Assembly: GCA_003024785.1 (NCBI GenBank) | Contig: PUQB01000209.1 | Coordinates: 243,294 to 307,293, forward strand | Reading direction: 5' to 3' | From: Selaginella tamariscina | Lineage: Eukaryota > Streptophyta > Lycopodiopsida > Selaginellales > Selaginellaceae | Length of the DNA: 64,000 nt | Shown: in pieces, positions 1 through 64,000 of the stretch | Layout: the number at the start of each line of letters is the position of its first letter | Numbering within the stretch: position 1 is the stretch's first letter | Notes under the pieces: model-generated | What the model was told of the DNA's origin: nothing | Database searches by the model: none | What the model saw: the letters and a program-made list of their open reading frames with translations, nothing else | Made by a program: the position numbers and the translations under genes

Positions 1-784
1 GAAAGCATTGGTGCCCATTGCCGGAACATGTCGGACTGAAGCTCCTCCTCAAAAGCCAAATGCTGAGCATACATCGCTTCATCGCTTCTCAATGCTGCCA
101 GATCTGCATCTGTCATGGGGTCCCCAACTTGAAGGATGAACTGAGTGGTGTTGCGCAAATAACCAACTGCCTTCTTGAAACTCCTAGTCAAAGATTCCAG
201 ATCCGCTGGATTGACTCTCCGCACCTGCTCATTTCCCAGAATTCGGCAAATAGGGACATCCGGTGCCTCTCCATATTCTCGGATTGTGATCTTCGCGAGA
301 AGACGCACTGCACTCTCCGAATGCATGCTGGCTGCAATGTTGTAAACTTCCTCATTATCTGGCACTTCTGCTTTCCCCTTCTTCTTCTTCTTAGCAGCCT
401 CTGAATCTCCAGCAGCTTTGCGTCGTCTCTTCTTGCTCTTGGGTTCATCCTCTTCGTCACTCGACAAAGTCACTGCGCATGAGGCTTGTGTGCCTTCTGT
501 CTGCTCCTGTGTCTCCTGTGGTAAGACATCATCCTCAACTTCTTCAACAAAGTCTGATTGTTCTTGTTGGGGTTGAACTACATCCTCTTGCTCTCCTGAC
601 CAGTCCTGCTGGCTTGCCTGTTCAACTGGAGCATCACTTGAAGGTCCTTGTTCTGAACCACAGCCAGCTTCCTACTTCCTCTCCCACGACCCCGACGCCC
701 TCTCTGAATTGCAGCTCTAGCTTCTGCTTCTCTCTCAGTAGGCTCCTTCATCTTCTTTTCTTGTAAACGTTGTGAAGAGCTCAT
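1..784 (-). pseudogene. ParB-like domain protein of transposon copy A, 5' part, frameshifted
   Basis: This is the start of the minus-strand gene of the element; the ATG is the complement of 782-784. The N-terminus is rich in Lys, Arg, Glu and Gln (RGRRGRGRGSRK), followed by an acidic stretch and a KKRRR basic cluster like a nuclear localisation signal. One C is missing near base 655 compared with copy B at 42,838. This shifts the frame and ends the first reading frame about 68 codons in, so the copy is probably dead unless this is a base-call error. The remaining frame continues to the window edge and would lead to the ParB-like DGNHR motif, which lies outside. Role as in copy B: inferred DNA-binding partner of the transposon. 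Confidence 0.75.
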
Positions 785-872
785 CTTACAAAAGCAATAA
801 GGTTTAACAAAAAACTGTAATAAATGTTCAAAGATGTTTAATAAAAATTAAAAAAACATACTAGCCCTCACA

Positions 873-1315
873 GTCGGCGTGCCGACTGAGAGAGCAGTTG
901 CTGTAAGTCCCAGTCGGCATGCCGACTGGGACTGGCACAAAGGGGCCCAGTCGGCATGCCGACTGGGACTGGCATCAAAGGGGTCCCAGTCGGCATGCCG
1001 ACTGGGCCTGGCATCAAAGGGAGTCCCAGTCGGCATGCCGACTGGGCCTGGCAACAAAGGGGCCCAGTCGGCATGCCGACTGGGACTGGCAACAAAGGGA
1101 GGCCCAGTCGGCATGGACTGGGACTGGAACGACAAGGCCCAGTCAAAATGCTAGGTGGGACTAGAACAGTCAACCCTAGTCAAAATGCTGACTGGGGCTG
1201 GAACAGTCAACCCCGGTCAAAATGTTGACTGGATCTGGAACAGTCCACCCCAGTCGGCCTGCCGACTGGGACGGACAACGAAGTCAGTCCGAGTCGGCAG
1301 GCCGACTCGGATTTC
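873..1315. repeat. Palindrome array between the divergent genes (copy A)
   Basis: Five near-perfect copies of the palindrome CCAGTCGGCATGCCGACTGG repeat with a 37-40 bp period, joined by a spacer like GACTGGCAACAAAGGGAG. They are flanked by a variant first unit (CAGTCGGCGTGCCGACTG), a broken unit near 1104 and further diverged units (AGTCAAAATGCT...) up to about 1250. Two more palindromes (AGTCGGCCTGCCGACT, GAGTCGGCAGGCCGACTC) close the array. It sits in the roughly 1-kb space between the start codons of the two element genes, so it is a likely shared regulatory or protein-binding region. That the element's own protein binds it is inference. Confidence 0.9.
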
Positions 1316-1485
1316 TTGCAACTGTGAAGAGATGTAAAAAGATGAACAGATCATGAAAAGATCATGAGCAGATCATGAAGAAATCAGAAAATACTCACCC
1401 CCTCAATGGAAGCCTATTGTGATTAATCCCTGGAGCCACACTTGCTCCACGCTATGCCCCCAAATGCGCCGCTGCTCCACGAAAA

Positions 1486-1545
1486 CCTAGCCGCCCTCGC
1501 TGCCCTAGCCGCCCTAATTGCAAAACCCTAGCCGCCCTAAATCAA
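1486..1545. repeat. Short CCCTAGCCG tandem repeats upstream of transposase A
   Basis: Degenerate repeats of CCCTAGCCG and AAACCCTAGCC lie 260-320 bp upstream of the transposase start. They resemble plant telo-box (AAACCCTA) promoter motifs. Copy B has a shorter version at 43,630-43,690, a length difference typical of tandem repeats. Promoter function is inference. Confidence 0.5.
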
Positions 1546-1803
1546 TTAAAAACCAACCTAATTTCTGTAAACATATTGCATGCATGATCGCCACTTGTAC
1601 ATAGTAAAACTTTTTAATTTACAAAAAACCTACCCAGACGCAGTAAATTAATTTCACTCTTCTACCCAGACGCACGCAATTAATATTATTTTTAATATTT
1701 GTCAATGAAATGATTGCCTCACGACTAACAAACACATTAACCATCGTGTGTAATATGTTCATTGTCTTTGAATTTTAACTTTTGTTTGTTCCATTTTTGC
1801 TAC

Positions 1804-4800
1804 ATGGCAAGAATCAGCTACAATGGTGTTGACAAGGACTTCCCTGCAGATGAAGATGGTATTGCATTTGTCTTTGAAACAGATCTCAGGTCTGCATTTG
1901 ACATTCCACCTTGGCAATCTTTTAAAGTGCTGCATTTGATGTCTGTTGTTGGTGGAGATGCTGCGAATGTTGAGGTAGAACCAGAAGGGGCAAGAGCTAG
2001 CAGTTTTGTGTATTACACACTTCTTCCTTCCAAAGGACCGCTATTCCGGTTGGAGACAACAGATCGGGACAATTCTATGGTAACAATACTTCGCAATAGT
2101 CAGAGATGTAGGATTGGGAAGCAACTGGTGGTCTCGTCATCGATTCAGCAAGTTGCTGAGGTCCCAGAAGATTGCAACGGAAATGTGATTTACGAGTTGC
2201 CAGCACACGAAACAATGAAGGACAAGTACAAAGGGATGAATAGGAAGGATGGGTGTGATTACTGGACTCAACGCTGCACAACACATTGGAATGTTCCAGC
2301 TCGTGTTAGTCGCAGTTCATGTATTGGCCACATGAAATGCGTAAAGGAAACATGTCCGTTCATCAGCTTCAGTAAGAAAGCAAATGACTGCCAATTTAAG
2401 GGCACCATTGATAAAGTCCAGTTATCTTCAGATGGTAGAGTGCTTGGAATGAAGTGTGTGCATTGCAACAATGAGCCCCTTCTAGTGCAGACATGCTCCG
2501 TTGCATATTACATAATTCCAGATGATATCACATGCACGAGGCTTTTCATCCATCTTGGAGAACATCAACACCCACGTAGACCACCCGAATCCATGGTCTC
2601 TAAAGACAGAGCTAAGGAGACAATCAACAAAGCAGTCGCTGCAACCCCAAGAACTAATCAACGTGTCATAGAGTTTCAAGCAGCACGCAATATAATTTTG
2701 GAAAAACTGGTAACAGATTCTGGAGATGTATCATACGACAAGGTTCTGTCAGATCTACTACCACTCACAAATCACCGCCGGTAAGCAAAAAAATTATTAT
2801 TTCCTTTTGGAGATGCTTAACCTTTCCAATGTAGAACAAGAGAATGGATATCTCAGGCTAGAACAACAGACACTCGTTTCAAAGAAGGTTACGAAGGACT
2901 TCTGCAGTTAAAGAAGAAGCTATCAATCCCATTCATACATGTTATCCACATACCCGGAATGGACCTCAACGGAGCTGAAGAGCAGCCTTTAATCTTCAAA
3001 ATGACAGTTGCCGGCCCAGGATCCGGAATAGACTACATTAGAAGGTGTCAATCTGGAGGTGATCTCGAACAGTAGTGGGTGGTGCTAGACCACACATATC
3101 GTATTGATGATTGGTGTACACTGGGAATACATCTCTATGATCCATTGTAAGTATTAACATATCTATGTTTTAAAATACTTACTAGTATAATGCACTTATG
3201 TTTGTGTAGTTTAAGGTAGTATAATGTGAACTTTGCGGGTTCATGTCAGATGAGTCAGGTGCAATTTGGTTAGCATTGCATCAAGTTTTCAACAATGGGT
3301 CAAAGATGAGAGGAAGAGAAAGGAGTTGTTTGTTCCATTACATGCAGTCAGTGCGTCAAGTTACAAAGAAGTGGATACTTGAGGAACACAGGGAGGAGCA
3401 CATGAACCTTGCACGCTCATGGCCTGCAGCACTAACCAACCAAGATAAGTTGGAACGACGAGTAATGTTGGAGTCATTTTGGGAAGGCAGGTCCAGTAAC
3501 GTTAGCGCTTTGCAAACATGGCTGTCATGGTGGCAGACATGAAGATCATATTTCCATGACAGAGATAATTGACTTGACAGAAGATGGTGTTGCGAATGTG
3601 CCTACCACTAACAACTCCGAAGTTGTTCATGCAAGAGCACGAAAGGAGCAAGGCTGACGAAGCGTGTTCCTTTGTTGGAGGCAACAATGTTAGATTTAAC
3701 AGATGCTGTTTTCCAAAGTGCAAAGGTCAAGGCATCATTTGGGAGATATTCAGGCACAGGTCCTTCCATGGAAACTCTTCTGAAACGTGCACAGCAGAAA
3801 CTTTCAGCGGGAAAATCAGTGTCTCCCAACTTTTGCAAATCTTGTTAGTGATGAAGAGCATCTTGCAAGTCCAGAGTTTGCCTCTACAACAAATGTTCGT
3901 GTTCGAACCGTTCGTCAACCGTCAACTAGGGACCATGGGATTGATGCACTTCGTACACATAGACATGACACACCAATATGCAGAACAAGTCATCCCAAAT
4001 GCACTCAGGAAAAAAACTCAAGTTTCAAGATGTCAATGTCACTGAAAGAGAGACGTTGATGACTCAGTGGCCATCAGACGCATTGGGGAGGCAAGTCAGG
4101 TGAAATGTCTAGGTCTCACTCAGGACGGTAACAGCAAGTGTGGCAGACCCATAGGATATCCACATCATGTACCGGCACCAGGATTTCACGGTAGACGGCC
4201 AATATACAATGCATTTGGGAACATTGAGTTCACTCATCAGATGCTATGGTTCTGCCCACGCGATTCTTGTTGCTTCAGACGACCATATGCAGGGATTCCT
4301 CCTGAGAGTATTCCGAAGTTCCAGAGGTTTGGCCAGTTCAAAAAGGAACAAACTTGAATGCAAATGAGGTTGAAGCTCTTTCTGAAGCAGGATTCAAGTT
4401 GGAGGGATTTGAAGAAATGGTAAACGACAGTAGTAGCCGAATGGATCGAACACCATCACACCAAGAGGAGAGGGAGCACATAGAGTACCAACATACCATG
4501 GACGGAGTGTGCGAACACCAACAAGAATGTCCAAGGAACATGAGAAACATTACAACCAGGCAAAGATTCTTCAAGGTCGGATCAACAACGTGGAGGTGGT
4601 TCAAAGAGGAAGACTGAGCCTTCATTGTCTCTGTAGGCATGCAATCTGCTAAGGTAACAATTTCTGCTGTTCCGTCATGCACTTGTGCAACTTTTCAAAA
4701 AGCCAAGAACTGGAGCCCCTGCCAACACATGTATTTTGGTACACTCATGTTCTTGGATTAGACCCAACGATTACTTACTTCTTACAGAGCAGACCCTTAC

Positions 4801-4866
4801 TCAAGCAGAAGTGCATCGGTTATTGGTTGGTTGCAAGCGCAATGTCGAAACCTGCGGACTTTTTAA
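1804..4866 (+). pseudogene. MULE-like transposase, copy A (stop, deletion and frameshifts)
   Basis: The ATG at 1804 opens an intact first exon to about 2780 (donor CGCCG|GTAAGC). It encodes a Cys/His module (CIGHMKC..CPF, CVHC, GEHQHP) resembling a WRKY/GCM1-type zinc finger. The second exon (acceptor near 2832) carries VVLDHTYRI, the likely first catalytic Asp, but has an in-frame TAG at about 3074. The next exon has lost about 130 bp relative to copy B (45,365-45,470), which removes the strand around LAYGDMIRED. Further on, MSDESGAIW, the RSCLFHYM (CxxH) motif and a SWIM finger (CTC..CQH near 4678-4733) remain, in changing frames. Copy A therefore cannot make a full transposase. It keeps an intact exon 1 and an undamaged MSDES motif, which are exactly the parts damaged in copy B. 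Confidence 0.8.
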
Positions 4867-4870
4867 GTTT

Positions 4871-4929
4871 AGTCGGTATAGTAAAGTCTAGTCGGCAAAT
4901 AATTAGCGTTTTTCACTTGTTGGTCGGCA
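4871..4929. promoter_or_regulatory. Half-sites of the palindrome near the right end (copy A)
   Basis: Three matches to half of the central palindrome occur just downstream of the transposase gene: AGTCGGT at 4871, AGTCGGCA at 4890 and GGTCGGCA at 4922. Copy B has the same three. They are candidate subterminal binding sites for an element-encoded protein. Confidence 0.6.
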
Positions 4930-4963
4930 TTTTATAATGAAAGTTAAAATAATCTACTTGGCA

Positions 4964-4981
4964 GAATATTCTAGAATATTC
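4964..4981. promoter_or_regulatory. Perfect heat-shock element in the right end (copy A)
   Basis: GAATATTCTAGAATATTC is four alternating GAA/TTC modules with two-base spacers, the consensus bound by heat-shock factor trimers. Further GAATATTC-like modules follow up to about 5025. Copy B keeps the identical 18 bases. The match is exact; function in this plant is inference. Confidence 0.6.
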
Positions 4982-5367
4982 CCTTTTATTTGACAGAATA
5001 TTCCTGGATATTCGGGAATATGAAAAAGCCCGTTGTACGAAGCCGGTTTTTGCTAATCGCGGTTTTAATACCTTTAGAAGTGACACACGGAAGTCGATGG
5101 GAATATCATTTACTGTTGGTAACTTGTAAGTTCCTGGGCCTTGTGTAAATAAATAACCTGGTTTGATCCATGGATGTGCTTTATCACCCCACTTAAGTTC
5201 TTCCAATGCTACCCAACCAAGCCCTTGAACAAATTGCTCCCTCTATCTGTAATAACATTCATATATATATATATATATATATACACACTATATTGCATGG
5301 TATATGAATACCGATCATCCCTAATATATATAGTGTGCATTAATAGTTAATTAAATAATAAAGTATA

Positions 5368-5425
<58 letters not shown>

Positions 5426-5426
5426 T
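5368..5426. repeat. (CT)n(TA)n microsatellite in an XDH intron
   Basis: About 36 bases of CT repeat run into about 20 bases of TA repeat, directly next to an exon end at 5429. Similar CT/TA tracts occur at 6388-6431, 23,107-23,174 and 25,661-25,725. Confidence 0.9.
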
Positions 5427-6385
5427 ACCTGGCCAATATCAATGGCAGGGTTTAAGGAATGCCCGAGATCCATGAGAATATCCACTCTTTGTAAATGTGA
5501 ATCCCCAGTGAGGCAATCTATTTCGGCTTCTGCACACGCAGCTCCATACGTGTAATATGCAAAGGGTTTACCACGCCCCACTTTCCAATCAAAACCAATA
5601 TCTGGTGTTTTATAAAAGCCGTGTCCTGATAAGTCTATTCTCTCTAAATGGCATGCCATCGCAAGCTGTATTAATTAATTAATTAGTGTTAGTTAAATAT
5701 ATGAATTATATACATATTAGTATATATATAAATTTAGTATATACGAGTATAATATACACAGATAATATGATATAGATATTTCCATTTAGACTCAACGGGC
5801 TTCATTCGTTCTTTAATTTGATTACATGCATCGAGTACTGCCATACCATACATATCAGAGCTAGCTGAAGCTGCAGTTGGCGAAGCATTTGGCACCTAAA
5901 ATTGTATCAAAGAAAATTAAACTCATTAAATAATTGGTAATAAGTTAATTTTATTTACTTGTTTATTTATTAAAATTTACCTTATCAGTGCTTGTCTCGG
6001 ATATAAATACAGAGCTTATAGGAATATTAAAGGCAGTAGCGGCGACTTGTGCAACCTTTGTATGTAATCCTTGCCCCATTTCAACACCACCATGTGTTAC
6101 TAAAACTGTACCATCGGTATATACTTGAACCAAAGCACCAGCCTGTATATATTACATCTCTTATTATTCACACACACACACAGGTTCAGATTACTTTACC
6201 GTAATAAATAGTACTATATAATATATACGTAATCTACAGTCACAAATGTAATTAGTATTATAGAATGTATAACCTACGGCTTTGTGAAACTACGCTTATT
6301 TATTTACATAAACATATATATTGAAACAAGTTTCACATTATAATGTATAATACTCACAAACAAAAGAAACTTAGAAACTTAGCCC

Positions 6386-6416
<31 letters not shown>

Positions 6417-7059
6417 ATATATATATATATACAGTTACCTGGTTAATGAATTTCGTGGTGAAAGAAATACCAAATTTTGTAGGTATAATGGAAATTCCGC
6501 GTTTTTTCCAGCGATTATTTTTGTTAAACTCTTGTATTTCACGTAAACGAGTGTCAAACTCCGTAGAAGTGTATAACTCTGACCACACCCTACGTATTGT
6601 ACACTGCTCAAGCACTTGCCCGTAGTGAAGTTCATAACCTTCGTGTTGAAGATTCATTTCCTGCATATATGTGTATATGTGTGTGTGTGAGAGAGAGAGA
6701 GACAATGCATATGCGACACACTCGTAATATAAAACGTATATAATCGAAAACACACACACACAAACGTACCCGTATCTTTGCAGAAGGCACGCCAAGTATG
6801 TTTGCAATATGTTCCATCCACGTCTCAGTAATAAGCATACCTTGAGGACCACCAAATCCACGGAAGGCCGTGTTACTTGGCATGTTTGTGTAGCATACTT
6901 TGCCAGAGATATGCACATTGGATATAATATACACATTGTCCGAGTGAAACATAGCCCGTTCTAATATAGAGTGTGACAAGTCTAATGAATTCCCACCGTT
7001 GTTGTATATCTCCAGGTCTAAGCCCATCACTCTGCCTTCTTTTGTAAATCCAACCTTCA

Positions 7060-7630
7060 TATACGAAAGAGTGTGTGCGTGCGTGTGTCTATATAGATAT
7101 ACATATTCATATATCACATATATAGATTTATGAACATGTAATAGATACAGATATGGGTGATAGATCCACACAAACCATACGCATGAACATGCAAGTATGC
7201 TGAGGAGCCTAAGGTGTGCAAACTCCTGATATTGCATTAACTTATGGATCTTACACACACACACACACATGTAGTGCAGATACCCAGATGCATAATACGC
7301 ATGTAATCATAAATATATACATGTACACACAGGGACACACACATGCACACACACAATATATCTACTGTATATAAATGTACATATCAATTAACTTCATACT
7401 AATAACTACATACAACACACATACACACACACACACGAGGGGGAGATGAATACACACACAGATGATACAAATGTGTGCGTGTATTTAAACACATATGTGC
7501 ACAAAACAGAAACAATCTGGAGTGTATAAACACATACACAAAGATAAATGTGTATATATACATATACTGACATGTCGTTTAGGTGTATACACATATATAC
7601 ATATGGGTGTTGTATATGTGTGTGTGCTTT
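7060..7630. repeat. GT/CA and TA-rich XDH intron
   Basis: A 580-base intron between two XDH exons, made of ACAC/GTGT and TATA microsatellite-like sequence. No other gene is seen in it. Confidence 0.6.
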
Positions 7631-7938
7631 TACCTTGTATTTGCCAAGGAAAGAATGGCGTTGACCGGTGATAGCCATGCCAACCTCACGGTCAATAATG
7701 ACTTTGACCGGCCTTTTCAAAATGAATTCTGCAATTCACACCATGTATAGCATTTCGGCGCGCTCTTCATAGCCGTTATTGAGAGTATCATATACCAAAT
7801 TTGTTTTCACACGATATATATATGTGTGTGATACATATATACCCATCCGTATAACATACTTGGATGTACACATGCATATATACATAGAGGATAGGTAGAT
7901 AAATAGAGGCGTGTAAACAAGGAACAAACATCCTTTAC

Positions 7939-8110
7939 CATTTCAGTAATGTTTACTGACGTCTCCTGCTTTGCAAGCTCTCTCAGCAACACGGAAATCT
8001 CTGATCTCCGCACACGCTGGAACATGTCCACCCGTTTAGCAGTCAGAAGCTCTAAAGTACAAAGCCTCCTTAAACTCCAAAGTCCAGGGAAGCCTCTTGT
8101 ACAGAGCTGC
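7939..8110 (-). pseudogene. Cytochrome P450 fragment
   Basis: Read on the minus strand, about 57 codons include the piece WSLRRLCTLELLTAKRVDMF, followed by QRVRRSEISVLLRELAK. This matches the helix C region of plant microsomal P450s (WR.LRK.C..ELLS.KRV..F..VR..E). It ends at a GT-like site (GTAAAGG), and no haem-binding FxxGxRxCxG or other P450 part is visible nearby. It lies where upstream XDH exons would be expected, so it is probably a captured or rearranged fragment. Helix C contains a haem-contacting Trp, so the identity is good although the piece is short. Confidence 0.6.
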
Positions 8111-8139
8111 AGTTATTTCCAAGTTGCTTCTTTACAGTA

Positions 8140-8555
8140 AGTAGATCTTATTAGTGGTCTAATGGTCTAAGTAGTATTAGTAGTCTATATTTTTTTATAT
8201 AGATGTTATTCCGGAAACAAACTATAAAGTGTATGTGTATCTATAATGATACACATGCACACACCATATAAGAGAGAGAGAGAGAGAGAGAGAGAGTTCA
8301 TACGTTTATCCATGAGGAAAAAATGAATCAAAGTATAACTTGTGTGAAACAGGCAAGCCAATCCACAGCTACCTCTGTCAGGAAAAATACATGGGCCGTC
8401 AGAGTGAAGTGGTAGTTGCGCTAGTTCCAGCACTTATTATGCTGAACTTGATGCATCTACTGTGTGTATGCAAGCTGAAAGGTAAGCTGTGATATATATG
8501 CGTGCATTTATGTATCAATGGAATGCTGGTATGATATACTCAATTTTGTGGATTT
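8140..8555. other. Unassigned spacer with (GA)n microsatellite
   Basis: This stretch holds a GA repeat at about 8271-8296 and AT-rich sequence. I see no convincing exon on either strand. Confidence 0.4.
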
Positions 8556-8560
8556 GTTTA

Positions 8561-10685
8561 GGCAAGTGCCTATTGGAAAGTTTGGGTGTAAAGAGAATGG
8601 TTGAAGAACTGGGTGAGCAGCGCAGACAAGTTGCACAGATACTCTCGTCTATTCCTGATAGAGCTCGACCTAAAGCTCCTGCTGAGCTACACTCTTCGTA
8701 TCCTTCAATATAACTCATTTACATAAACAGATCTGTATGTATATGTAGGCATACATACATAGAGAGGGAGAGAGAAACATACATAGGCAAGGACGCGTTT
8801 ATATTGATATCTTAACCAGTAGTTCAGATTGTTTCTCAGCTGGTCTCTGCTGCCAGCCTTCCATCGACATTCTCAATGGCAGTTTATTGGGGAGGTCTTC
8901 TGCGAACTCTGCAGGCGTGGCAGATGGTTAAATACCGACGTACATACACACGCCCGTGCCTAAATATGGAGAGTTTACAAATGTTGTTGAGGAGATTGTA
9001 CCGGCACTGGTTGAATTTAGTTGCACATTCCGATCTTCAACCATTGGTGTCAACTTATTGGCAGGCTATTGTTCTTTCAGTGAGAGACCTTCATGCACTT
9101 GAGCGGTTTCCAGAGGCGATATTGCTTTCATTCCTTCGTCATGAAGGTACATCTAGATATTATCACAGAGAGAGCGAAGGAGGAAGGCACACAGATACAT
9201 ACAATGTATTATATTTATGTATGTATGTATGTATGTATGCGATTCTTCAGTGTCGGATGAGGATGCTTACTACATTCTGTCTAGTTTATTTCCGCTCCCT
9301 CAGATGCATAAGTCGTATAAATACAAATATGTAATTTATATGTTGTTAGATGTTGTTGCCACCACTTAACACTTTCACAAATGTAATTGGGAGTCACTAT
9401 CCTTGTTAATACATAAGATGTATTTAAGTAAGAATTTATTGATATATCTGTTTAATCGTGATCTTCACATCCAAATTCACAACAAATTAGAATACGTGGC
9501 ATATTTATATATATGCAACATGCACGCACACAGACACATCTATATACATGCAATATGTGTACCACGTACGCATACAACGGTTTGTGTGTGTGTGTATTAC
9601 AACAATTTAAAATCAGCTTTTAGTCTAGGTTTTAAACTTATGTGGCTAAATGTATACATTTCAGAGATAGTAGAGTATTAATCATCTTCATGAATGTGAG
9701 TACACACACACATACGTATATATGCGCATGCATAATATCCGTATACACACGCACACACATATACATTGCTCACGGAGCAGTTTCTTCTGTGGAGAGTTTC
9801 CAGATAGAGAATGTTCAAGCGATCTATGGCGGAGAGTTGGTTACAAAAGACTTAGATTCAGTCGGCTTCAGTACACCAGCAAACTTGTATCCTTTCTTAC
9901 TTACACATATGCATTTACATACATAGATATCACACATTCAGACAAACACAAACACACATCATATACATAGATCAACTGCAGCTGTGGGCAATGAGTTTGA
10001 AAGTCTAACAATATGTGTTTTGCCCACACGTGGAGAGGTTTGCTTTCTATGTATTTGTACGAACACTGTATGCGTGCTAATGAAGTGCTGTTTTTTGTTT
10101 AACACAGCAAGGTCCATTTGAAGAAATGCGCACTGATAAACCCAGCAAATCCTGGGACATTTCAGGAAGTTTGGAGGTCAAACACAGCAAACCACGCTGT
10201 AAGTTTATTGAAATGCAGTGATGAAAGCATTGTAATACGAGTCTGATCTAGAAAAGGCAACACGATTAAGTGCCTACTTGCGAAAGGGTGATGATCCAGA
10301 TAACACCATAGCTATGTAAAGAGGTATAAATGTGGATCGACATGTGTGGGTACTTAGGAGGTTTTGCCGTAAATATTACATGTGCATATATATACTTAAA
10401 TGTTTGGCATTACTGCGAGTGAGCTCTGGAGGTTTGTGAGAGGCTAAAACCTGATGGTTTCTGCAGGTGTTCAAGGAGTTATATTCCGTACACGTGGACG
10501 TCTTTTGATCCTTGATGTTTTATGGTTGACTAGTTTGCTTGGAATATGCATGGAATCTCTCGCTTTTCAACCTTTCATATATTTGTTTTGGCCGTTAATA
10601 CAGCTTTCTACCTGCTTTTACGGGTATTAAATAAACTCTGTTCAATCATAATTATATTAATTCATATTTTATGTTTTAGTCACCA
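8561..10685 (+). pseudogene. Unrecognised spliced gene, copy 1
   Basis: Several plus-strand stretches look like exons with splice signals. They are 8561-8705 (GKCLLESLGVKRMVEELGEQ), about 8826-8925 after TTCAG (SQLVSAASLPSTFSMAVYWG), about 8962-9145 ending at GAAG|GTACATC, about 9775-9885 (SVESFQIENVQAIYGGELVT), and pieces near 9970-10,035 and 10,108-10,200 (QGPFEEMRTDKPSK, FQEVWRSNTANHAV). The predicted protein is helical and Leu-rich, like a large HEAT/ARM-type or scaffold protein, but I do not recognise the family. Copy 2 at 12,302-14,088 has 18 extra bases after PSKS (LLKMLAS). Copy 1 lost those bases and also about 90 bases near 10,590, so it is probably the decayed one. Confidence 0.4.
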
Positions 10686-10695
10686 CTAGGGGCCT
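9008..10695 (+). repeat. Direct duplication, left copy (partner 12,302-14,088)
   Basis: From CACTG(G/T)TTGAATTTAGTTGCAC to TGTTTTAGTCACCACT the two segments are nearly identical, including introns and microsatellites. Identity in introns shows a recent segmental duplication. The right copy keeps about 110 bases that the left one lost. Confidence 0.9.
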
Positions 10696-10898
10696 CCGCA
10701 CCTGCTTCTAAAACCACTTTTATCTCCTTAAAAGTGAACAAATCACGACCGCACCTACTTCTTGCGTTAAAAGTGTTAAAATTAATTTTTTTAGGCAAGG
10801 AATCTTCTTAAAAGAGTCGGAACCGCATCATTATTTAAAAAATTCTTTTAAGAGGAATAACAAGGGAATATTCGCTCATTTCTGATAGAAATTTAGAG

Positions 10899-10932
10899 GA
10901 GCCTAAAGATCCTCAAGAGGATCTTTAGGCTC
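10899..10932. repeat. Perfect 16-bp hairpin with 2-base loop
   Basis: GAGCCTAAAGATCCTC, AA, then its exact reverse complement GAGGATCTTTAGGCTC. It lies about 85 bases before the start codon of the Myb-like ORF. It could be a terminal or subterminal structure of a small element or an RNA hairpin. Confidence 0.85.
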
Positions 10933-11017
10933 TTCTAAGTGCCATGTCAACGACGGCACAACAACATTTAATATAAAGTGCAAGCGGTGAAGCTTTTCGC
11001 GCCACTAAGCGTCGATC

Positions 11018-12180
11018 ATGGATGATTCTCAAGCTCAAGCTCAAGCCTCTGAAGCTCAAGGTCCTGAAGTCATGGATCAGGTGCGTTTCTCAGCAATCGG
11101 GTAGACCTGGGTGGATTTAGCAATCCATCATTGCGATCGTCTCCAGTAGGTGATCAAGGAGTTGGCCAAGGAGTTGGAGGGTTCCATGGACCTACCCAGG
11201 TCCATGGCCAAGGGATACACAACGGGATTCACGGAGCGGGACACCCAATGGGGATTCCTGGCTTAGTCTATGCTCATCAAAGCTCCCCAGCGTATTCAAG
11301 TAGCCCAATGTTTGGAACTCAGCATAGCAGCCCAGCATTTTTTACTTAGCCAGATAGATCTCCATTTGCTGCTGCTCATCCAGGAAGCTCAACTTTTGCT
11401 ATTACTCAGCCGAGCAACTCTTTCTTTTTAGCTGCTCAACCGGGGAGCTCTTCTTTCATTGCTGCTCACCCAACAGCTGGTGTCCATCCTAGTGGTGGAG
11501 GTGCAGAGTATGCACGCATGATGGCATCTCAGATAGATGCTGAAGTGAAGCGGCGTTGAGTCGAGCGTCGAAGGAGTTCGGAGGAGGATGAAGACGTTGA
11601 AATACTTGAAACATGTACTTGAAATACTTTCTCAGTTTTCAAAATAGCTTATGAGTGTTTTGCACATCCTCCAGGTGCTGTTGGCAGAGGTGCTCGTCGT
11701 GGTGGTAGAGCAAGCCGAGGCCGAGGTCGACCTGGACGTAAACACAGGAGAGTACTGATGGTGATGATGACAACATGGTAAGCCCTTCCCATCCATTACT
11801 TAAATTCAAATAAGTAGATGCATCTCATATTAGGCAGAGGATGGGTCGACTGTTGGTGGAAACAATTGGACCTCAGAAGAAACGCTTGTGCTCATCAATT
11901 TGAAGGAAGAAGAGGATAAAGAGTTACGTGAACATCCGGAACGATTTTCCACTCTGTCAAGGCAAAAAAACGGTGGGAAATTCTAGCCAAAGCCCTAGCA
12001 GATAAAACCAGCGTTTACAGAGATGACAAGCATGTATCTGGCCGTTGGGACAGGCTCATGACAGGATACCGTGAGATCAATGATTATCATCGTAGCACTG
12101 GAGCTGGGAATTACTGGAGCTTGTCATTGGAGAAAAAGTCTAACCCCAAGATCCCCAATGACTTTCCTGTGCTGCTTTGA
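11018..12180 (+). pseudogene. Trihelix / Myb-SANT-like protein, decayed
   Basis: The ATG at 11,018 starts MDDSQAQAQASEAQGPEVMD, with a donor at 11,081. A second exon is rich in Gly, His, Ser and Pro (GVGQGVGGFHGPTQ...) and has an in-frame TAG at about 11,347 and a TGA near 11,557. A basic RGARRGGRASRGRGRPGRK stretch follows near 11,685. After an intron comes a Myb/SANT-like helix set, NNWTSEETLVLINLKEEED ... YREINDYHRSTGAGNYWSLS, at about 11,850-12,130. The spacing of Trp residues (NNW, GRWDRL, NYW) fits the trihelix/Myb-like family found both in plant transcription factors and in Harbinger second ORFs. A further frameshift occurs near 11,950. It is a pseudogene; whether it came from a host gene or a transposon is open. 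Confidence 0.6.
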
Positions 12181-12301
12181 GGCCTTGGATAGCTGGTGGA
12201 AGGACAGACTAGTCATGGTGCCTCATGGGCCTTTTTAGCTCAGAGAGAAACCAGCAGCAGCATGAGAGTGAGGCTGATTGTAGTGATGGTGACCAAGTTG
12301 C

Positions 12302-14088
12302 ACTGTTTGAATTTAGTTGCACATTCCGATCTTCAACCATTGGTGTCAACTTATTGGCAGGCTATTGTTCTTTCAGTGAGAGACCTTCATGCACTTGAGC
12401 GGTTTCCAGTGGCGATATTGCTTTCATTCCTTCGTCATGAAGGTACATCTAGATATTATCACAGAGAGAGAAGGAGGAAGGCACACAGATACATACAATG
12501 TATTATATTTATGTATGTATGTATGTATGTATGCGATTCTTCAGTGTCGGATGAGGATGCTTACTACATTCTGTCTAGTTTATTTCCGCTCCCTCAGATG
12601 CAGTAAGTCGTATAAATACAAATATGTAATTTATACGTTGTTAGATGTTGTTGCCACCACTTAACACTTTCACAAATGTAATTGGGAGTCACTATCCTTG
12701 TTAATACATAAGATGTATTTAAGTAAGAATTTATTGATATATCTGTTTAATCGTGATCTTCACATCCAAATTCACAACAAATTAGAATACGTGGCATATT
12801 TATATATATGCAACATGCACGCACACAGACACATCTATATACATGCAATATGTGTACCACGTACGCATACAACGGTATTGTGTGTGTGTGTATTACAACA
12901 ATTTAAAATCAGCTTTTAGTCTAGGTTTTAAACTTATGTGGCTAAATGTATACATTTCAGAGATAGTAGAGTATTAATCATCTTCATGAATGTGAGTACA
13001 CACACATACGTATACATGCGCATGCATAATATCCGTATACACACGCACACACATATACATTGCTCACGGAGCAGTTTCTTCTGTGGAGAGTCTTCCAGAT
13101 AGAGAATGTTCAAGCGATCTATGGCGGAGAGTTGGTTACAAAAGACTTAGATTCAGTCGGCTTCAGTACACCAGCAAACTTGTATCCTTTCTTACTTACA
13201 CATATGCATTTACATACATAGATATCACACATTCAGACAAACACAAACACACATCATATACATAGATCTAACTGCAGCTGTGGGCAATGAGTTTGAAAGT
13301 CTAACAATATGTGTTTTGCCCACACGTGGAGAGGTTTGCTTTCTATGTATTTGTACGAACACTGTATGCGTGCTAATGAAGTGCTGTTTTTTGTTTAACA
13401 CAGCAAGGTCCATTTGAAGAAATGCGCACTGATAAACCCAGCAAATCCTTGTTGAAGATGTTAGCATCTGGGACATTTCAGGAAGTTTGGAGGTCAAACA
13501 CAGCAAACCACGCTGTAAGTTTATTGAAATGCAGTGATGAAAGCATTGTAATACGAGTCTGATCTAGAAAAGGCAACACGATTAAGTGCCTACTTGCGAA
13601 AGGGTGATGATCCAGATAACACCATAGCTATGTAAAGAGGTATAAATGTGGATCGACATGTGTGGGTACTTAGGAGGTCTTTGCCGTAAATATTACATGC
13701 ATCATGCATATATATACTTAAATGTTTGGCATTACTGCGAGTGAGCTCTGGAGGTTTGTGAGAGGCTAAAACCTGATGGTTTCTGCAGGTGTTCAAGGAG
13801 TTATATTCCGTACACGTGGACGTCTTTTGATCCTTGATGTTTTATGGTTGACTAGTTTGCTTGGAATATGCATGGAATCTCTCGCCTTTCAACCTTTCAT
13901 ATATATGTTGCTCATACTCCACACATGTTCCCCAGTATATTACCTAGTAGGAGAATATGCGGGCATCCAGGTAAACCAAGTTTCGTACGCTAATACAGCT
14001 TTCTACCTGCTTTTACAGTTATTAAATAAACTCTGTTCAATCATAATTATATTAATTCATATTTTATGTTTTAGTCACCACTGTAGGT
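12302..14088 (+). pseudogene. Unrecognised spliced gene, copy 2 (direct duplication, right copy)
   Basis: This near-identical copy of 9008-10,685 starts inside an exon and so lacks the first exons. It keeps the exon with PSKSLLKMLASGTFQEVWRS at about 13,425-13,515, the downstream exon beginning GVFKELYSVHVDVF near 13,788, and a stretch (LVGEYAGIQVNQVSYANTAF) at about 13,945-14,005 that copy 1 has lost. Because it is joined to the end of the Myb-like insertion, it has no start of its own. I do not recognise the protein family. Confidence 0.5.
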
Positions 14089-14129
14089 GTAGGTGAAAGG
14101 GCCTGTTACCAAAACCTCCTATTTAATAT

Positions 14130-14141
<12 letters not shown>

Positions 14142-14173
<32 letters not shown>
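14142..14173. repeat. (GT)n microsatellite
   Basis: About 16 GT units follow a TA tract. Confidence 0.95.
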
Positions 14174-14177
<4 letters not shown>

Positions 14178-14194
14178 AATTAATATTAACGGCC

Positions 14195-14815
14195 ACGTGG
14201 CCGCTCTTGCATCAATGTGACTCATTGCTGCTCAATCAAAGCCTGGCTTACACAGGTGAGAATGTTTCACTTGATTAAAATTAAAACATATTTAAATAGT
14301 GCTTAGGCATTTACATATTTATATATATAACTTGTTTAATGTATAGATGGTATACATGTATATATAGCATTTACCTCAAGTAATAATTTCCTGCTATTGT
14401 GCGTTATGTGTATATAGAGATAAATGGATACATACATATATATACATATATAAATAATACCAAAGAAAATATGTGTTTATGTATGATTTCTATAATGAAA
14501 AATCATCTGGATTACAACTTTTGTTATATATACTTGTGTAAACATCATACGCTATACACACACATACATCTACCATTATGTGTATTTGTGTCATTAATAT
14601 ATATATGTGTGTTCAGTAATATCCGATCAAATTACACACACAAAGAGACAAAACAACACTTATATGTTATAAGATATGTAATAATTATAATGTGAATAAA
14701 GTTGTCTATTAAATTTCTTACAACGAAGTATTTATGTTTATAAAATATTAAAAAAAATAAAAATTATGAAAAAATAATTTATATTTAATAATAATGCATA
14801 AGTTTTATTTTGATT
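14195..14815 (+). repeat. Orphan copy of the NLR 5' flank and leader exon
   Basis: This segment matches 32,400-33,000 (5' flank of NLR2) over more than 500 bases. The match includes the leader exon core TGCTCAATCAAAGCCTGGCT with its ACACAG|GT donor, and blocks such as TATTGTGCGTT and AATTACAACTTT. The NLR1 flank at 29,400-29,610 shows the same leader in reverse. No NLR coding sequence follows; the match ends where transposon copy C begins. It also holds GGCCACGTGGCC, a palindromic G-box core. Confidence 0.75.
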
Positions 14816-15013
14816 ATAAATTAAAGATTTTTACACACGCATAGAGTCCCGCCCAAAAGGAGGCCGGGGCATGGGGCTGGAATATCCTACAATATTCTTT
14901 TAGTAGGCAGATTACAATCTTAATCAGTAAATTGAAATTGCTGAAACGTAAGTAATAACTGAGTCTGTTGATTTCATATTTAAAAATGCAAACTGGAACA
15001 TTATGTTTCATTT

Positions 15014-15160
15014 TTTCATTAAAATTGCAGCAGTGTGAAACATTTGAAACTCATTTCTACCTCTTGCATAGTAACATTTTAACAGTGCTTGATCCGCTAT
15101 TGTGGCTTGGAGGTGAAGGTGGCTCAATCTACACTGGCTCAGGTGTGATGTTCTTGTAGA
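15014..15160 (+). other. Possible captured exon inside copy C
   Basis: An AG acceptor (AAATTGCAG at 15,030) is followed by an open frame QQCETFETHFYLLHSNILTV ... GGEGGSIYTGSG up to a TAG at 15,159. It is not similar to anything in copies A or B, and I do not recognise it. It could be a host-gene fragment captured by the element, or chance. Confidence 0.2.
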
Positions 15161-15199
15161 GCTTCTCAAGTGTGAGTTTTTTTTTTTTTTTTCCATTCC

Positions 15200-18100
15200 C
15201 ATGATATTCCTCCCAAAATCAGCAGCTACAACTAGGGAGGAACCTGTAGTGGAGCCTATGTCCCAAACAAGATCACCAAGTTTACTTAGACACTCAATAA
15301 TTAGTTACATTAGTCTAACACTTTCAGTTGGATAGAGAGGTTGCAAAGACAATAAAGCCATTAGTTTTCTAAACAAAAAAAACTATTTACCATGACTGTT
15401 GAAAGCAATCTAGCATGTAACAAGGATAGCTAAACTTAGTCCGAGCAGATTTGGTTTAGTGTCTTTCCCATATGCCTTGAACATAAGTAGAACAAGAAGG
15501 TTTCCCTGTAGAATAGACAATGATAAGTATTAGTAGGCCAAATGGTTAAATGGAAAATTTTACTTTCATGTGATTTCGGAATCCCAATAACACCCCTAAT
15601 ACACATTGTACACAGTTGGAGGTCGACTTCTTTAGTTGCTTCAACAACTCTAACAATAGCCGTCGTTGTAGCAAAAACAATAAGTAACTCATTTGCAGCC
15701 GTGTGCATACCCACAAGTTGTACTACCTCATCAAATTTAATGGGTCCAGAAAGATCATATTCCTATCATAGTTGTGTGTAGTTCATTGGTCAAGTTGATG
15801 AGGATCGAGTTGAATCCGAACTCGCCTACCTCCTCAAATTGAGCATCTATTGTGTGCTACTTGTCAACTTCAGCTCTCAACTTCATGTACATCTCTGGAA
15901 AGTCATCTGCAAAAATGCCTTACACATATCTTTAATATTGCAGACAACACAATCATACGCACCTCGAGTTGTAACTAACGATGAAACATAGAACAAGAGG
16001 TCATCCTTGATGTTAATACTTGCAGCGGGGGTTGGATATCACTTAGACTGAATGTAGCTACTTCTCATGTAGGCCCAAAAGTGCTTGTAGAAGGGTTGGG
16101 TCTTCTCCTAACAAGTTGTGTGGAACTTCACCTTTTGTTCTTTGACTTCATTATAAAATCCATCTTTTTCAGTTGCCATATCACCTCTAGAAGATCTTTT
16201 GCATGCTCATTGTACAAGTCTTATTCCCATGTTGGCAGCTCCCCTCAAGGAAAATCCAACCAAAAAGGTCCATTTTTTCTCTCAAACTTGGTCAATGCAC
16301 TATGTAACTTGGACCACAGATGAGGCTGGCTTCTATGTTTCATCCACATCTTCATATTTGAGGATGGACTTTTTGCCATCGAGTACCTACATACACCACA
16401 TATGTTAAAGTCAATTGATTCTAAAGAAGAAGCTATATGTTACCTCCATATCATCTCCAGGCTATCTCGTCAACCTCCAAGAACTCGGTTGGCTCCATAG
16501 AGAAGTTAAACTTCACATAGTCGTGGAAGCCAGAGAACATCTAAGTTTTACATTGTGTGCGCATATTGTCAAACCATGTCGCAAAGTCTGCCTTAGCAAC
16601 CACCCATTCCTTGTATGCTCTCATGCTATTGACCATACCAATGACTCGTCCTCACATTGCCCTTCAATATAGATCAACTATAAACCACTTCAACCACTCT
16701 TTGTCTTGCATCCCTGGTAGGCCCAAAGTTTGCTGCATTAACTTGATGTCTACATGCCCCAATTTAGCCAAGTAGACAAGGCGCATGTCCTTAGGATTTT
16801 AGCTCTCAACAACGTGTAAAGCTTCTTCAGGCCCATCCACTTGCACTGATCCTTCAAAATTTGTGTTTTTGTTGAACCATTCCTCACCCAGCACCACCGG
16901 GTAGAGAATTGTTAGAAACTTCATTATTCTTTTATCATGCTTCTCCTACACTCGTTGTTTAAGGGTTTTCTCCATATGCAAGTTCCCCTTAGCTACTACA
17001 ACAGCTCTAGCCAAGTCATCCTCAATTTTGCCTTGCAATAACACGCACATTGGGAAAGTCAACTAGTAGCACAATTAAATTCAGCATTGACCTCAAACAT
17101 TATCTTGGTCAATATCAAACCTTGCACTGGTATAAATACCAGTGCTATGGATTAATAATTTTGACTTAAGCCATAATTTAATAAATTATGGTGGTTTAAA
17201 TTAATAAACTTTAAAATAATTTATATAATGATTTTTAATGGTTTTAAATTAAATTAAATATATAAATTTAATTTTATATTCTTTAATTTTATGAATACCT
17301 TTTCAATTTATTCATTATATAAATTCTTAGTATATATATATTTTATTAAAAATTAATTTTTACTATTCATAAATAATAAAAACTATTGTCTAAGTCAAAA
17401 CAACATACTATGAGGTCTTGTCAATTATAGTTTCCTTTTAATTTTGGATGTCAAGTCTATTCTTCTCAAGTAGCTTATTGATCATGTGAGCAAGGCCCAC
17501 CGAGCTGCTCATTGTTATCTTGATCAACTTGAGCAAGTGTGTTAGTGTGGTCTCAATAGCTGTAGAAAAGGAGTTGCATGTAGCACAAGTTAGAATTGAA
17601 ATCACAATTAAATCATGTGCAAACTTATTAATTTGTTTGAAGAGTGTGACAAATTGGAGGTTGTTTGCTCTATCTGGGTATATGAAGGCAGAGCACACCC
17701 AAACTACCCACTTGGTTTTGTCATTGGTGTTCTCTTTATAAAGTTGTTGTAGAACATGCAACCTCTAGTTGCCATCCTAGTAGATGAATTTCCTCATTGA
17801 AAGTAATAGAGCCTAGTCCTTGAAGGCATTGTTCTCAACCAACTCAGCTTCAAAGGCATCATCATGTTCTCATTCGCCTTTATGTTTTGCATGTCATCAC
17901 TGCTCAACTTATCCCTGATTGATAGAATGAACTGACTCATGTTCCTCATATATCCATGCGATCTTTGAAAACTGCACAAACAGCTTGTTTAGATCAGTCG
18001 GGTTCACATGCTAAACCATTTCATTCTTCTCAATGTGGCAAATTGGGACATTTGGAGGGTCGCCAATGTTGAAGACTGTAAGGAGCACTAGTTGTCAAAC

Positions 18101-18633
18101 GGGGCTATTAGAATGCAAATTTGCAATTATCTTATATACCTCTCTATCCTTCTACTCGACTTTCCCTTTCCTCTTGGCTGCACTATCTACATTTGGGTCT
18201 TCCTTGTGTCGCCTTCCCTTTTTTGTGGTTCTTCTTCTTCAATAGAAATGGCAACTACCTCATGCGTCTACATATCATGTGTCTGCATCAGAACCTCTAA
18301 TTCAACACCAAAGTTCAACTTTGGAGGTGCTTCTTGGTAATCCTTTCCAAGATCTTCGTCTACATTTGACAAATCCAAAGTGCCCAAGTTGATTGTGTCA
18401 AGTCTAAGATGTTCCTCAAGCTCACATGGGTTGCTGATGCCGATGTTTTCTTTAACCATGAACGAAGTTGTAATGAAGCCAATTTCCTCCACTTCTTGGA
18501 TTTGCAGCATTGATTGCGATGCTTCACCTTCCACATTAGCTCGACCACAACATCTTTTTGGCTTAGCTCTAGCTACCTCTTTTTAAATTGAAGGCTTAGC
18601 CTTCTTAGCTTGTAATTGTTGTGAGGAACGCAT
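15200..18633 (-). pseudogene. ParB/methyltransferase-like gene of copy C, decayed
   Basis: The start is MRSSQQLQAKKAK (ATG complement 18,631-18,633), matching MRSSQRLQEKKMK of copy B. An acidic region follows. Near 17,735-17,790 the ParB-like motif is seen as DGN-stop-RLHVLQQLYKENT, where copy B has DGNHRLKVLQ. The downstream block NNLQFVTLFKQINK also matches. Near 15,560-15,714 the methyltransferase-side block GMHTAANELLIVFATTTAIV matches GMHMAANGWLVVFAAANTWD of copy B. The segment 15,215-15,300 matches the SAM-binding region, including ATCCCAGATAAGATCACC-like sequence. Many stops and frameshifts make it non-coding now. It lacks the DLPN segment between these blocks. Confidence 0.75.
17150..17430. 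other. AT-rich stretch inside copy C
   Basis: About 250 bases of nearly pure A/T between the ParB-like and middle parts of the decayed minus-strand gene, probably an intron or a later insertion. Nothing codes here. Confidence 0.4.
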
Positions 18634-18704
18634 CTATAATACAAGCCAATATTAGTATTGGAAGCTTACATTCAAGCATGAGATGTGCAAGTGCAAGAAA
18701 TGTG

Positions 18705-19150
18705 GCCGACTAGGAAGGTCGTTGCCCCATCTCTCTTAGTTGATAGTATTTGTAGATTATGAGGTTCCCTGTTCAATACTTAAATATAAGGATGCTTGGT
18801 TAAACAAGCATAGAAAACAAGGCTTTAAGTTATAAGGTTTAAAACACAATTGAATACACCCTCAAACTTAGTGCACTCTAGAGCTCCCAATTTATGGGTC
18901 AATACATTATACCGACTGGGGAGGTCATTGCCCCATCTCCTAGTTGGCAGAGTGTGTAGCTTGTACTAAGGTAGTTGTGGCATTCCTTTCAAGATTCGGG
19001 AACTATTAAGAAAGCCTGAACAAATCCATACCTCTTTTGATTTTTGTTTTGGCGAGTTAGCTTGAGCTTGTACAAAGGCAGTCTTGGAACCTATTTGCAG
19101 CTCCTGCCGACTAGTAGACAGGGGTAACAATGTCCTTAGTTGGCCACACT
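18705..19150. repeat. Central repeats of copy C with GCCGACT half-sites
   Basis: Between the two gene starts lie two copies of a unit: one starting GCCGACTAGGAAGGTCGTTGC at 18,705 and one starting ACCGACTGGGGAGGTCATTGC at 18,911. A weaker third starts GCCGACTAGTAGACAGG at 19,106. Each ends with CTTAGTTG or CTAGTTGGCAG. GCCGACT is the reverse complement of the AGTCGGC half-site of the A/B palindromes, so the core motif is kept although the repeat unit differs. Confidence 0.6.
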
Positions 19151-19159
19151 AGATGCGGG

Positions 19160-20040
19160 TAAAGGAAACTTGACTCATCCTCTTGTCACTACTATCTTTC
19201 CCCTCGACTTAGCATTGGTTCCAATTGCAAACACATTAGTCGCCATTGCATCCACTCCTCACAACCAAAGCTAGAAACACTGACCTTAGATTCAACAAAG
19301 TGTCCAAGTAGACAATGGCAAAGACCTGGCTCTCTAAACCTTGAAGTGCCCAAATCACAAAAAAGCTTCACCCAAGTGCTCACACTCCAAGCTCCCAAGG
19401 GCCCTATCCCTTGAATCACACTCCTAGCTACCAAGCTGCAAGCGGCCAACCATGAATCACTCAAATCGCCATGGCCCACTTGCCTATTGCATAAGGAAGC
19501 ACCCAAAACGGAATGAACAAACCCCAACTCAATTTGGCCGCAAACAACAATACCCTAACCTAGAACCTTAACATCACATGCTAAAGGATCATGATCACAC
19601 ATCTTGCAATTTTTAAGATAAGTTGGCATGTCATTTATGTCATAGTTTTAACCTGGTGGGTTGAGCACATGGGTAAAGATTGTGGGATATGTGGGAAAGA
19701 CTCAAGTGTAATTGGGTTATCATGACCAAAGGCCCTTTCATAAACACCAATTGGCCCTTTGCCTAATTAGCTTAAGAGGAAAGGGAAAGGTTGTGACAAC
19801 TCATGTGTGTTAAATGGTCTTGACCACTCATGTTACAATGTATAAAATGAGCTGGCATTCCAGACACGTACCCAAATGTTAGTATACTATCTGCTTACGT
19901 ATGCATCTATTGAGACATTGTGGTGACAATAATGCACTATTAAAAATTAAAATATTAGGTTGTCCCATTAGTTCTTTCTCTTTTGATTTATTGTTTAATC
20001 ATTAAACAATGGGTTTATGTTAAAGTTCTAAGCAAACTAA
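19160..20040. other. Copy C, upstream region of the transposase gene
   Basis: The region lacks clear coding sequence. It is the counterpart of the 5' non-coding region of the A/B transposase gene but is not alignable by eye. Confidence 0.4.
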
Positions 20041-20044
20041 AGAA

Positions 20045-22170
20045 ATGACCCACATAACTTACAAAGGGATGGAGCTGGAGTACAGTGGATGAAGATGGTG
20101 TTGCATTTGTATTTGCTAAGGACTTCCATAAGAGTTTTAATATACATGCAAACACAAGGTTATTCAGTTATGGGCGGAGGTGTAGGGAATAAGAAGATCA
20201 TACCTGAGGAAGTTAGAAGGGGCGATTTCATCTTCTACACGCTGATTCCTTTGAAGGGTCCTTTGTTTAGGCTAGAGATCGATGAGTGTAAGAACTCAAT
20301 GATCGCCATTCTACTACAAGTAGACAAATGTAAGATCGGGAAATTATTTGTTAAATCTTCTGTGGTATCTATTGTCACAAAATTGCTAACCACATTCAAT
20401 GGGAATATTATCTTTGAACTCCCTCTGCACACAGGAAGCACTGACAAGTACATAGGCATGCATTAGAAGGAGGGTGTGCATCACTGGACACATCCAAGTA
20501 CGTCTCATTGGCAAATCCCAACTCGTATGAGCAAGAGCACTTGCATTGGGCATTTGAGATGCCTCAACAATTCTTACCCCTTTTTTACTTTCCAAAACAC
20601 AAAAGATGAGTGCCACTTTGAGTATGATCCAGAAGATGAATGCACAACAATTGGAACAATCAAGGAATTGCAATGCTAGCACTGCCCTACTGTAATGTAC
20701 ACTGTGATTTCAAACGATGTCAATTTCACAAGACTCTTTATTCATTGCAAATAACATGATCATCCCACCAAGAGTATTGTCTCTGCAACTGCTAGAAATG
20801 CAATCCAGAAAATAATGGAGATTTCCTCAAGGTCAAATTGAAGAGTTGTAGAGTTTTAAGTTGCATGAAATCATTTTGGATGAGTTTTTCAAAGATTTTG
20901 TAGATGTTTCATATAAGAAATTATTGTCTGACCTGCTCCCACTAATAAACAATTGCCGATACGTAGAACTCAATTCTTTTGCATATAACTAACACAAATT
21001 CTACATGATGGATTGCCCAAGCCATGAATGAAAGTTCACTTTTCATAGAAGTGTTGATGGACTACTATAGTTGAAAAAGAAGTTAACGATCCCATTTATT
21101 CATTTTTTTCATTTACCAGGCATAAAAATGAATAGAGCGGACAAGCAGTCACTAATATTCAAAATGATTGTGGATAGTCCAATTTTGGAGTTAAGTATAT
21201 AAGAAGATACTAGAGGGTGGTTTTAGACCGCACCCATCGAATACCAAAATGGTCAACAATCGAGATTCATGTTTATGATCCTTTGTAAGTTGTTGAGATT
21301 TTTTCAATTTTTCATCTTGCATTTTTATTAATAGTCTCAATTCCATGGTGACAATAGCATATGGTGACATGTAAAGAGAGGACACAGTTGCAATCATTAA
21401 GTTTCTAAACACTATGTTGAGTGTTTGCGCTTTACAAGACCTTCTGATGGTGACTTTTGATGGGTTCATGTCTAATGAAGCAAGTGCAATATGGCAAGTT
21501 CTCCGCAAGGTATTCAAAAATGGTGAAAAGATGAACATTAAAGAAAGAAGTTGCATCTTTCATTATATGAAGTCTATTAGGTAGGTGACTAGAAAATGGA
21601 TTGCTAAGGAACACAGGGAACAACACATCCAGTTGGCATGATCGTGGCCTCAAGCTCTTACTACCTTAGAGAAGAAAAAGCGAAGGATAACTCTCGAGAA
21701 CTTTTGGGAAGGCTAGTTGAACAATCTCCTTGCCATGAAAACTTAGTTAGCATGGTGGTCAAGATATGGAGACCACATATCACAAGCGGAATTGAAGGAT
21801 ATGGGACCGAAGAGTGTGTTCACATTCCAACAACTAACACTGTTGAAGTGGTTCATGCAAGAGCAAGAAGAGCAAGACTAACAAAGCAAGTACCACTACT
21901 AGAGGTAGACCTCACAGATGCTATACTTTAGAGTGCGAAGGTACTAACAACAAGACAAGAAAGGTATGCTGGCTCAGATCCTTCAATAGAGGCATTATTT
22001 AGGTGTGTCCAAAGACAGTTGTCAATTGGGAATTCCATTTTGCCCATAACTATTATAGACTTTGTCTCTAATAATGTAGAGAAGTAAAGAATTTGAAGCC
22101 ATAACCAATGTCAGAGTAGAAATGGTTTCGCAGGCAAATGTTGGACTAGTGGAATTGATGATCTGCAATC
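20045..22170 (+). pseudogene. MULE-like transposase of copy C, decayed and 3'-truncated
   Basis: The ATG at 20,045 (MTHITYKGMELE) aligns with MARISYNGVDKD of copy B. Blocks FIFYTLIPLKGPLFRLE and GNIIFELPLHTGSTDKYIGM match its FVYYTLLPSKGPLFRLE and GNVIYELPAHETMKDKYKGM. Then come the zinc-finger part (STCIGHLRCLNN, CHF), a DDE-like part (VVLDRTHRIPKWS near 21,212) and MVTFDGFMSNEASAIW near 21,450. Next is ERSCIFHYMKS near 21,547 with the conserved CxxH, and the region up to VEVVHARARRARLTKQVPLL. In-frame stops (for example at 20,464) and frameshifts abound. The match ends near 22,170, so the SWIM finger is lost. It helps define which transposase residues are conserved in the family. Confidence 0.8.
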
Positions 22171-22261
22171 ATAGGCATGACATTATATTACTTTACCTTC
22201 AATTAAATAAAAATATTTTTAGATATAATAACATTTATAAAAGCAAATGCATAACTTCACA

Positions 22262-22915
22262 CGGATCCCTGTCATGGCTTTCCCCTCTAGTGTCCCAACG
22301 TTGCTTGTTTGTTTTGTGTGTGTGCGTGCACGTGCGTGCGTGTGTTATAGTTGGCAAACTCACCTGATACCAAGTGCTACATTTATAAATTATTTTTATA
22401 TATAATGTCTATATTATGTTATAATAAACATTATACTGCATATATATAGAATTCTACTTTAAAGACCTGGTATTAAGAAAAAGAAAAACTAAAAATGGAT
22501 ACGTTAAAGTTACATATATCATATTACCATATATTTAGCTTTATATTATAATTTAATGTATCATTTTTTAGTGTTAGGGTTTAAGGTGACTATATAAATT
22601 TATAAAAGCTCACTTTGGTTATATTTAAAAATTTATATCTCGTCTTGTGTATTAATTTTTAATTACGTATATTGCTTATATATCAACTTATATAATCCAA
22701 AAACATCAATAAAGTTTATAACAATGACTGCACAAAAAATATGTTCTAGCGGTAAACAAATGCACCGTAAACATTTCTCAAGAGATGTTATGTGTGTGTG
22801 TTCACATGTATAACGTAATGTTATACACATGCATAGAACGTATTTTAAAATTGTCATTCGTATTCTTCTTTTAATTACTCATAAGTAGCTTGAACCTGTT
22901 TTCCCTCCTTTCTGC
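22262..22915 (-). repeat. Duplicated NLR remnant, copy 1 (intron 1 edge and 3' tail)
   Basis: The segment at 22,275-22,380 (CTTTCCCCTCT..GTGTGTT ATAGTTGGCAAACTCACCTG) matches the end of NLR1 coding exon 1 and its intron (28,197-28,275). The segment at 22,590-22,915 matches 24,050-24,270, the 3' flank and last codons of NLR1 (GTTTTCCCTCCTTTC). The coding exons between are gone. A second such copy is at 23,664-24,245. They are leftovers of tandem NLR copies. Confidence 0.6.
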
Positions 22916-23032
22916 TCGAGAGAAAGAATTATATGAGTATTGAATATTATAGATATAGATACGTGTGCGAGAGAGGGATAGGGAGCGGCAGAGAGAGGGA
23001 GGGGGAGGGGGAGTGAATGGGGGCCCAAAGAA

Positions 23033-23103
23033 ATGAACTTATTTGAAAAACAACAACGTTTCAAGAACCAGGCTGTAGCTCTTGCCCTTGTTGCTGTTAC
23101 AAA
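23033..23103 (+). other. Possible first exon of an unrecognised gene
   Basis: A GA-rich leader is followed by the ATG at 23,033 and MNLFEKQQRFKNQAVALALV, with a donor-like AAG|GTACTC at 23,103. No following exon is evident. It could be an exon left by a rearrangement. Confidence 0.25.
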
Positions 23104-23104
23104 G

Positions 23105-23106
<2 letters not shown>

Positions 23107-23175
<69 letters not shown>
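23107..23175. repeat. (CT)n(TA)n microsatellite
   Basis: About 36 bases of CT followed by about 30 bases of TA. Confidence 0.95.
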
Positions 23176-23177
<2 letters not shown>

Positions 23178-23663
23178 TTAATATCAATAGCTTGAGAAAA
23201 CTGTTATACTTGATATGTATGTATGTATACATGATATGTAAGTTAAGTGTTTCATATTATGTTTATTTTATTAAATTACGTAATCTTTAACGTAAATCTG
23301 TAAATTACTTATGTCTCTTCATCTGTAAATATATTTGTAGAGAGAGATTTTTATAAAATAAATAAATACACACGCATACAGACATTAACAGCACACATGT
23401 CGTTGTTTTCCTGGATTACAGGAGGAAAAAGGACAGTAACTGTATATTATATATATAAATTGCTAAATATATGTAAAGTTTAAATTGGGCCGCTGTTAAA
23501 GAACCGAAGTTCCTCGCTCCATACAAGTTGTCAAACTCGTACAATCCAAAATATGTGTATATAATACTTTGTATATCTGATTAAAAAAACATTATATGAA
23601 ATGTAAAACATGTCAAGCATTGCTACCAAATACATGTTTTCTTCATGGCAATTCTCATATATT

Positions 23664-23789
23664 CTTCCACGTTGCTTTCCCCTCTGGCATTCCAACGTTG
23701 TTGTGTGTGTGCGTGTGTGTTATAGTTGGCAAACTCACCTGTTATACAAAGTGCACTTTTTTCTAATTATATATTATTTTATATATATG

Positions 23790-23848
<59 letters not shown>

Positions 23849-24245
23849 CCCGTTATACCGCATATATATAAAATTCTATGTACATGTATGTATATAGAAA
23901 AGTTTGCGAATATACATTAATATCTTAAAGACCTGGTATTAAGGGGAAAACAAAACAAACACTAAAATATTAATATAACAGTTAAGTGTAAACTAATATA
24001 TATATATACACACACATGTAAAGAGGTTTATGTTGACAATATATTAACATTTTTGAGTTTAGGCCACTTGGTTATATTTAATTACATATACCGCTTATAT
24101 ACCAACTTTATCAAGAGATGTTTATATATAGTGTGTGTGTGTTAAATGTTCACATGTATAATATTATGTTATATACATGATACATTATCATGTGCATATA
24201 TACACACCAGGTGATACAAATTTTAATATTGTCATTTTGATTTTC
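23664..24245 (-). repeat. Duplicated NLR remnant, copy 2
   Basis: Same layout as 22,262-22,915. The part CTTTCCCCTCTGGCATTCCAACGTTG...AGTTGGCAAACTCACCTGTTATACAAAGTG is the reverse of an NLR exon-1 end with its GT donor. It is followed by AAGACCTGGTATTAAG and a flank shared with 22,465-22,800. It includes a (TA)n tract at 23,789-23,837 and leads directly into the NLR1 stop codon. Confidence 0.6.
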
Positions 24246-25694
24246 ACTCTCGCTGAACTAGTTTTCCCTCCTTTCGTACTAGTACTCTGTTCTTCCCATT
24301 AACAGTTCCAATTCCAGGACAGTTATATATTCCAATACTCTTCAAGGAATGAAGAGTTTCAATGCAACTTGGAAGACAAATTAGTTTAGGCAAATTCCAT
24401 AACTCCATCTTTTCCAAGTTGACAAGGGAGAAGAATTGTGTGTGATCCTCAAACAATGCTTCTAATTGTGGACAATCGTTGATACTTAACCACCTAAGAC
24501 TTGTGAGCAATGTGACAATGGGTGGTAAATATTTGAATGTGAAACCTTTAATTGTAAGACATTCAAGACTTAGAAATCCAGTAGGATTTACTCCTTCCCA
24601 TACCAACGATGGCAAAGACTCTAAATGAAGCATGCACACATTTAAACAATTAGAATTAGGTGGAAGTCTTTCCAGATGGTTGCATCTTAATATTAATATA
24701 TTATCATCGATCTGTTCAATGAAATCCAGCTGATTTAAACTCTTACAGTCTGAAATATTTGAAAGTTTCAATCCCTATAAAATCAAATATTTTTACTTTC
24801 AATCAATATTAAATAATATAATAATACATAACTAATATATAAAGACTTAACATGAGTATTCATGCATTTACATTACTATAGTATAATATACATTTTTAAA
24901 TTTTGCTAAGAAATATTAAAATTTTATAAAAACTTGAAATAAAAATCGTGTCTATTCCAGATAATTGCATGTGGGTAATATTAACCGTGAAATATATATC
25001 CATCGTGCATGGGTATAACAGGGTAAATTACAACCTTTAAGGTCACAGGGTATGCATGTAAGTGTAGTTATTTAATTTATATTTATAATGATTATTTTAA
25101 AACTTAATTTAATTTAAGTTATTTACGATATAGACTAACAATTTCGATATACATATGTATACATGCCATAAACTACAAATATCATAAGCAATTTTAAGTG
25201 TGAAACTTTGATCACATTGGAAACAATTTAATAAATTAGGTTTTCAATTCTTTAATTACAAGTGAAGTTTAACTAACAAGGAAAAACACATGTACGTTAT
25301 GCATGCATATGTCACCTGACAACAGTCACTGTTGCACTACAAGTACAATTCTTATAATTATGTTCAACACGTATTCATTTAAACTAAAATTATACGAATT
25401 ATCTGGTAGTCTCATTCATTAAGATATTAACGAACCAAATATAACATATGTACATAATTAAATTTACCTTGAATTGAATTTGTAACAGCTGGTAGCAACG
25501 TAATATTGTTAATTGAAATAGATCCTTGGGTACCTGAACAAAATAAAGTTTTCACTTCTTTCACAGTATTATGAAAATGTTTTATTTTAAAGTTATACTT
25601 AAAGTAGTTATGAGTATATTTGACTGTATTTGCTTTGTCTACTATACACATAATACCCTCATCTCTCTCTCTCTCTCTCCTCTCTCTCCTCTCT

Positions 25695-25735
<41 letters not shown>

Positions 25736-28586
25736 GTGTGTACCTGGAAAGTAAGTACTTCAAGTTGCTGGCAGTTTGAGATAGTTAGATTCTCCAATCT
25801 TGGAAAAGCCCCAGGTTCACTAAATGATTCCGAGAAGTGCTTGCCTGAGAAACCAGACAAATCTAACCACTTTAAATTGGGCAACTTATTTATAGAAGGA
25901 AGTTCCAATAGAGTTCCACCTCCATTTAGAGTTAAATGTTCTAGATGATGAAGTGATTCCAAACCATTTGGAAGGTACTTTGATGCAGTATTAAGCTGTA
26001 AAGATACCAAAGATGGGAAGTTTATCTCTAATGGAACATCTTTGAACCGAACAGTGAAGAGCTCTAAGATACGTAGTTTTCGAGTGCCATTGAGTAACCA
26101 CGCAAACTTTTGTGGGTCAGCTTCAATTGTTTCAGATTCTATTGGACTACAGTATACTTGTTGTTCATAGTTTCCCAAAGAGACTTCCTCTAATGAACTA
26201 TTGAAAGTTGGATAATTCAAATCTAAGGGACCACTTGTTAACCTTAAAACTTGTAAATGATTCATTTCTTCAATGTAGTGCAAATTTCTCACTGGATGAA
26301 TCCTCATCGAAGTGATATGCAAGCAATTCAACCTGTACATACACTCCTGACGAGTAAAAATGGCAACGATTATGAGCAATATCCTATCTAAACATTGTAT
26401 ATGTATTACATGGATATATATCCCATGATATATATATATATAAAGCCTCAGAAATGCAAACAAAAAAAATTCTCACAGAACCACAAATGCATGTGAAACT
26501 CTATAAATTACATATGCATATGCTATTAAGCCATGGTGATACATGGTGATGTATGTATGCGTGGTACATTAATACATATATAGAGTATAATACCTGTCCA
26601 TGTTTTTCAGAAACCTGAAATCCAGGTGAGCGCCACCGTCACATTCTCCAGAACAATCTATTTGAAGACCCTCCAAATCATGAAGTCTGCCAAGCCCTTC
26701 AAGCAGATTTTCATAAGAGCACCAGCATCTTTGACGAGGAGTAAGCACTAAGTATCTTAACTGCACAAGGAGCTCCAATCCACAAATTGTTATGAACTGC
26801 CCACTCAAACATAAGAACTTCAGGTTGGAAAAGCTTTCCAAAAAGATCTGCATTGGCTCCCTCAGACACACCAGCTGCAGCACGGACAAGCGAGGCATTT
26901 CATTCGACAGAATATCTGAAACCTTTTCAACTTTCATGTCTTCTGTATCTCCATAAATCACCTCTACTACTCCTGATGTCTGAACGCTGCAAGTGCGAAG
27001 TGCGAAGTATGGATGTTTGTCTGTTTTGATGATGTAGTCTGCTAGATCAAGCATCAATTCACTAGGATAGCGATATTTGTCAACTAAAGATGCATCTTCC
27101 AGTGATTTCCATGCGGATAAAAATTCCCTGTGTTGATAATCATCATGTTCATATGAGCTTAACACCAGCCACCAGTAATAGAGGGATGTCTAGCATCGGT
27201 TAATCTTTTAAAATCGAAAGAATAGTGGTGTCTGTCTTCCATAGCAATGCACAGGAAAAGCACCTTCTCATCGTTGCTTAAGGCGTCGTAACTCAGCTTT
27301 AGCACCCTAAATATCTTTTCATGCTCATCACATTTTCCCCCTCCTGATCTTTTCCAGAACATGTTCCCAGTATATAGGAGAATACAAAGTCTCAATGTCC
27401 TTAGCCATGAACCTAGCCATGACCTCCAACACTTTTGGAACTCCATAACAGTGTTTAACCATTGACTCAACATGATGTCTTATATCCTTAGGAGCCTCTT
27501 CTTTCCCAAAGGCATGCAGGCAAAAGAGTGTGCAATCATCTCCATTCGATAAAGGATTCACCTTTAGTTTTACGATTCTATCCCTTGAGAATTGATCAAG
27601 CACGTTTGCCTTCTGACTGGTAACCAGTTTCTTAACACCTTTGATGTTCACTGCCCTCAAAATATCTGCGTTCCACACATTCTCTAGTACAATAAGAGTC
27701 ACCTTACTGGAAGTTCGATTTGCAAAGGCCTGGATTGATTGCATGCCCTCTCCTACATTTGTTATCTACAGAGCAATCAACGATCAGCATTAATATACAT
27801 GTATATATAAATATGGTACATACCTTTGAATGCCCAGGGAGCATCCGCAATTGAGAACAAATGTCCATCACCATTGATACCTCGTCTTTGCCTCGGCCAA
27901 CTTCGAGATATGCAATACAGCCAAAGAGTTTTCTCACCTCCTGCATCTGGAAAACGTATTGAACCAAATGCGTTTTTCCCGCTCCGCTCTGCCCATGTAT
28001 AAGAATCCATTCCGGTCCATGTTCGTCGGCAAGCAAAGATCTCAGCATGGAGATATAAGACTTTCTTAAAACTGTAGGTTTCCGCACGTCGAGCGTTGGT
28101 ACCAAATAGTGGCTGCGGTTATCTTTCACCAGCTCTCACTGCAACCAGATCAGCTTCAACTCGCTCCTTGCAGGCCAGAATCTTTCTGGATTTCATCCCT
28201 CTGAAACGTCCAACAAAGTTGTGCGTGCGTGCGTGCGTGTGTTAGAGTTAGCAAACTCACCTGTTATACAAAGTGTAGTTTTTACGTCCATCTATGGTGG
28301 CCACCATTAGCTCCTCCATATCATTTTTGAACTTGCTCAGCATGATGTATTCATCAGAGCCCGGATGGAAGTCTTTCATGCAGTTTGCCACCTCAGGCAA
28401 AAGACGAAGATAATCAGAGGCATTCACGCCAGCAATAATGCTTTTCAGCTCCCACCCATTCTTCACAAAGTGGCATGCTGGGAGGATTAGAGCTGCAATT
28501 GCACCCTTCAGCGGCTCACCAATCACCGGTCCAAGTACGGCCCCAATCGATCCAGATGCAAGTGAAGTACGATCACGGTCAACCAT
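24244..28586 (-). pseudogene. NLR1: RPW8-like NB-LRR resistance gene (one frameshift seen)
   Basis: NLRs are cytosolic immune receptors. Coding exon 1 (28,257-28,586) starts MVDRDRTSLASGSIGAVLGP VIGEPLKG, resembling the start of RPW8-type coiled-coil domains. The NB domain follows at 27,8xx-28,198: Walker A GQSGAGKTH, then after an intron Walker B-like TLIVLENVWN, RNBS-B KKLVTSQKA, a GLPL-like CYGVPKVLEVMARFM and RNBS-D-like LKLSYDALSNDEKVLFLCIA. The MHD site reads ELMLDLADY. LRR exons lie at 26,590-27,165, 25,742-26,340 and 24,244-24,774 (stop TGA 24,244). Relative to NLR2, about 14 bases are missing near 28,120-28,155, which puts KERVEADLVAVRAG out of frame with KDNRSHYL. So the gene is either broken there, spliced around it, or misread. 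Otherwise it is well preserved. Confidence 0.75.
25661..25730. repeat. (CT)n(TA)n microsatellite at an NLR1 exon border
   Basis: CT-rich and TA tracts directly precede the donor of the 25,742-26,340 exon. The CT/TA type recurs in introns across this window. Confidence 0.9.
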
Positions 28587-28663
28587 AGCGATAGAATTTA
28601 ATCAACTACAAATCATAATTAATAATCTCTCCCACACACACGCATGGTTAACATGAATTACAC

Positions 28664-28710
28664 ATTTACCTGTTGTACATTTCCCACCACTGTCGTAGTC
28701 AAGTTCTAGC
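28664..28710 (-). other. Small non-coding leader exon 2 of NLR1
   Basis: The sequence GTTTGGCTAGAACTTGACTA ... AATGTACAACAG is flanked by AG (AACAG) and a GT donor (GTAAATG). NLR2 has the same exon at about 33,088-33,111, shorter by some 20 bases. No start codon is used here; the ATG lies in the next exon. Confidence 0.5.
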
Positions 28711-29515
28711 CAAACCTGTTAAAATCTACATCATTTGTATTAACGGTTATAAATGCCACAGATTACGGCTGAAGTTCAATTTTGTTTTTAGTAAAGTTTA
28801 ATATAAATTTTTTATTAATTTATAATAAGAATAAAAATATCATTATAATTCAAATTCTGTACTAATATTAAGTATAACTTTTTTTTTTAATTTCATTAAA
28901 AATCATAAATTCTTTCTTATAGTAAATTTGATAATTAACTTTGTCAATAATATTATTATTATGTAGTAATTATATTTGTAATATATAAATGTCTGTTTAT
29001 GTAATTAAGCTCAGATATTACTTAACAGGTGTGGGAACGCTTTCACAATTCAACCCCCCTTTTGTATTAGTATTAAGTAAAATTTAATAATATTAAAAAC
29101 CAAGACAAAATACTAAATCACATATATAAATGAAATGTGATAATCCTGAAGGTCTTTTTAATTTATATTTTTAAATGTGTATAAAATCATTAAAATAATT
29201 AACTTAATTAATTATAATCAAGGAAGGGGAGTCATGGTGTTTACACAAGTATATATAGCAAAAGTTGTAATTCAGGTGAGTTTTTAATTTTTATGTAGAA
29301 CTATATATGTATGGATCCATTTATCTCTTGGTGCACATAGCCAAGAAACTATTTACCTGCAGTACATGCTATACATAGATGTATATGTACATCTACCATC
29401 TAAACACTAAAACAAGTGATATATGTATATATATATATGTCTGTAAATGCATAAGCATTAATCCTCACTTATGAATTAACCAAGTGAATTCATCTCTCTC
29501 TCTACCTGTGTGTCC

Positions 29516-29565
29516 AAGCCTCTCGTCCTAAGCAGGCTTTGATTGAGCAGCAATACTCTTCTAAC
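29516..29565 (-). other. Leader exon 1 of NLR1
   Basis: In reverse it reads TGCTGCTCAATCAAAGCCTG ... GGCTTGGACACACAG followed by GTAGAG, a good donor. It is conserved in NLR2 (32,449-32,494) and in the orphan flank at 14,230-14,256. Conservation of a non-coding exon and donor supports a 5' UTR role. Confidence 0.55.
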
Positions 29566-30205
29566 ATAGTCACATTGATAGACCGCGTGAAGAATTATCA
29601 ACTGCAGACACGTGATTAATTATTTAAATATACTTTGTCAATTCCGTGTATACTGCAGCTGCTGACCAGCGGACTCCAATGGATTATTAAAACCAGTTAA
29701 GTTATCGTTTGGTGCAGTTCTGATTTTGATATGTTTACGATGTAAAATTTGGTTTTAAATCCTTAAAATCTCTTATTTTTAGAAATTATTTATATTTATA
29801 AACTTGTATGTGAAACTAAAATATATTATATTATATTTATTTAGTCGTTTCTAGTCAAGAAAAAACTAAAATAAGTTTTAAAATTTAATCAGTCGTTTTA
29901 AACACAGTTAATAAAAGTTAAAATTATAAAACCACTAACTTAATTTAAAGATTATTAATATGCATAATAGACCATTCTAATTGAGCAGAGTATTAATCAA
30001 TTAATGATGCTTTACATAGCACATTATATACCTTCTGATGTAAATACGAATATATCACATTCATATGTTAAGACGTATAATATCTACGTGTGTTTTAAAT
30101 CGTTGAAGAATATTATACTGTTCAAACAACAACTTAGAAAAAGAACGACGTATATAGCTAGATCGTGTAACATAATGAGAGAGAGAAAAGCCTATACCAC
30201 ACTAT

Positions 30206-30352
30206 CCATGCACACGCACGCTACGTACATAGCAGCTTGAAAATGTGCCTGTTTACGGTCACAGTATCTAAGAATAGTAGTCTACAAGAACGCATGCACA
30301 CGCACACTACATATATAGCAGCTTGAAAATGTGCCAAGTTTACGGGGTCCAA
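30206..30352. repeat. Tandem duplication of about 75 bases
   Basis: CATGCACACGCACGCTACGT...AGCAGCTTGAAAATGTGCC.GTTTACGG appears at 30,206-30,259 and again at 30,294-30,345 with few differences. Confidence 0.8.
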
Positions 30353-32279
30353 GTTGTCAACATGTACAGGAAGTATAATATCAGCATGTAGAAAGTTGCC
30401 TATGAAGCGTGCAAAAAAGGCAATTTCCGCTCGAGTGTTCTCAGCCTGTTTATAAAAACTCTTTTTTAAGGAAATTTACTTAACCTATAACATCATTAAC
30501 CAGGTATATTATCTTCTGTTGGCATATAAAACGATGTGTATGTACACAGTATATGGAGATTCAAGTCTATAAGCTGCAGTTGACAAATGTTCACGTCTCT
30601 CTCTAGCTTACCTTTCTGAAACCATGTTGTTCACCTTCGTACTCTACATATGCAACTGGGATGCATTTTGCTTTCACAACCTCATATATCTTGTGGCTTG
30701 CTTAGGTGGTACAACCTATATGCATTTTCCCAAACAGGTATTAGAGCGTACACTAAAACACAATGTGTGTGTGTACCACACACACACACATATGAGGTAT
30801 ACACACAAAAAAGATATGTATGATATGCATGTATGTTGTGTGCAGGTGTACCTATAAGCGTGTCGAGATAACGTGATTCGAAACTTGTGAATTTTCCTCA
30901 ACAAGTCCAGCAAGAACCTATGAAATCTCGACTAATCAAGAATTTTAAGTAAAGGAAATGTATAAACCGGATAAATACTTAACAAATTTATGTGACAGAG
31001 CCCCTCTTTTCCTATATGTGTAACTGGGCTGGCATGAAATGCCAGTCCTCGACACCAAGGATGTCATTATGTAAAAAATATAAAAAAAAACAACAAAAAG
31101 AAACATGGATTGTTGCTTAACTAAGTTCGTTAATTAAAAAGAGGATGTACCCCGTAGCGCCGGCTTTGAATGTATCATGAAATGACAAAGCAGCTAGTGT
31201 TGTGTAGCCTCCACACACACACACACATATGTATGTATGTATGTATATGATACTGTGAGAGCAAAGCAAAAGAGGGGGTTCTTCTGTAGGTGGGGCTTCA
31301 TGATAAAAGTTACCAATCGCCTTAATCGAACTCCTTATTTCACACAACAATCCTACAATTAGTAAATTACATATATGTACGTATATATATATACATATTG
31401 TGTGTGCGTGCGTGTATAATATTGATCAAAAGAAAACTCATAAACAGTGTCAGTGTTTCTATTATACACCAACGTATTTAAGTTTAAAAAACAAAAAGAC
31501 AAGTTTCGAGATATATATTACGTGCATATATATAGAGATGAACTTATATATTATGCCTTGTATAGATTCACACACCCACACACATACAAAAACACTTATG
31601 TACATACCTTCACAATAGTTGGAGCCAGCACTCGGTGAACCAATTTTCACCATAGACTGTCTGCATTAATATTCAAAATTTTATTTCTCTGTGCAGCGGC
31701 TTTCTATGAAACTAGGTAGTGTACAATGAGAGAGTCAGCAAGTACCTCAAAGATGTAATTTTTTTCTATGTCTATTGTTATTCTTAATTAAAGTACTTCT
31801 CTAATTTTGATCACTCGTATATGTATATTTTCAGATAAATATGTTAATATAAATTTGTAATTCACAAGAATCGAACTATATAACTTAATCTTTAATATCC
31901 TCAGTCAACCGTGGTTGGACATGTTAAGATAATTATAATAATTATTAGTAATAATCATATGCCATATCAAATTAGTCATTTAATGTTAATTTCGTTAAAA
32001 TTATTAATATATGATTAGCTGACTCTAATAATGAAATAATAATTTATTTCCCTTTCTCTTATAAAAAGTTTATGTCTGTTCTTCATGCATATTTCACCTT
32101 TGATCGGAATATTGATTTTTTTTAACTTAAAAAATGAGCTAGAAAATTAATATCTGGCTTAATAAGCGAAATAAGAATATTAAGACTACTTCCTGTCTCA
32201 TCTTTTAAAATAGTTTTTATAATTATTATAAAATTATAATAGTAAATATTTTTTCTAGTAATATTAATAATTAAATTAA

Positions 32280-32281
<2 letters not shown>

Positions 32282-32330
<49 letters not shown>
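32282..32330. repeat. (TA)n microsatellite
   Basis: About 24 uninterrupted TA units lie upstream of the NLR2 leader exon. Confidence 0.98.
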
Positions 32331-32332
<2 letters not shown>

Positions 32333-32448
32333 TATTCAGTTAGTTAATCATTTTGGGACTTTGCACTCCAGATGTAAGTGAAGTATGACGTACACGATTA
32401 TTTCTTGTGCCGTTGACTAATTATTCACGCGGTTTATCAATGTGTCTA

Positions 32449-32494
32449 TGCTGCTCAATCAAAGCCTGGCTTATGGGAGGCTTGGACACACAGG
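32449..32494 (+). other. Leader exon 1 of NLR2
   Basis: TGCTGCTCAATCAAAGCCTG...GGCTTGGACACACAG|GTAGGG. It matches the NLR1 leader on the other strand, with the donor kept. Confidence 0.5.
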
Positions 32495-33226
32495 TAGGGA
32501 GAAGAATTCACTTGGTATCTACGTGTATCACTTGTTTTAGTGTGTAAATGGTAGATGCACATATACATTTATGTATAGCGTTTCTCAAGTAAATAGTTGC
32601 TTGGCTATTGTGCGTTGTGTATAAAGAGAAATGAATACATACATACGCATATATAAAGAATACCAAAGTGTTTATGTATGATATCTTCTACATAACAATA
32701 CCTGAATTACAACTTTCGCTATATATACTTGTGTAACACACACACACACATTTACCGTTTCTTCGAGTTACACACATAAAGAGACATAACAAACACATCT
32801 ATATGTTATAGGATATAATATAGTAATAACGATTACAAAGTTGTTTGCTAAATTTATTAATAGAAAAGAAATTATGGTTCATAGTGAAATAAAAAAAAAC
32901 TCAAAAGAAAGTTTATACCTAATAATAATATAAAAATTAAATTATATTAATTTGTTTAGTCTTATTATTAATTAATATTTTTTACTTCTGTTAAACTTGA
33001 TGAAATCTTAACCTTCAGCAATGTCTCTCCATATAAATAATTTGTCTATTTATAACATATAGTATGAATAATGTACATTTTAACAGGTTTGGCTGGACGA
33101 TTTACAACAGGTAAATAAACTCTTCTGAACGTAATATTGTCATGTTAATAATGCGTGTGTGTGAGAGAGATTATTAATTATGATTTGTAGATGATTAAAT
33201 TCTATCGCTGTGGTTGACCCATGATC

Positions 33227-35908
33227 ATACTTCACTTGCATCTGGATCGATTGGGGCCATTCTTGGACCGTTGATTAGTGAGCCGCTGAAGGTGCAATCC
33301 TCCCAGCATGCCACTTTGTAAAGAATGGGTGGGAGCTGAAAAGGATTATTGCTGGCGTGAATGCCTCTGATTATCTTCGTCTTTTGCCGGAGGTGGCAAA
33401 CTGTATGAAATACTTCCATCCGGGCTCTGATGAATACAGCAAGTTCAACAATGATTTGGAGGAGCTAATGGTGGCCACCATAGATGGAGCTAAAAACTAC
33501 ACTTTGTATAACAGGTGAGTTTGCTAGCTCTAACACACACACACACACGCCGCGCGCATGCACACACAAATACGCACAACGTTGTTGGACGTTTCAGAGG
33601 GATGAAATCCAGAAAGATTCTGGCCTGCAAGGAGCGAGTGCATGAAGCTGATTTGGTTGCAGTGAGAGCCATAATAAAAAGGGTGGAAGATAACCGTAGT
33701 CACTATTTGGTATCAACGCTTGACGTGCGAAAACCTATAGTTTTGAGGGAGTCTTGTATCTCCGGCCTGAGATCTTTGCTTGGCGATGAACATGGACCTG
33801 AATGGATTCTTATACATGGGCAGAGCGCAGTGGGAAAAACACATTTGATTCTATACGTTTTTCAGATGCAGGAGGTTAGAGAACTCTTTGGTTGTATTGC
33901 ATATCTCGAAGTTGGGCAAGAGGTATCAATGGTGATGGACATTTGCTCTCAATTGCGGATGCTCCCTGGGCATTCAAAGGTATATACATTTACATGTATA
34001 TTAATGCTCATCATAGATCACTCTGTAGATTTCAAATGTAGGAGAGGGCATGGAATCAATCCAGACCTTTGCAAATCGAACTTCCAATAAGATGACTCTT
34101 ATTGTACTGGAGAATGTTTGGAACGCAGATATTCTGAGGGCAGTGGACATCAAAGGTGTTAGGAAGCTGGTTACTAGTCAGAAGGCAAACGTGTTGGATC
34201 AATTCTCAAGGGATACAATCTCAAAAATAAAGGTGAATCCTTTATCATATAGAGATGCTCGCACACTATTCTGCCTGCATGCCTTCAGGAAAGAAGAGGC
34301 TCCTGAGGATATCAGAGATCATGTTGAGTTAATGGTTGAACAATGCTATGGAGCTCCAAAAGTACTGGCGGTCTTGGCTAGGTACATGGGTAAGAACATT
34401 GGGGCTTTGTATTCTCCTACTTATTGGGAACATGTTCTGGAAAAGATCAGGAGGGTAAGACAGACACCACTATTCTCTCGATATTAGAAGATCAACCGAT
34501 GTTAGACATCCGCTCTATTATTGGTGGTTGGTGTTAAGCTCATATGAACATGATGATTATCAACACAGGGAATTTTTATCTGCATGGAAATCACTGGAAG
34601 ATGCATCTTTAGCTGAGAATTCCTAGTCAATTGATGCTTAAGCTAGCAGAATACATCATCATCAAAACAGATAATTATCCATACTTTAGACTTTCCACTA
34701 AGTCTTGCAGCAGTCAGACATCAGCAGTGGAGGTGATTTATGGAGACATGAGAGGTGAAAAGGTTTCAGATATTCTGTCGTACTGCAGCTGTGTTTGAGG
34801 AGCCAATGCATATCTCTCTGGACGGCTTTTCCAACCTGAAGTTTTTATGGTTGAGTGGGCAGTTCCTAACAATTGGAGCTCCTTGTGCAGTTAAGATACT
34901 TAGAGCTTACTCCTCGTAAAAGATGCTGGTGTTCTTACGAAAATCTGCTTGGCAGACTTCTTCAGCTGGAGGTTCTTCGAATACATTGTTTTGGAGAATG
35001 TGATGGTGGTGCCCATCTGGATTTCAGGTTTCTGAAAAACATGGACAGATATATAAACTGTATTATACTCTATACATGTATTACTGTACACACATGCATA
35101 CATCACATGTATCATCACTGATTTTTAGGCTTAATGGTATTTACATATGTAGTTAAGGTTCTGCGTACAGTATGAATTTATAGAGTTCCAGGCATTCTAG
35201 CCTTTATATGGGACTGGGGTTCTGTGAGAATCTTTTTGATTTGTGGGGGTTGTATCTGCACTTCTGAGGCTTTGTGGAGCTTTTTAGGCATTTGCAGGGT
35301 TTATATTCATGTAATATATTTATAGTGTTTAGATACCTATTTTACTCATTAGGAGTGTATGTACAGGTTGAATTGCTTGCATATCACTTCGATGAGGATT
35401 CATCCAGTGAGAAATTCACAATACATTGAAGAAATGAGTCATTTATAAGTTTTAAGGTTAACAAGTGGTCCCTTAGATTTGAATTATCCAACTTTCAATA
35501 GTTCAGTCTCTTTGGGAAACTATGAACAGCAAGCATACTTTAGTTCAACAAAATCTGAAACAGTTGAAGCTGACCCACAAAAGTTTGTGTGGTTGCTCAA
35601 TGGCACTCAAAAGCTACGTATCTTAGAGCTCTTCACTCTTCGGTTCAAAGAGGTTCCATTAGAGATAAACTTCCCATCTTTGGTTTCTTTACAGCTTAAT
35701 ACTGCATCAAAGTACCTTCCGAACGGTTTCGAATCACTTCATCGTCTAGAATAATTAACTCTAAATGGAGGTGGAACTCTATTGGAACTTCCTTCTATAA
35801 ACAAGTTGCCCAACTTAGTTATCAGGAAAGCACTTCCCTGAATCATTCTGTGAACCTGGGGCTTTTCCAAGATTGATGTATCTAACTATCTCAAACTGCC
35901 AGCAACTT
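33227..35908 (+). pseudogene. NLR2: inverted, broken copy of NLR1
   Basis: It is homologous to NLR1 from the first coding exon (33,2xx, TCACTTGCATCTGGATCGAT) through the P-loop exon and later exons. The P-loop exon keeps GQSAVGKTH at about 33,819; the next keeps TLIVLENVWN and PLSYRDARTLFCLHAF. LRR parts lie at 34,830-35,040 and 35,370-35,900. The start ATG is lost (the site reads GTGGTTGACC). About 13 bases are missing near 33,292, with further small deletions near 33,435. A TAG follows ATTCC near 34,622, sequence near 34,775 is deleted, and the last LRR exons are absent. The NB part after 33,600 is open over long stretches. The gene ends abruptly where the Crinkler-like gene's leader begins. 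Exons and introns align with NLR1, so it arose by an inverted duplication and then decayed. Confidence 0.85.
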
Positions 35909-35961
35909 GAACGTACGCACACACTCCAACGGCCAACTAGGGTTTTAATCGAGGATCTGAA

Positions 35962-38652
35962 ATGGTGGCGGCGGCGGTGGCGAGGCGGCTGAATCGAAAG
36001 CTTTGTTTCGGTGAGGCAGTCACACGATCTCTCTTCAACTGTTGGCGATTGGCGCCTGAAACCCTACCGCACACACGATCTCTGCTCGGCTCCGAGTTGT
36101 TGCTGTGCCGGCGATTTAGGTGCGTTTTGAATCTATGGGGCTTATAACATATTGATAGGATTTTGTTTGTCTAGAACCGTTAAGGATGCCGATCCGGATG
36201 AAACCGATTTTCAGAAGAGGTACAAACAAGCTCTGGAGAAGATGAAGGTCCTTGAGGAGGAGAAGAAGGCCAATGCTGAGAAGATGAAGGCCCTTGAGGA
36301 GGAGCTCAAGGGCCTTAAGGAGGAGCGATATCCCTTGAAGGCAAATTCATATGTTCAACCTGATGGTACGAGTCGATTGGTTGGTGTTTGCTTGCACTTA
36401 CGACTTGCTCTTTTTTTTTTTCCTTTTAGCAATGGAGATTAAGAGAGAGATGGGCCTAGCTGCATCTTGCTACGGTGAGATTTACAAGGGAAACGGTGCA
36501 AGTACCCTCAAGCGAATTCTCGAGTCTCGACTTGCAGATTTTACGGAGGGGAAGCATTATTCAAAGTACGTGGCGATCACTAACAGCTCCTGTATGGGCA
36601 AGACCAAAACCGTCCTTGAGCTTGGTCGTCAGCAAGTATTTGTTTTTTATTGCTCAACGGCAAAGCTGGGGTCCAGCACGTACCCGCCGCGCACTCTTGG
36701 TCTTGCAGATGAGCTGGAGTCTGGTTCATCGGGTTCTACTGCTGCAATGACTTTGTATCTGCTTGCGTGGCTGCATGAGTTACTGGACTTTGTGAAGGGA
36801 AAAGATGTGGAGAAAGGAGATTTGGCACGGGAATGGCTCGAGATTCAAGAAAATTCTTTCAAGGGCGACCAGAAGGAGAAACTCTCCCACAAAGTTTTAC
36901 AGAGGTGGCGGAACTTGACTCAAGAGCCTTGGGTGCGGAACTTTACTGGAGCCTTTGAGGTCATGGCGCAAGAGGAGTGGAAGCTCCAGCAGAAGCTGGT
37001 GAAGGGTATTGAAGATGTGCTTAAGGAGTTGGACTACAAGAAGGGTCTGAAGCTGTTGTACGTGATGGATGAAGTCAAAGGACTACTGCGTGACAATAGT
37101 TCTTTAGAGGCAAACTTGCCGATGAGAAGAAGCATGTCGGAAGCTGGGTCGCGGTACTCTACTGGTTGTGATGGATACGTCTGCCAGAGTTGGCGAACTG
37201 GCGCCTGCGGGAGAGGACGACGAGAGCAGGAGGGCCAGAATTATCAGCACGGAGTTGTTGCGTCCGGTCTGCCGTGTTAATAACTTGGACTTGTTGGTTG
37301 TAGATGAGGACGAGCCTGGAGCCAGAGGTATCAAGGAGTGGCTGGAAGATCCCCGAAGATGGACAAAGTATGGGAGAGCTTTCTGGGGTCTGCGGTTTGA
37401 GAGAGAAAGAGACATTTTGAACCTGCTCAACATCGCCCAGGCCAAGCTGTTAAATATCAGCAAGGTGGCAAGCAGAAAGAGCGAGAGCGAGGTGGAGAGG
37501 AAGAAGAAGACAAAGTTACTGGAGATTGAGCCATCCAAACTTTCCTTGGAACAGGCAATTAGCTTGTTCGCTTTCACTGTGGGGATTGAGATCCTTCCTG
37601 GACATCATCTAGCCCAAGACATGTCGGCTTCCAACTTGACTGCCATGGCTATCATTCCTGAGGATCGTAGAAGATTCTGGACCGTGGCGCCTGTCGAGCC
37701 CGTTCTGTCTGCAGCAGCAGGAGCCTTCTTTCAGGATGCTGCAGTACTTTGTAAAGCCCTCGAGCTGCTCAAGAACAGTTTGCAGGCTGGCATACTGTAA
37801 TGACCGGAGGTCAGAGGGCCCAACTGGTCTCCAATACGTACCTTATGATGGCAATGTGGCAGTGCCGGGAAAGGAGGCTGGAATGCTCAACTGTGTGCGG
37901 ACTTTGGATTTGATGAGGATGCTTATCGGGGATTATGCGGATAAGCTTCCTGCCGTACTCCAGGACAGCTTTGTCTTTTTTAACAGGATTATTTGCTTGG
38001 ATCACCCTCCTTCGCGGAAAGAGGCGTTAGAGTATGTGAAGAGGGGCTGCATGTGTACAGGTAGTTTGGATAACACTTGTAGAGGTGCAGATAGCTACTT
38101 CTTTGTTCTATGCCGCTCCAAGGATGCCAATGGACAGAGGACAGGTGAGTTTGCGTTAACCGAGGATAACATCACTTACGCAGTCACAAGCGTGAAGACG
38201 GCCGAAATTACCAGTGAAGCCAAGTCGAAGCTCCGGGCACAGTACATGGGCATTAGAGTATCCGATGGTTTACCTTATATCACTATGATCCACGGTGTCC
38301 AGGATGAAGGTGGAGAATATTGTCGACGCATTTTCTTACCTGAGGATGAGCCTAAAGGGAGGTGGGGTGTATCTCTACATGGACTTAGGGGTCCTATTGC
38401 GGAGGGAGATTATAAGAATTGTATTCCTTTGCTACGGCAAACTGCATGTGAACCCAGTATTGTGTGCGGAGGAGGAAGATCGAAGTACTTACGCTCAGTA
38501 CAATCCGTGGACGTTTGCGTCGTTGCTCCCTCGCCACCTCAAGGAACGTGTTGAGGAAGATAAGTTGCTTTTCCGGAATGTTCCTGAGGAGGATATTGAG
38601 GGAAGAAAACGTCTTGATGAAGCTATTAGAGCTCGTGGACTTAGAATATGAT
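35962..38652 (+). pseudogene. Crinkler-like P-loop NTPase gene, frameshifted
   Basis: The ATG at 35,962 follows a telo-box-like AGGGTTTTA. Exon 1 (to about 36,119) is Arg/Leu-rich, like an organelle or secretion leader. Exon 2 (36,174-36,364) is a Lys/Glu coiled coil (KMKVLEEEKKANAEKMKALE). Exon 3 (from about 36,430) has a P-loop-like SSCMGKTKT near 36,590, a likely Walker B LLYVMDEV near 37,055, and a downstream block LLVVMDTSARVGELAP near 37,160. This order is typical of the Crinkler (CRN)-related NTPase module known from oomycete effectors and also present in some plants and fungi. The reading frame changes at about 37,115, 37,795 and 38,310, so the gene is a pseudogene or has sequence errors. 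The C-terminal part (YNPWTFASLLPRHLKE...) ends at TGA 38,650. It lies directly downstream of the NLR2 remnant. Confidence 0.65.
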
Positions 38653-38736
38653 TATTGTTGTTGTCTTTTTTAATGTGAATTATTAATATTTTGTATACAT
38701 TCGTCATGATAATCACAGTATACATACGTGTGTGTG

Positions 38737-38749
38737 TGTGTGTGTGTGT
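38737..38749. repeat. (GT)n microsatellite between CRN-like gene and XDH end
   Basis: A short GT tract in the 250-base spacer between the two convergent genes. Nothing else is seen there. Confidence 0.8.
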
Positions 38750-38904
38750 AAATGTACAGTTAAATGTACATACTATGTTAAAACATCAGCTGTCTGGTTT
38801 GTATATAATAATTCCCTTTGATAATGGAATAATTTATGTAAAAGAATCAAATTAAGAAGTATAACTAATGTTTGTACAATATATACAAACTTACATGGAT
38901 ATAT

Positions 38905-39146
38905 TCAAACACTCAGTTTTGGGAGGTAATCTGGAGCAGCAAATGGGGCAGTAATGTGATCAGCACATGCCATTCTTATTCTCTCGGGTGTTGCCGGGCT
39001 GTTGAGAACGAACCAGCCATGTACTGAGTTCTCCTCCCTTGCCGAAGAGATGGCCGCCTTGATGGCAAAGAATGCAGCTGCAGCCAAGAACAGTGGTGGC
39101 TCTCCTACTGCCTTGGAGGAATGTATAGCCTTTGGATTAGGTGCAT
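38905..39146 (-). CDS. XDH: Xanthine dehydrogenase, C-terminal exon (runs into the N gap)
   Basis: Read on the minus strand from the gap: [20 protein letters not shown], then [37 protein letters not shown] and the end PKLSV (stop TGA, complement 38,905-38,907). KAVGEPP carries the Glu that acts as general base at the molybdenum centre. The exon is open and looks intact. In a normal gene it follows the VSLLK exon, which here is at 5072-5246, next to transposon copy A. Both ends border the same transposon family, so the intron between them is where the transposon inserted. The N gap hides the join to copy B. Confidence 0.85.
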
Positions 39147-39565
39147 NNNNNNNNNNNNNNNNNNNNNNNNNNNNNNNNNNNNNNNNNNNNNNNNNNNNNN
39201 NNNNNNNNNNNNNNNNNNNNNNNNNNNNNNNNNNNNNNNNNNNNNNNNNNNNNNNNNNNNNNNNNNNNNNNNNNNNNNNNNNNNNNNNNNNNNNNNNNNN
39301 NNNNNNNNNNNNNNNNNNNNNNNNNNNNNNNNNNNNNNNNNNNNNNNNNNNNNNNNNNNNNNNNNNNNNNNNNNNNNNNNNNNNNNNNNNNNNNNNNNNN
39401 NNNNNNNNNNNNNNNNNNNNNNNNNNNNNNNNNNNNNNNNNNNNNNNNNNNNNNNNNNNNNNNNNNNNNNNNNNNNNNNNNNNNNNNNNNNNNNNNNNNN
39501 NNNNNNNNNNNNNNNNNNNNNNNNNNNNNNNNNNNNNNNNNNNNNNNNNNNNNNNNNNNNNNNNN
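39147..39565. other. Assembly gap (419 N)
   Basis: A run of N at the exact border between the XDH last exon and transposon copy B. The left terminus of copy B should lie inside it. Confidence 1.
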
Positions 39566-39581
39566 TTTAGGATTTTGGCTC

Positions 39582-39589
39582 AGTCGGCA
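39582..39589. promoter_or_regulatory. Half-site AGTCGGCA at the left end of copy B
   Basis: This is the same half of the central palindrome found three times at the right end. It lies 92 bases beyond the stop codon of the methyltransferase-like gene. Confidence 0.5.
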
Positions 39590-39680
39590 ATTAACAACAA
39601 AAAATATTTAAATCATAGCCATGTTTATACTGTATTATTAAAGTTTTATTTCAACACCAAAGAGTACAATTCAACACTTG

Positions 39681-42600
39681 TCACTTCTTCTTACGATTGA
39701 GCAATGCTGCAATTCGTGAACCACCAGTCCTACTTGACGTCGCTATTGGTTGGGTTGGGATTTCCTCTGGCTGGATGTTCTCTTTAATCCTGTTCATAGC
39801 AATTCTCCCGAGCTCAGGGTTCTTCTCAGTCCCAACAATGTTTCTCCCCAGCTCGATAGCTGCAAGCATTGAGGACCCCGTACCACTGCCTATATCCCAG
39901 ATAAGATCACCTGGCCGGGTGAGTCGTTCTATCACGAGCTGCATCAATCGAGTGCTCTTCGGTTGGTAGTCCATCCTGCATGTGAAGATAATGGTAAATA
40001 CTTAAATTGTTGAAATGAAATGCCTACCATGGTTCTTGGAACCGCTCAGGATTATCAACAAGAATTGTTGATGACAAACGCAGCGGATTATCGCGCAATC
40101 CTCTAGATGCATCTTGGAAGACAAGAAGGAGCAGGATGCTCTCCTGTTAAAACATCAAAAATCATTAATGAACTTCATGAATAAAGAAAAAAGTACCTTC
40201 ATCTTGTTGCGGTAGCCCCAACCACGCCCTCTGTAGATGTAGTACGTTGCAGCAAGTTGAAGGTCCACCACACTTGCAGCTCGGACAACTTGATCCCAGG
40301 TGTTTGCTGCAGCAAACACAACCAACCAACCATTTGCAGCCATATGCATACCTGCAAACTGGAGTGCTTCATCGAACTTCACTGGATCAAGGTAGAGGTA
40401 TGGCGTATCACTCGTTGTATTTCCTGGCAAGGTCCCATTTGGAAGGTCGAAGATCACCAAGTTGAAACCATATTCTCCCGCAATATGCTGGTAGCGAGTC
40501 TGGCTGTCAGCTGTATGGTACCTGGCCACCTGTGTCTGAACTTTTCTATAAGGAACCAGTCTAGCGTCAGGAACCTCCTCTTCCTTCTCATCCGTGAGCA
40601 CGGCCTGTTGCATCTCCTCGATGTCATCAATCGCCAAGAAATTATCACCTCGAGTTGTAGCAAGTGAAGGGACGAATGTGACCAAGTCATCCTTGATGTC
40701 CATGGTTCCCTGCGATGGTAGCACTTCAGATAAATTGAAGAAGGCAGCTGGATCGCGAGTAGTGGAGGTGCCAGCTACTGTATCTGAGGTCTTCTTTGAC
40801 TGCTGCACAGGCTGACGCCGCTTTGCCTTGGCCTTTGTCTTCTTAATGAAGTCGACCTCTGCCGGATCCCATGAGATGCATGGGAGATCTTTTGAGTGTT
40901 CATTGTAGAGATCCTTCTCCCATGTTGGTGGTTGCCCAGGTGGATAATCAAGCCAGAACGGTACGTTACACGTTCGAACTCTGTCAGGCCAGATCTTGTC
41001 TTCGACCACATGTGTGGTGCTTCCATGTAATCTGACCAGAATACCATAGTCTGTGTGTGAGGCACCTTTCTCGCTGCGACATACCTGTAATGAACATATA
41101 GTAGTGTCAGAATGTAACAATGTCAAGAAGATCATCCTTACCTCCAAATCATCCTTCTTGCTGTCTCTTCGTGTTCGAGGAACTCTTTCGGCTCTATGGA
41201 GTAAGTGAACTTCACACACTCATGGAATGGCTGGAACATCACGTTCTTGCATTTTACCCGCACTTCATCGTACCAAGTCGTGAAATCTGTAACCGGCCTG
41301 TCCACTCGCCATCCTCGATGAGTCCCGTGAGAATCTGTACTGCCTCCTCTCTGATTGCCGCCAATACAAATCGATAGTAAACCACCTTATCCACTCCTTA
41401 TCCTGAACACCCGGCAATCCAAGTGTCTCAGTTTTATTGAAGTACATGATTCTCGTCTCGTTTGGAATTCTCGCCCTTGAAAGCGCGTACAGCTTTTCCA
41501 ACCCCATCCATCTGCATTGTTTCCATGTGATTTGGGTCACCTTGTCGAACCACTCTTCACCCAATGCAGGATCGATGATGGCTAAGATCTTCATCATGCG
41601 CTTGTCATGCTTAATGTAGACCTGTTGTTGCTCCTGGTATTTGTTGCCTTTGGATGCCCTTGCAGCCTTCTCAAGATCATCCTCAATCTCACTCTGTAAT
41701 TCACAGACGTAATCAACTAAGTAATATAAGTGTGAGACGTGGTACCTCAAAAAAATCTTTGCACAGATCAAATTCGGAAGTGGATGCCAAGCTTGTTGTC
41801 CAGTGCGCTTTCCTTCCACTTTCTTATGTCATCTCGTTCCTTGTCACTGAGCCTGGCCAAGATCTTCGCTGTGCCCTCCTCACTGGTGCAACATGTCTTC
41901 ACAGATAGCAGAAGATGTGGCAGTGTGGTTTGCACTGCCGTTGCGGAGGAACTGCATATTTGAAAATCTCGAAGTTAGTTAATCCTATGATCTAGAGGTC
42001 ACTATGTTTACCTATTAATTTGCTGAAACATTGTCACAAGCTGAAGATTATCCATGACCCCAGCACGGATGAAGCCTGAACGCACTCTCACTGCCCACTG
42101 ATTCTTATCTTCCGTGTCTTCTATGTACAGCTTCTGAAGCACCTTTAGCCTGTGATTACCATCCCAACAGATGAACTTCTTCATCGAAAGCATTGGTGCC
42201 CATTGCCGGAACATGTCAGACTGAAGCTCCTCCTCAAAAGCCAAATGCTGAGCATACATCGCTTCATCGCTTCTCAATGCTGCCAGATCTGCATCTGTCA
42301 TGGGGTCCCCAACTTGAAGGATGAACTGAGTGGTGTTGCGCAAATAACCAACTGCCTTCTTGAAACTCCTAGTCAAAGATTCCAGATCCGCTGGATTGAC
42401 TCTCCGCACCTGCTCATTTCCCAGAATTCGGCAAATAGGGACATCCGGTGCCTCTCCATATTCTCGGATTGTGATCTTCGCGAGAAGACGCACTGCACTC
42501 TCCGAATGCATGCTGGCTGCAATGTTGTAAACTTCCTCATTATCTGGCACTTCTGCTTTACCCTTCTTCTTCTTCTTAGCAGCCTCTGAATCTCCAGCAG

Positions 42601-42970
42601 CTTTGCGTCGTCTCTTCTTGTTCTTGGGTTCATCCTCTTCGTCACTCGACAAAGTCACTGCGCATGAGGCTTGTGTGCCTTCTGTCTGCTCCTGTGTCTC
42701 CTGTGGTAAGACATCATCCTCAACTTCTTCAACAAAGTCTGATTGTTCTTGTTGGGGTTGAACTACATCCTCTTGCTCTCCTGACCAGTCCTGCTGGCTT
42801 GCCTGTTCAACTGGAGCATCACTTGAAGGTCCTTGTTCCTGAACCACAGCCAGCTTCCTACTTCCTCTCCCACGACCCCGACGCCCTCTCTGAATTGCAG
42901 CTCTAGCTTCTGCTTCTCTCTCAGTAGGCTCCTTCATCTTCTTTTCTTGTAAACGTTGTGAAGAGCGCAT
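39681..42970 (-). pseudogene. ParB-like + beta-type amino-methyltransferase-like protein of copy B
   Basis: Exon 1 (about 42,013-42,970) has a basic/acidic N-terminus, a KKRRRK cluster and then a ParB-like domain with DGNHRLKVLQKLY (ParB/Srx GxxR motif). Middle exons (41,750-41,955, 41,142-41,695) are helical linker. The C-terminal exons are about 40,197-41,086 (FDLPNGTLPG, at the place of the catalytic (D/N)PPY motif IV), 40,026-40,147, and 39,681-39,966 with the SAM-binding loop LIWDIGSGTGSSMLAAIELG (stop TGA 39,681). Motif IV before motif I is the beta-class order of DNA adenine/cytosine amino-methyltransferases. Frames shift near 41,765, 41,375, 41,300 and 41,070, so it is broken or misread, although its domains are well kept. 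The role is inferred: DNA binding at the palindromes and perhaps DNA modification of the transposon. DLPN lacks the usual aromatic residue, so activity is doubtful. Confidence 0.65.
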
Positions 42971-43054
42971 CTACAAAAGCAATAAGGTTTAACAAAAAAC
43001 TGTAATAAATGTTCAAAGATGTTTAATAAAAATTAAAAAAACATACTAGCCCTC

Positions 43055-43495
43055 ACAGTCGGCGTGCCGACTGAGAGAGCAGTTGCTGTAAGTCCCAGTC
43101 GGCATGCCGACTGGGCCTGGCAACAAAGGGAGCCCAGTCGGCATGCCGACTGGGACTGGCACAAAGGGAGCCCAGTCGGCATGCCGACTGGGACTGGCAT
43201 CAAAGGGTCCCAGTCGGCATGCCGACTGGGACTGGCAACAAAGGGAGCCCAGTCGGCATGCCGACTGGGACTGGCAACAAAGGGAGGCCCAGTCTGGGAC
43301 TGGGAACGAAGCAAGGCCCAGTCAAAATGCTAGGTGGGACTAGAACAGTCAACCCTAGTCAAAATGCTGACTGGGGCTGGAACAGTCAACCCCGGTCAAA
43401 ATGTTGACTGGATCTGGAACAGTCCACCCCAGTCGGCCTGCCGACTGGGACGGACAACGAAGTCAGTCCGAGTCGGCAGGCCGACTCGGATTTCT
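43055..43495. repeat. Palindrome array between the divergent genes (copy B)
   Basis: Like copy A: five units of CCAGTCGGCATGCCGACTGG with a 37-39 bp period between about 43,095 and 43,270. These are preceded by the variant CAGTCGGCGTGCCGACTG and followed by a broken unit (CCCAGTCTGGGACTGGG at about 43,288), diverged units and two closing palindromes. The spacers differ slightly from copy A, so unit order has been reshuffled since the copies split. Confidence 0.9.
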
Positions 43496-43950
43496 TGCAA
43501 CTGTGAAGAGATGTAAAAAGATGAACAGATCATGAAAAGATCATGAGCAGATCATGAAGAAATCAGAAAATACTCCCCCTCAATGGAAGCCTATTGTGAT
43601 TAATCCCTGGAGCCACACTTGCTCCACGAAAACCTAGCCGCCCTAGCTGCCCTAGCCGCCCTAATTGCAAAACCCTAGCCGCCCTAAATCAATTAAAAAC
43701 CAACCTAATTTCTGTAAACATATTGCATGCATGATCGCCACTTGTACATAGTAAAACTTTTTAATTTACAAAAAACCTACCCAGACGCAGTAAATTAATT
43801 TCACTCTTCTACCCAGACGCACGCAATTAATATTATTTTTAATATTTGTCAATGAAATGATTGCCTCACGACTAACAAACACATTAACCATCGTGTGTAA
43901 TATGTTCATTGTCTTTGAATTTTAACTTTTGTTTGTTCCATTTTTGCTAC

Positions 43951-46900
43951 ATGGCAAGAATCAGCTACAATGGTGTTGACAAGGACTTCCCTGCAGATGA
44001 AGATGGTATTGCATTTGTCTTTGAAACAGATCTCAGGTCTGCATTTGACATTCCACCTTGGCAATCTTTTAAAGTGCTGCATTTGATGTCTGTTGTTGGT
44101 GGAGATGCTGCGAATGTTGAGGTAGAACCAGAAGGGGCAAGAGCTAGCAGTTTTGTGTATTACACACTTCTTCCTTCCAAAGGACCACTATTCCGGTTGG
44201 AGACAACAGATCGGGACAATTCTATGGTAACAATACTTCGCAATAGTCAGAGATGTAGGATTGGGAAGCAACTGGTGGTCTCGTCATCGATTCAGCAAGT
44301 TGCTGAGGTCCCAGAAGATTGCAACGGAAATGTGATTTACGAGTTGCCAGCACACGAAACAATGAAGGACAAGTACAAAGGGATGAATAGGAAGGATGGG
44401 TGTGATTACTGGACTCAACGCTGCACAACACATTGGAATGTTCCAGCTCGTGTTAGTCAGTTCATGTATTGGCCACATGAAATGCGTAAAGGAAACATGT
44501 CCGTTCATCAGCTTCAGTAAGAAAGCAAATGACTGCCAATTTAAGGGCACCATTGATAAAGTCCAGTTATCTTCAGATGGTAGAGTGCTTGGAATGAAGT
44601 GTGTGCATTGCAACAATGAGCCCCTTCTAGTGCAGACATGCTCCGTTGTTGCATATTACATAATTCCAGATGATATCACATGCACGAGGCTTTTCATCCA
44701 TCTTGGAGAACATCAACACCCACGTAGACCACCCGAATCCATGGTCTCTAAAGACAGAGCTAAGGAGACAATCAACAAAGCAGTCGCTGCAACCCCAAGA
44801 ACTAATCAACGTGTCATAGAGTTTCAAGCAGCACGCAATATAATTTTGGAAAAACTGGTAACAGATTCTGGAGATGTATCATACGACAAGGTTCTGTCAG
44901 ATCTACTACCACTCACAAATCACCGCCGGTAAGCAAAAAAATTATTATTTCCTTTTGGAGATGCTTAACCTTTCCACTGTAGAACAAGAGAATGGATATC
45001 TCAGGCTAGAACAAGAGACACTCGTTTCAAAGAAGGTTACGAAGGACTTCTGCAGTTAAAGAAGAAGCTATCAATCCCATTCATACATGTTATCCACATA
45101 CCCGGAATGGACCTCAACGGAGCTGAAGAGCAGCCTTTAATCTTCAAAATGACGGTTGCCGGCCCAGGATCCGGAATAGACTACATTAGAAGGTGTCAAT
45201 CTGGAGGTGATCTCGAACAGCAGTGGGTGGTGCTAGACCACACATATCGTATTGATGATTGGTGTACACTGGGAATACATCTCTATGATCCATTGTAAGT
45301 ATTAACATATCTATGTTTTAAAATACTTACTAATATAATGCACTTATGTTTGTGTAGTTTAAGGTCGATGGTGACACTTGCTTATGGTGACATGATCAGG
45401 GAGGATAGTGTGGCGGTGATCAAATTTTTGAACACTATGCTTCAAGTGTGCAGCAAGCAAGGACTTCATAATGTGAACTTTGCGGGGTTCATGTCAGATG
45501 AGTTGCAATTTTTTGCGTCAAGTTTTCAACAATGGGTCAAAGATGAGAGGAAGAGAAAGGAGTTGTTTGTTCCATTACATGCAGTCAGTGCGTCAAGTTA
45601 CAAAGAAGTGGATACTTGAGGAACACAGGGAGGAGCACATGAACCTTGCACGCTCATGGCCTGCAGCACTAACCAACCAAGATAAGTTGGAACGACGAGT
45701 AATGTTGGAGTCATTTTGGGAAGGCAGGTCCAGTAACGTTAGCGCTTTGCAAACATGGCTGTCATGGTGGGCAAGACATGAAGATCATATTTCCATGACA
45801 GAGATAATTGACTTGACAGAAGATGGTGTTGCGAATGTGCCTACCACTAACAACTCCGAAGTTGTTCATGCAAGAGCACGAAGAGCAAGGCTGACGAAGC
45901 GTGTTCCTTTGTTGGAGGCAACAATGTTAGATTTAACAGATGCTGTTTTCCAAAGTGCAAAGGTCAAGGCATCATTTGAAGGGAGATATTCAGGCACAGG
46001 TCCTTCCATGGAAACTCTTCTGAAACGTGCACAGCAGAAACTTTCAGCGGGAAAATCAGTGTCTCCAACAACTTTTGCAAATCTTGTTAGTGATGAAGAG
46101 CATCTTGCAAGTCCAGAGTTTGCCTCTACAACAAATGTTCGTGTTCGAACCGTTCGTCAACCGTCAACTGGGGACCATGGGATTGATGCACTTCGTACAC
46201 ATAGACATGACACACAATATGCAGAACAAGTCATCCCAAATGCACGCAGGAAAAAACTCAAGTTTCAAGATGTCAATGTCACTGAAAGAGAGACGTTGAT
46301 GACTCAGTGGGCCATCAGACGCATTGGGGAGGCAAGTCAGGTGAAATGTCTAGGTCTCACTCAGGACGGTAACAGCAAGTGTGGCAGACCCATAGGATAT
46401 CCACATCGTGTACCGGCACCAGGATTTCACGGTAGACGGCAATATACAAATGCATTTGGGAACATTGAGTTCACTCATCAGATGTTATGGTTCTGCCCAC
46501 GCGATTCTTGTTGCTTCAGACGACCATATGCAGGGATTCCTCCTGAGAGTATTCCAGAAGTTCCAGAGGTTTGGCCAGTTCAAAAAGGAACAAACTTGAA
46601 TGCAAATGAGGTTGAAGCTCTTCTGAAAGCAGGATTCAAGTTGGAGGGATTTGAAGAAATGGTAGACGACAGTAGTAGCCGAATGGATCGAACACCATCA
46701 CCACCAAGAGGAGAGGGAGCACATAGAGTACCAACATACCATGGACGGAGTGTGCGAACACCAACAAGAATGTCCAAGGAACATGAGAAACATTACAACC
46801 AGGCAAAGATTCTTCAAGGTCGGATCAACAACGTGGAGGTGGTTCAAAGAGGGAAGACTGAGGCCTTCATTGTCTCTGCAGGCATGCAATCTGCTAAGGT

Positions 46901-47111
46901 AACAATTTCTACTGTTCCGTCATGCACTTGTGCAACTTTTCAGAAAGCCAAGAACTGGAGCCCCTGCCAACACATGTATTTTGTGTACACTCATGTTCTT
47001 GGATTGGACCCAACGATTACTTACTTCTTACAGAGGCGGACCCTTACTCCAGCAGAAGTGCATCGGTTATTGGTTGATTGCAAGCGCAATGTCGAACCTG
47101 CGACCTTTTAA
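43951..47111 (+). pseudogene. MULE-like transposase, copy B (zinc finger, DDE-like core, SWIM)
   Basis: The ATG at 43,951 (MARISYNGVDKD) is preferred over an upstream TTG frame. Exon 1 to 44,930 has the WRKY/GCM1-like module CIGHMKC..CVHC..GEHQHP. Two bases are missing near 44,457, shifting the frame. Exon 2 (44,982-45,295) holds WVVLDHTYRI (likely first catalytic Asp). Exon 3 (from 45,359) holds LAYGDMIRED and NFAGFMSDE (likely second Asp). Just after it, where A and C read MSDESGAIW / MSNEASAIW, copy B has a different 20-base stretch and a frame change. From about 45,515 to 47,111 the frame is open: ERSCLFHYMQSV (CxxH), EEHREEHMNL (possible Glu), a long linker, C/H-rich CGRPIGYPHRVPAPGFHG..CPRDSCCF, and the SWIM finger CTC..SPCQH (46,923-46,975). 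Stop TAA 47,109. A transposase of this layout binds element ends and cuts DNA. Confidence 0.8.
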
Positions 47112-47113
47112 GT

Positions 47114-47172
47114 AGTCGGTATAGTAAAGTCTAGTCGGCAAATAATTAGCGTTTTTCACTTGTTGGTCGGCA
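47114..47172. promoter_or_regulatory. Half-sites near the right end (copy B)
   Basis: AGTCGGT at 47,114, AGTCGGCA at 47,133 and GGTCGGCA at 47,165, as in copy A. They are in the same orientation as the left-end half-site at 39,582. Confidence 0.6.
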
Positions 47173-47207
47173 TTTTATATTGAAAGTTAAAGATAATCTA
47201 CTTGGCA

Positions 47208-47225
47208 GAATATTCTAGAATATTC
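47208..47225. promoter_or_regulatory. Perfect heat-shock element in the right end (copy B)
   Basis: GAATATTCTAGAATATTC, four GAA/TTC modules, identical to copy A. It is followed by GAATATTCCTGGATATTC and GGGAATAT up to 47,267. Confidence 0.6.
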
Positions 47226-47300
47226 CCGTTTATTTGACAGAATATTCCTGGATATTCGGGAATATGCAAAAAGCCCGTTGTACGAAGCCCGGTTTTTGCT

Positions 47301-48690
47301 ATCCTCAACCAATATGGGTTCTCAAGTGCATGTGTATGTGTGTGCATAGAGATATAGAAGAAATGGATATGTGTAAACGGCTATTTCAGCATATATACAC
47401 ACAAAACGTTATATAAAATGTGAATTTTATTTATATATGGGTTTTTCTAAAAAGTGACATAGTGTTACTTTGTTATGGCAGGTTTAAAGAAGAGTGAATT
47501 TAAATTAGTATAAATAATCATTTACTTATGTTTTATAATTAATCAATGTGATATTGTCAATGGATTTATGGGTGACTTTAAACAAAAATAATTTATTTAA
47601 ATGATTAATAAAATGACTAATCACTTATACAAGTCAATCCTTATGAATCACACTTACCCCCATAGAATATATAAAGGAACTTAAATATTTTTTAAAAAAC
47701 TACAATATATTAATTATGTATATATTTAGTATGCTTCAAGTCTCTCTCTAAATACACGTGAAAATAATCCACACGATTACTATATATATACTAATATAGA
47801 TTGTATCTTTTTATTGAAATATTATATACTTTATATTTTTTATTTTTATATTTTTAAATTTAATAGTATATAAACATTATATATGCATAAACATACATTA
47901 CACATTGTATATACTTTTAATATATTTTAATTTAATTATTGTATAATTTATCATTTATTACAAATTACATATTTAAATATATTAAATCACATTACATTTA
48001 AAATTAAATTTTATAAATTATTAGTGGGATTTTTCATTTTTAAACATAAATTCCATATTAAAATTAAGAATTATTAAAATCTGTAAATTTACATTTAGCA
48101 ATAATTCTGTAATGATAATTTGATTTAATTGTCTTTCCATAATGAATTTGTTTTTTTGTTTTGCATTAATTTTTTTCTTATTAACTAACGTCGCCTTTAT
48201 TTATTTATGTATTCCATCTTAAAAATATAAATATATATAATAGGTTAAATTTCTTAAAAAAACCATAATTCTTTATGAGTATACAAATATTTATTTTATT
48301 AACCTAAATCTAACTCTGCGACTTTATAATATTATTATTATATATATGTATCATACATACACACACATACATAATTAATATGATTTATTTATTTATTTCA
48401 TATGATTTATCTATCTATACAATATATATATAAGAAAGGTTATATAAATGTGTTTATGAAAAAACACAAAAGTACAAACTATATTACATTTAAATAATTA
48501 AAGACTTCAGAACACTATGTTTGAATGATTTACACTTCTTGACGCCTGCCGATTCGAGCAAAAATTATATGAAAATTTAAATATATACTTAAGCTTCGAC
48601 TGCGTAGTTAGGGTGTAGTCAAACTCAAGAGATAAATTAAATGGAGTGTTGGGTTAGTGTGTGAAACTTAGTTCTATAGTATATATCTGT
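47301..48690. other. AT-rich intergenic region, nothing recognised
   Basis: About 1.4 kb of A/T-rich DNA with TA tracts on the right flank of copy B. I find no exon and no xanthine dehydrogenase sequence here, which matters for interpreting the split XDH gene. Confidence 0.5.
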
Positions 48691-48695
48691 GGCAT

Positions 48696-50125
48696 CTAGA
48701 AATCGGAGCCAAACTGTTGAAAGGATTTCGGGTTGAACTTGCGGAGCTGAGCAAGTACCCTGCGTGTCTCCTGCCTCCCAAACGCCCTCACCGTCTCCTT
48801 CACATCATCGTCGTCCTCCAAGCCTTGTCGCCATGACAAAAAGTCACAGCTCTGGTCCTTCTTCCCACGAGTAACAATCACTGGGTAGCCAGGTTCTGTT
48901 CACCGAGACGAGGGCAGGTAGTCCTCCTGTTTCATGTATATACCTCCTTCTGTGTTCCCTCAAGGATTGAGTGTGCGTACACTGTCGCCTCCATATGATC
49001 AGTCTGTAAATCAACATATATCAGATAGGTCATCTCTCTCCTAAACCCTAAACCGGTACTCTACAATAGATGGAAACGGCTCTTCAGCTCTTTCATAGAT
49101 CATCCTTTCAAATGCCCCTTTGAACCTTAGCTCATTGTCTGCACTAAACTGGGTTATACGCATGCCTACGGGACACAACAGGTTACTTACATGAGACACT
49201 GGAACCGAAGCAAACAGGCAGTTCCGAACGGAGAGCCAAAGCCTCGTGTGCAAGAGAGCAAGGCGGAAGTTCTCCAGATGTGTCAGTAAGGGCTTTGGGT
49301 TGCAGAGGATGGTGAGTCCGTTGTGTTCGTCCTGCAGCACTTTCGCAAGTTCCATCATGTCTGCTGGCTCCGGATTGGGCAGCTTCATCTGTCTGTACTC
49401 AGCATCCACCCGCGGAAGTAAAGTTTTGTCCTCCTCGAGAGTAGCCAACTCCCGCAGTTACTTTGGAACTTTTGGGTCAACCGTGCCTTATTTTCATCCA
49501 CCACCTCCTTGTAGGCATTCCTGCTTCCTTCATTCTGTAAGATAACAGCTGAGACACACACCGACACGCGCGTTGCACAACTACAGGTTCATATACACGC
49601 GCACACCCACAAACCCACCCAAGACACATTACAGGAACTAATACATACAGAGAGGAAACTTAAGAATATGTGCCACGTTATCTAAAATTTACAACACGCA
49701 ACACTACACACACGAACCTGGGGCATAGCGAAGTAGTTTGTCCGTAGGATCTTCATGGCTGCCGGCATGAGGATGGAGCCAGCCAGCACCTCATCCACTT
49801 GCTCCCTGAAAGGCTTGAGCCTGAATCGAGCAATCTCCTGTAGAGTCGCAGAATCTACAGTACAGGAAGCCGTACACTGCCTCTGCCTCCTCCGAGATGA
49901 GAATAGGCCTCCAAGATACCAGAGCAGCACGAAATCGAACAGATGGCCCTCGGTTTCCATGAGGAGCCGCACCATCTTATACCGGAAGCCGGTCAGTGCA
50001 TCCATCTTTCTGCACGAGGATTTGGCGGCGTCCTCCACAGCATCGAGCAGCTTCTTATCCGTATCATTGTTACCGCGCAGACGCCGAGCGCATCGGATCA
50101 TCCTCTCAATCTTGTCGCGCAGCAT
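48696..50125 (-). CDS. Unrecognised spliced gene, about 400 codons
   Basis: Exon 1 (49,718-50,125, ATG complement 50,123-50,125) begins MLRDKIERMIRCARRLRGNN and ends at CAG|GTTCGTG. Exon 2 (about 49,055-49,534, acceptor TTACAG) runs NEGSRNAYKEVVDENKARLT to ERAEEPFPSIVEYR, with an apparent one-base shift near 49,455. Short exons follow (about 48,948-49,003 TDHMEATVYAHSILEGTQKE; 48,696-48,928 ending RKFNPKSFQQFGSDF, stop TAG), with another shift near 48,905. A telo-box pair (CTAAACCCTAAACC at 50,137) lies just upstream, as often in plant housekeeping promoters. The protein is helical and charged, with no membrane segment or catalytic motif that I recognise. Splice sites and GC-rich exons support a real gene. 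The two shifts mean it may be decaying or misread. Confidence 0.55.
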
Positions 50126-50136
50126 CTCAACCGGAT

Positions 50137-50150
50137 CTAAACCCTAAACC
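50137..50150 (-). promoter_or_regulatory. Telo-box pair upstream of the 48.7-50.1 kb gene
   Basis: Two overlapping AAACCCTA motifs lie within 15 bases of the start codon. Telo-boxes are common near the starts of expressed plant genes. Confidence 0.4.
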
Positions 50151-53100
50151 ACTATATAGTACGAGTGGTTTAATGTGTTTGTTTTATGGGTTAAATATGA
50201 TAAAATATCGCAGTTTGAGTCAATAATAATAATAATTAATAACATAATTTCATTTGTTTAACTGTAAATGGTATAGTTTATAGGAATAAGCAGTAAAGAG
50301 CTAAATATTAATTACTATATAAATAAAAATAATTATTAGCCATATAAAAACTCAATATCTTAAAGAAAATAAATATACATGTTTTTTCTGATATGTCAAA
50401 CATTCGAAAATTATGTCAAAAATGCATCGTTAGATATTCGGAGGATGTCAATCTTAAAAATAATAAAGGACAGTATATTTATTATTTATTATATTATTAA
50501 GCACAAATAATTATATTAACAAATTTTTATCCAATCAGGGCCACAACAAGAGGACTTGTCCTCTTTTTATAAATAATAAAAAAAAATTATAATTAATTTA
50601 TATTTTATTATATTTAGTATTAAAATGTAATTAATTAAATATATATATTGCAATATAATATAATTATTCAAAAGAAATGTCATTCTTATATTATGATATT
50701 GTCATATTTTAATAATTATAAACTTATTTTAATTCATGTTATAAGTTAAATACATACTTTTATTAAGTATTAATATTTAAAAAATTAACATCCAAAGAAT
50801 TAAAGTTTATTAAAGTATAAATATAAATTTAAAACTTTCACGAGATATATATGTAAATTAAAATTTTTTAAGGAATATATGTAAATATGATAAATTTTAA
50901 AATATATATGAAATTTTCCTAATTTATATTTCATTTTACCAATTATAAATAACACTCCTTAGTTAACATTTAAATTAGAAATCAGTGGGAGTGAATGCAT
51001 TTCAATAACAAATGCTCTTTTACACCATTTGCTCACTTCTAAAGATATTCTTACCCATTGAAACCTATAATTTTATTTGATTTAATTATATAAACTATAA
51101 ATTTTAATAATTTATAGTTCAATAAAAATTTAAATTTTTATTAAGCTTAGATATTTGTTACCCTTTTTAAGTATTGTATGTTGTTTTACGGAGTTTTTGA
51201 GTAAATTGGTCACATCTACTGCGTGTAAGTGCATATTTCTACTGTAAATATATTAACAACTTCCAGCAGCATGGTTTGGTTCTTACCTAACCAATGTTTG
51301 GCTATGTGTATGTGTGCGCGTGAATTAAAATATATAGACATATAGAGGCATTTCTTAAGAGGGAAAGAACATGATGAAGATCTGGATGAGTAAATGATGA
51401 GAATTTCTGAAAATGAATTTTTTAAAGAAGGCACGTGGTTCCAATTTTTATTTTATTTTTAAGAAATCAAATTATATTTTTTTTAAATGTGAAAATAAAA
51501 ATTAAATTACTTTTTGAAGTAAACAAAACTTAAATTAAAAAATTAAATAAGTGTAGACTAGATTCCATCTCATTTAATACCTGGAAAGGTTATTATTAGT
51601 GAACTAAATGATACTCAAATTAAAAACCACTCATATGTTAAATCCTGGTGCAAAACTAGTGTTTTTTTTAAGAAACATCTTGGGTATCTGGAATGTGGTT
51701 GACAATATAATTGAGCCTAGTCTCTTTTTAAGTATTTGAAAACCTCATATTTATTAGGTTTGCACGTCTGAAAATAATTTATGAAATATTTTGGTGAACC
51801 TCAATGAATAAGAAATACACACGATTCTTAATAGAGTTTAACTCAGATCTCCGAGCAACTTAGTAATACATTTTAAGTGGTAAGTTTCTCGCCTATTTTT
51901 CTCTGTAGAGTCTACTTCTCATTTTTTAATCTCTACTTTATCTAATGTCAGGAGCAGCATTGCGCAAATGCAGAGGAGTGGCTGTGGTCGTGGAGTTGTC
52001 ACAGTTGCTTGTGGGTGTGGCTGTGGAATTGTAGATCATGGGCGGGGGCATGACCATTTGAGCTTGGCTCCAGGGTTTTCAATTGTAAAGGTACTACAGG
52101 TAGAAGTAGTAAAGGAGGATGTAGTAGCCAGGTAGGGCGGTTAGGAGTAGCTGGTAGGATCAGCCACCTAAGTTCAAAGCCATTATTGAATTAGTAGCAA
52201 TAGTCTGGAGTGGCCAGTTGAAACAGCAAAAGAAGAGCAGCAAAGTCGAGGTCGACCACTTGATTTAATTTAGAAATTTCTTTAGTGCTGTCCAGAAAAA
52301 CTTTTAATCACTGAACAAATAATTTTTCAAGTCTACGCAGGAAATTCAGATTTATGAGATAAAATAGTGTGGTGTTCTATATGTTCTAACATTATCAACT
52401 TCAAGTGCGCAAAATAAAAGGGTACCAAAGAGCACATTTTAGGATTCACCACGTATTCACTCGATTGTTACTATAAAGATTAGTCCAAAACGATATATAG
52501 CAATCCAATAATCACAATTAGAGAAATTTGCACATAAAGTACTCTATGATTTCATATTTTTACTCAAGGTACTGAGCAATACCGAAATGGTCATACTCTA
52601 TTTAGCTCAAAACCCTACTTATATACAATTTAGCTCAAAACCATGCTTATAGAAAATCTGTTTAAATTAAAACCCTTTTAAATTAAATAAAAATCATAAC
52701 TCCCAATGTATATATTATATTATAAACTATTTTTGTTCTACCTTACCTTATTTAAAACATTTTCTAAATTAAATATTTTTCCAATTCCAACATGTTTAAT
52801 TTAATACAAGTTCTATTGTATGTATATACAAGAGACCTTCTGCCACATGACGCACATGTGACACATAGCACTAACACATGAGGCCAGATGCACATACAAC
52901 ACATAGCACTGACACATGGGGGTTAGATGTTGTGTGGAATGCCTCTTCTAAAGGCAACCGAGCAGATTTAGGATTAAATCAGCCTCCTCAAGTTTCTCAC
53001 CATGCTACTTTGGCCTCCACACCTGGTTCTAAACCATATTGTGTGGACATCCTTAACACTAACAATTTTTGAAGCATAGGAGTGAATTAATCACCTTGAG

Positions 53101-53230
53101 GATCAAAGAGCAAAGGCCACATCTCGAAAACATGTGACCTCAAAAAATATTTCAAATGAAATGAGAATTTGAGTTGTTGCATTATGGTCTAAGTCTTGTA
53201 GTAATATTTCAACATTTAATTGTTTTTTGC
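50151..53230. other. AT-rich intergenic region
   Basis: It is mostly A/T-rich without exons. A G-rich part at 51,950-52,270 encodes short Gly/Cys-rich frames (GCGRG..CGCG) with stops and may be a decayed gene or repeat. At 52,850-52,925 a short direct repeat (ACACATGAGG / ACACATGGGG within CACATAGCACT) occurs. Nothing is identified with confidence. Confidence 0.4.
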
Positions 53231-53234
53231 TGTT

Positions 53235-54002
53235 TTGGATTGTATAGACGAAGTAAGAACGGTTTTTAACTCTGATTTACATATTCACTTCTCTCTTTCT
53301 CCCTTCCCTCTCTCTATAGTAAGGATCTTTAGTTTTAATTGAACTATGTTTTAGATTTTGGAGTTTCTGTTACCAGGAGTTGAGGAACCAGAGAAGCTGA
53401 TTAAACTCTACCTCAGCAAATACATTGTACAGGCGGGTGAAAATAATGCTGAAGGCTGGAAAAACTTCTTCAAGAAGTGGTTCAAAGGTATGTGTGTTGC
53501 TTATCCTTATAACCATCGTTTCTTTCATGTTTCCAATTATCATACAATCATACTTTATATTAAGGTATGACGTTTGGTTAAGATGTGTGTGTGTGTGTGC
53601 ATACACAGAGACCTACACACATGCAAACACATACACATGTACATGCTTATACTAAATGCGGGATGTTTTGGTTAAGATGTGTGCGTGTGTGTGTGTGGTA
53701 CACAGATACCTACACACATGCAAAACACATACACATGTACATGCTTATACTAATGCGGTCTGTTTAACTAAACAGGGCCACAACACAAGATTGAGATACA
53801 GGGAGTAACAGATGAGTTTCTAAGAGAGGCCGTTGAGAAGACAGAAGGGTTTTCCGGGCGTGAGATTGCCAATTATCTACTGGCTTCCGTACAGGGCGCG
53901 GTGTACGAAGGCGAGGAGAGTGTCCTTACGGCGGATGCGTTTAGGGCAGTTGTGGATTGCAATGTGCTGGAACATCAGAAATATAAATTTGGATCTGACT
54001 AG
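53235..54002 (+). pseudogene. ATAD3: ATAD3-like AAA ATPase, C-terminal exons only (copy 1)
   Basis: ATAD3 is a mitochondrial inner-membrane AAA ATPase linked to nucleoid and membrane organisation. The first exon (53,357-53,487) reads ILEFLLPGVEEPEKLIKLYL SKYIVQAGE, the stretch after the ATAD3 sensor region. The second (53,776-54,002, acceptor AACAG) reads GPQHKIEIQGVTDEFLREAV, EKTEGFSGREIANYLLASVQ and ends KYKFGSD with TAG. TEGFSGREIA is the C-terminal sensor-2 region. Upstream, 53,235-53,300 matches the DRIDE exon edge of copy 2, but the exons with Walker A and B are missing. It is therefore a 5'-truncated fragment, although its two exons are intact. Confidence 0.8.
53585..53770. repeat. Tandem GT/CA-rich duplication in the ATAD3 intron
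   Basis: GGTTAAGATGTGTG..., then CACAGA.ACCTACACACATGCAAA.CACATACACATGTACATGC, is present twice (53,577-53,655 and 53,673-53,752). Confidence 0.8.
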
Positions 54003-55030
54003 GCTAACTTGATCAACTTATATTTTGGAGGTCTATATAAACTTTTAAAATAAATATAAGAATATACTTCGTGGCATTATTGATAATATCTATATATAGG
54101 AATCTATTTTACGTTATTTTAATTAAACCTGGAGTAGGGTTTAACTTAACCTATCTTATGTGCAAATATATATAGTTATGTATGTTGAACTTCATGTTAC
54201 TAATATACGATATTTATATAGATGGATTCTTAGCATATTCTGTCAATTTCCGAAGCATATATTTACAAACTGAGTCAACTCACGTAAAACGAACTGAGTT
54301 TACATTTGATAAATATATCTCTTAAATATGATTTATATTTTGAATAAAATGTAATCTTGTTTGTAAGTCTTCTCCCACTAATTATAAGAGAATAAGCTCT
54401 AAATTAAATGTTAACTATTACTAGAAAATTTCAGTCACAATTATTTATTTGCTATCCATAGTATAGTAGACTTACAATATCAAAATTAAAAAAAAATCTG
54501 CATAACCTTAACTGACCTTTATTTCTTTGGATTTATACTACATGTATATATGATTTATTGTATTACAGTGTTTAAACATGTTAAATACTCAAGAAATAGA
54601 TTAAATACTCAAGATGTCAACAGGAGTTATATCATTGCTTAAACAATAGAAGTGAGGAGTTTGTTATCACATCAGAATTGTGTTCAGGAATGACAATGTA
54701 GATACTTATATCAACTACAAACGTTCAAATTTCTTATATACATATATAACTGTATATTATGTATATACATGTGCTGAAAAGTAATTTTATATATACATAT
54801 GTGTGTGTGCATATACGACAACGAATTCAAGCTTGGTTGTTCAACTAAGCTTCTTTTATATATCACATACACATCTATATACATGTAATGCATATATATC
54901 AACACATGAGATATATGCATACATGAAGATTAATTTATTATGAATTCAATCCGTATGTATAGACTTATTTTGTTATAAGTTCATACACACATCATATTTA
55001 ACCAACTATTGTTCATGATATTAATACAAT
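54003..55030. other. AT-rich intergenic region
   Basis: No exon recognised. It separates the ATAD3 fragment from the convergent Dof-like gene. Confidence 0.5.
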
Positions 55031-55033
55031 ACT

Positions 55034-56047
55034 TTAAGCAATAAACTCAATTTGATCAAGAGAACTCAACAGCCTCATCATTTCTTCATTTGTATACTCC
55101 GTCCAGCAATGTAGATATTTTCCCTCCTCCTTTACACTCCGAGAAGAAGAAGAAAAAACTTGTTCCAATTGTTGTCCTTCATCATTAGGGATATATTGCT
55201 CAACTCTCTCCATGCTCCTTGAAGAATCTTCAGTCCATTGTTCCTCCTTACTGAGTATATAAGCTTCCTGAAACTGATTATTGTCCATGTTTAAGAAACT
55301 ATCGCTGAAGTGAACTTGCTCTTGGCTAAGATAACTCATGGGCGTTTGCTGCTGCTGTTCTTGGGCAAAGCATTCGCTATCCATGACTTGTTCAAGTTGA
55401 TCATTATCCATGTTTGAGAAACCATCACTATCTTGGTCAGAATAGTTAATGGGCATTTGTTGTTGATGATCCTCATGCATGTAACATGGTTGTTGCTGAG
55501 CAAATTGATCACTACCCACATAAATTAGTTCTTCACGGGGTAAATACTGGTGATTCTGGGCCAAACATTCATTGTATGTGACATGTCCAAGCCAACTGTT
55601 GTTTATGCTCGGAAAAATGTCGATCGGGTAGACTTGCTCGTGATAAGGATAAGCGTGATCATCATGAAGCATGTCACATTGTTGATGCTGGCTGAGTTGA
55701 TCACTAGGATATTGTTGCTTCTTGGCAAAATCATTATGAGGCAACTGATTCATGGGCACTTCCTGTAAGGGATTGTTTTGCTTCCTCTTGAAATGCCTTT
55801 TTGTGGGCATCTTCTCCTTTAAAGAATTCTGAGATTTCTTCTTGTGCTCCCTTCTCTTCTTTACCCATGGCCCAAAACGTTTGTTGCAACTTTCGTTCAT
55901 GCATAAACATCTAGGTTGATTCTTGCTACGATTATTAAAGTGATCAAATCTGGTGTTGTGTGATCCACAGTAGGGGCAGGGTGATCCTACCAACTGCTCA
56001 CGAATAGCTTCATCATAGTTCTCCGTGCCTCTCCTCCCTTGCTTCAT
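55034..56047 (-). CDS. Dof-like zinc-finger protein, 337 aa, single exon
   Basis: The open frame runs from ATG (complement 56,045-56,047) to TAA at 55,034. Residues 24-52 form CPYCGSHNTRFDHFNNRSKN..CLC..C. This matches the Dof zinc finger of plant transcription factors (C-x2-C-x21-C), including NT+F..(Y/F)NN.S..QPR. The last pair is C-x4-C instead of C-x2-C, and the following WTKGG is replaced by FGPWVKKRREHKKK. The basic run after it could serve as nuclear localisation and DNA contact. The rest is rich in Gln, Asn, Ser and Asp, with internal repeats (SDSFLNMDNNQF / SDGFSNMDNDQL), like an activation domain. Expected role: nuclear DNA-binding regulator. The altered spacing could change zinc binding or DNA preference. 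It is one of the few unbroken genes in the window. Confidence 0.8.
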   Translation of the reverse strand: MKQGRRGTENYDEAIREQLVGSPCPYCGSHNTRFDHFNNRSKNQPRCLCMNESCNKRFGPWVKKRREHKKKSQNSLKEKMPTKRHFKRKQNNPLQEVPMNQLPHNDFAKKQQYPSDQLSQHQQCDMLHDDHAYPYHEQVYPIDIFPSINNSWLGHVTYNECLAQNHQYLPREELIYVGSDQFAQQQPCYMHEDHQQQMPINYSDQDSDGFSNMDNDQLEQVMDSECFAQEQQQQTPMSYLSQEQVHFSDSFLNMDNNQFQEAYILSKEEQWTEDSSRSMERVEQYIPNDEGQQLEQVFSSSSRSVKEEGKYLHCWTEYTNEEMMRLLSSLDQIEFIA

Positions 56048-56213
56048 TATGATTTTCTTACTTTACCCTAAATTCTAAATGTTAATTTATATTGTATTAA
56101 AAGGGATTTCTAGAATATACTAAAGGTAACTAGGGATGGAATCTATTTACTTTAACTTTAATGTATAAAACAGTTAACCGCCACGGGATTAGGGTTCTTC
56201 GGCGGAACGATCA

Positions 56214-57355
56214 ATGGCGCAGTCATCCGCACCTCGCGTCCGTCGGCGCCTTCAAGAAATCTCAGCTAGATCGCTCAAAATCCCGCAATTTGAATCAGGT
56301 ATGCTTCAATCCGAAGAGAGGTTTTAGCAGGGTTTATGTATCCTCCAATCGGTTAGCTGTGGATCAGCCATTCCCAGCCACTAAATGCAAGGAAAAACAG
56401 TTCTTTGCAAAAGCAGTTCCGTAATTAATTTCGAGGAAATTGTACTTGCAAAGAACAGGTCTTATGGAATGGCGGCTCGGGCTTTTTGGAGCTGCATTTA
56501 GCGAGGAGACTGAGCTCCCCAGCAGATTCACCTAGGTTCATGAGAAGGTATAGAATTATATACAATCAAATTGTCATGAATACCTATATATACAACCGAC
56601 ATGCAGGCATTTGATCTCTAACCTTACACCTATAGTTGCCAATATCCAGACACACAGTTCGACATAAATATAGCATAAGTACATTCATGGAAAGCAAAGT
56701 TTACAAGATACATATAACTATCATAGAAATCTACATGATGATTTCATACTTAGCTGTACTACGTGTGTACTGACTGTATTCACAGGAGTGTGTCGGGAAT
56801 GGGGCAAGGGAAGGTCTGGTACTTTTTTCGAGCAGCTGCTTCTATACTCTGTTTATGCGGTTGTGAGTTGTCTGGTTCAGCTTATTGGGCTTACCCTCAC
56901 AGAGTCGATACAAAAAAACTGGGGCTCGCAAGAAAGAGATTATTAAGCTCCAATCTCGCTCCTCGTCTCAAAAACACCAACGTGTATGAGGTATACATTC
57001 TCGTTTAGCTCTTATTTTGATGACACACACACACACAAACAAAGTTGAGTGCTTTTGTGATAGGATATGATTATGGCAAACGTGGTAGACTCGAACTTAA
57101 TTGATGTCACATTTGCGTCTATTGGAGGATTAGAAGACGTGAAAGAAGCATTACACGAACTCGCTATTCTACCTTTACAACGTCCTGAACTGTTTTCACA
57201 CGGAAAACTCTTACGTGTTGTTGTATGGACCACCAGGACTCCTTGCTAAAGCCCTTGCCAAAGAAGCACGAGCGGTTTTCATCAATATTCAGCTTTCTAA
57301 CCTTATGAACAAATGGTTTTGGGGATGCACAAAAGCTCGGTAAGCACGTGCACGT

Positions 57356-57390
<35 letters not shown>

Positions 57391-57605
57391 AGAGAGAGAG
57401 AGGAGAGGTTTCATCTCTGTGGTGTTGTACATATACATATGTATGTATGTGGATGGATGGACTTACACTGTTTATGCAGTGAATGCGCTATTTACTTTAG
57501 CACATAAACTTGAACCGGCCATAATATTTATTGACGAGGTGGACAGCTTTCTTGGACTGAAAACGGATTTATGGCCCTTCGGGACGGAATGACTACCGAC
57601 CGTAA
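56214..57605 (+). pseudogene. MSP1: Msp1/ATAD1-like AAA ATPase, Walker A deleted
   Basis: Msp1/ATAD1 extracts mislocalised tail-anchored proteins from the outer mitochondrial membrane. Possible leader exons are 56,214-56,298 (MAQSSAPRVRRRLQEISARS) and about 56,459-56,547. Then 56,788-56,992 encodes a membrane segment (FFEQLLLYSVYAVVSCLVQL) with a frame change before KNTNVYE. The next exon (57,064-57,340) gives [36 protein letters not shown], after which the frame shifts. The P-loop reads [15 protein letters not shown], so the TGKTM of GPPGTGKTM is gone. Another exon (about 57,478-57,600) holds Walker B AIIFIDEVDSFLG, followed by a deletion and a frameshift near KTDLWPFG. Without the P-loop Lys/Thr it could not bind ATP. 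The 3' half of the gene is missing and ATAD3-like exons follow instead. Confidence 0.75.
57353..57408. repeat. (GT)n(GA)n microsatellite in Msp1-like intron
   Basis: A GT tract followed by GA-rich sequence between two exons. Confidence 0.9.
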
Positions 57606-57893
57606 GTATTACTGACCATACTTGAATCCAAATGCTACACACACACACACAATACCTACATACCTGTGTTATTGTCTTCGAATACTTGTATTTAGTATGG
57701 TATAACACGTACATACATAAATACACACCTACAGTTTTATCAAGCTGTATATTTAGTTTCTGTTATGAGCTGCCACGATCCACATGTATATAGATACATA
57801 GTCACGTTTATGTGCAATCTTCTTGTGTTTTGATTACTTTTATTGTTCCTTAGGGTTGATTATAAATTAGTGTTTGATTGTAACTTACTGTAA

Positions 57894-58917
57894 TCAAGAA
57901 TTAGATTATGCACTAATGACGGGTGGTGACGTGGCACCGCTGGGACCTCAAGCAGTAACAAAGATTCATGAGTTATTCGGATGGGCTCGAAAGAGTACGA
58001 GGCTGATGCTTTCCTTTGCGAGTAAGTGCGCGTGTGTGTAACAAGCATGGCTATATGCATTCATTTGTACCCATATTAATATAGTAACGTATTTGTGCTG
58101 CATGTTACAAATGTTTCTTAATTGTATTAAGAAGAAGAGACAAGTTGTCACATCCATTACGCATTATGTATAAATCACGAATATTACAGTCTGTTGTTTT
58201 TGTTTCAGTACACGCATGCATTGTGTATGTGGTAGGTTATTGTCCGAATTTGCCAAGAGTCGGTGATTTTGACGCTGCTGCTTTGGATCGTATAGACGAA
58301 TTAAGAACAGTCTTAACTCTGGTTTACATATTCACTTCTGTACTCTCTCTCTCTTTTCTCTCTCTCGAAAAAGGATCTTTAGTTTTAATTGAACTATGTT
58401 TCAGATTTTGGAGTTTCCCTTACCATGAGGAACGAGAGAAGCTGATTAAACTCTACCTCAGCAAATACATTGTACAGGCGGGTGAAACTAATACTAAAGG
58501 CTGGAAAACTTCTTTAAGAAATGGTTCAAAGGTGCGACGATCGTATCTTTCATGTTTCTAATTATCATAATATCATACTTTATATTAAGGTATGCATGTG
58601 TATTTGTGTACGTTTGGTTAAGATGTGTGAGCTTGGCAATCTCACGCCTGGAAAACCCTTCTGTCTTCTCAGCGGCCTCTCTTAGAAGCTCATCTGTTAC
58701 TCCCTGTATCTCAATCTTATGTTGTGGCCCTGTTTAGTTAAACATACCACGTTTAGTATAAGCATGTACATGTGTATGTGTTTGCATGATCTGTGTATGT
58801 CTTAAGTGCAACACACACACACAGCGGTGTACGGAGGCGAGGAGAGTGTCCTTACGGCGGATGCGTTTAGGGTGGTAAGGAGCTTGCGGAATCTGGATCT
58901 GACTAGACTAACTTGAT
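57894..58917 (+). pseudogene. ATAD3: ATAD3-like AAA ATPase fragment, copy 2, with an inverted segment
   Basis: The exon at 57,894-58,021 reads NQELDYALMTGGDVAPLGPQ AVTKIHELFGWARKS, the ATAD3 stretch just before Walker B. It then continues TRLMLSFAS, so the LLLFIDEADAFL part is deleted. The exon at about 58,232-58,312 gives VGDFDAAALDRIDE, from the ATN-RPGD.D....DRIDE region. 58,400-58,532 matches the copy 1 exon EEREKLIKLYLSKYIVQAGE with a frame change. The next exon is present only in reverse orientation (58,634-58,742, see separate entry). Its last third is forward again (58,836-58,917, VYGGEESVLTADAFR, with internal loss). It is clearly non-functional. Confidence 0.8.
58621..58795 (-). repeat. 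ATAD3: Inverted exon/intron segment of ATAD3 copy 2
   Basis: 58,634-58,742 is the reverse complement of 53,769-53,875 (GGCCACAACA...GGGCGTGAGATTGCC), covering GPQHKIEIQGVTDEFLREAV EKTEGFSGREIA. The flanking CA/GT intron part (58,742-58,790) is inverted with it. The outer sequence is in the normal direction, so a roughly 170-base local inversion happened after the duplication. Confidence 0.85.
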
Positions 58918-58919
58918 CA

Positions 58920-59375
58920 ACGGTTATTATTTTTGCTTTTTCATTTATATTTTGGCTTTTGTTTTTCTCTTTTTCTTGTCTTTATTTACTTTTAAGTTTT
59001 TACTACCAATTTTGTTTAGTCTACATTAGTTTATAATAATAACAACGTGAAACAAATATTTTATTACGGCAACAAGCAGAAAATGTAATTTATTGTAAGT
59101 GGTAAACTATAACATAATTCAATTTTCGTTATTAAAATTTTTAAATGAATATAAGAATATATTTCGTGGCATTATATAAAATGCATGTATATTATCTTAC
59201 TAGTTAATATTTCATTTTATGGTTAACTTAACCTTCAACTTAATTAATATCTATATATAGGAATCTATTTTAAGTTATTTTAATTAAACCTTTTAACTTA
59301 ACCTATATTATGCATTACTAAAAAAATAATTAAAAATTGTACATACATTACAAGAATCATATATATATAATTTTT
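58920..59375. other. AT-rich intergenic region
   Basis: 59,145-59,300 resembles the 3' flank of ATAD3 copy 1 (54,055-54,160: GAATATA.TTCGTGGCATTAT, ATATATAGGAATCTATTTTA), so the duplication includes downstream DNA. No gene is seen. Confidence 0.5.
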
Positions 59376-59379
59376 ATAC

Positions 59380-59890
59380 TGGGTTTGCCTAATAACTAAT
59401 ATGAAAAAAGAATAAGATTTCTTATTATTTATGTGGTGTGCCACCCCCACTAAGAAGCCTCTAATTAAGCAAGCCAAGCCGGGTGTATTGTGTACATGTT
59501 ACTTTTTCTTCTACCCAAAATAACATCAATTTATTGTTAAAAAATATTAATTTTTGATTATGGGCCCCCTTGGTTAAGGGCTAATTATAAATATTGGTGA
59601 AATGTTGAAGGATGGGTGTTTGATTCATGTAATTTTTTAATTTTTTTAGTAATGCAAAAAAATTTACATATATTATTTTTATACTTCTCAAAAATAAATA
59701 CTTGGTACTTGCCTAATAACTAATAAGAAAAAAGAATAAGATTTCTCCGGCCAATTTTTTAGTAATGCATTTATTTTTTTTAGTAATGCAAAATAGATTT
59801 ATATATATTATTTTTATACTTCCTTGGAAATAAATGCTTGGTGCCTACCTAATAACTAATAAGAAAAAAGAAAAAATTTCTTATTACTTA
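59380..59890. repeat. Three copies of a diverged repeat of 130-320 bp spacing
   Basis: The core GCCTAATAACTAATAAGAAA AAAGAATAAGATTTCTTATT recurs at about 59,385, 59,708 and 59,848. It is preceded in two copies by AGTAATGCAAAA..TTTATA..ATTATTTTTATACTT. This is an AT-rich local tandem repeat of unknown origin. Confidence 0.75.
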
Positions 59891-61640
59891 TGTGGTTGTG
59901 GTCCTTTTTTAAAAAAATTACTTCTCCTCATTAACAATAGTTGAAAGTAAGAGAGAGAGTGTGTGTGAGAGAGAAAATATTAGAGTTTTAACCCAAAGGG
60001 TCAACATGTGGCTGCCAAGTGGCCATTCAGCATCATCACCCTGTAAGTCTTTCAAGATAACCCTAAGAGTCTGTCAATTAAGCAGAAGACTTAGAGTTCT
60101 ACCTTAAGTCTATGACCATCCCCTAAACCCTAAAGGATAACCCAAGTAGACTTTAGGATCATGTCCCATTAGACCCAGACAGGCTCATGCTCTAACCCCA
60201 TAGAGGAGATGTGTTTCACACATACCCCCATAACAATTGTCACTTACCCCTTAAGGAATCACCCTCACCCGGGAGTACACCCCTTTAGTACGACAAAGGG
60301 TACCATGAACCACAACTAACCCTTAAGGGTTTGAGTGGTCAAGTCATACCCTAGACCTAAGGCTGGTACTTAGTGAAGACACAAGTGTGCATCATATGTG
60401 GACACGAGTGTTCCTGCTAAGCAAACTCCTTAAGGTTAAGTTTAGATAACCCTAAGTACATACCTTGTGAGTGGCTCATGAAGGGCTCCTGCTAATAAGC
60501 TTAGGTTGTTCAACCTCTGGATTCCAAGGAGAACATTCCCCTAGCCAAGTGTGCTAAAGCACACATAGTTATGAGACCTAACTTCCTTGAGTGGATGCAC
60601 AAGGTTTAACACCCTAATACAAGCAAAAGCATGCCTGTTTGCTAAAGTATCCAACCCCTTAACGACAAGCCATGACACAACCATGAAGGGCATGCCTCGA
60701 GCATTTATCATGTGATGTCTAACCTAGTGTCACATTTCTATGTGACACTGGCTATCATGCCATAGCCCTTAGATTCAAGAGTTGCACTAAGTGCCACAAA
60801 CATGGCTCCTAAATGCCAATTCTAAAACCCCTTAATGAACCCTCATGAACTAGGTAACATGAACCTGTCAAACAAGATCTCACGCCCATAGTTGAACAAG
60901 GACACGGATGTGCCTTGCTTGGCCATGAGTGCTACACCTAGCTTAACATGGAGGAGGAGGCTGGATACAAGCCTCTACCTCTACCTCTTGAAACGTGTAA
61001 TCCAACAGGACCTCCCAAACATGGATTCATCAACGTTAAGGGTAAGCTACCCTGAGTACCCTGCTGTCTAAAGTTGAGGCGACACAACAAAGGGTTGTAC
61101 CTTAACAACACAAGCTAAAGATTGCACCGGCAAAAAAGCAACGAACTCAATCATGAACCCAGGAGCTTTCATTCATGTACTACTTAATATATGTGATAGA
61201 GGCCCCCCCCCCCCACCTGTTTTCCTGTTTACATAAGTGGGATGGCAAGGAATCTCATTGGTGAGTTAATTAATGACCAATTGACCCTTAAATCCTAACC
61301 TGTTTAGAAGAAAACCCTAGGGTGAGGTCAACCCTAGGGGTGTTTCTACCCATATCTAACATGTTGAACTCACCAGAACCACCCAAAACTTAACTGGGAC
61401 ACAAAAAATCAAGGTAATAATTTTTTAAATGGAAGTGCTAACTTTGCCTAAAGTTTTTTACAAATACCTAATGACACCCGATCAGACCATCACTAAATAT
61501 ACAACAATCAACATCCAAAGTAAAGAGGAGTCATAATAAAAATTATGACAGATAATGCAAGAGAGAATGCATTGAGGGAGATAGACAGAGGATGCAATTG
61601 TTAAATAAATATGTATAGAGAGAGTTTTACCTAATTCATA
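59890..61640. other. GC-richer non-coding segment, possibly LTR or decayed retroelement
   Basis: About 1.3 kb (59,990-61,330) has a base composition unlike the AT-rich flanks, with many CCTTAAGG-like and AACCCTAAG motifs and no open frame. One CCCTAAACCCTAAA lies at 60,121. A run of 12 C is at 61,203. Its style recalls non-coding parts of LTR retroelements, but no terminal repeat was found. Origin unknown. Confidence 0.3.
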
Positions 61641-61681
61641 TATGATTGTGATTGTGTATTTCACTCTTTTATATTTTTCAG

Positions 61682-61956
61682 GGATTCCTAAGGAGTTCAT
61701 GACGTCTTATCTAAATCCAATCACACATATCACGTTGATAGACAACAAAGGAGGTACTCATCAAGCTGCACTTTTCAAGGATGAAAGCAAAGGAAAATAT
61801 AAGGATAGATCTGCAATATTTGGAAAAAGTTGGAAAAGATGTGTAGAAAAGATGGAAATGGATCTAAAGGATGCACTATTACTTGAAGTTGTAAATAGAA
61901 CGACTTGCAAGCTTCATTTATTCCCTATAAATACTATTGATCTTTTTATGTCTTAG
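61682..61956 (+). CDS. B3-like DNA-binding domain, last exon
   Basis: After TTTTTCAG the frame reads GIPKEFMTSYLNPITHITLI DNKGGTHQAALFKD, then IFGKSWKRCVEKMEMDLKDA LLLEVVNRTTCKLHLFPI to TAG 61,954. The pattern (IPKEFM..YL, ITL.D..GG, GW/SWK.C, ALLLEV, LHLF) fits the plant B3 domain, a seven-strand barrel that contacts the DNA major groove. Upstream exons are not found, so this is either the final exon of a longer gene or a fragment. Expected site is the nucleus. B3 identity is inferred from the pattern only. Confidence 0.5.
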
Positions 61957-61959
61957 AAA

Positions 61960-62790
61960 CTTAGTCTTAGAGCTATATTTTCCTTCTTGAAGTATAATTG
62001 TCTAAAGACTTTTTTTTCTTGTTGAAGTATAATTTTTAAATATTTATATATATATATATATAATATTACAGATTTATGTATAATGTATTGCACTAAAGAC
62101 TCATCAAAGAGAAACCAATCATTGTTATTCTAATGACAAGCTCTTTGTTGCACGTTACATTTGACTCCCACTTCAAGAATCCCCCTCCTTGGATTTTGCT
62201 CTTCTCTCCAGACAGGCACTTCTGAATAAATGTTGCAGATATGGCAGCTCAACTGCAATTGTGATGTTCAATGCTACCATACTGTAAAAACTTGGTGAAG
62301 GCAGCATTTATGATCTCATTTCTAATGACAAACACATGAAATTTGCAAAGAGGTAATGAGAAGCTGCAAAACATAAAATGACAACAAATCGCCAAGCAGA
62401 AGTTGCACAACATAAGACTTTCACCTCAACCCAACATAATTGACATTGTCATATTAAATTGAATAAAGAACAAGTTGTGTTTAATCCAATGAAATTGAAT
62501 GAATGCAAGCTATGACCCTAGTTCCAACCATGCTTTGCCACATCATGAAAGTGTGGTTGAGTAAGCATAATATAATAATATTATAATATCATTAAATTCC
62601 ATGTTTACTTCCGACCATTTTTTCTTCATGCTCTTCCTTTCCCTCTCTGGATCCCTCAAATGACTGTTGTGTTAAGGTCAATAGTATATTTCATATTTTG
62701 ATGTATATACTATATTCTCTTTAAGAATTCAAAATCAATAGACCTAAACCAATGTGTAAATTAAACCAATGATTTCTTGATTTTGTGGTT
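61960..62790. other. Intergenic region, nothing recognised
   Basis: Mixed composition without an open frame that resembles a gene. Confidence 0.4.
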
Positions 62791-62799
62791 TTTGGTCCT

Positions 62800-64000
62800 G
62801 GAAAATCATGACTTGCCTCTGTTGACTGCAACGTACGGCTGAATGGATGATGTTGACCAAGCACACTTGTACTCTCTTGCATCAACATGCCTCCAAGATC
62901 GATGTTAGATAGGACGAGTGTAATCAGAATACGTCAAAACTGGAGGAGTCGTCAACAGCTTCTTAAGATTTGCAAACACTTGCTCATGATTCTTAGACCA
63001 AACAAGAGATGATGTTGACGAATTCAATAAAGCCCGAAATGGTGCAATATGATCCCGAAAGATGATCCACAAAACATCTAAGATATTGTACCTTGCAAGA
63101 AAGCATTACACATCATTCACACACTTTGGCGTAGAGAACTTCAAAACTGCAACAAGTTTGTCAGGATTAATTTGCAACCTTCATGGGAAATGCGATAGCC
63201 AATATAAGTGGTGTCATTGGATCTAAATATACACTTAAACCGCTTCAATTTCAAAACAACTTTCTACAACCAATCCAAAACCTTATGTACATCATAAACA
63301 TGGTCCTCCCATGTCTCTTTCGAGTGGATCAAAACATTATCAATGAAATCGACAGTCACCTTTGACATATCACAAAGAACCTCGTCTATCATAAGTTGGA
63401 AAGTTGCTAAAGCATTGTTCAAACCGAAAGGCATCATCAAGAACTCATACAAACCAAATAGTGTTCCAAAAGTAGTCTTAAGAATGCCATGTCAGCCATC
63501 AGAACTTGCCAATATCCAAATGTGAAATTTAGCTTGGTGAACCAATGGCTCCACTCTAGTCAATCCAGAAGATCTGTAATACAAGGAAGTAATAACATCC
63601 AAAATAGTCACATCATTTAACAGGTGATAGTTATGCATAACCGAGTACTTCCATCCAACTTTGTCAGAAGATAAAGTTCACATGCCCAAAAACTTTAAGA
63701 GTTCTAGATAGCATCCTTTTCCAATATTCCTTAAATTTACCTGCAAGATTGAGCTCTTTCAATGACCGACATCGAACATGTACCTTGATAGGCCTAACAT
63801 CATTGGAATAGGGTGATGTTACAATTTTGGCTCCAAACGATAAGTCGAAGTCAAAAAGATTAGTATATTTCTTCTTGAGTTAATTAACAACTGCATCACA
63901 ATAATCATTTGAGAAATCTAATGAGGGAATAGAAGAGCATAAAGGAAAGAGTAGGAAGTAAGGGTGAAACAAAAATGTTAAATAAGGAGGAGACTTTTCA
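62800..64000 (-). mobile_element. Ty3/gypsy-type retrotransposon pol remnant
   Basis: On the minus strand 63,264-63,452 reads YEFLMMPFGLNNALATFQLM and VDFIDNVLIHSK, the reverse-transcriptase block FLVMPFGL.NAP.TFQ followed by the catalytic Y.DD.L.YS box. Here the box is FIDN, with the second Asp lost. Towards lower coordinates come sequences like the KC.F and connection/RNase H region (LEVL..RDHIAPFRALLNSS, HEQVFANLKKLLTTPPVLTY near 62,920-63,010). All frames are interrupted by stops. It is a dead insertion that continues beyond the window end. Confidence 0.75.

What the first reader, a model, noticed from the sequence alone, without database searches (positions are those of the whole stretch)
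39566..47300. Transposon pairing a MULE-like transposase with a ParB / amino-methyltransferase-like protein
Seen: in copies A, B and C a minus-strand gene with a ParB-like DGNHR motif, continuing in B (and in part C) into a methyltransferase-like end (motif IV position, then IGSGTG SAM loop), is divergent from a transposase with zinc-finger, CxxH and SWIM modules. Established: ParB-domain and beta-class amino-methyltransferase proteins are mainly bacterial or phage proteins, while MULEs usually carry only a transposase plus captured genes. Inference: the element carries its own DNA-binding and possibly epigenetic module, for silencing escape, self-marking or copy control.
Basis: partly seen in the sequence, partly recalled or inferred. 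Interest (0 to 1): 0.9.

Follow-up and report, generated by a model that had tools for sequence, protein, structure and literature searches.

The report
Plant transposon with bacterial-type DNA methylase
A mobile DNA element in what looks like a plant genome carries, back to back with its transposase gene, a gene for a protein that ends in a bacterial-type DNA methylase and has a ParB-like stretch nearer its start, and between the two genes lies an array of near-identical palindromes that could be the address label this protein uses to find its own element.

Summary
The divergent gene pair is real. Copies A (1-5055, cut by the window start) and B (39566-47301) are one young family; C (about 14.9-22.1 kb) is an old, stop-riddled relative with the same order. 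The minus gene ends in a significant beta-class amino-methyltransferase half (PF01555, E 7.5e-10). Its ParB half rests on a DGNHR motif: no ParBc profile matched, and A does not reach the motif. Both genes show the third-codon-position excess expected of purifying selection, so the methylase gene looks maintained. New here: eight perfect palindromes AGTCGGCNNGCCGACT between the genes in each of A and B (0.02 expected), the half-site also enriched in C. Motif IV reads DLPN instead of DPPY, so catalysis is in doubt. The idea is not new: a divergent ParB plus N4/N6-methyltransferase gene is published in the Ectocarpus Sola1-1 element. Most likely it is a self-targeting DNA-marking or anti-silencing factor that works like VANC of plant VANDAL elements but is built from bacterial-type parts: a new variant of a known kind.

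The parts
42012..42970 (-). exon 1 of the accessory gene: charged low-complexity N-terminus, then ParB-like region; DGNHR at 42163-42149
   Evidence: ORF 42011-42970; splice site read by eye; no ParBc HMM match; third-position excess vs C in the ParB part p 3e-6, in the N-terminal tail p 0.17
41746..41951 (-). exon 2 (stretch after the ParB-like region); apparent one-base frameshift near 41770
   Evidence: ORF and splice sites read by eye; aligned to C
41142..41693 (-). exon 3, middle region, no family match; apparent frameshift(s) near 41400-41300 in B
40197..41073 (-). exon 4: middle region and first half of the methyltransferase; motif IV reads DLPNG at 40448-40434
   Evidence: aligned with four phage enzymes
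40028..40143 (-). exon 5 of the methyltransferase
39681..39975 (-). exon 6: motif X and SAM loop DIGSGTG (39896-39876), stop codon
   Evidence: PF01555 E 7.5e-10; phrog_67 DNA methyltransferase E 9.7e-13; CcrM model E 3.5e-7, far below its cut-off
43057..43486 (.). array of 8 perfect palindromes AGTCGGCNNGCCGACT (starts 43057, 43097, 43136, 43174, 43212, 43251, 43431, 43471) in the region between the two genes
   Evidence: 16 matches in the window (8 in A, 8 in B), all with 0 mismatches, mean 0.02 expected
43951..44928 (+). transposase exon 1 with Cys/His finger region; frameshifted near 44457 in B, open in A (1804-2781)
44983..45294 (+). transposase exon 2, first catalytic-type Asp in LDHTYR
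   Evidence: constrained vs C p 1e-7
45358..47111 (+). transposase exon 3: MSDE, SCLFH (CxxH), C-terminal SWIM-like CxC...CxH; frame broken near 45500 in B
   Evidence: SWIM PF04434 E 0.014 and 0.0057, both below the curated cut-off
47133..47301 (.). right subterminal region: one AGTCGGCA, then repeated GAATATTC units up to the end of A/B identity at 47301
39582..39588 (.). single AGTCGGC near the left side of B; the element end itself lies in or beyond the gap
1..5055 (.). copy A (cut by window start; right end 5055), 8 palindromes at 872-1307
14880..22084 (.). copy C, old relative: accessory gene about 15.08-18.65 kb (-), transposase about 20.08-22.08 kb (+), half-sites at 18705-19144

Best explanation
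A two-gene, MULE-like DNA transposon of a plant. Gene 1 (+) is the transposase. Gene 2 (-) encodes an element-specific protein with a ParB-like region in its N-terminal half and a C-terminal beta-class amino-methyltransferase domain. I propose that this protein recognises the element through the palindrome array between the genes (and single half-sites near the ends), loads there, and marks or shields the element's DNA so that its two promoters escape host silencing, as VANC proteins do for VANDAL elements. Shown: the gene pair, the methyltransferase end, the codon-position constraint, the array and the recurrence of its half-site in C. Inferred: the ParB fold, which protein binds the array, any methylation, and the anti-silencing effect.
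For: PF01555 and phage methyltransferase matches to exon 6. Same divergent arrangement in the unlike families A/B and C. Third-position excess in a nucleotide-level alignment of B and C, not chosen on protein similarity: accessory gene 255/215/386 mismatches at positions 1/2/3 in 783 codons (p 7e-20), transposase 183/112/298 in 576 (p 3e-30). Eight perfect palindromes in each of A and B, mean 0.02 expected in the window. The half-site CCNAGTYGGC with at most 1 mismatch occurs 5 times in the region between the genes of C against 0.43 expected, reached in 0 of 300 shuffles, although only 25 bases of that region were aligned with B. A maintained second gene plus tandem motif arrays in non-coding parts is the published VANC/VANDAL21 pattern (PMC5735166, passages). 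A ParB plus N4/N6-methyltransferase protein opposite to the transposase is published in Ectocarpus Sola1-1_Ec32, with the same suggestion of self-binding and self-modification (PMC12477816, passages).
Against: No ParBc profile match in Pfam, NCBIfam or PHROGs and a useless fold model (pLDDT 40.7). Motif IV reads DLPN, not (D/N/S)PP(Y/F/W) (that consensus is recalled), and C has N at the same place, so the enzyme may not methylate. No ParB-type helix-turn-helix was found by those profile searches. Nothing links the array to gene 2 rather than gene 1. The exon 1 N-terminus, exon 5 and exon 6 are not individually significant for constraint (p 0.17, 0.07, 0.08). A and B both have broken frames.
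Confidence: 0.42

Rival explanations
1. The palindromes are transposase or host transcription-factor sites (promoter control, like subterminal sites of other plant transposons), and gene 2 acts elsewhere, for example marking newly replicated element DNA to time transposition.
For: Single AGTCGGCA copies sit in the outer parts on both sides of B (39582, 47133), where transposases usually bind (recalled); the transposase has its own Cys/His finger region.
Against: The right end of A and B and the left of C carry a different repeat (GAATATTC units; no chance control was run for it), a candidate for the transposase; the array starts 87 bases upstream of the first ATG of gene 2.
Confidence: 0.3
2. 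Gene 2 encodes a catalytically dead methyltransferase-fold protein that only reads or coats DNA (repressor or anti-silencing shield).
For: Motif IV DLPNG in B; the matching C segment ends NLTN with N at the same position, so the missing aromatic is probably ancestral; the four phage relatives aligned have DLPY, DPPY, DPPY and SPPY there.
Against: The SAM loop DIGSGTG and motif X region are kept, which a pure coat protein would not need; C is decayed, so its letters are weak evidence; one altered aromatic need not abolish activity.
Confidence: 0.25
3. Gene 2 is a captured passenger of no use to the element (Pack-MULE type).
For: MULEs often carry gene pieces (recalled); A and B are both broken.
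Against: Present in the same place and direction in two element families that differ at about half of third positions, with constraint; its methyltransferase matches are to phage and bacterial enzymes, although those were the collections at hand and plant gene databases could not be searched.
Confidence: 0.05
4. The N-terminal region is not a ParB/Srx domain at all; the DGNHR match is coincidental.
For: No HMM match at any threshold tried; fold model uninformative.
Against: A DGNHRL motif after a hydrophobic stretch is as in ParB/Srx-fold proteins (the DGQHR/DGQQR signature is described in PMC4619093, passages); the methyltransferase partner is a published one (PMC12704722); the same architecture is named in Ectocarpus.
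Confidence: 0.2

Closest known systems
Ectocarpus Sola1-1_Ec32 ParB plus DNA methyltransferase accessory gene (PMC12477816, passages seen)
   Same: Accessory gene transcribed opposite to the transposase; ParB-like plus N4/N6 amino-methyltransferase in one protein (1104 aa); [quoted passage not shown]
   Different: Sola-1 element of 21.5 kb in a brown alga; here a MULE-like element of at least 7.7 kb in a plant-type genome; no palindrome array is mentioned in the passages seen.
VANC anti-silencing proteins of Arabidopsis VANDAL elements (PMC5735166, passages seen)
   Same: A transposon-encoded second protein with tandem short motifs clustered in non-coding parts of the element; the motif is highly enriched in its own family.
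   Different: The passages seen describe VANC as a motif-binding protein, not a methylase (that it has no ParB or methyltransferase domain is recalled); its motif is the non-palindromic YAGTATTAY, and its effect is loss of DNA methylation.
ParB-CTPase fold fused to N6_N4 methyltransferase in phages and prophages (PMC12704722, passages and section 7 seen)
   Same: Domain pair.
   Different: Prokaryotic setting; the survey names sulfiredoxin as the most common eukaryotic representative of the fold, and its main text has no occurrence of 'transpos'.
TET/JBP-encoding fungal DNA transposons (PMC12730594, passages seen)
   Same: DNA transposons carrying a phage-type DNA-modifying enzyme, discussed as a counter to silencing.
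   Different: Acts on 5mC by oxidation; another enzyme class.

Membership tests
Beta-class N6/N4 amino-methyltransferase (PF01555) | significant profile match, SAM loop and motif X | tested here: met
   PF01555 39.6 bits against cut-off 26.7, profile 165-220 of 221; spliced 429-aa piece 36.7 bits
Beta-class N6/N4 amino-methyltransferase (PF01555) | motif order IV before X and I | tested here: met
   DLPNG precedes DIGSGTG by about 150 residues and aligns with motif IV of four phage enzymes; the Pfam profile itself matched only the C-terminal quarter
Beta-class N6/N4 amino-methyltransferase (PF01555) | catalytic (D/N/S)PP(Y/F/W) (consensus recalled) | tested here: not met
   DLPN in B; NLTN in decayed C
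ParB/Srx fold | ParBc profile match | tested here: not met
   none listed in Pfam, NCBIfam, PHROGs
ParB/Srx fold | DGxxR phosphate-binding motif after a hydrophobic stretch | tested here: met
   KKFICWDGNHRLKVLQKL in B; DGN-stop-R in C; not covered by A
ParB/Srx fold | three-dimensional fold | tested here: inconclusive
   AlphaFold2 on 3 sequences, pLDDT 40.7
Mutator-like element (MULE) | MULE transposase profile (PF10551) | tested here: not met
   not listed up to E 10 on the joined core, with X at the break of B
Mutator-like element (MULE) | D...D...CxxH order with C-terminal SWIM | tested here: inconclusive
   LDHTYR, MSDE, SCLFH and CTC...CQH read from sequence; SWIM E 0.0057, 16.6 bits against cut-off 19.6
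Mutator-like element (MULE) | 8-11 bp target site duplication and terminal inverted repeats | not testable with these tools
   left end of A outside the window, of B in or beyond the gap; right end of C not found
VANC-type anti-silencing system | tandem family-specific motif in non-coding parts | tested here: met
   specificity seen within this window only
VANC-type anti-silencing system | homology to VANC and motif binding with loss of silencing | not tested
   needs binding and methylome data; claimed only as working-like

The most novel reading that the evidence does not exclude
A plant transposon carries its own addressable DNA-marking system: a ParB-like/amino-methyltransferase protein that loads on a family-specific palindrome array, a parS-like address, and writes a non-5mC mark (or blocks 5mC) on its own copies, a bacterial-parts counterpart of VANC and possibly a programmable epigenetic tool.
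Probability: 0.25. Interest if true: 0.85.

Novelty: new variant of a known kind. Interest (0 to 1): 0.6.

Why it matters
Element-encoded ParB/methyltransferase proteins have been noted in algal transposons; in the passages that I could read, no target or test is given. This element brings the kind to a genome with plant-type genes (Dof, NB-ARC, LRR), shows codon-position constraint on the gene alongside the transposase, and supplies a concrete candidate DNA address, so the self-marking idea becomes directly testable by gel shift and methylome mapping. If true, it is a route by which a eukaryotic transposon uses phage-type chemistry to evade silencing.

Tried and rejected
Family libraries for the ParB half (Pfam, NCBIfam, PHROGs; whole exon, joined exons 1-2, and the core alone): no ParB family. 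Weak unrelated listings there were CDC45, THOC2_N and Raftlin, phrog_23026, and DUF3037 and Acetone_carb_G, all below their cut-offs where one is given. The PDB by sequence with exon 1: one chance-level match (EZH1, E 1.6). AlphaFold2 on A1 (B, A and a short C piece): pLDDT 40.7, discarded; no fold search was made on it. Viral contigs, searched with the exon 4 ORF and with the transposase exon 3 ORF: no relatives. Phage tblastn with exon 1: no match up to E 1; with exon 6: 277 records, all below 60% identity. The 22-bp palindrome in viral contigs: 0. The 16-bp palindrome in prokaryote genomes: 38 stretches, each with one site (read on both strands); in 257 billion bases about 60 are expected for random sequence (my arithmetic), so chance and not a bacterial parS. 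A first codon-position count from tblastx segments was replaced by a nucleotide alignment, because segments picked by protein similarity favour third-position change; I left out B 41396-41300 and 41182-41142 of the accessory gene, the broken spots and everything after 46100 of the transposase, and codons with gaps. Pack-MULE passenger considered and rejected (see rivals). Terminal repeat search: no convincing terminal inverted repeat between the right end of B and the left of C beyond the GAATATTC-type units. Papers: ten searches. No listed title or abstract start describes a plant MULE with a ParB/methyltransferase gene, but most lists were cut (7 of 7, 20 of 32, 15 of 167, 25 of 55, 15 of 41, 20 of 171, 12 of 38, 12 of 202, 10 of 424 and 10 of 272 papers shown), the library holds open-licence papers only, and the two sources cited by the Ectocarpus paper (Iyer 2011; Petroll 2025) are not held and were not read.
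Full report
What is there. The window comes from a genome with plant-type genes: of nine ORFs scanned, six matched a Pfam family at E 0.01 or better, among them NB-ARC (9e-11 and 4e-8), LRR_RPS2 (2e-8), a Dof zinc finger (7e-8) and a B3 domain (3e-5, below its curated cut-off); three matched nothing. That Dof and NB-ARC/LRR genes mean a plant is recalled knowledge; the species is unknown. Copy B of the element runs from the edge of an assembly gap (N 39147-39565) to 47301, where identity with copy A ends. A starts before the window and ends at 5055; the three aligned blocks of A and B are 96.9, 98.1 and 99.3% identical. C, at about 14.88-22.08 kb, shows the same two genes in the same divergent order at about half amino-acid identity (0.49 and 0.55 in the compared segments). 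It has 11 stops in 563 compared codons of the accessory gene and 9 in 493 of the transposase, one of the nine lying at an exon-intron border and shared with B.

The accessory gene. I read six exons on the minus strand from ORFs and GT-AG sites: 42970-42012, 41951-41746, 41693-41142, 41073-40197, 40143-40028, 39975-39681. These junctions are by eye, not from transcripts, and B has at least two apparent frameshifts (near 41770 and near 41400-41300). Exon 6 matches N6_N4_Mtase above its cut-off and several phage DNA methyltransferase families, best phrog_67 at E 9.7e-13; tblastn finds 277 phage records at E 0.01 or better. An alignment with four phage enzymes, chosen from the 20 records listed of 277, puts FDLPNG of exon 4 on their motif IV (DLPYG, DPPYG, DPPYF, SPPYY). 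The aromatic position is N in B; the matching C segment ends NLTN. The Pfam profile matched only its own C-terminal quarter, so the first half of the enzyme is divergent. The N-terminal half of the protein has DGNHR in a ParB-like setting, but no ParB profile matched and the fold model failed. So 'ParB-like' is a motif-level call, strengthened mainly by the published partner domain.

The transposase. In A exon 1 is open over its whole length (1804-2781), whereas B is two bases short near 44457; B is also short near 45500 relative to A and C, and A lacks 99 bases at 45368-45466. The order LDHTYR, MSDE, SCLFH, then a SWIM-like CTC...CQH suggests a MULE-type enzyme (the MULE signature is recalled), but no MULE profile was listed and SWIM stays below its cut-off. 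I therefore write MULE-like.

Selection. A global nucleotide alignment of B and C, read in the frame of B, gives mismatches at codon positions 1/2/3 of 255/215/386 over 783 codons of the accessory gene (p 7e-20) and 183/112/298 over 576 codons of the transposase (p 3e-30). By piece of the accessory gene: ParB part p 3e-6; exon 2 p 0.03; the two exon 3 pieces p 4e-8 and 0.007; exon 4 p 4e-4. The N-terminal tail (p 0.17), exon 5 (0.07) and exon 6 (0.08) are not significant alone. All five transposase pieces are (p below 6e-4). Left out: B 41396-41300 and 41182-41142, the two broken spots and the part after 46100 of the transposase, and codons with gaps. Both genes thus look kept functional while the two families diverged, which a useless passenger would not be. 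C is decayed, which dilutes the signal, and the chi-square test treats sites as independent.

The array. Eight palindromes AGTCGGCNNGCCGACT lie in B at 43057-43486 and eight in A at 872-1307. All 16 have perfect arms although two mismatches were allowed, with a mean of 0.02 expected in the window. The central two bases vary (AT, GT, CT, AG), as for a twofold-symmetric binder touching the arms (inference). Several units share their flanks and are young tandem duplicates, so the eight are not independent. A single AGTCGGC also lies on each outer side of B (39582, 47133). In C the half-site CCNAGTYGGC with at most one mismatch occurs five times between the genes, against 0.43 expected, in none of 300 shuffles, although one search aligned only 25 bases of that region with B. 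The half-site pattern was chosen after looking at C, so the count is descriptive. The right ends carry a different repeat, GAATATTC, three perfect copies in each of A and B, with two one-mismatch copies at the left of C; no chance control was run for it.

How it may work. The closest functional precedent is VANC21 of VANDAL21: a transposon-encoded protein binds a short motif arrayed in non-coding regions and induces loss of DNA methylation (PMC5735166, passages). The closest structural precedent is the Ectocarpus Sola1-1 accessory gene, a ParB-like plus N4/N6 methyltransferase on the strand opposite to the transposase (PMC12477816, passages). Joining these, I propose that the accessory protein finds the array and marks or shields the element. 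The weak steps are the ParB fold, the owner of the array, and catalysis given DLPN.

Limits. Everything rests on three copies in one window.

Noticed in passing
25759-35911: Long inverted repeat of NB-ARC/LRR resistance-type genes (arms about 25759-29431 and 32516-35911; listed arm pairs 88-97% complementary).
   Followed up: no
9004-10587 and 12300-13909: Direct duplication about 3.3 kb apart, 99-100% alike in the listed pieces.
   Followed up: no
36339-38651: Gene-like overlapping ORFs with a P-loop-like SSCMGKTK motif; no Pfam match for 36339-37280. ORF 49041-49457 (-), also unmatched, lies on the other side of copy B.
   Followed up: partly
42838-47288 against copy A: Many one-base indels between A and B where substitutions are few; assembly errors are as likely as true lesions.
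   Followed up: partly
14880-22084: From B to C the changes G>A and C>T (136, 105) outnumber A>G and T>C (73, 52) in the accessory gene segments, as expected if C was long cytosine-methylated.
   Followed up: partly
43310-43430: Decayed array-like units (AGTCAAAATGCTGACT-like) between the perfect palindromes, suggesting turnover of the array by tandem duplication (read by eye).
   Followed up: no
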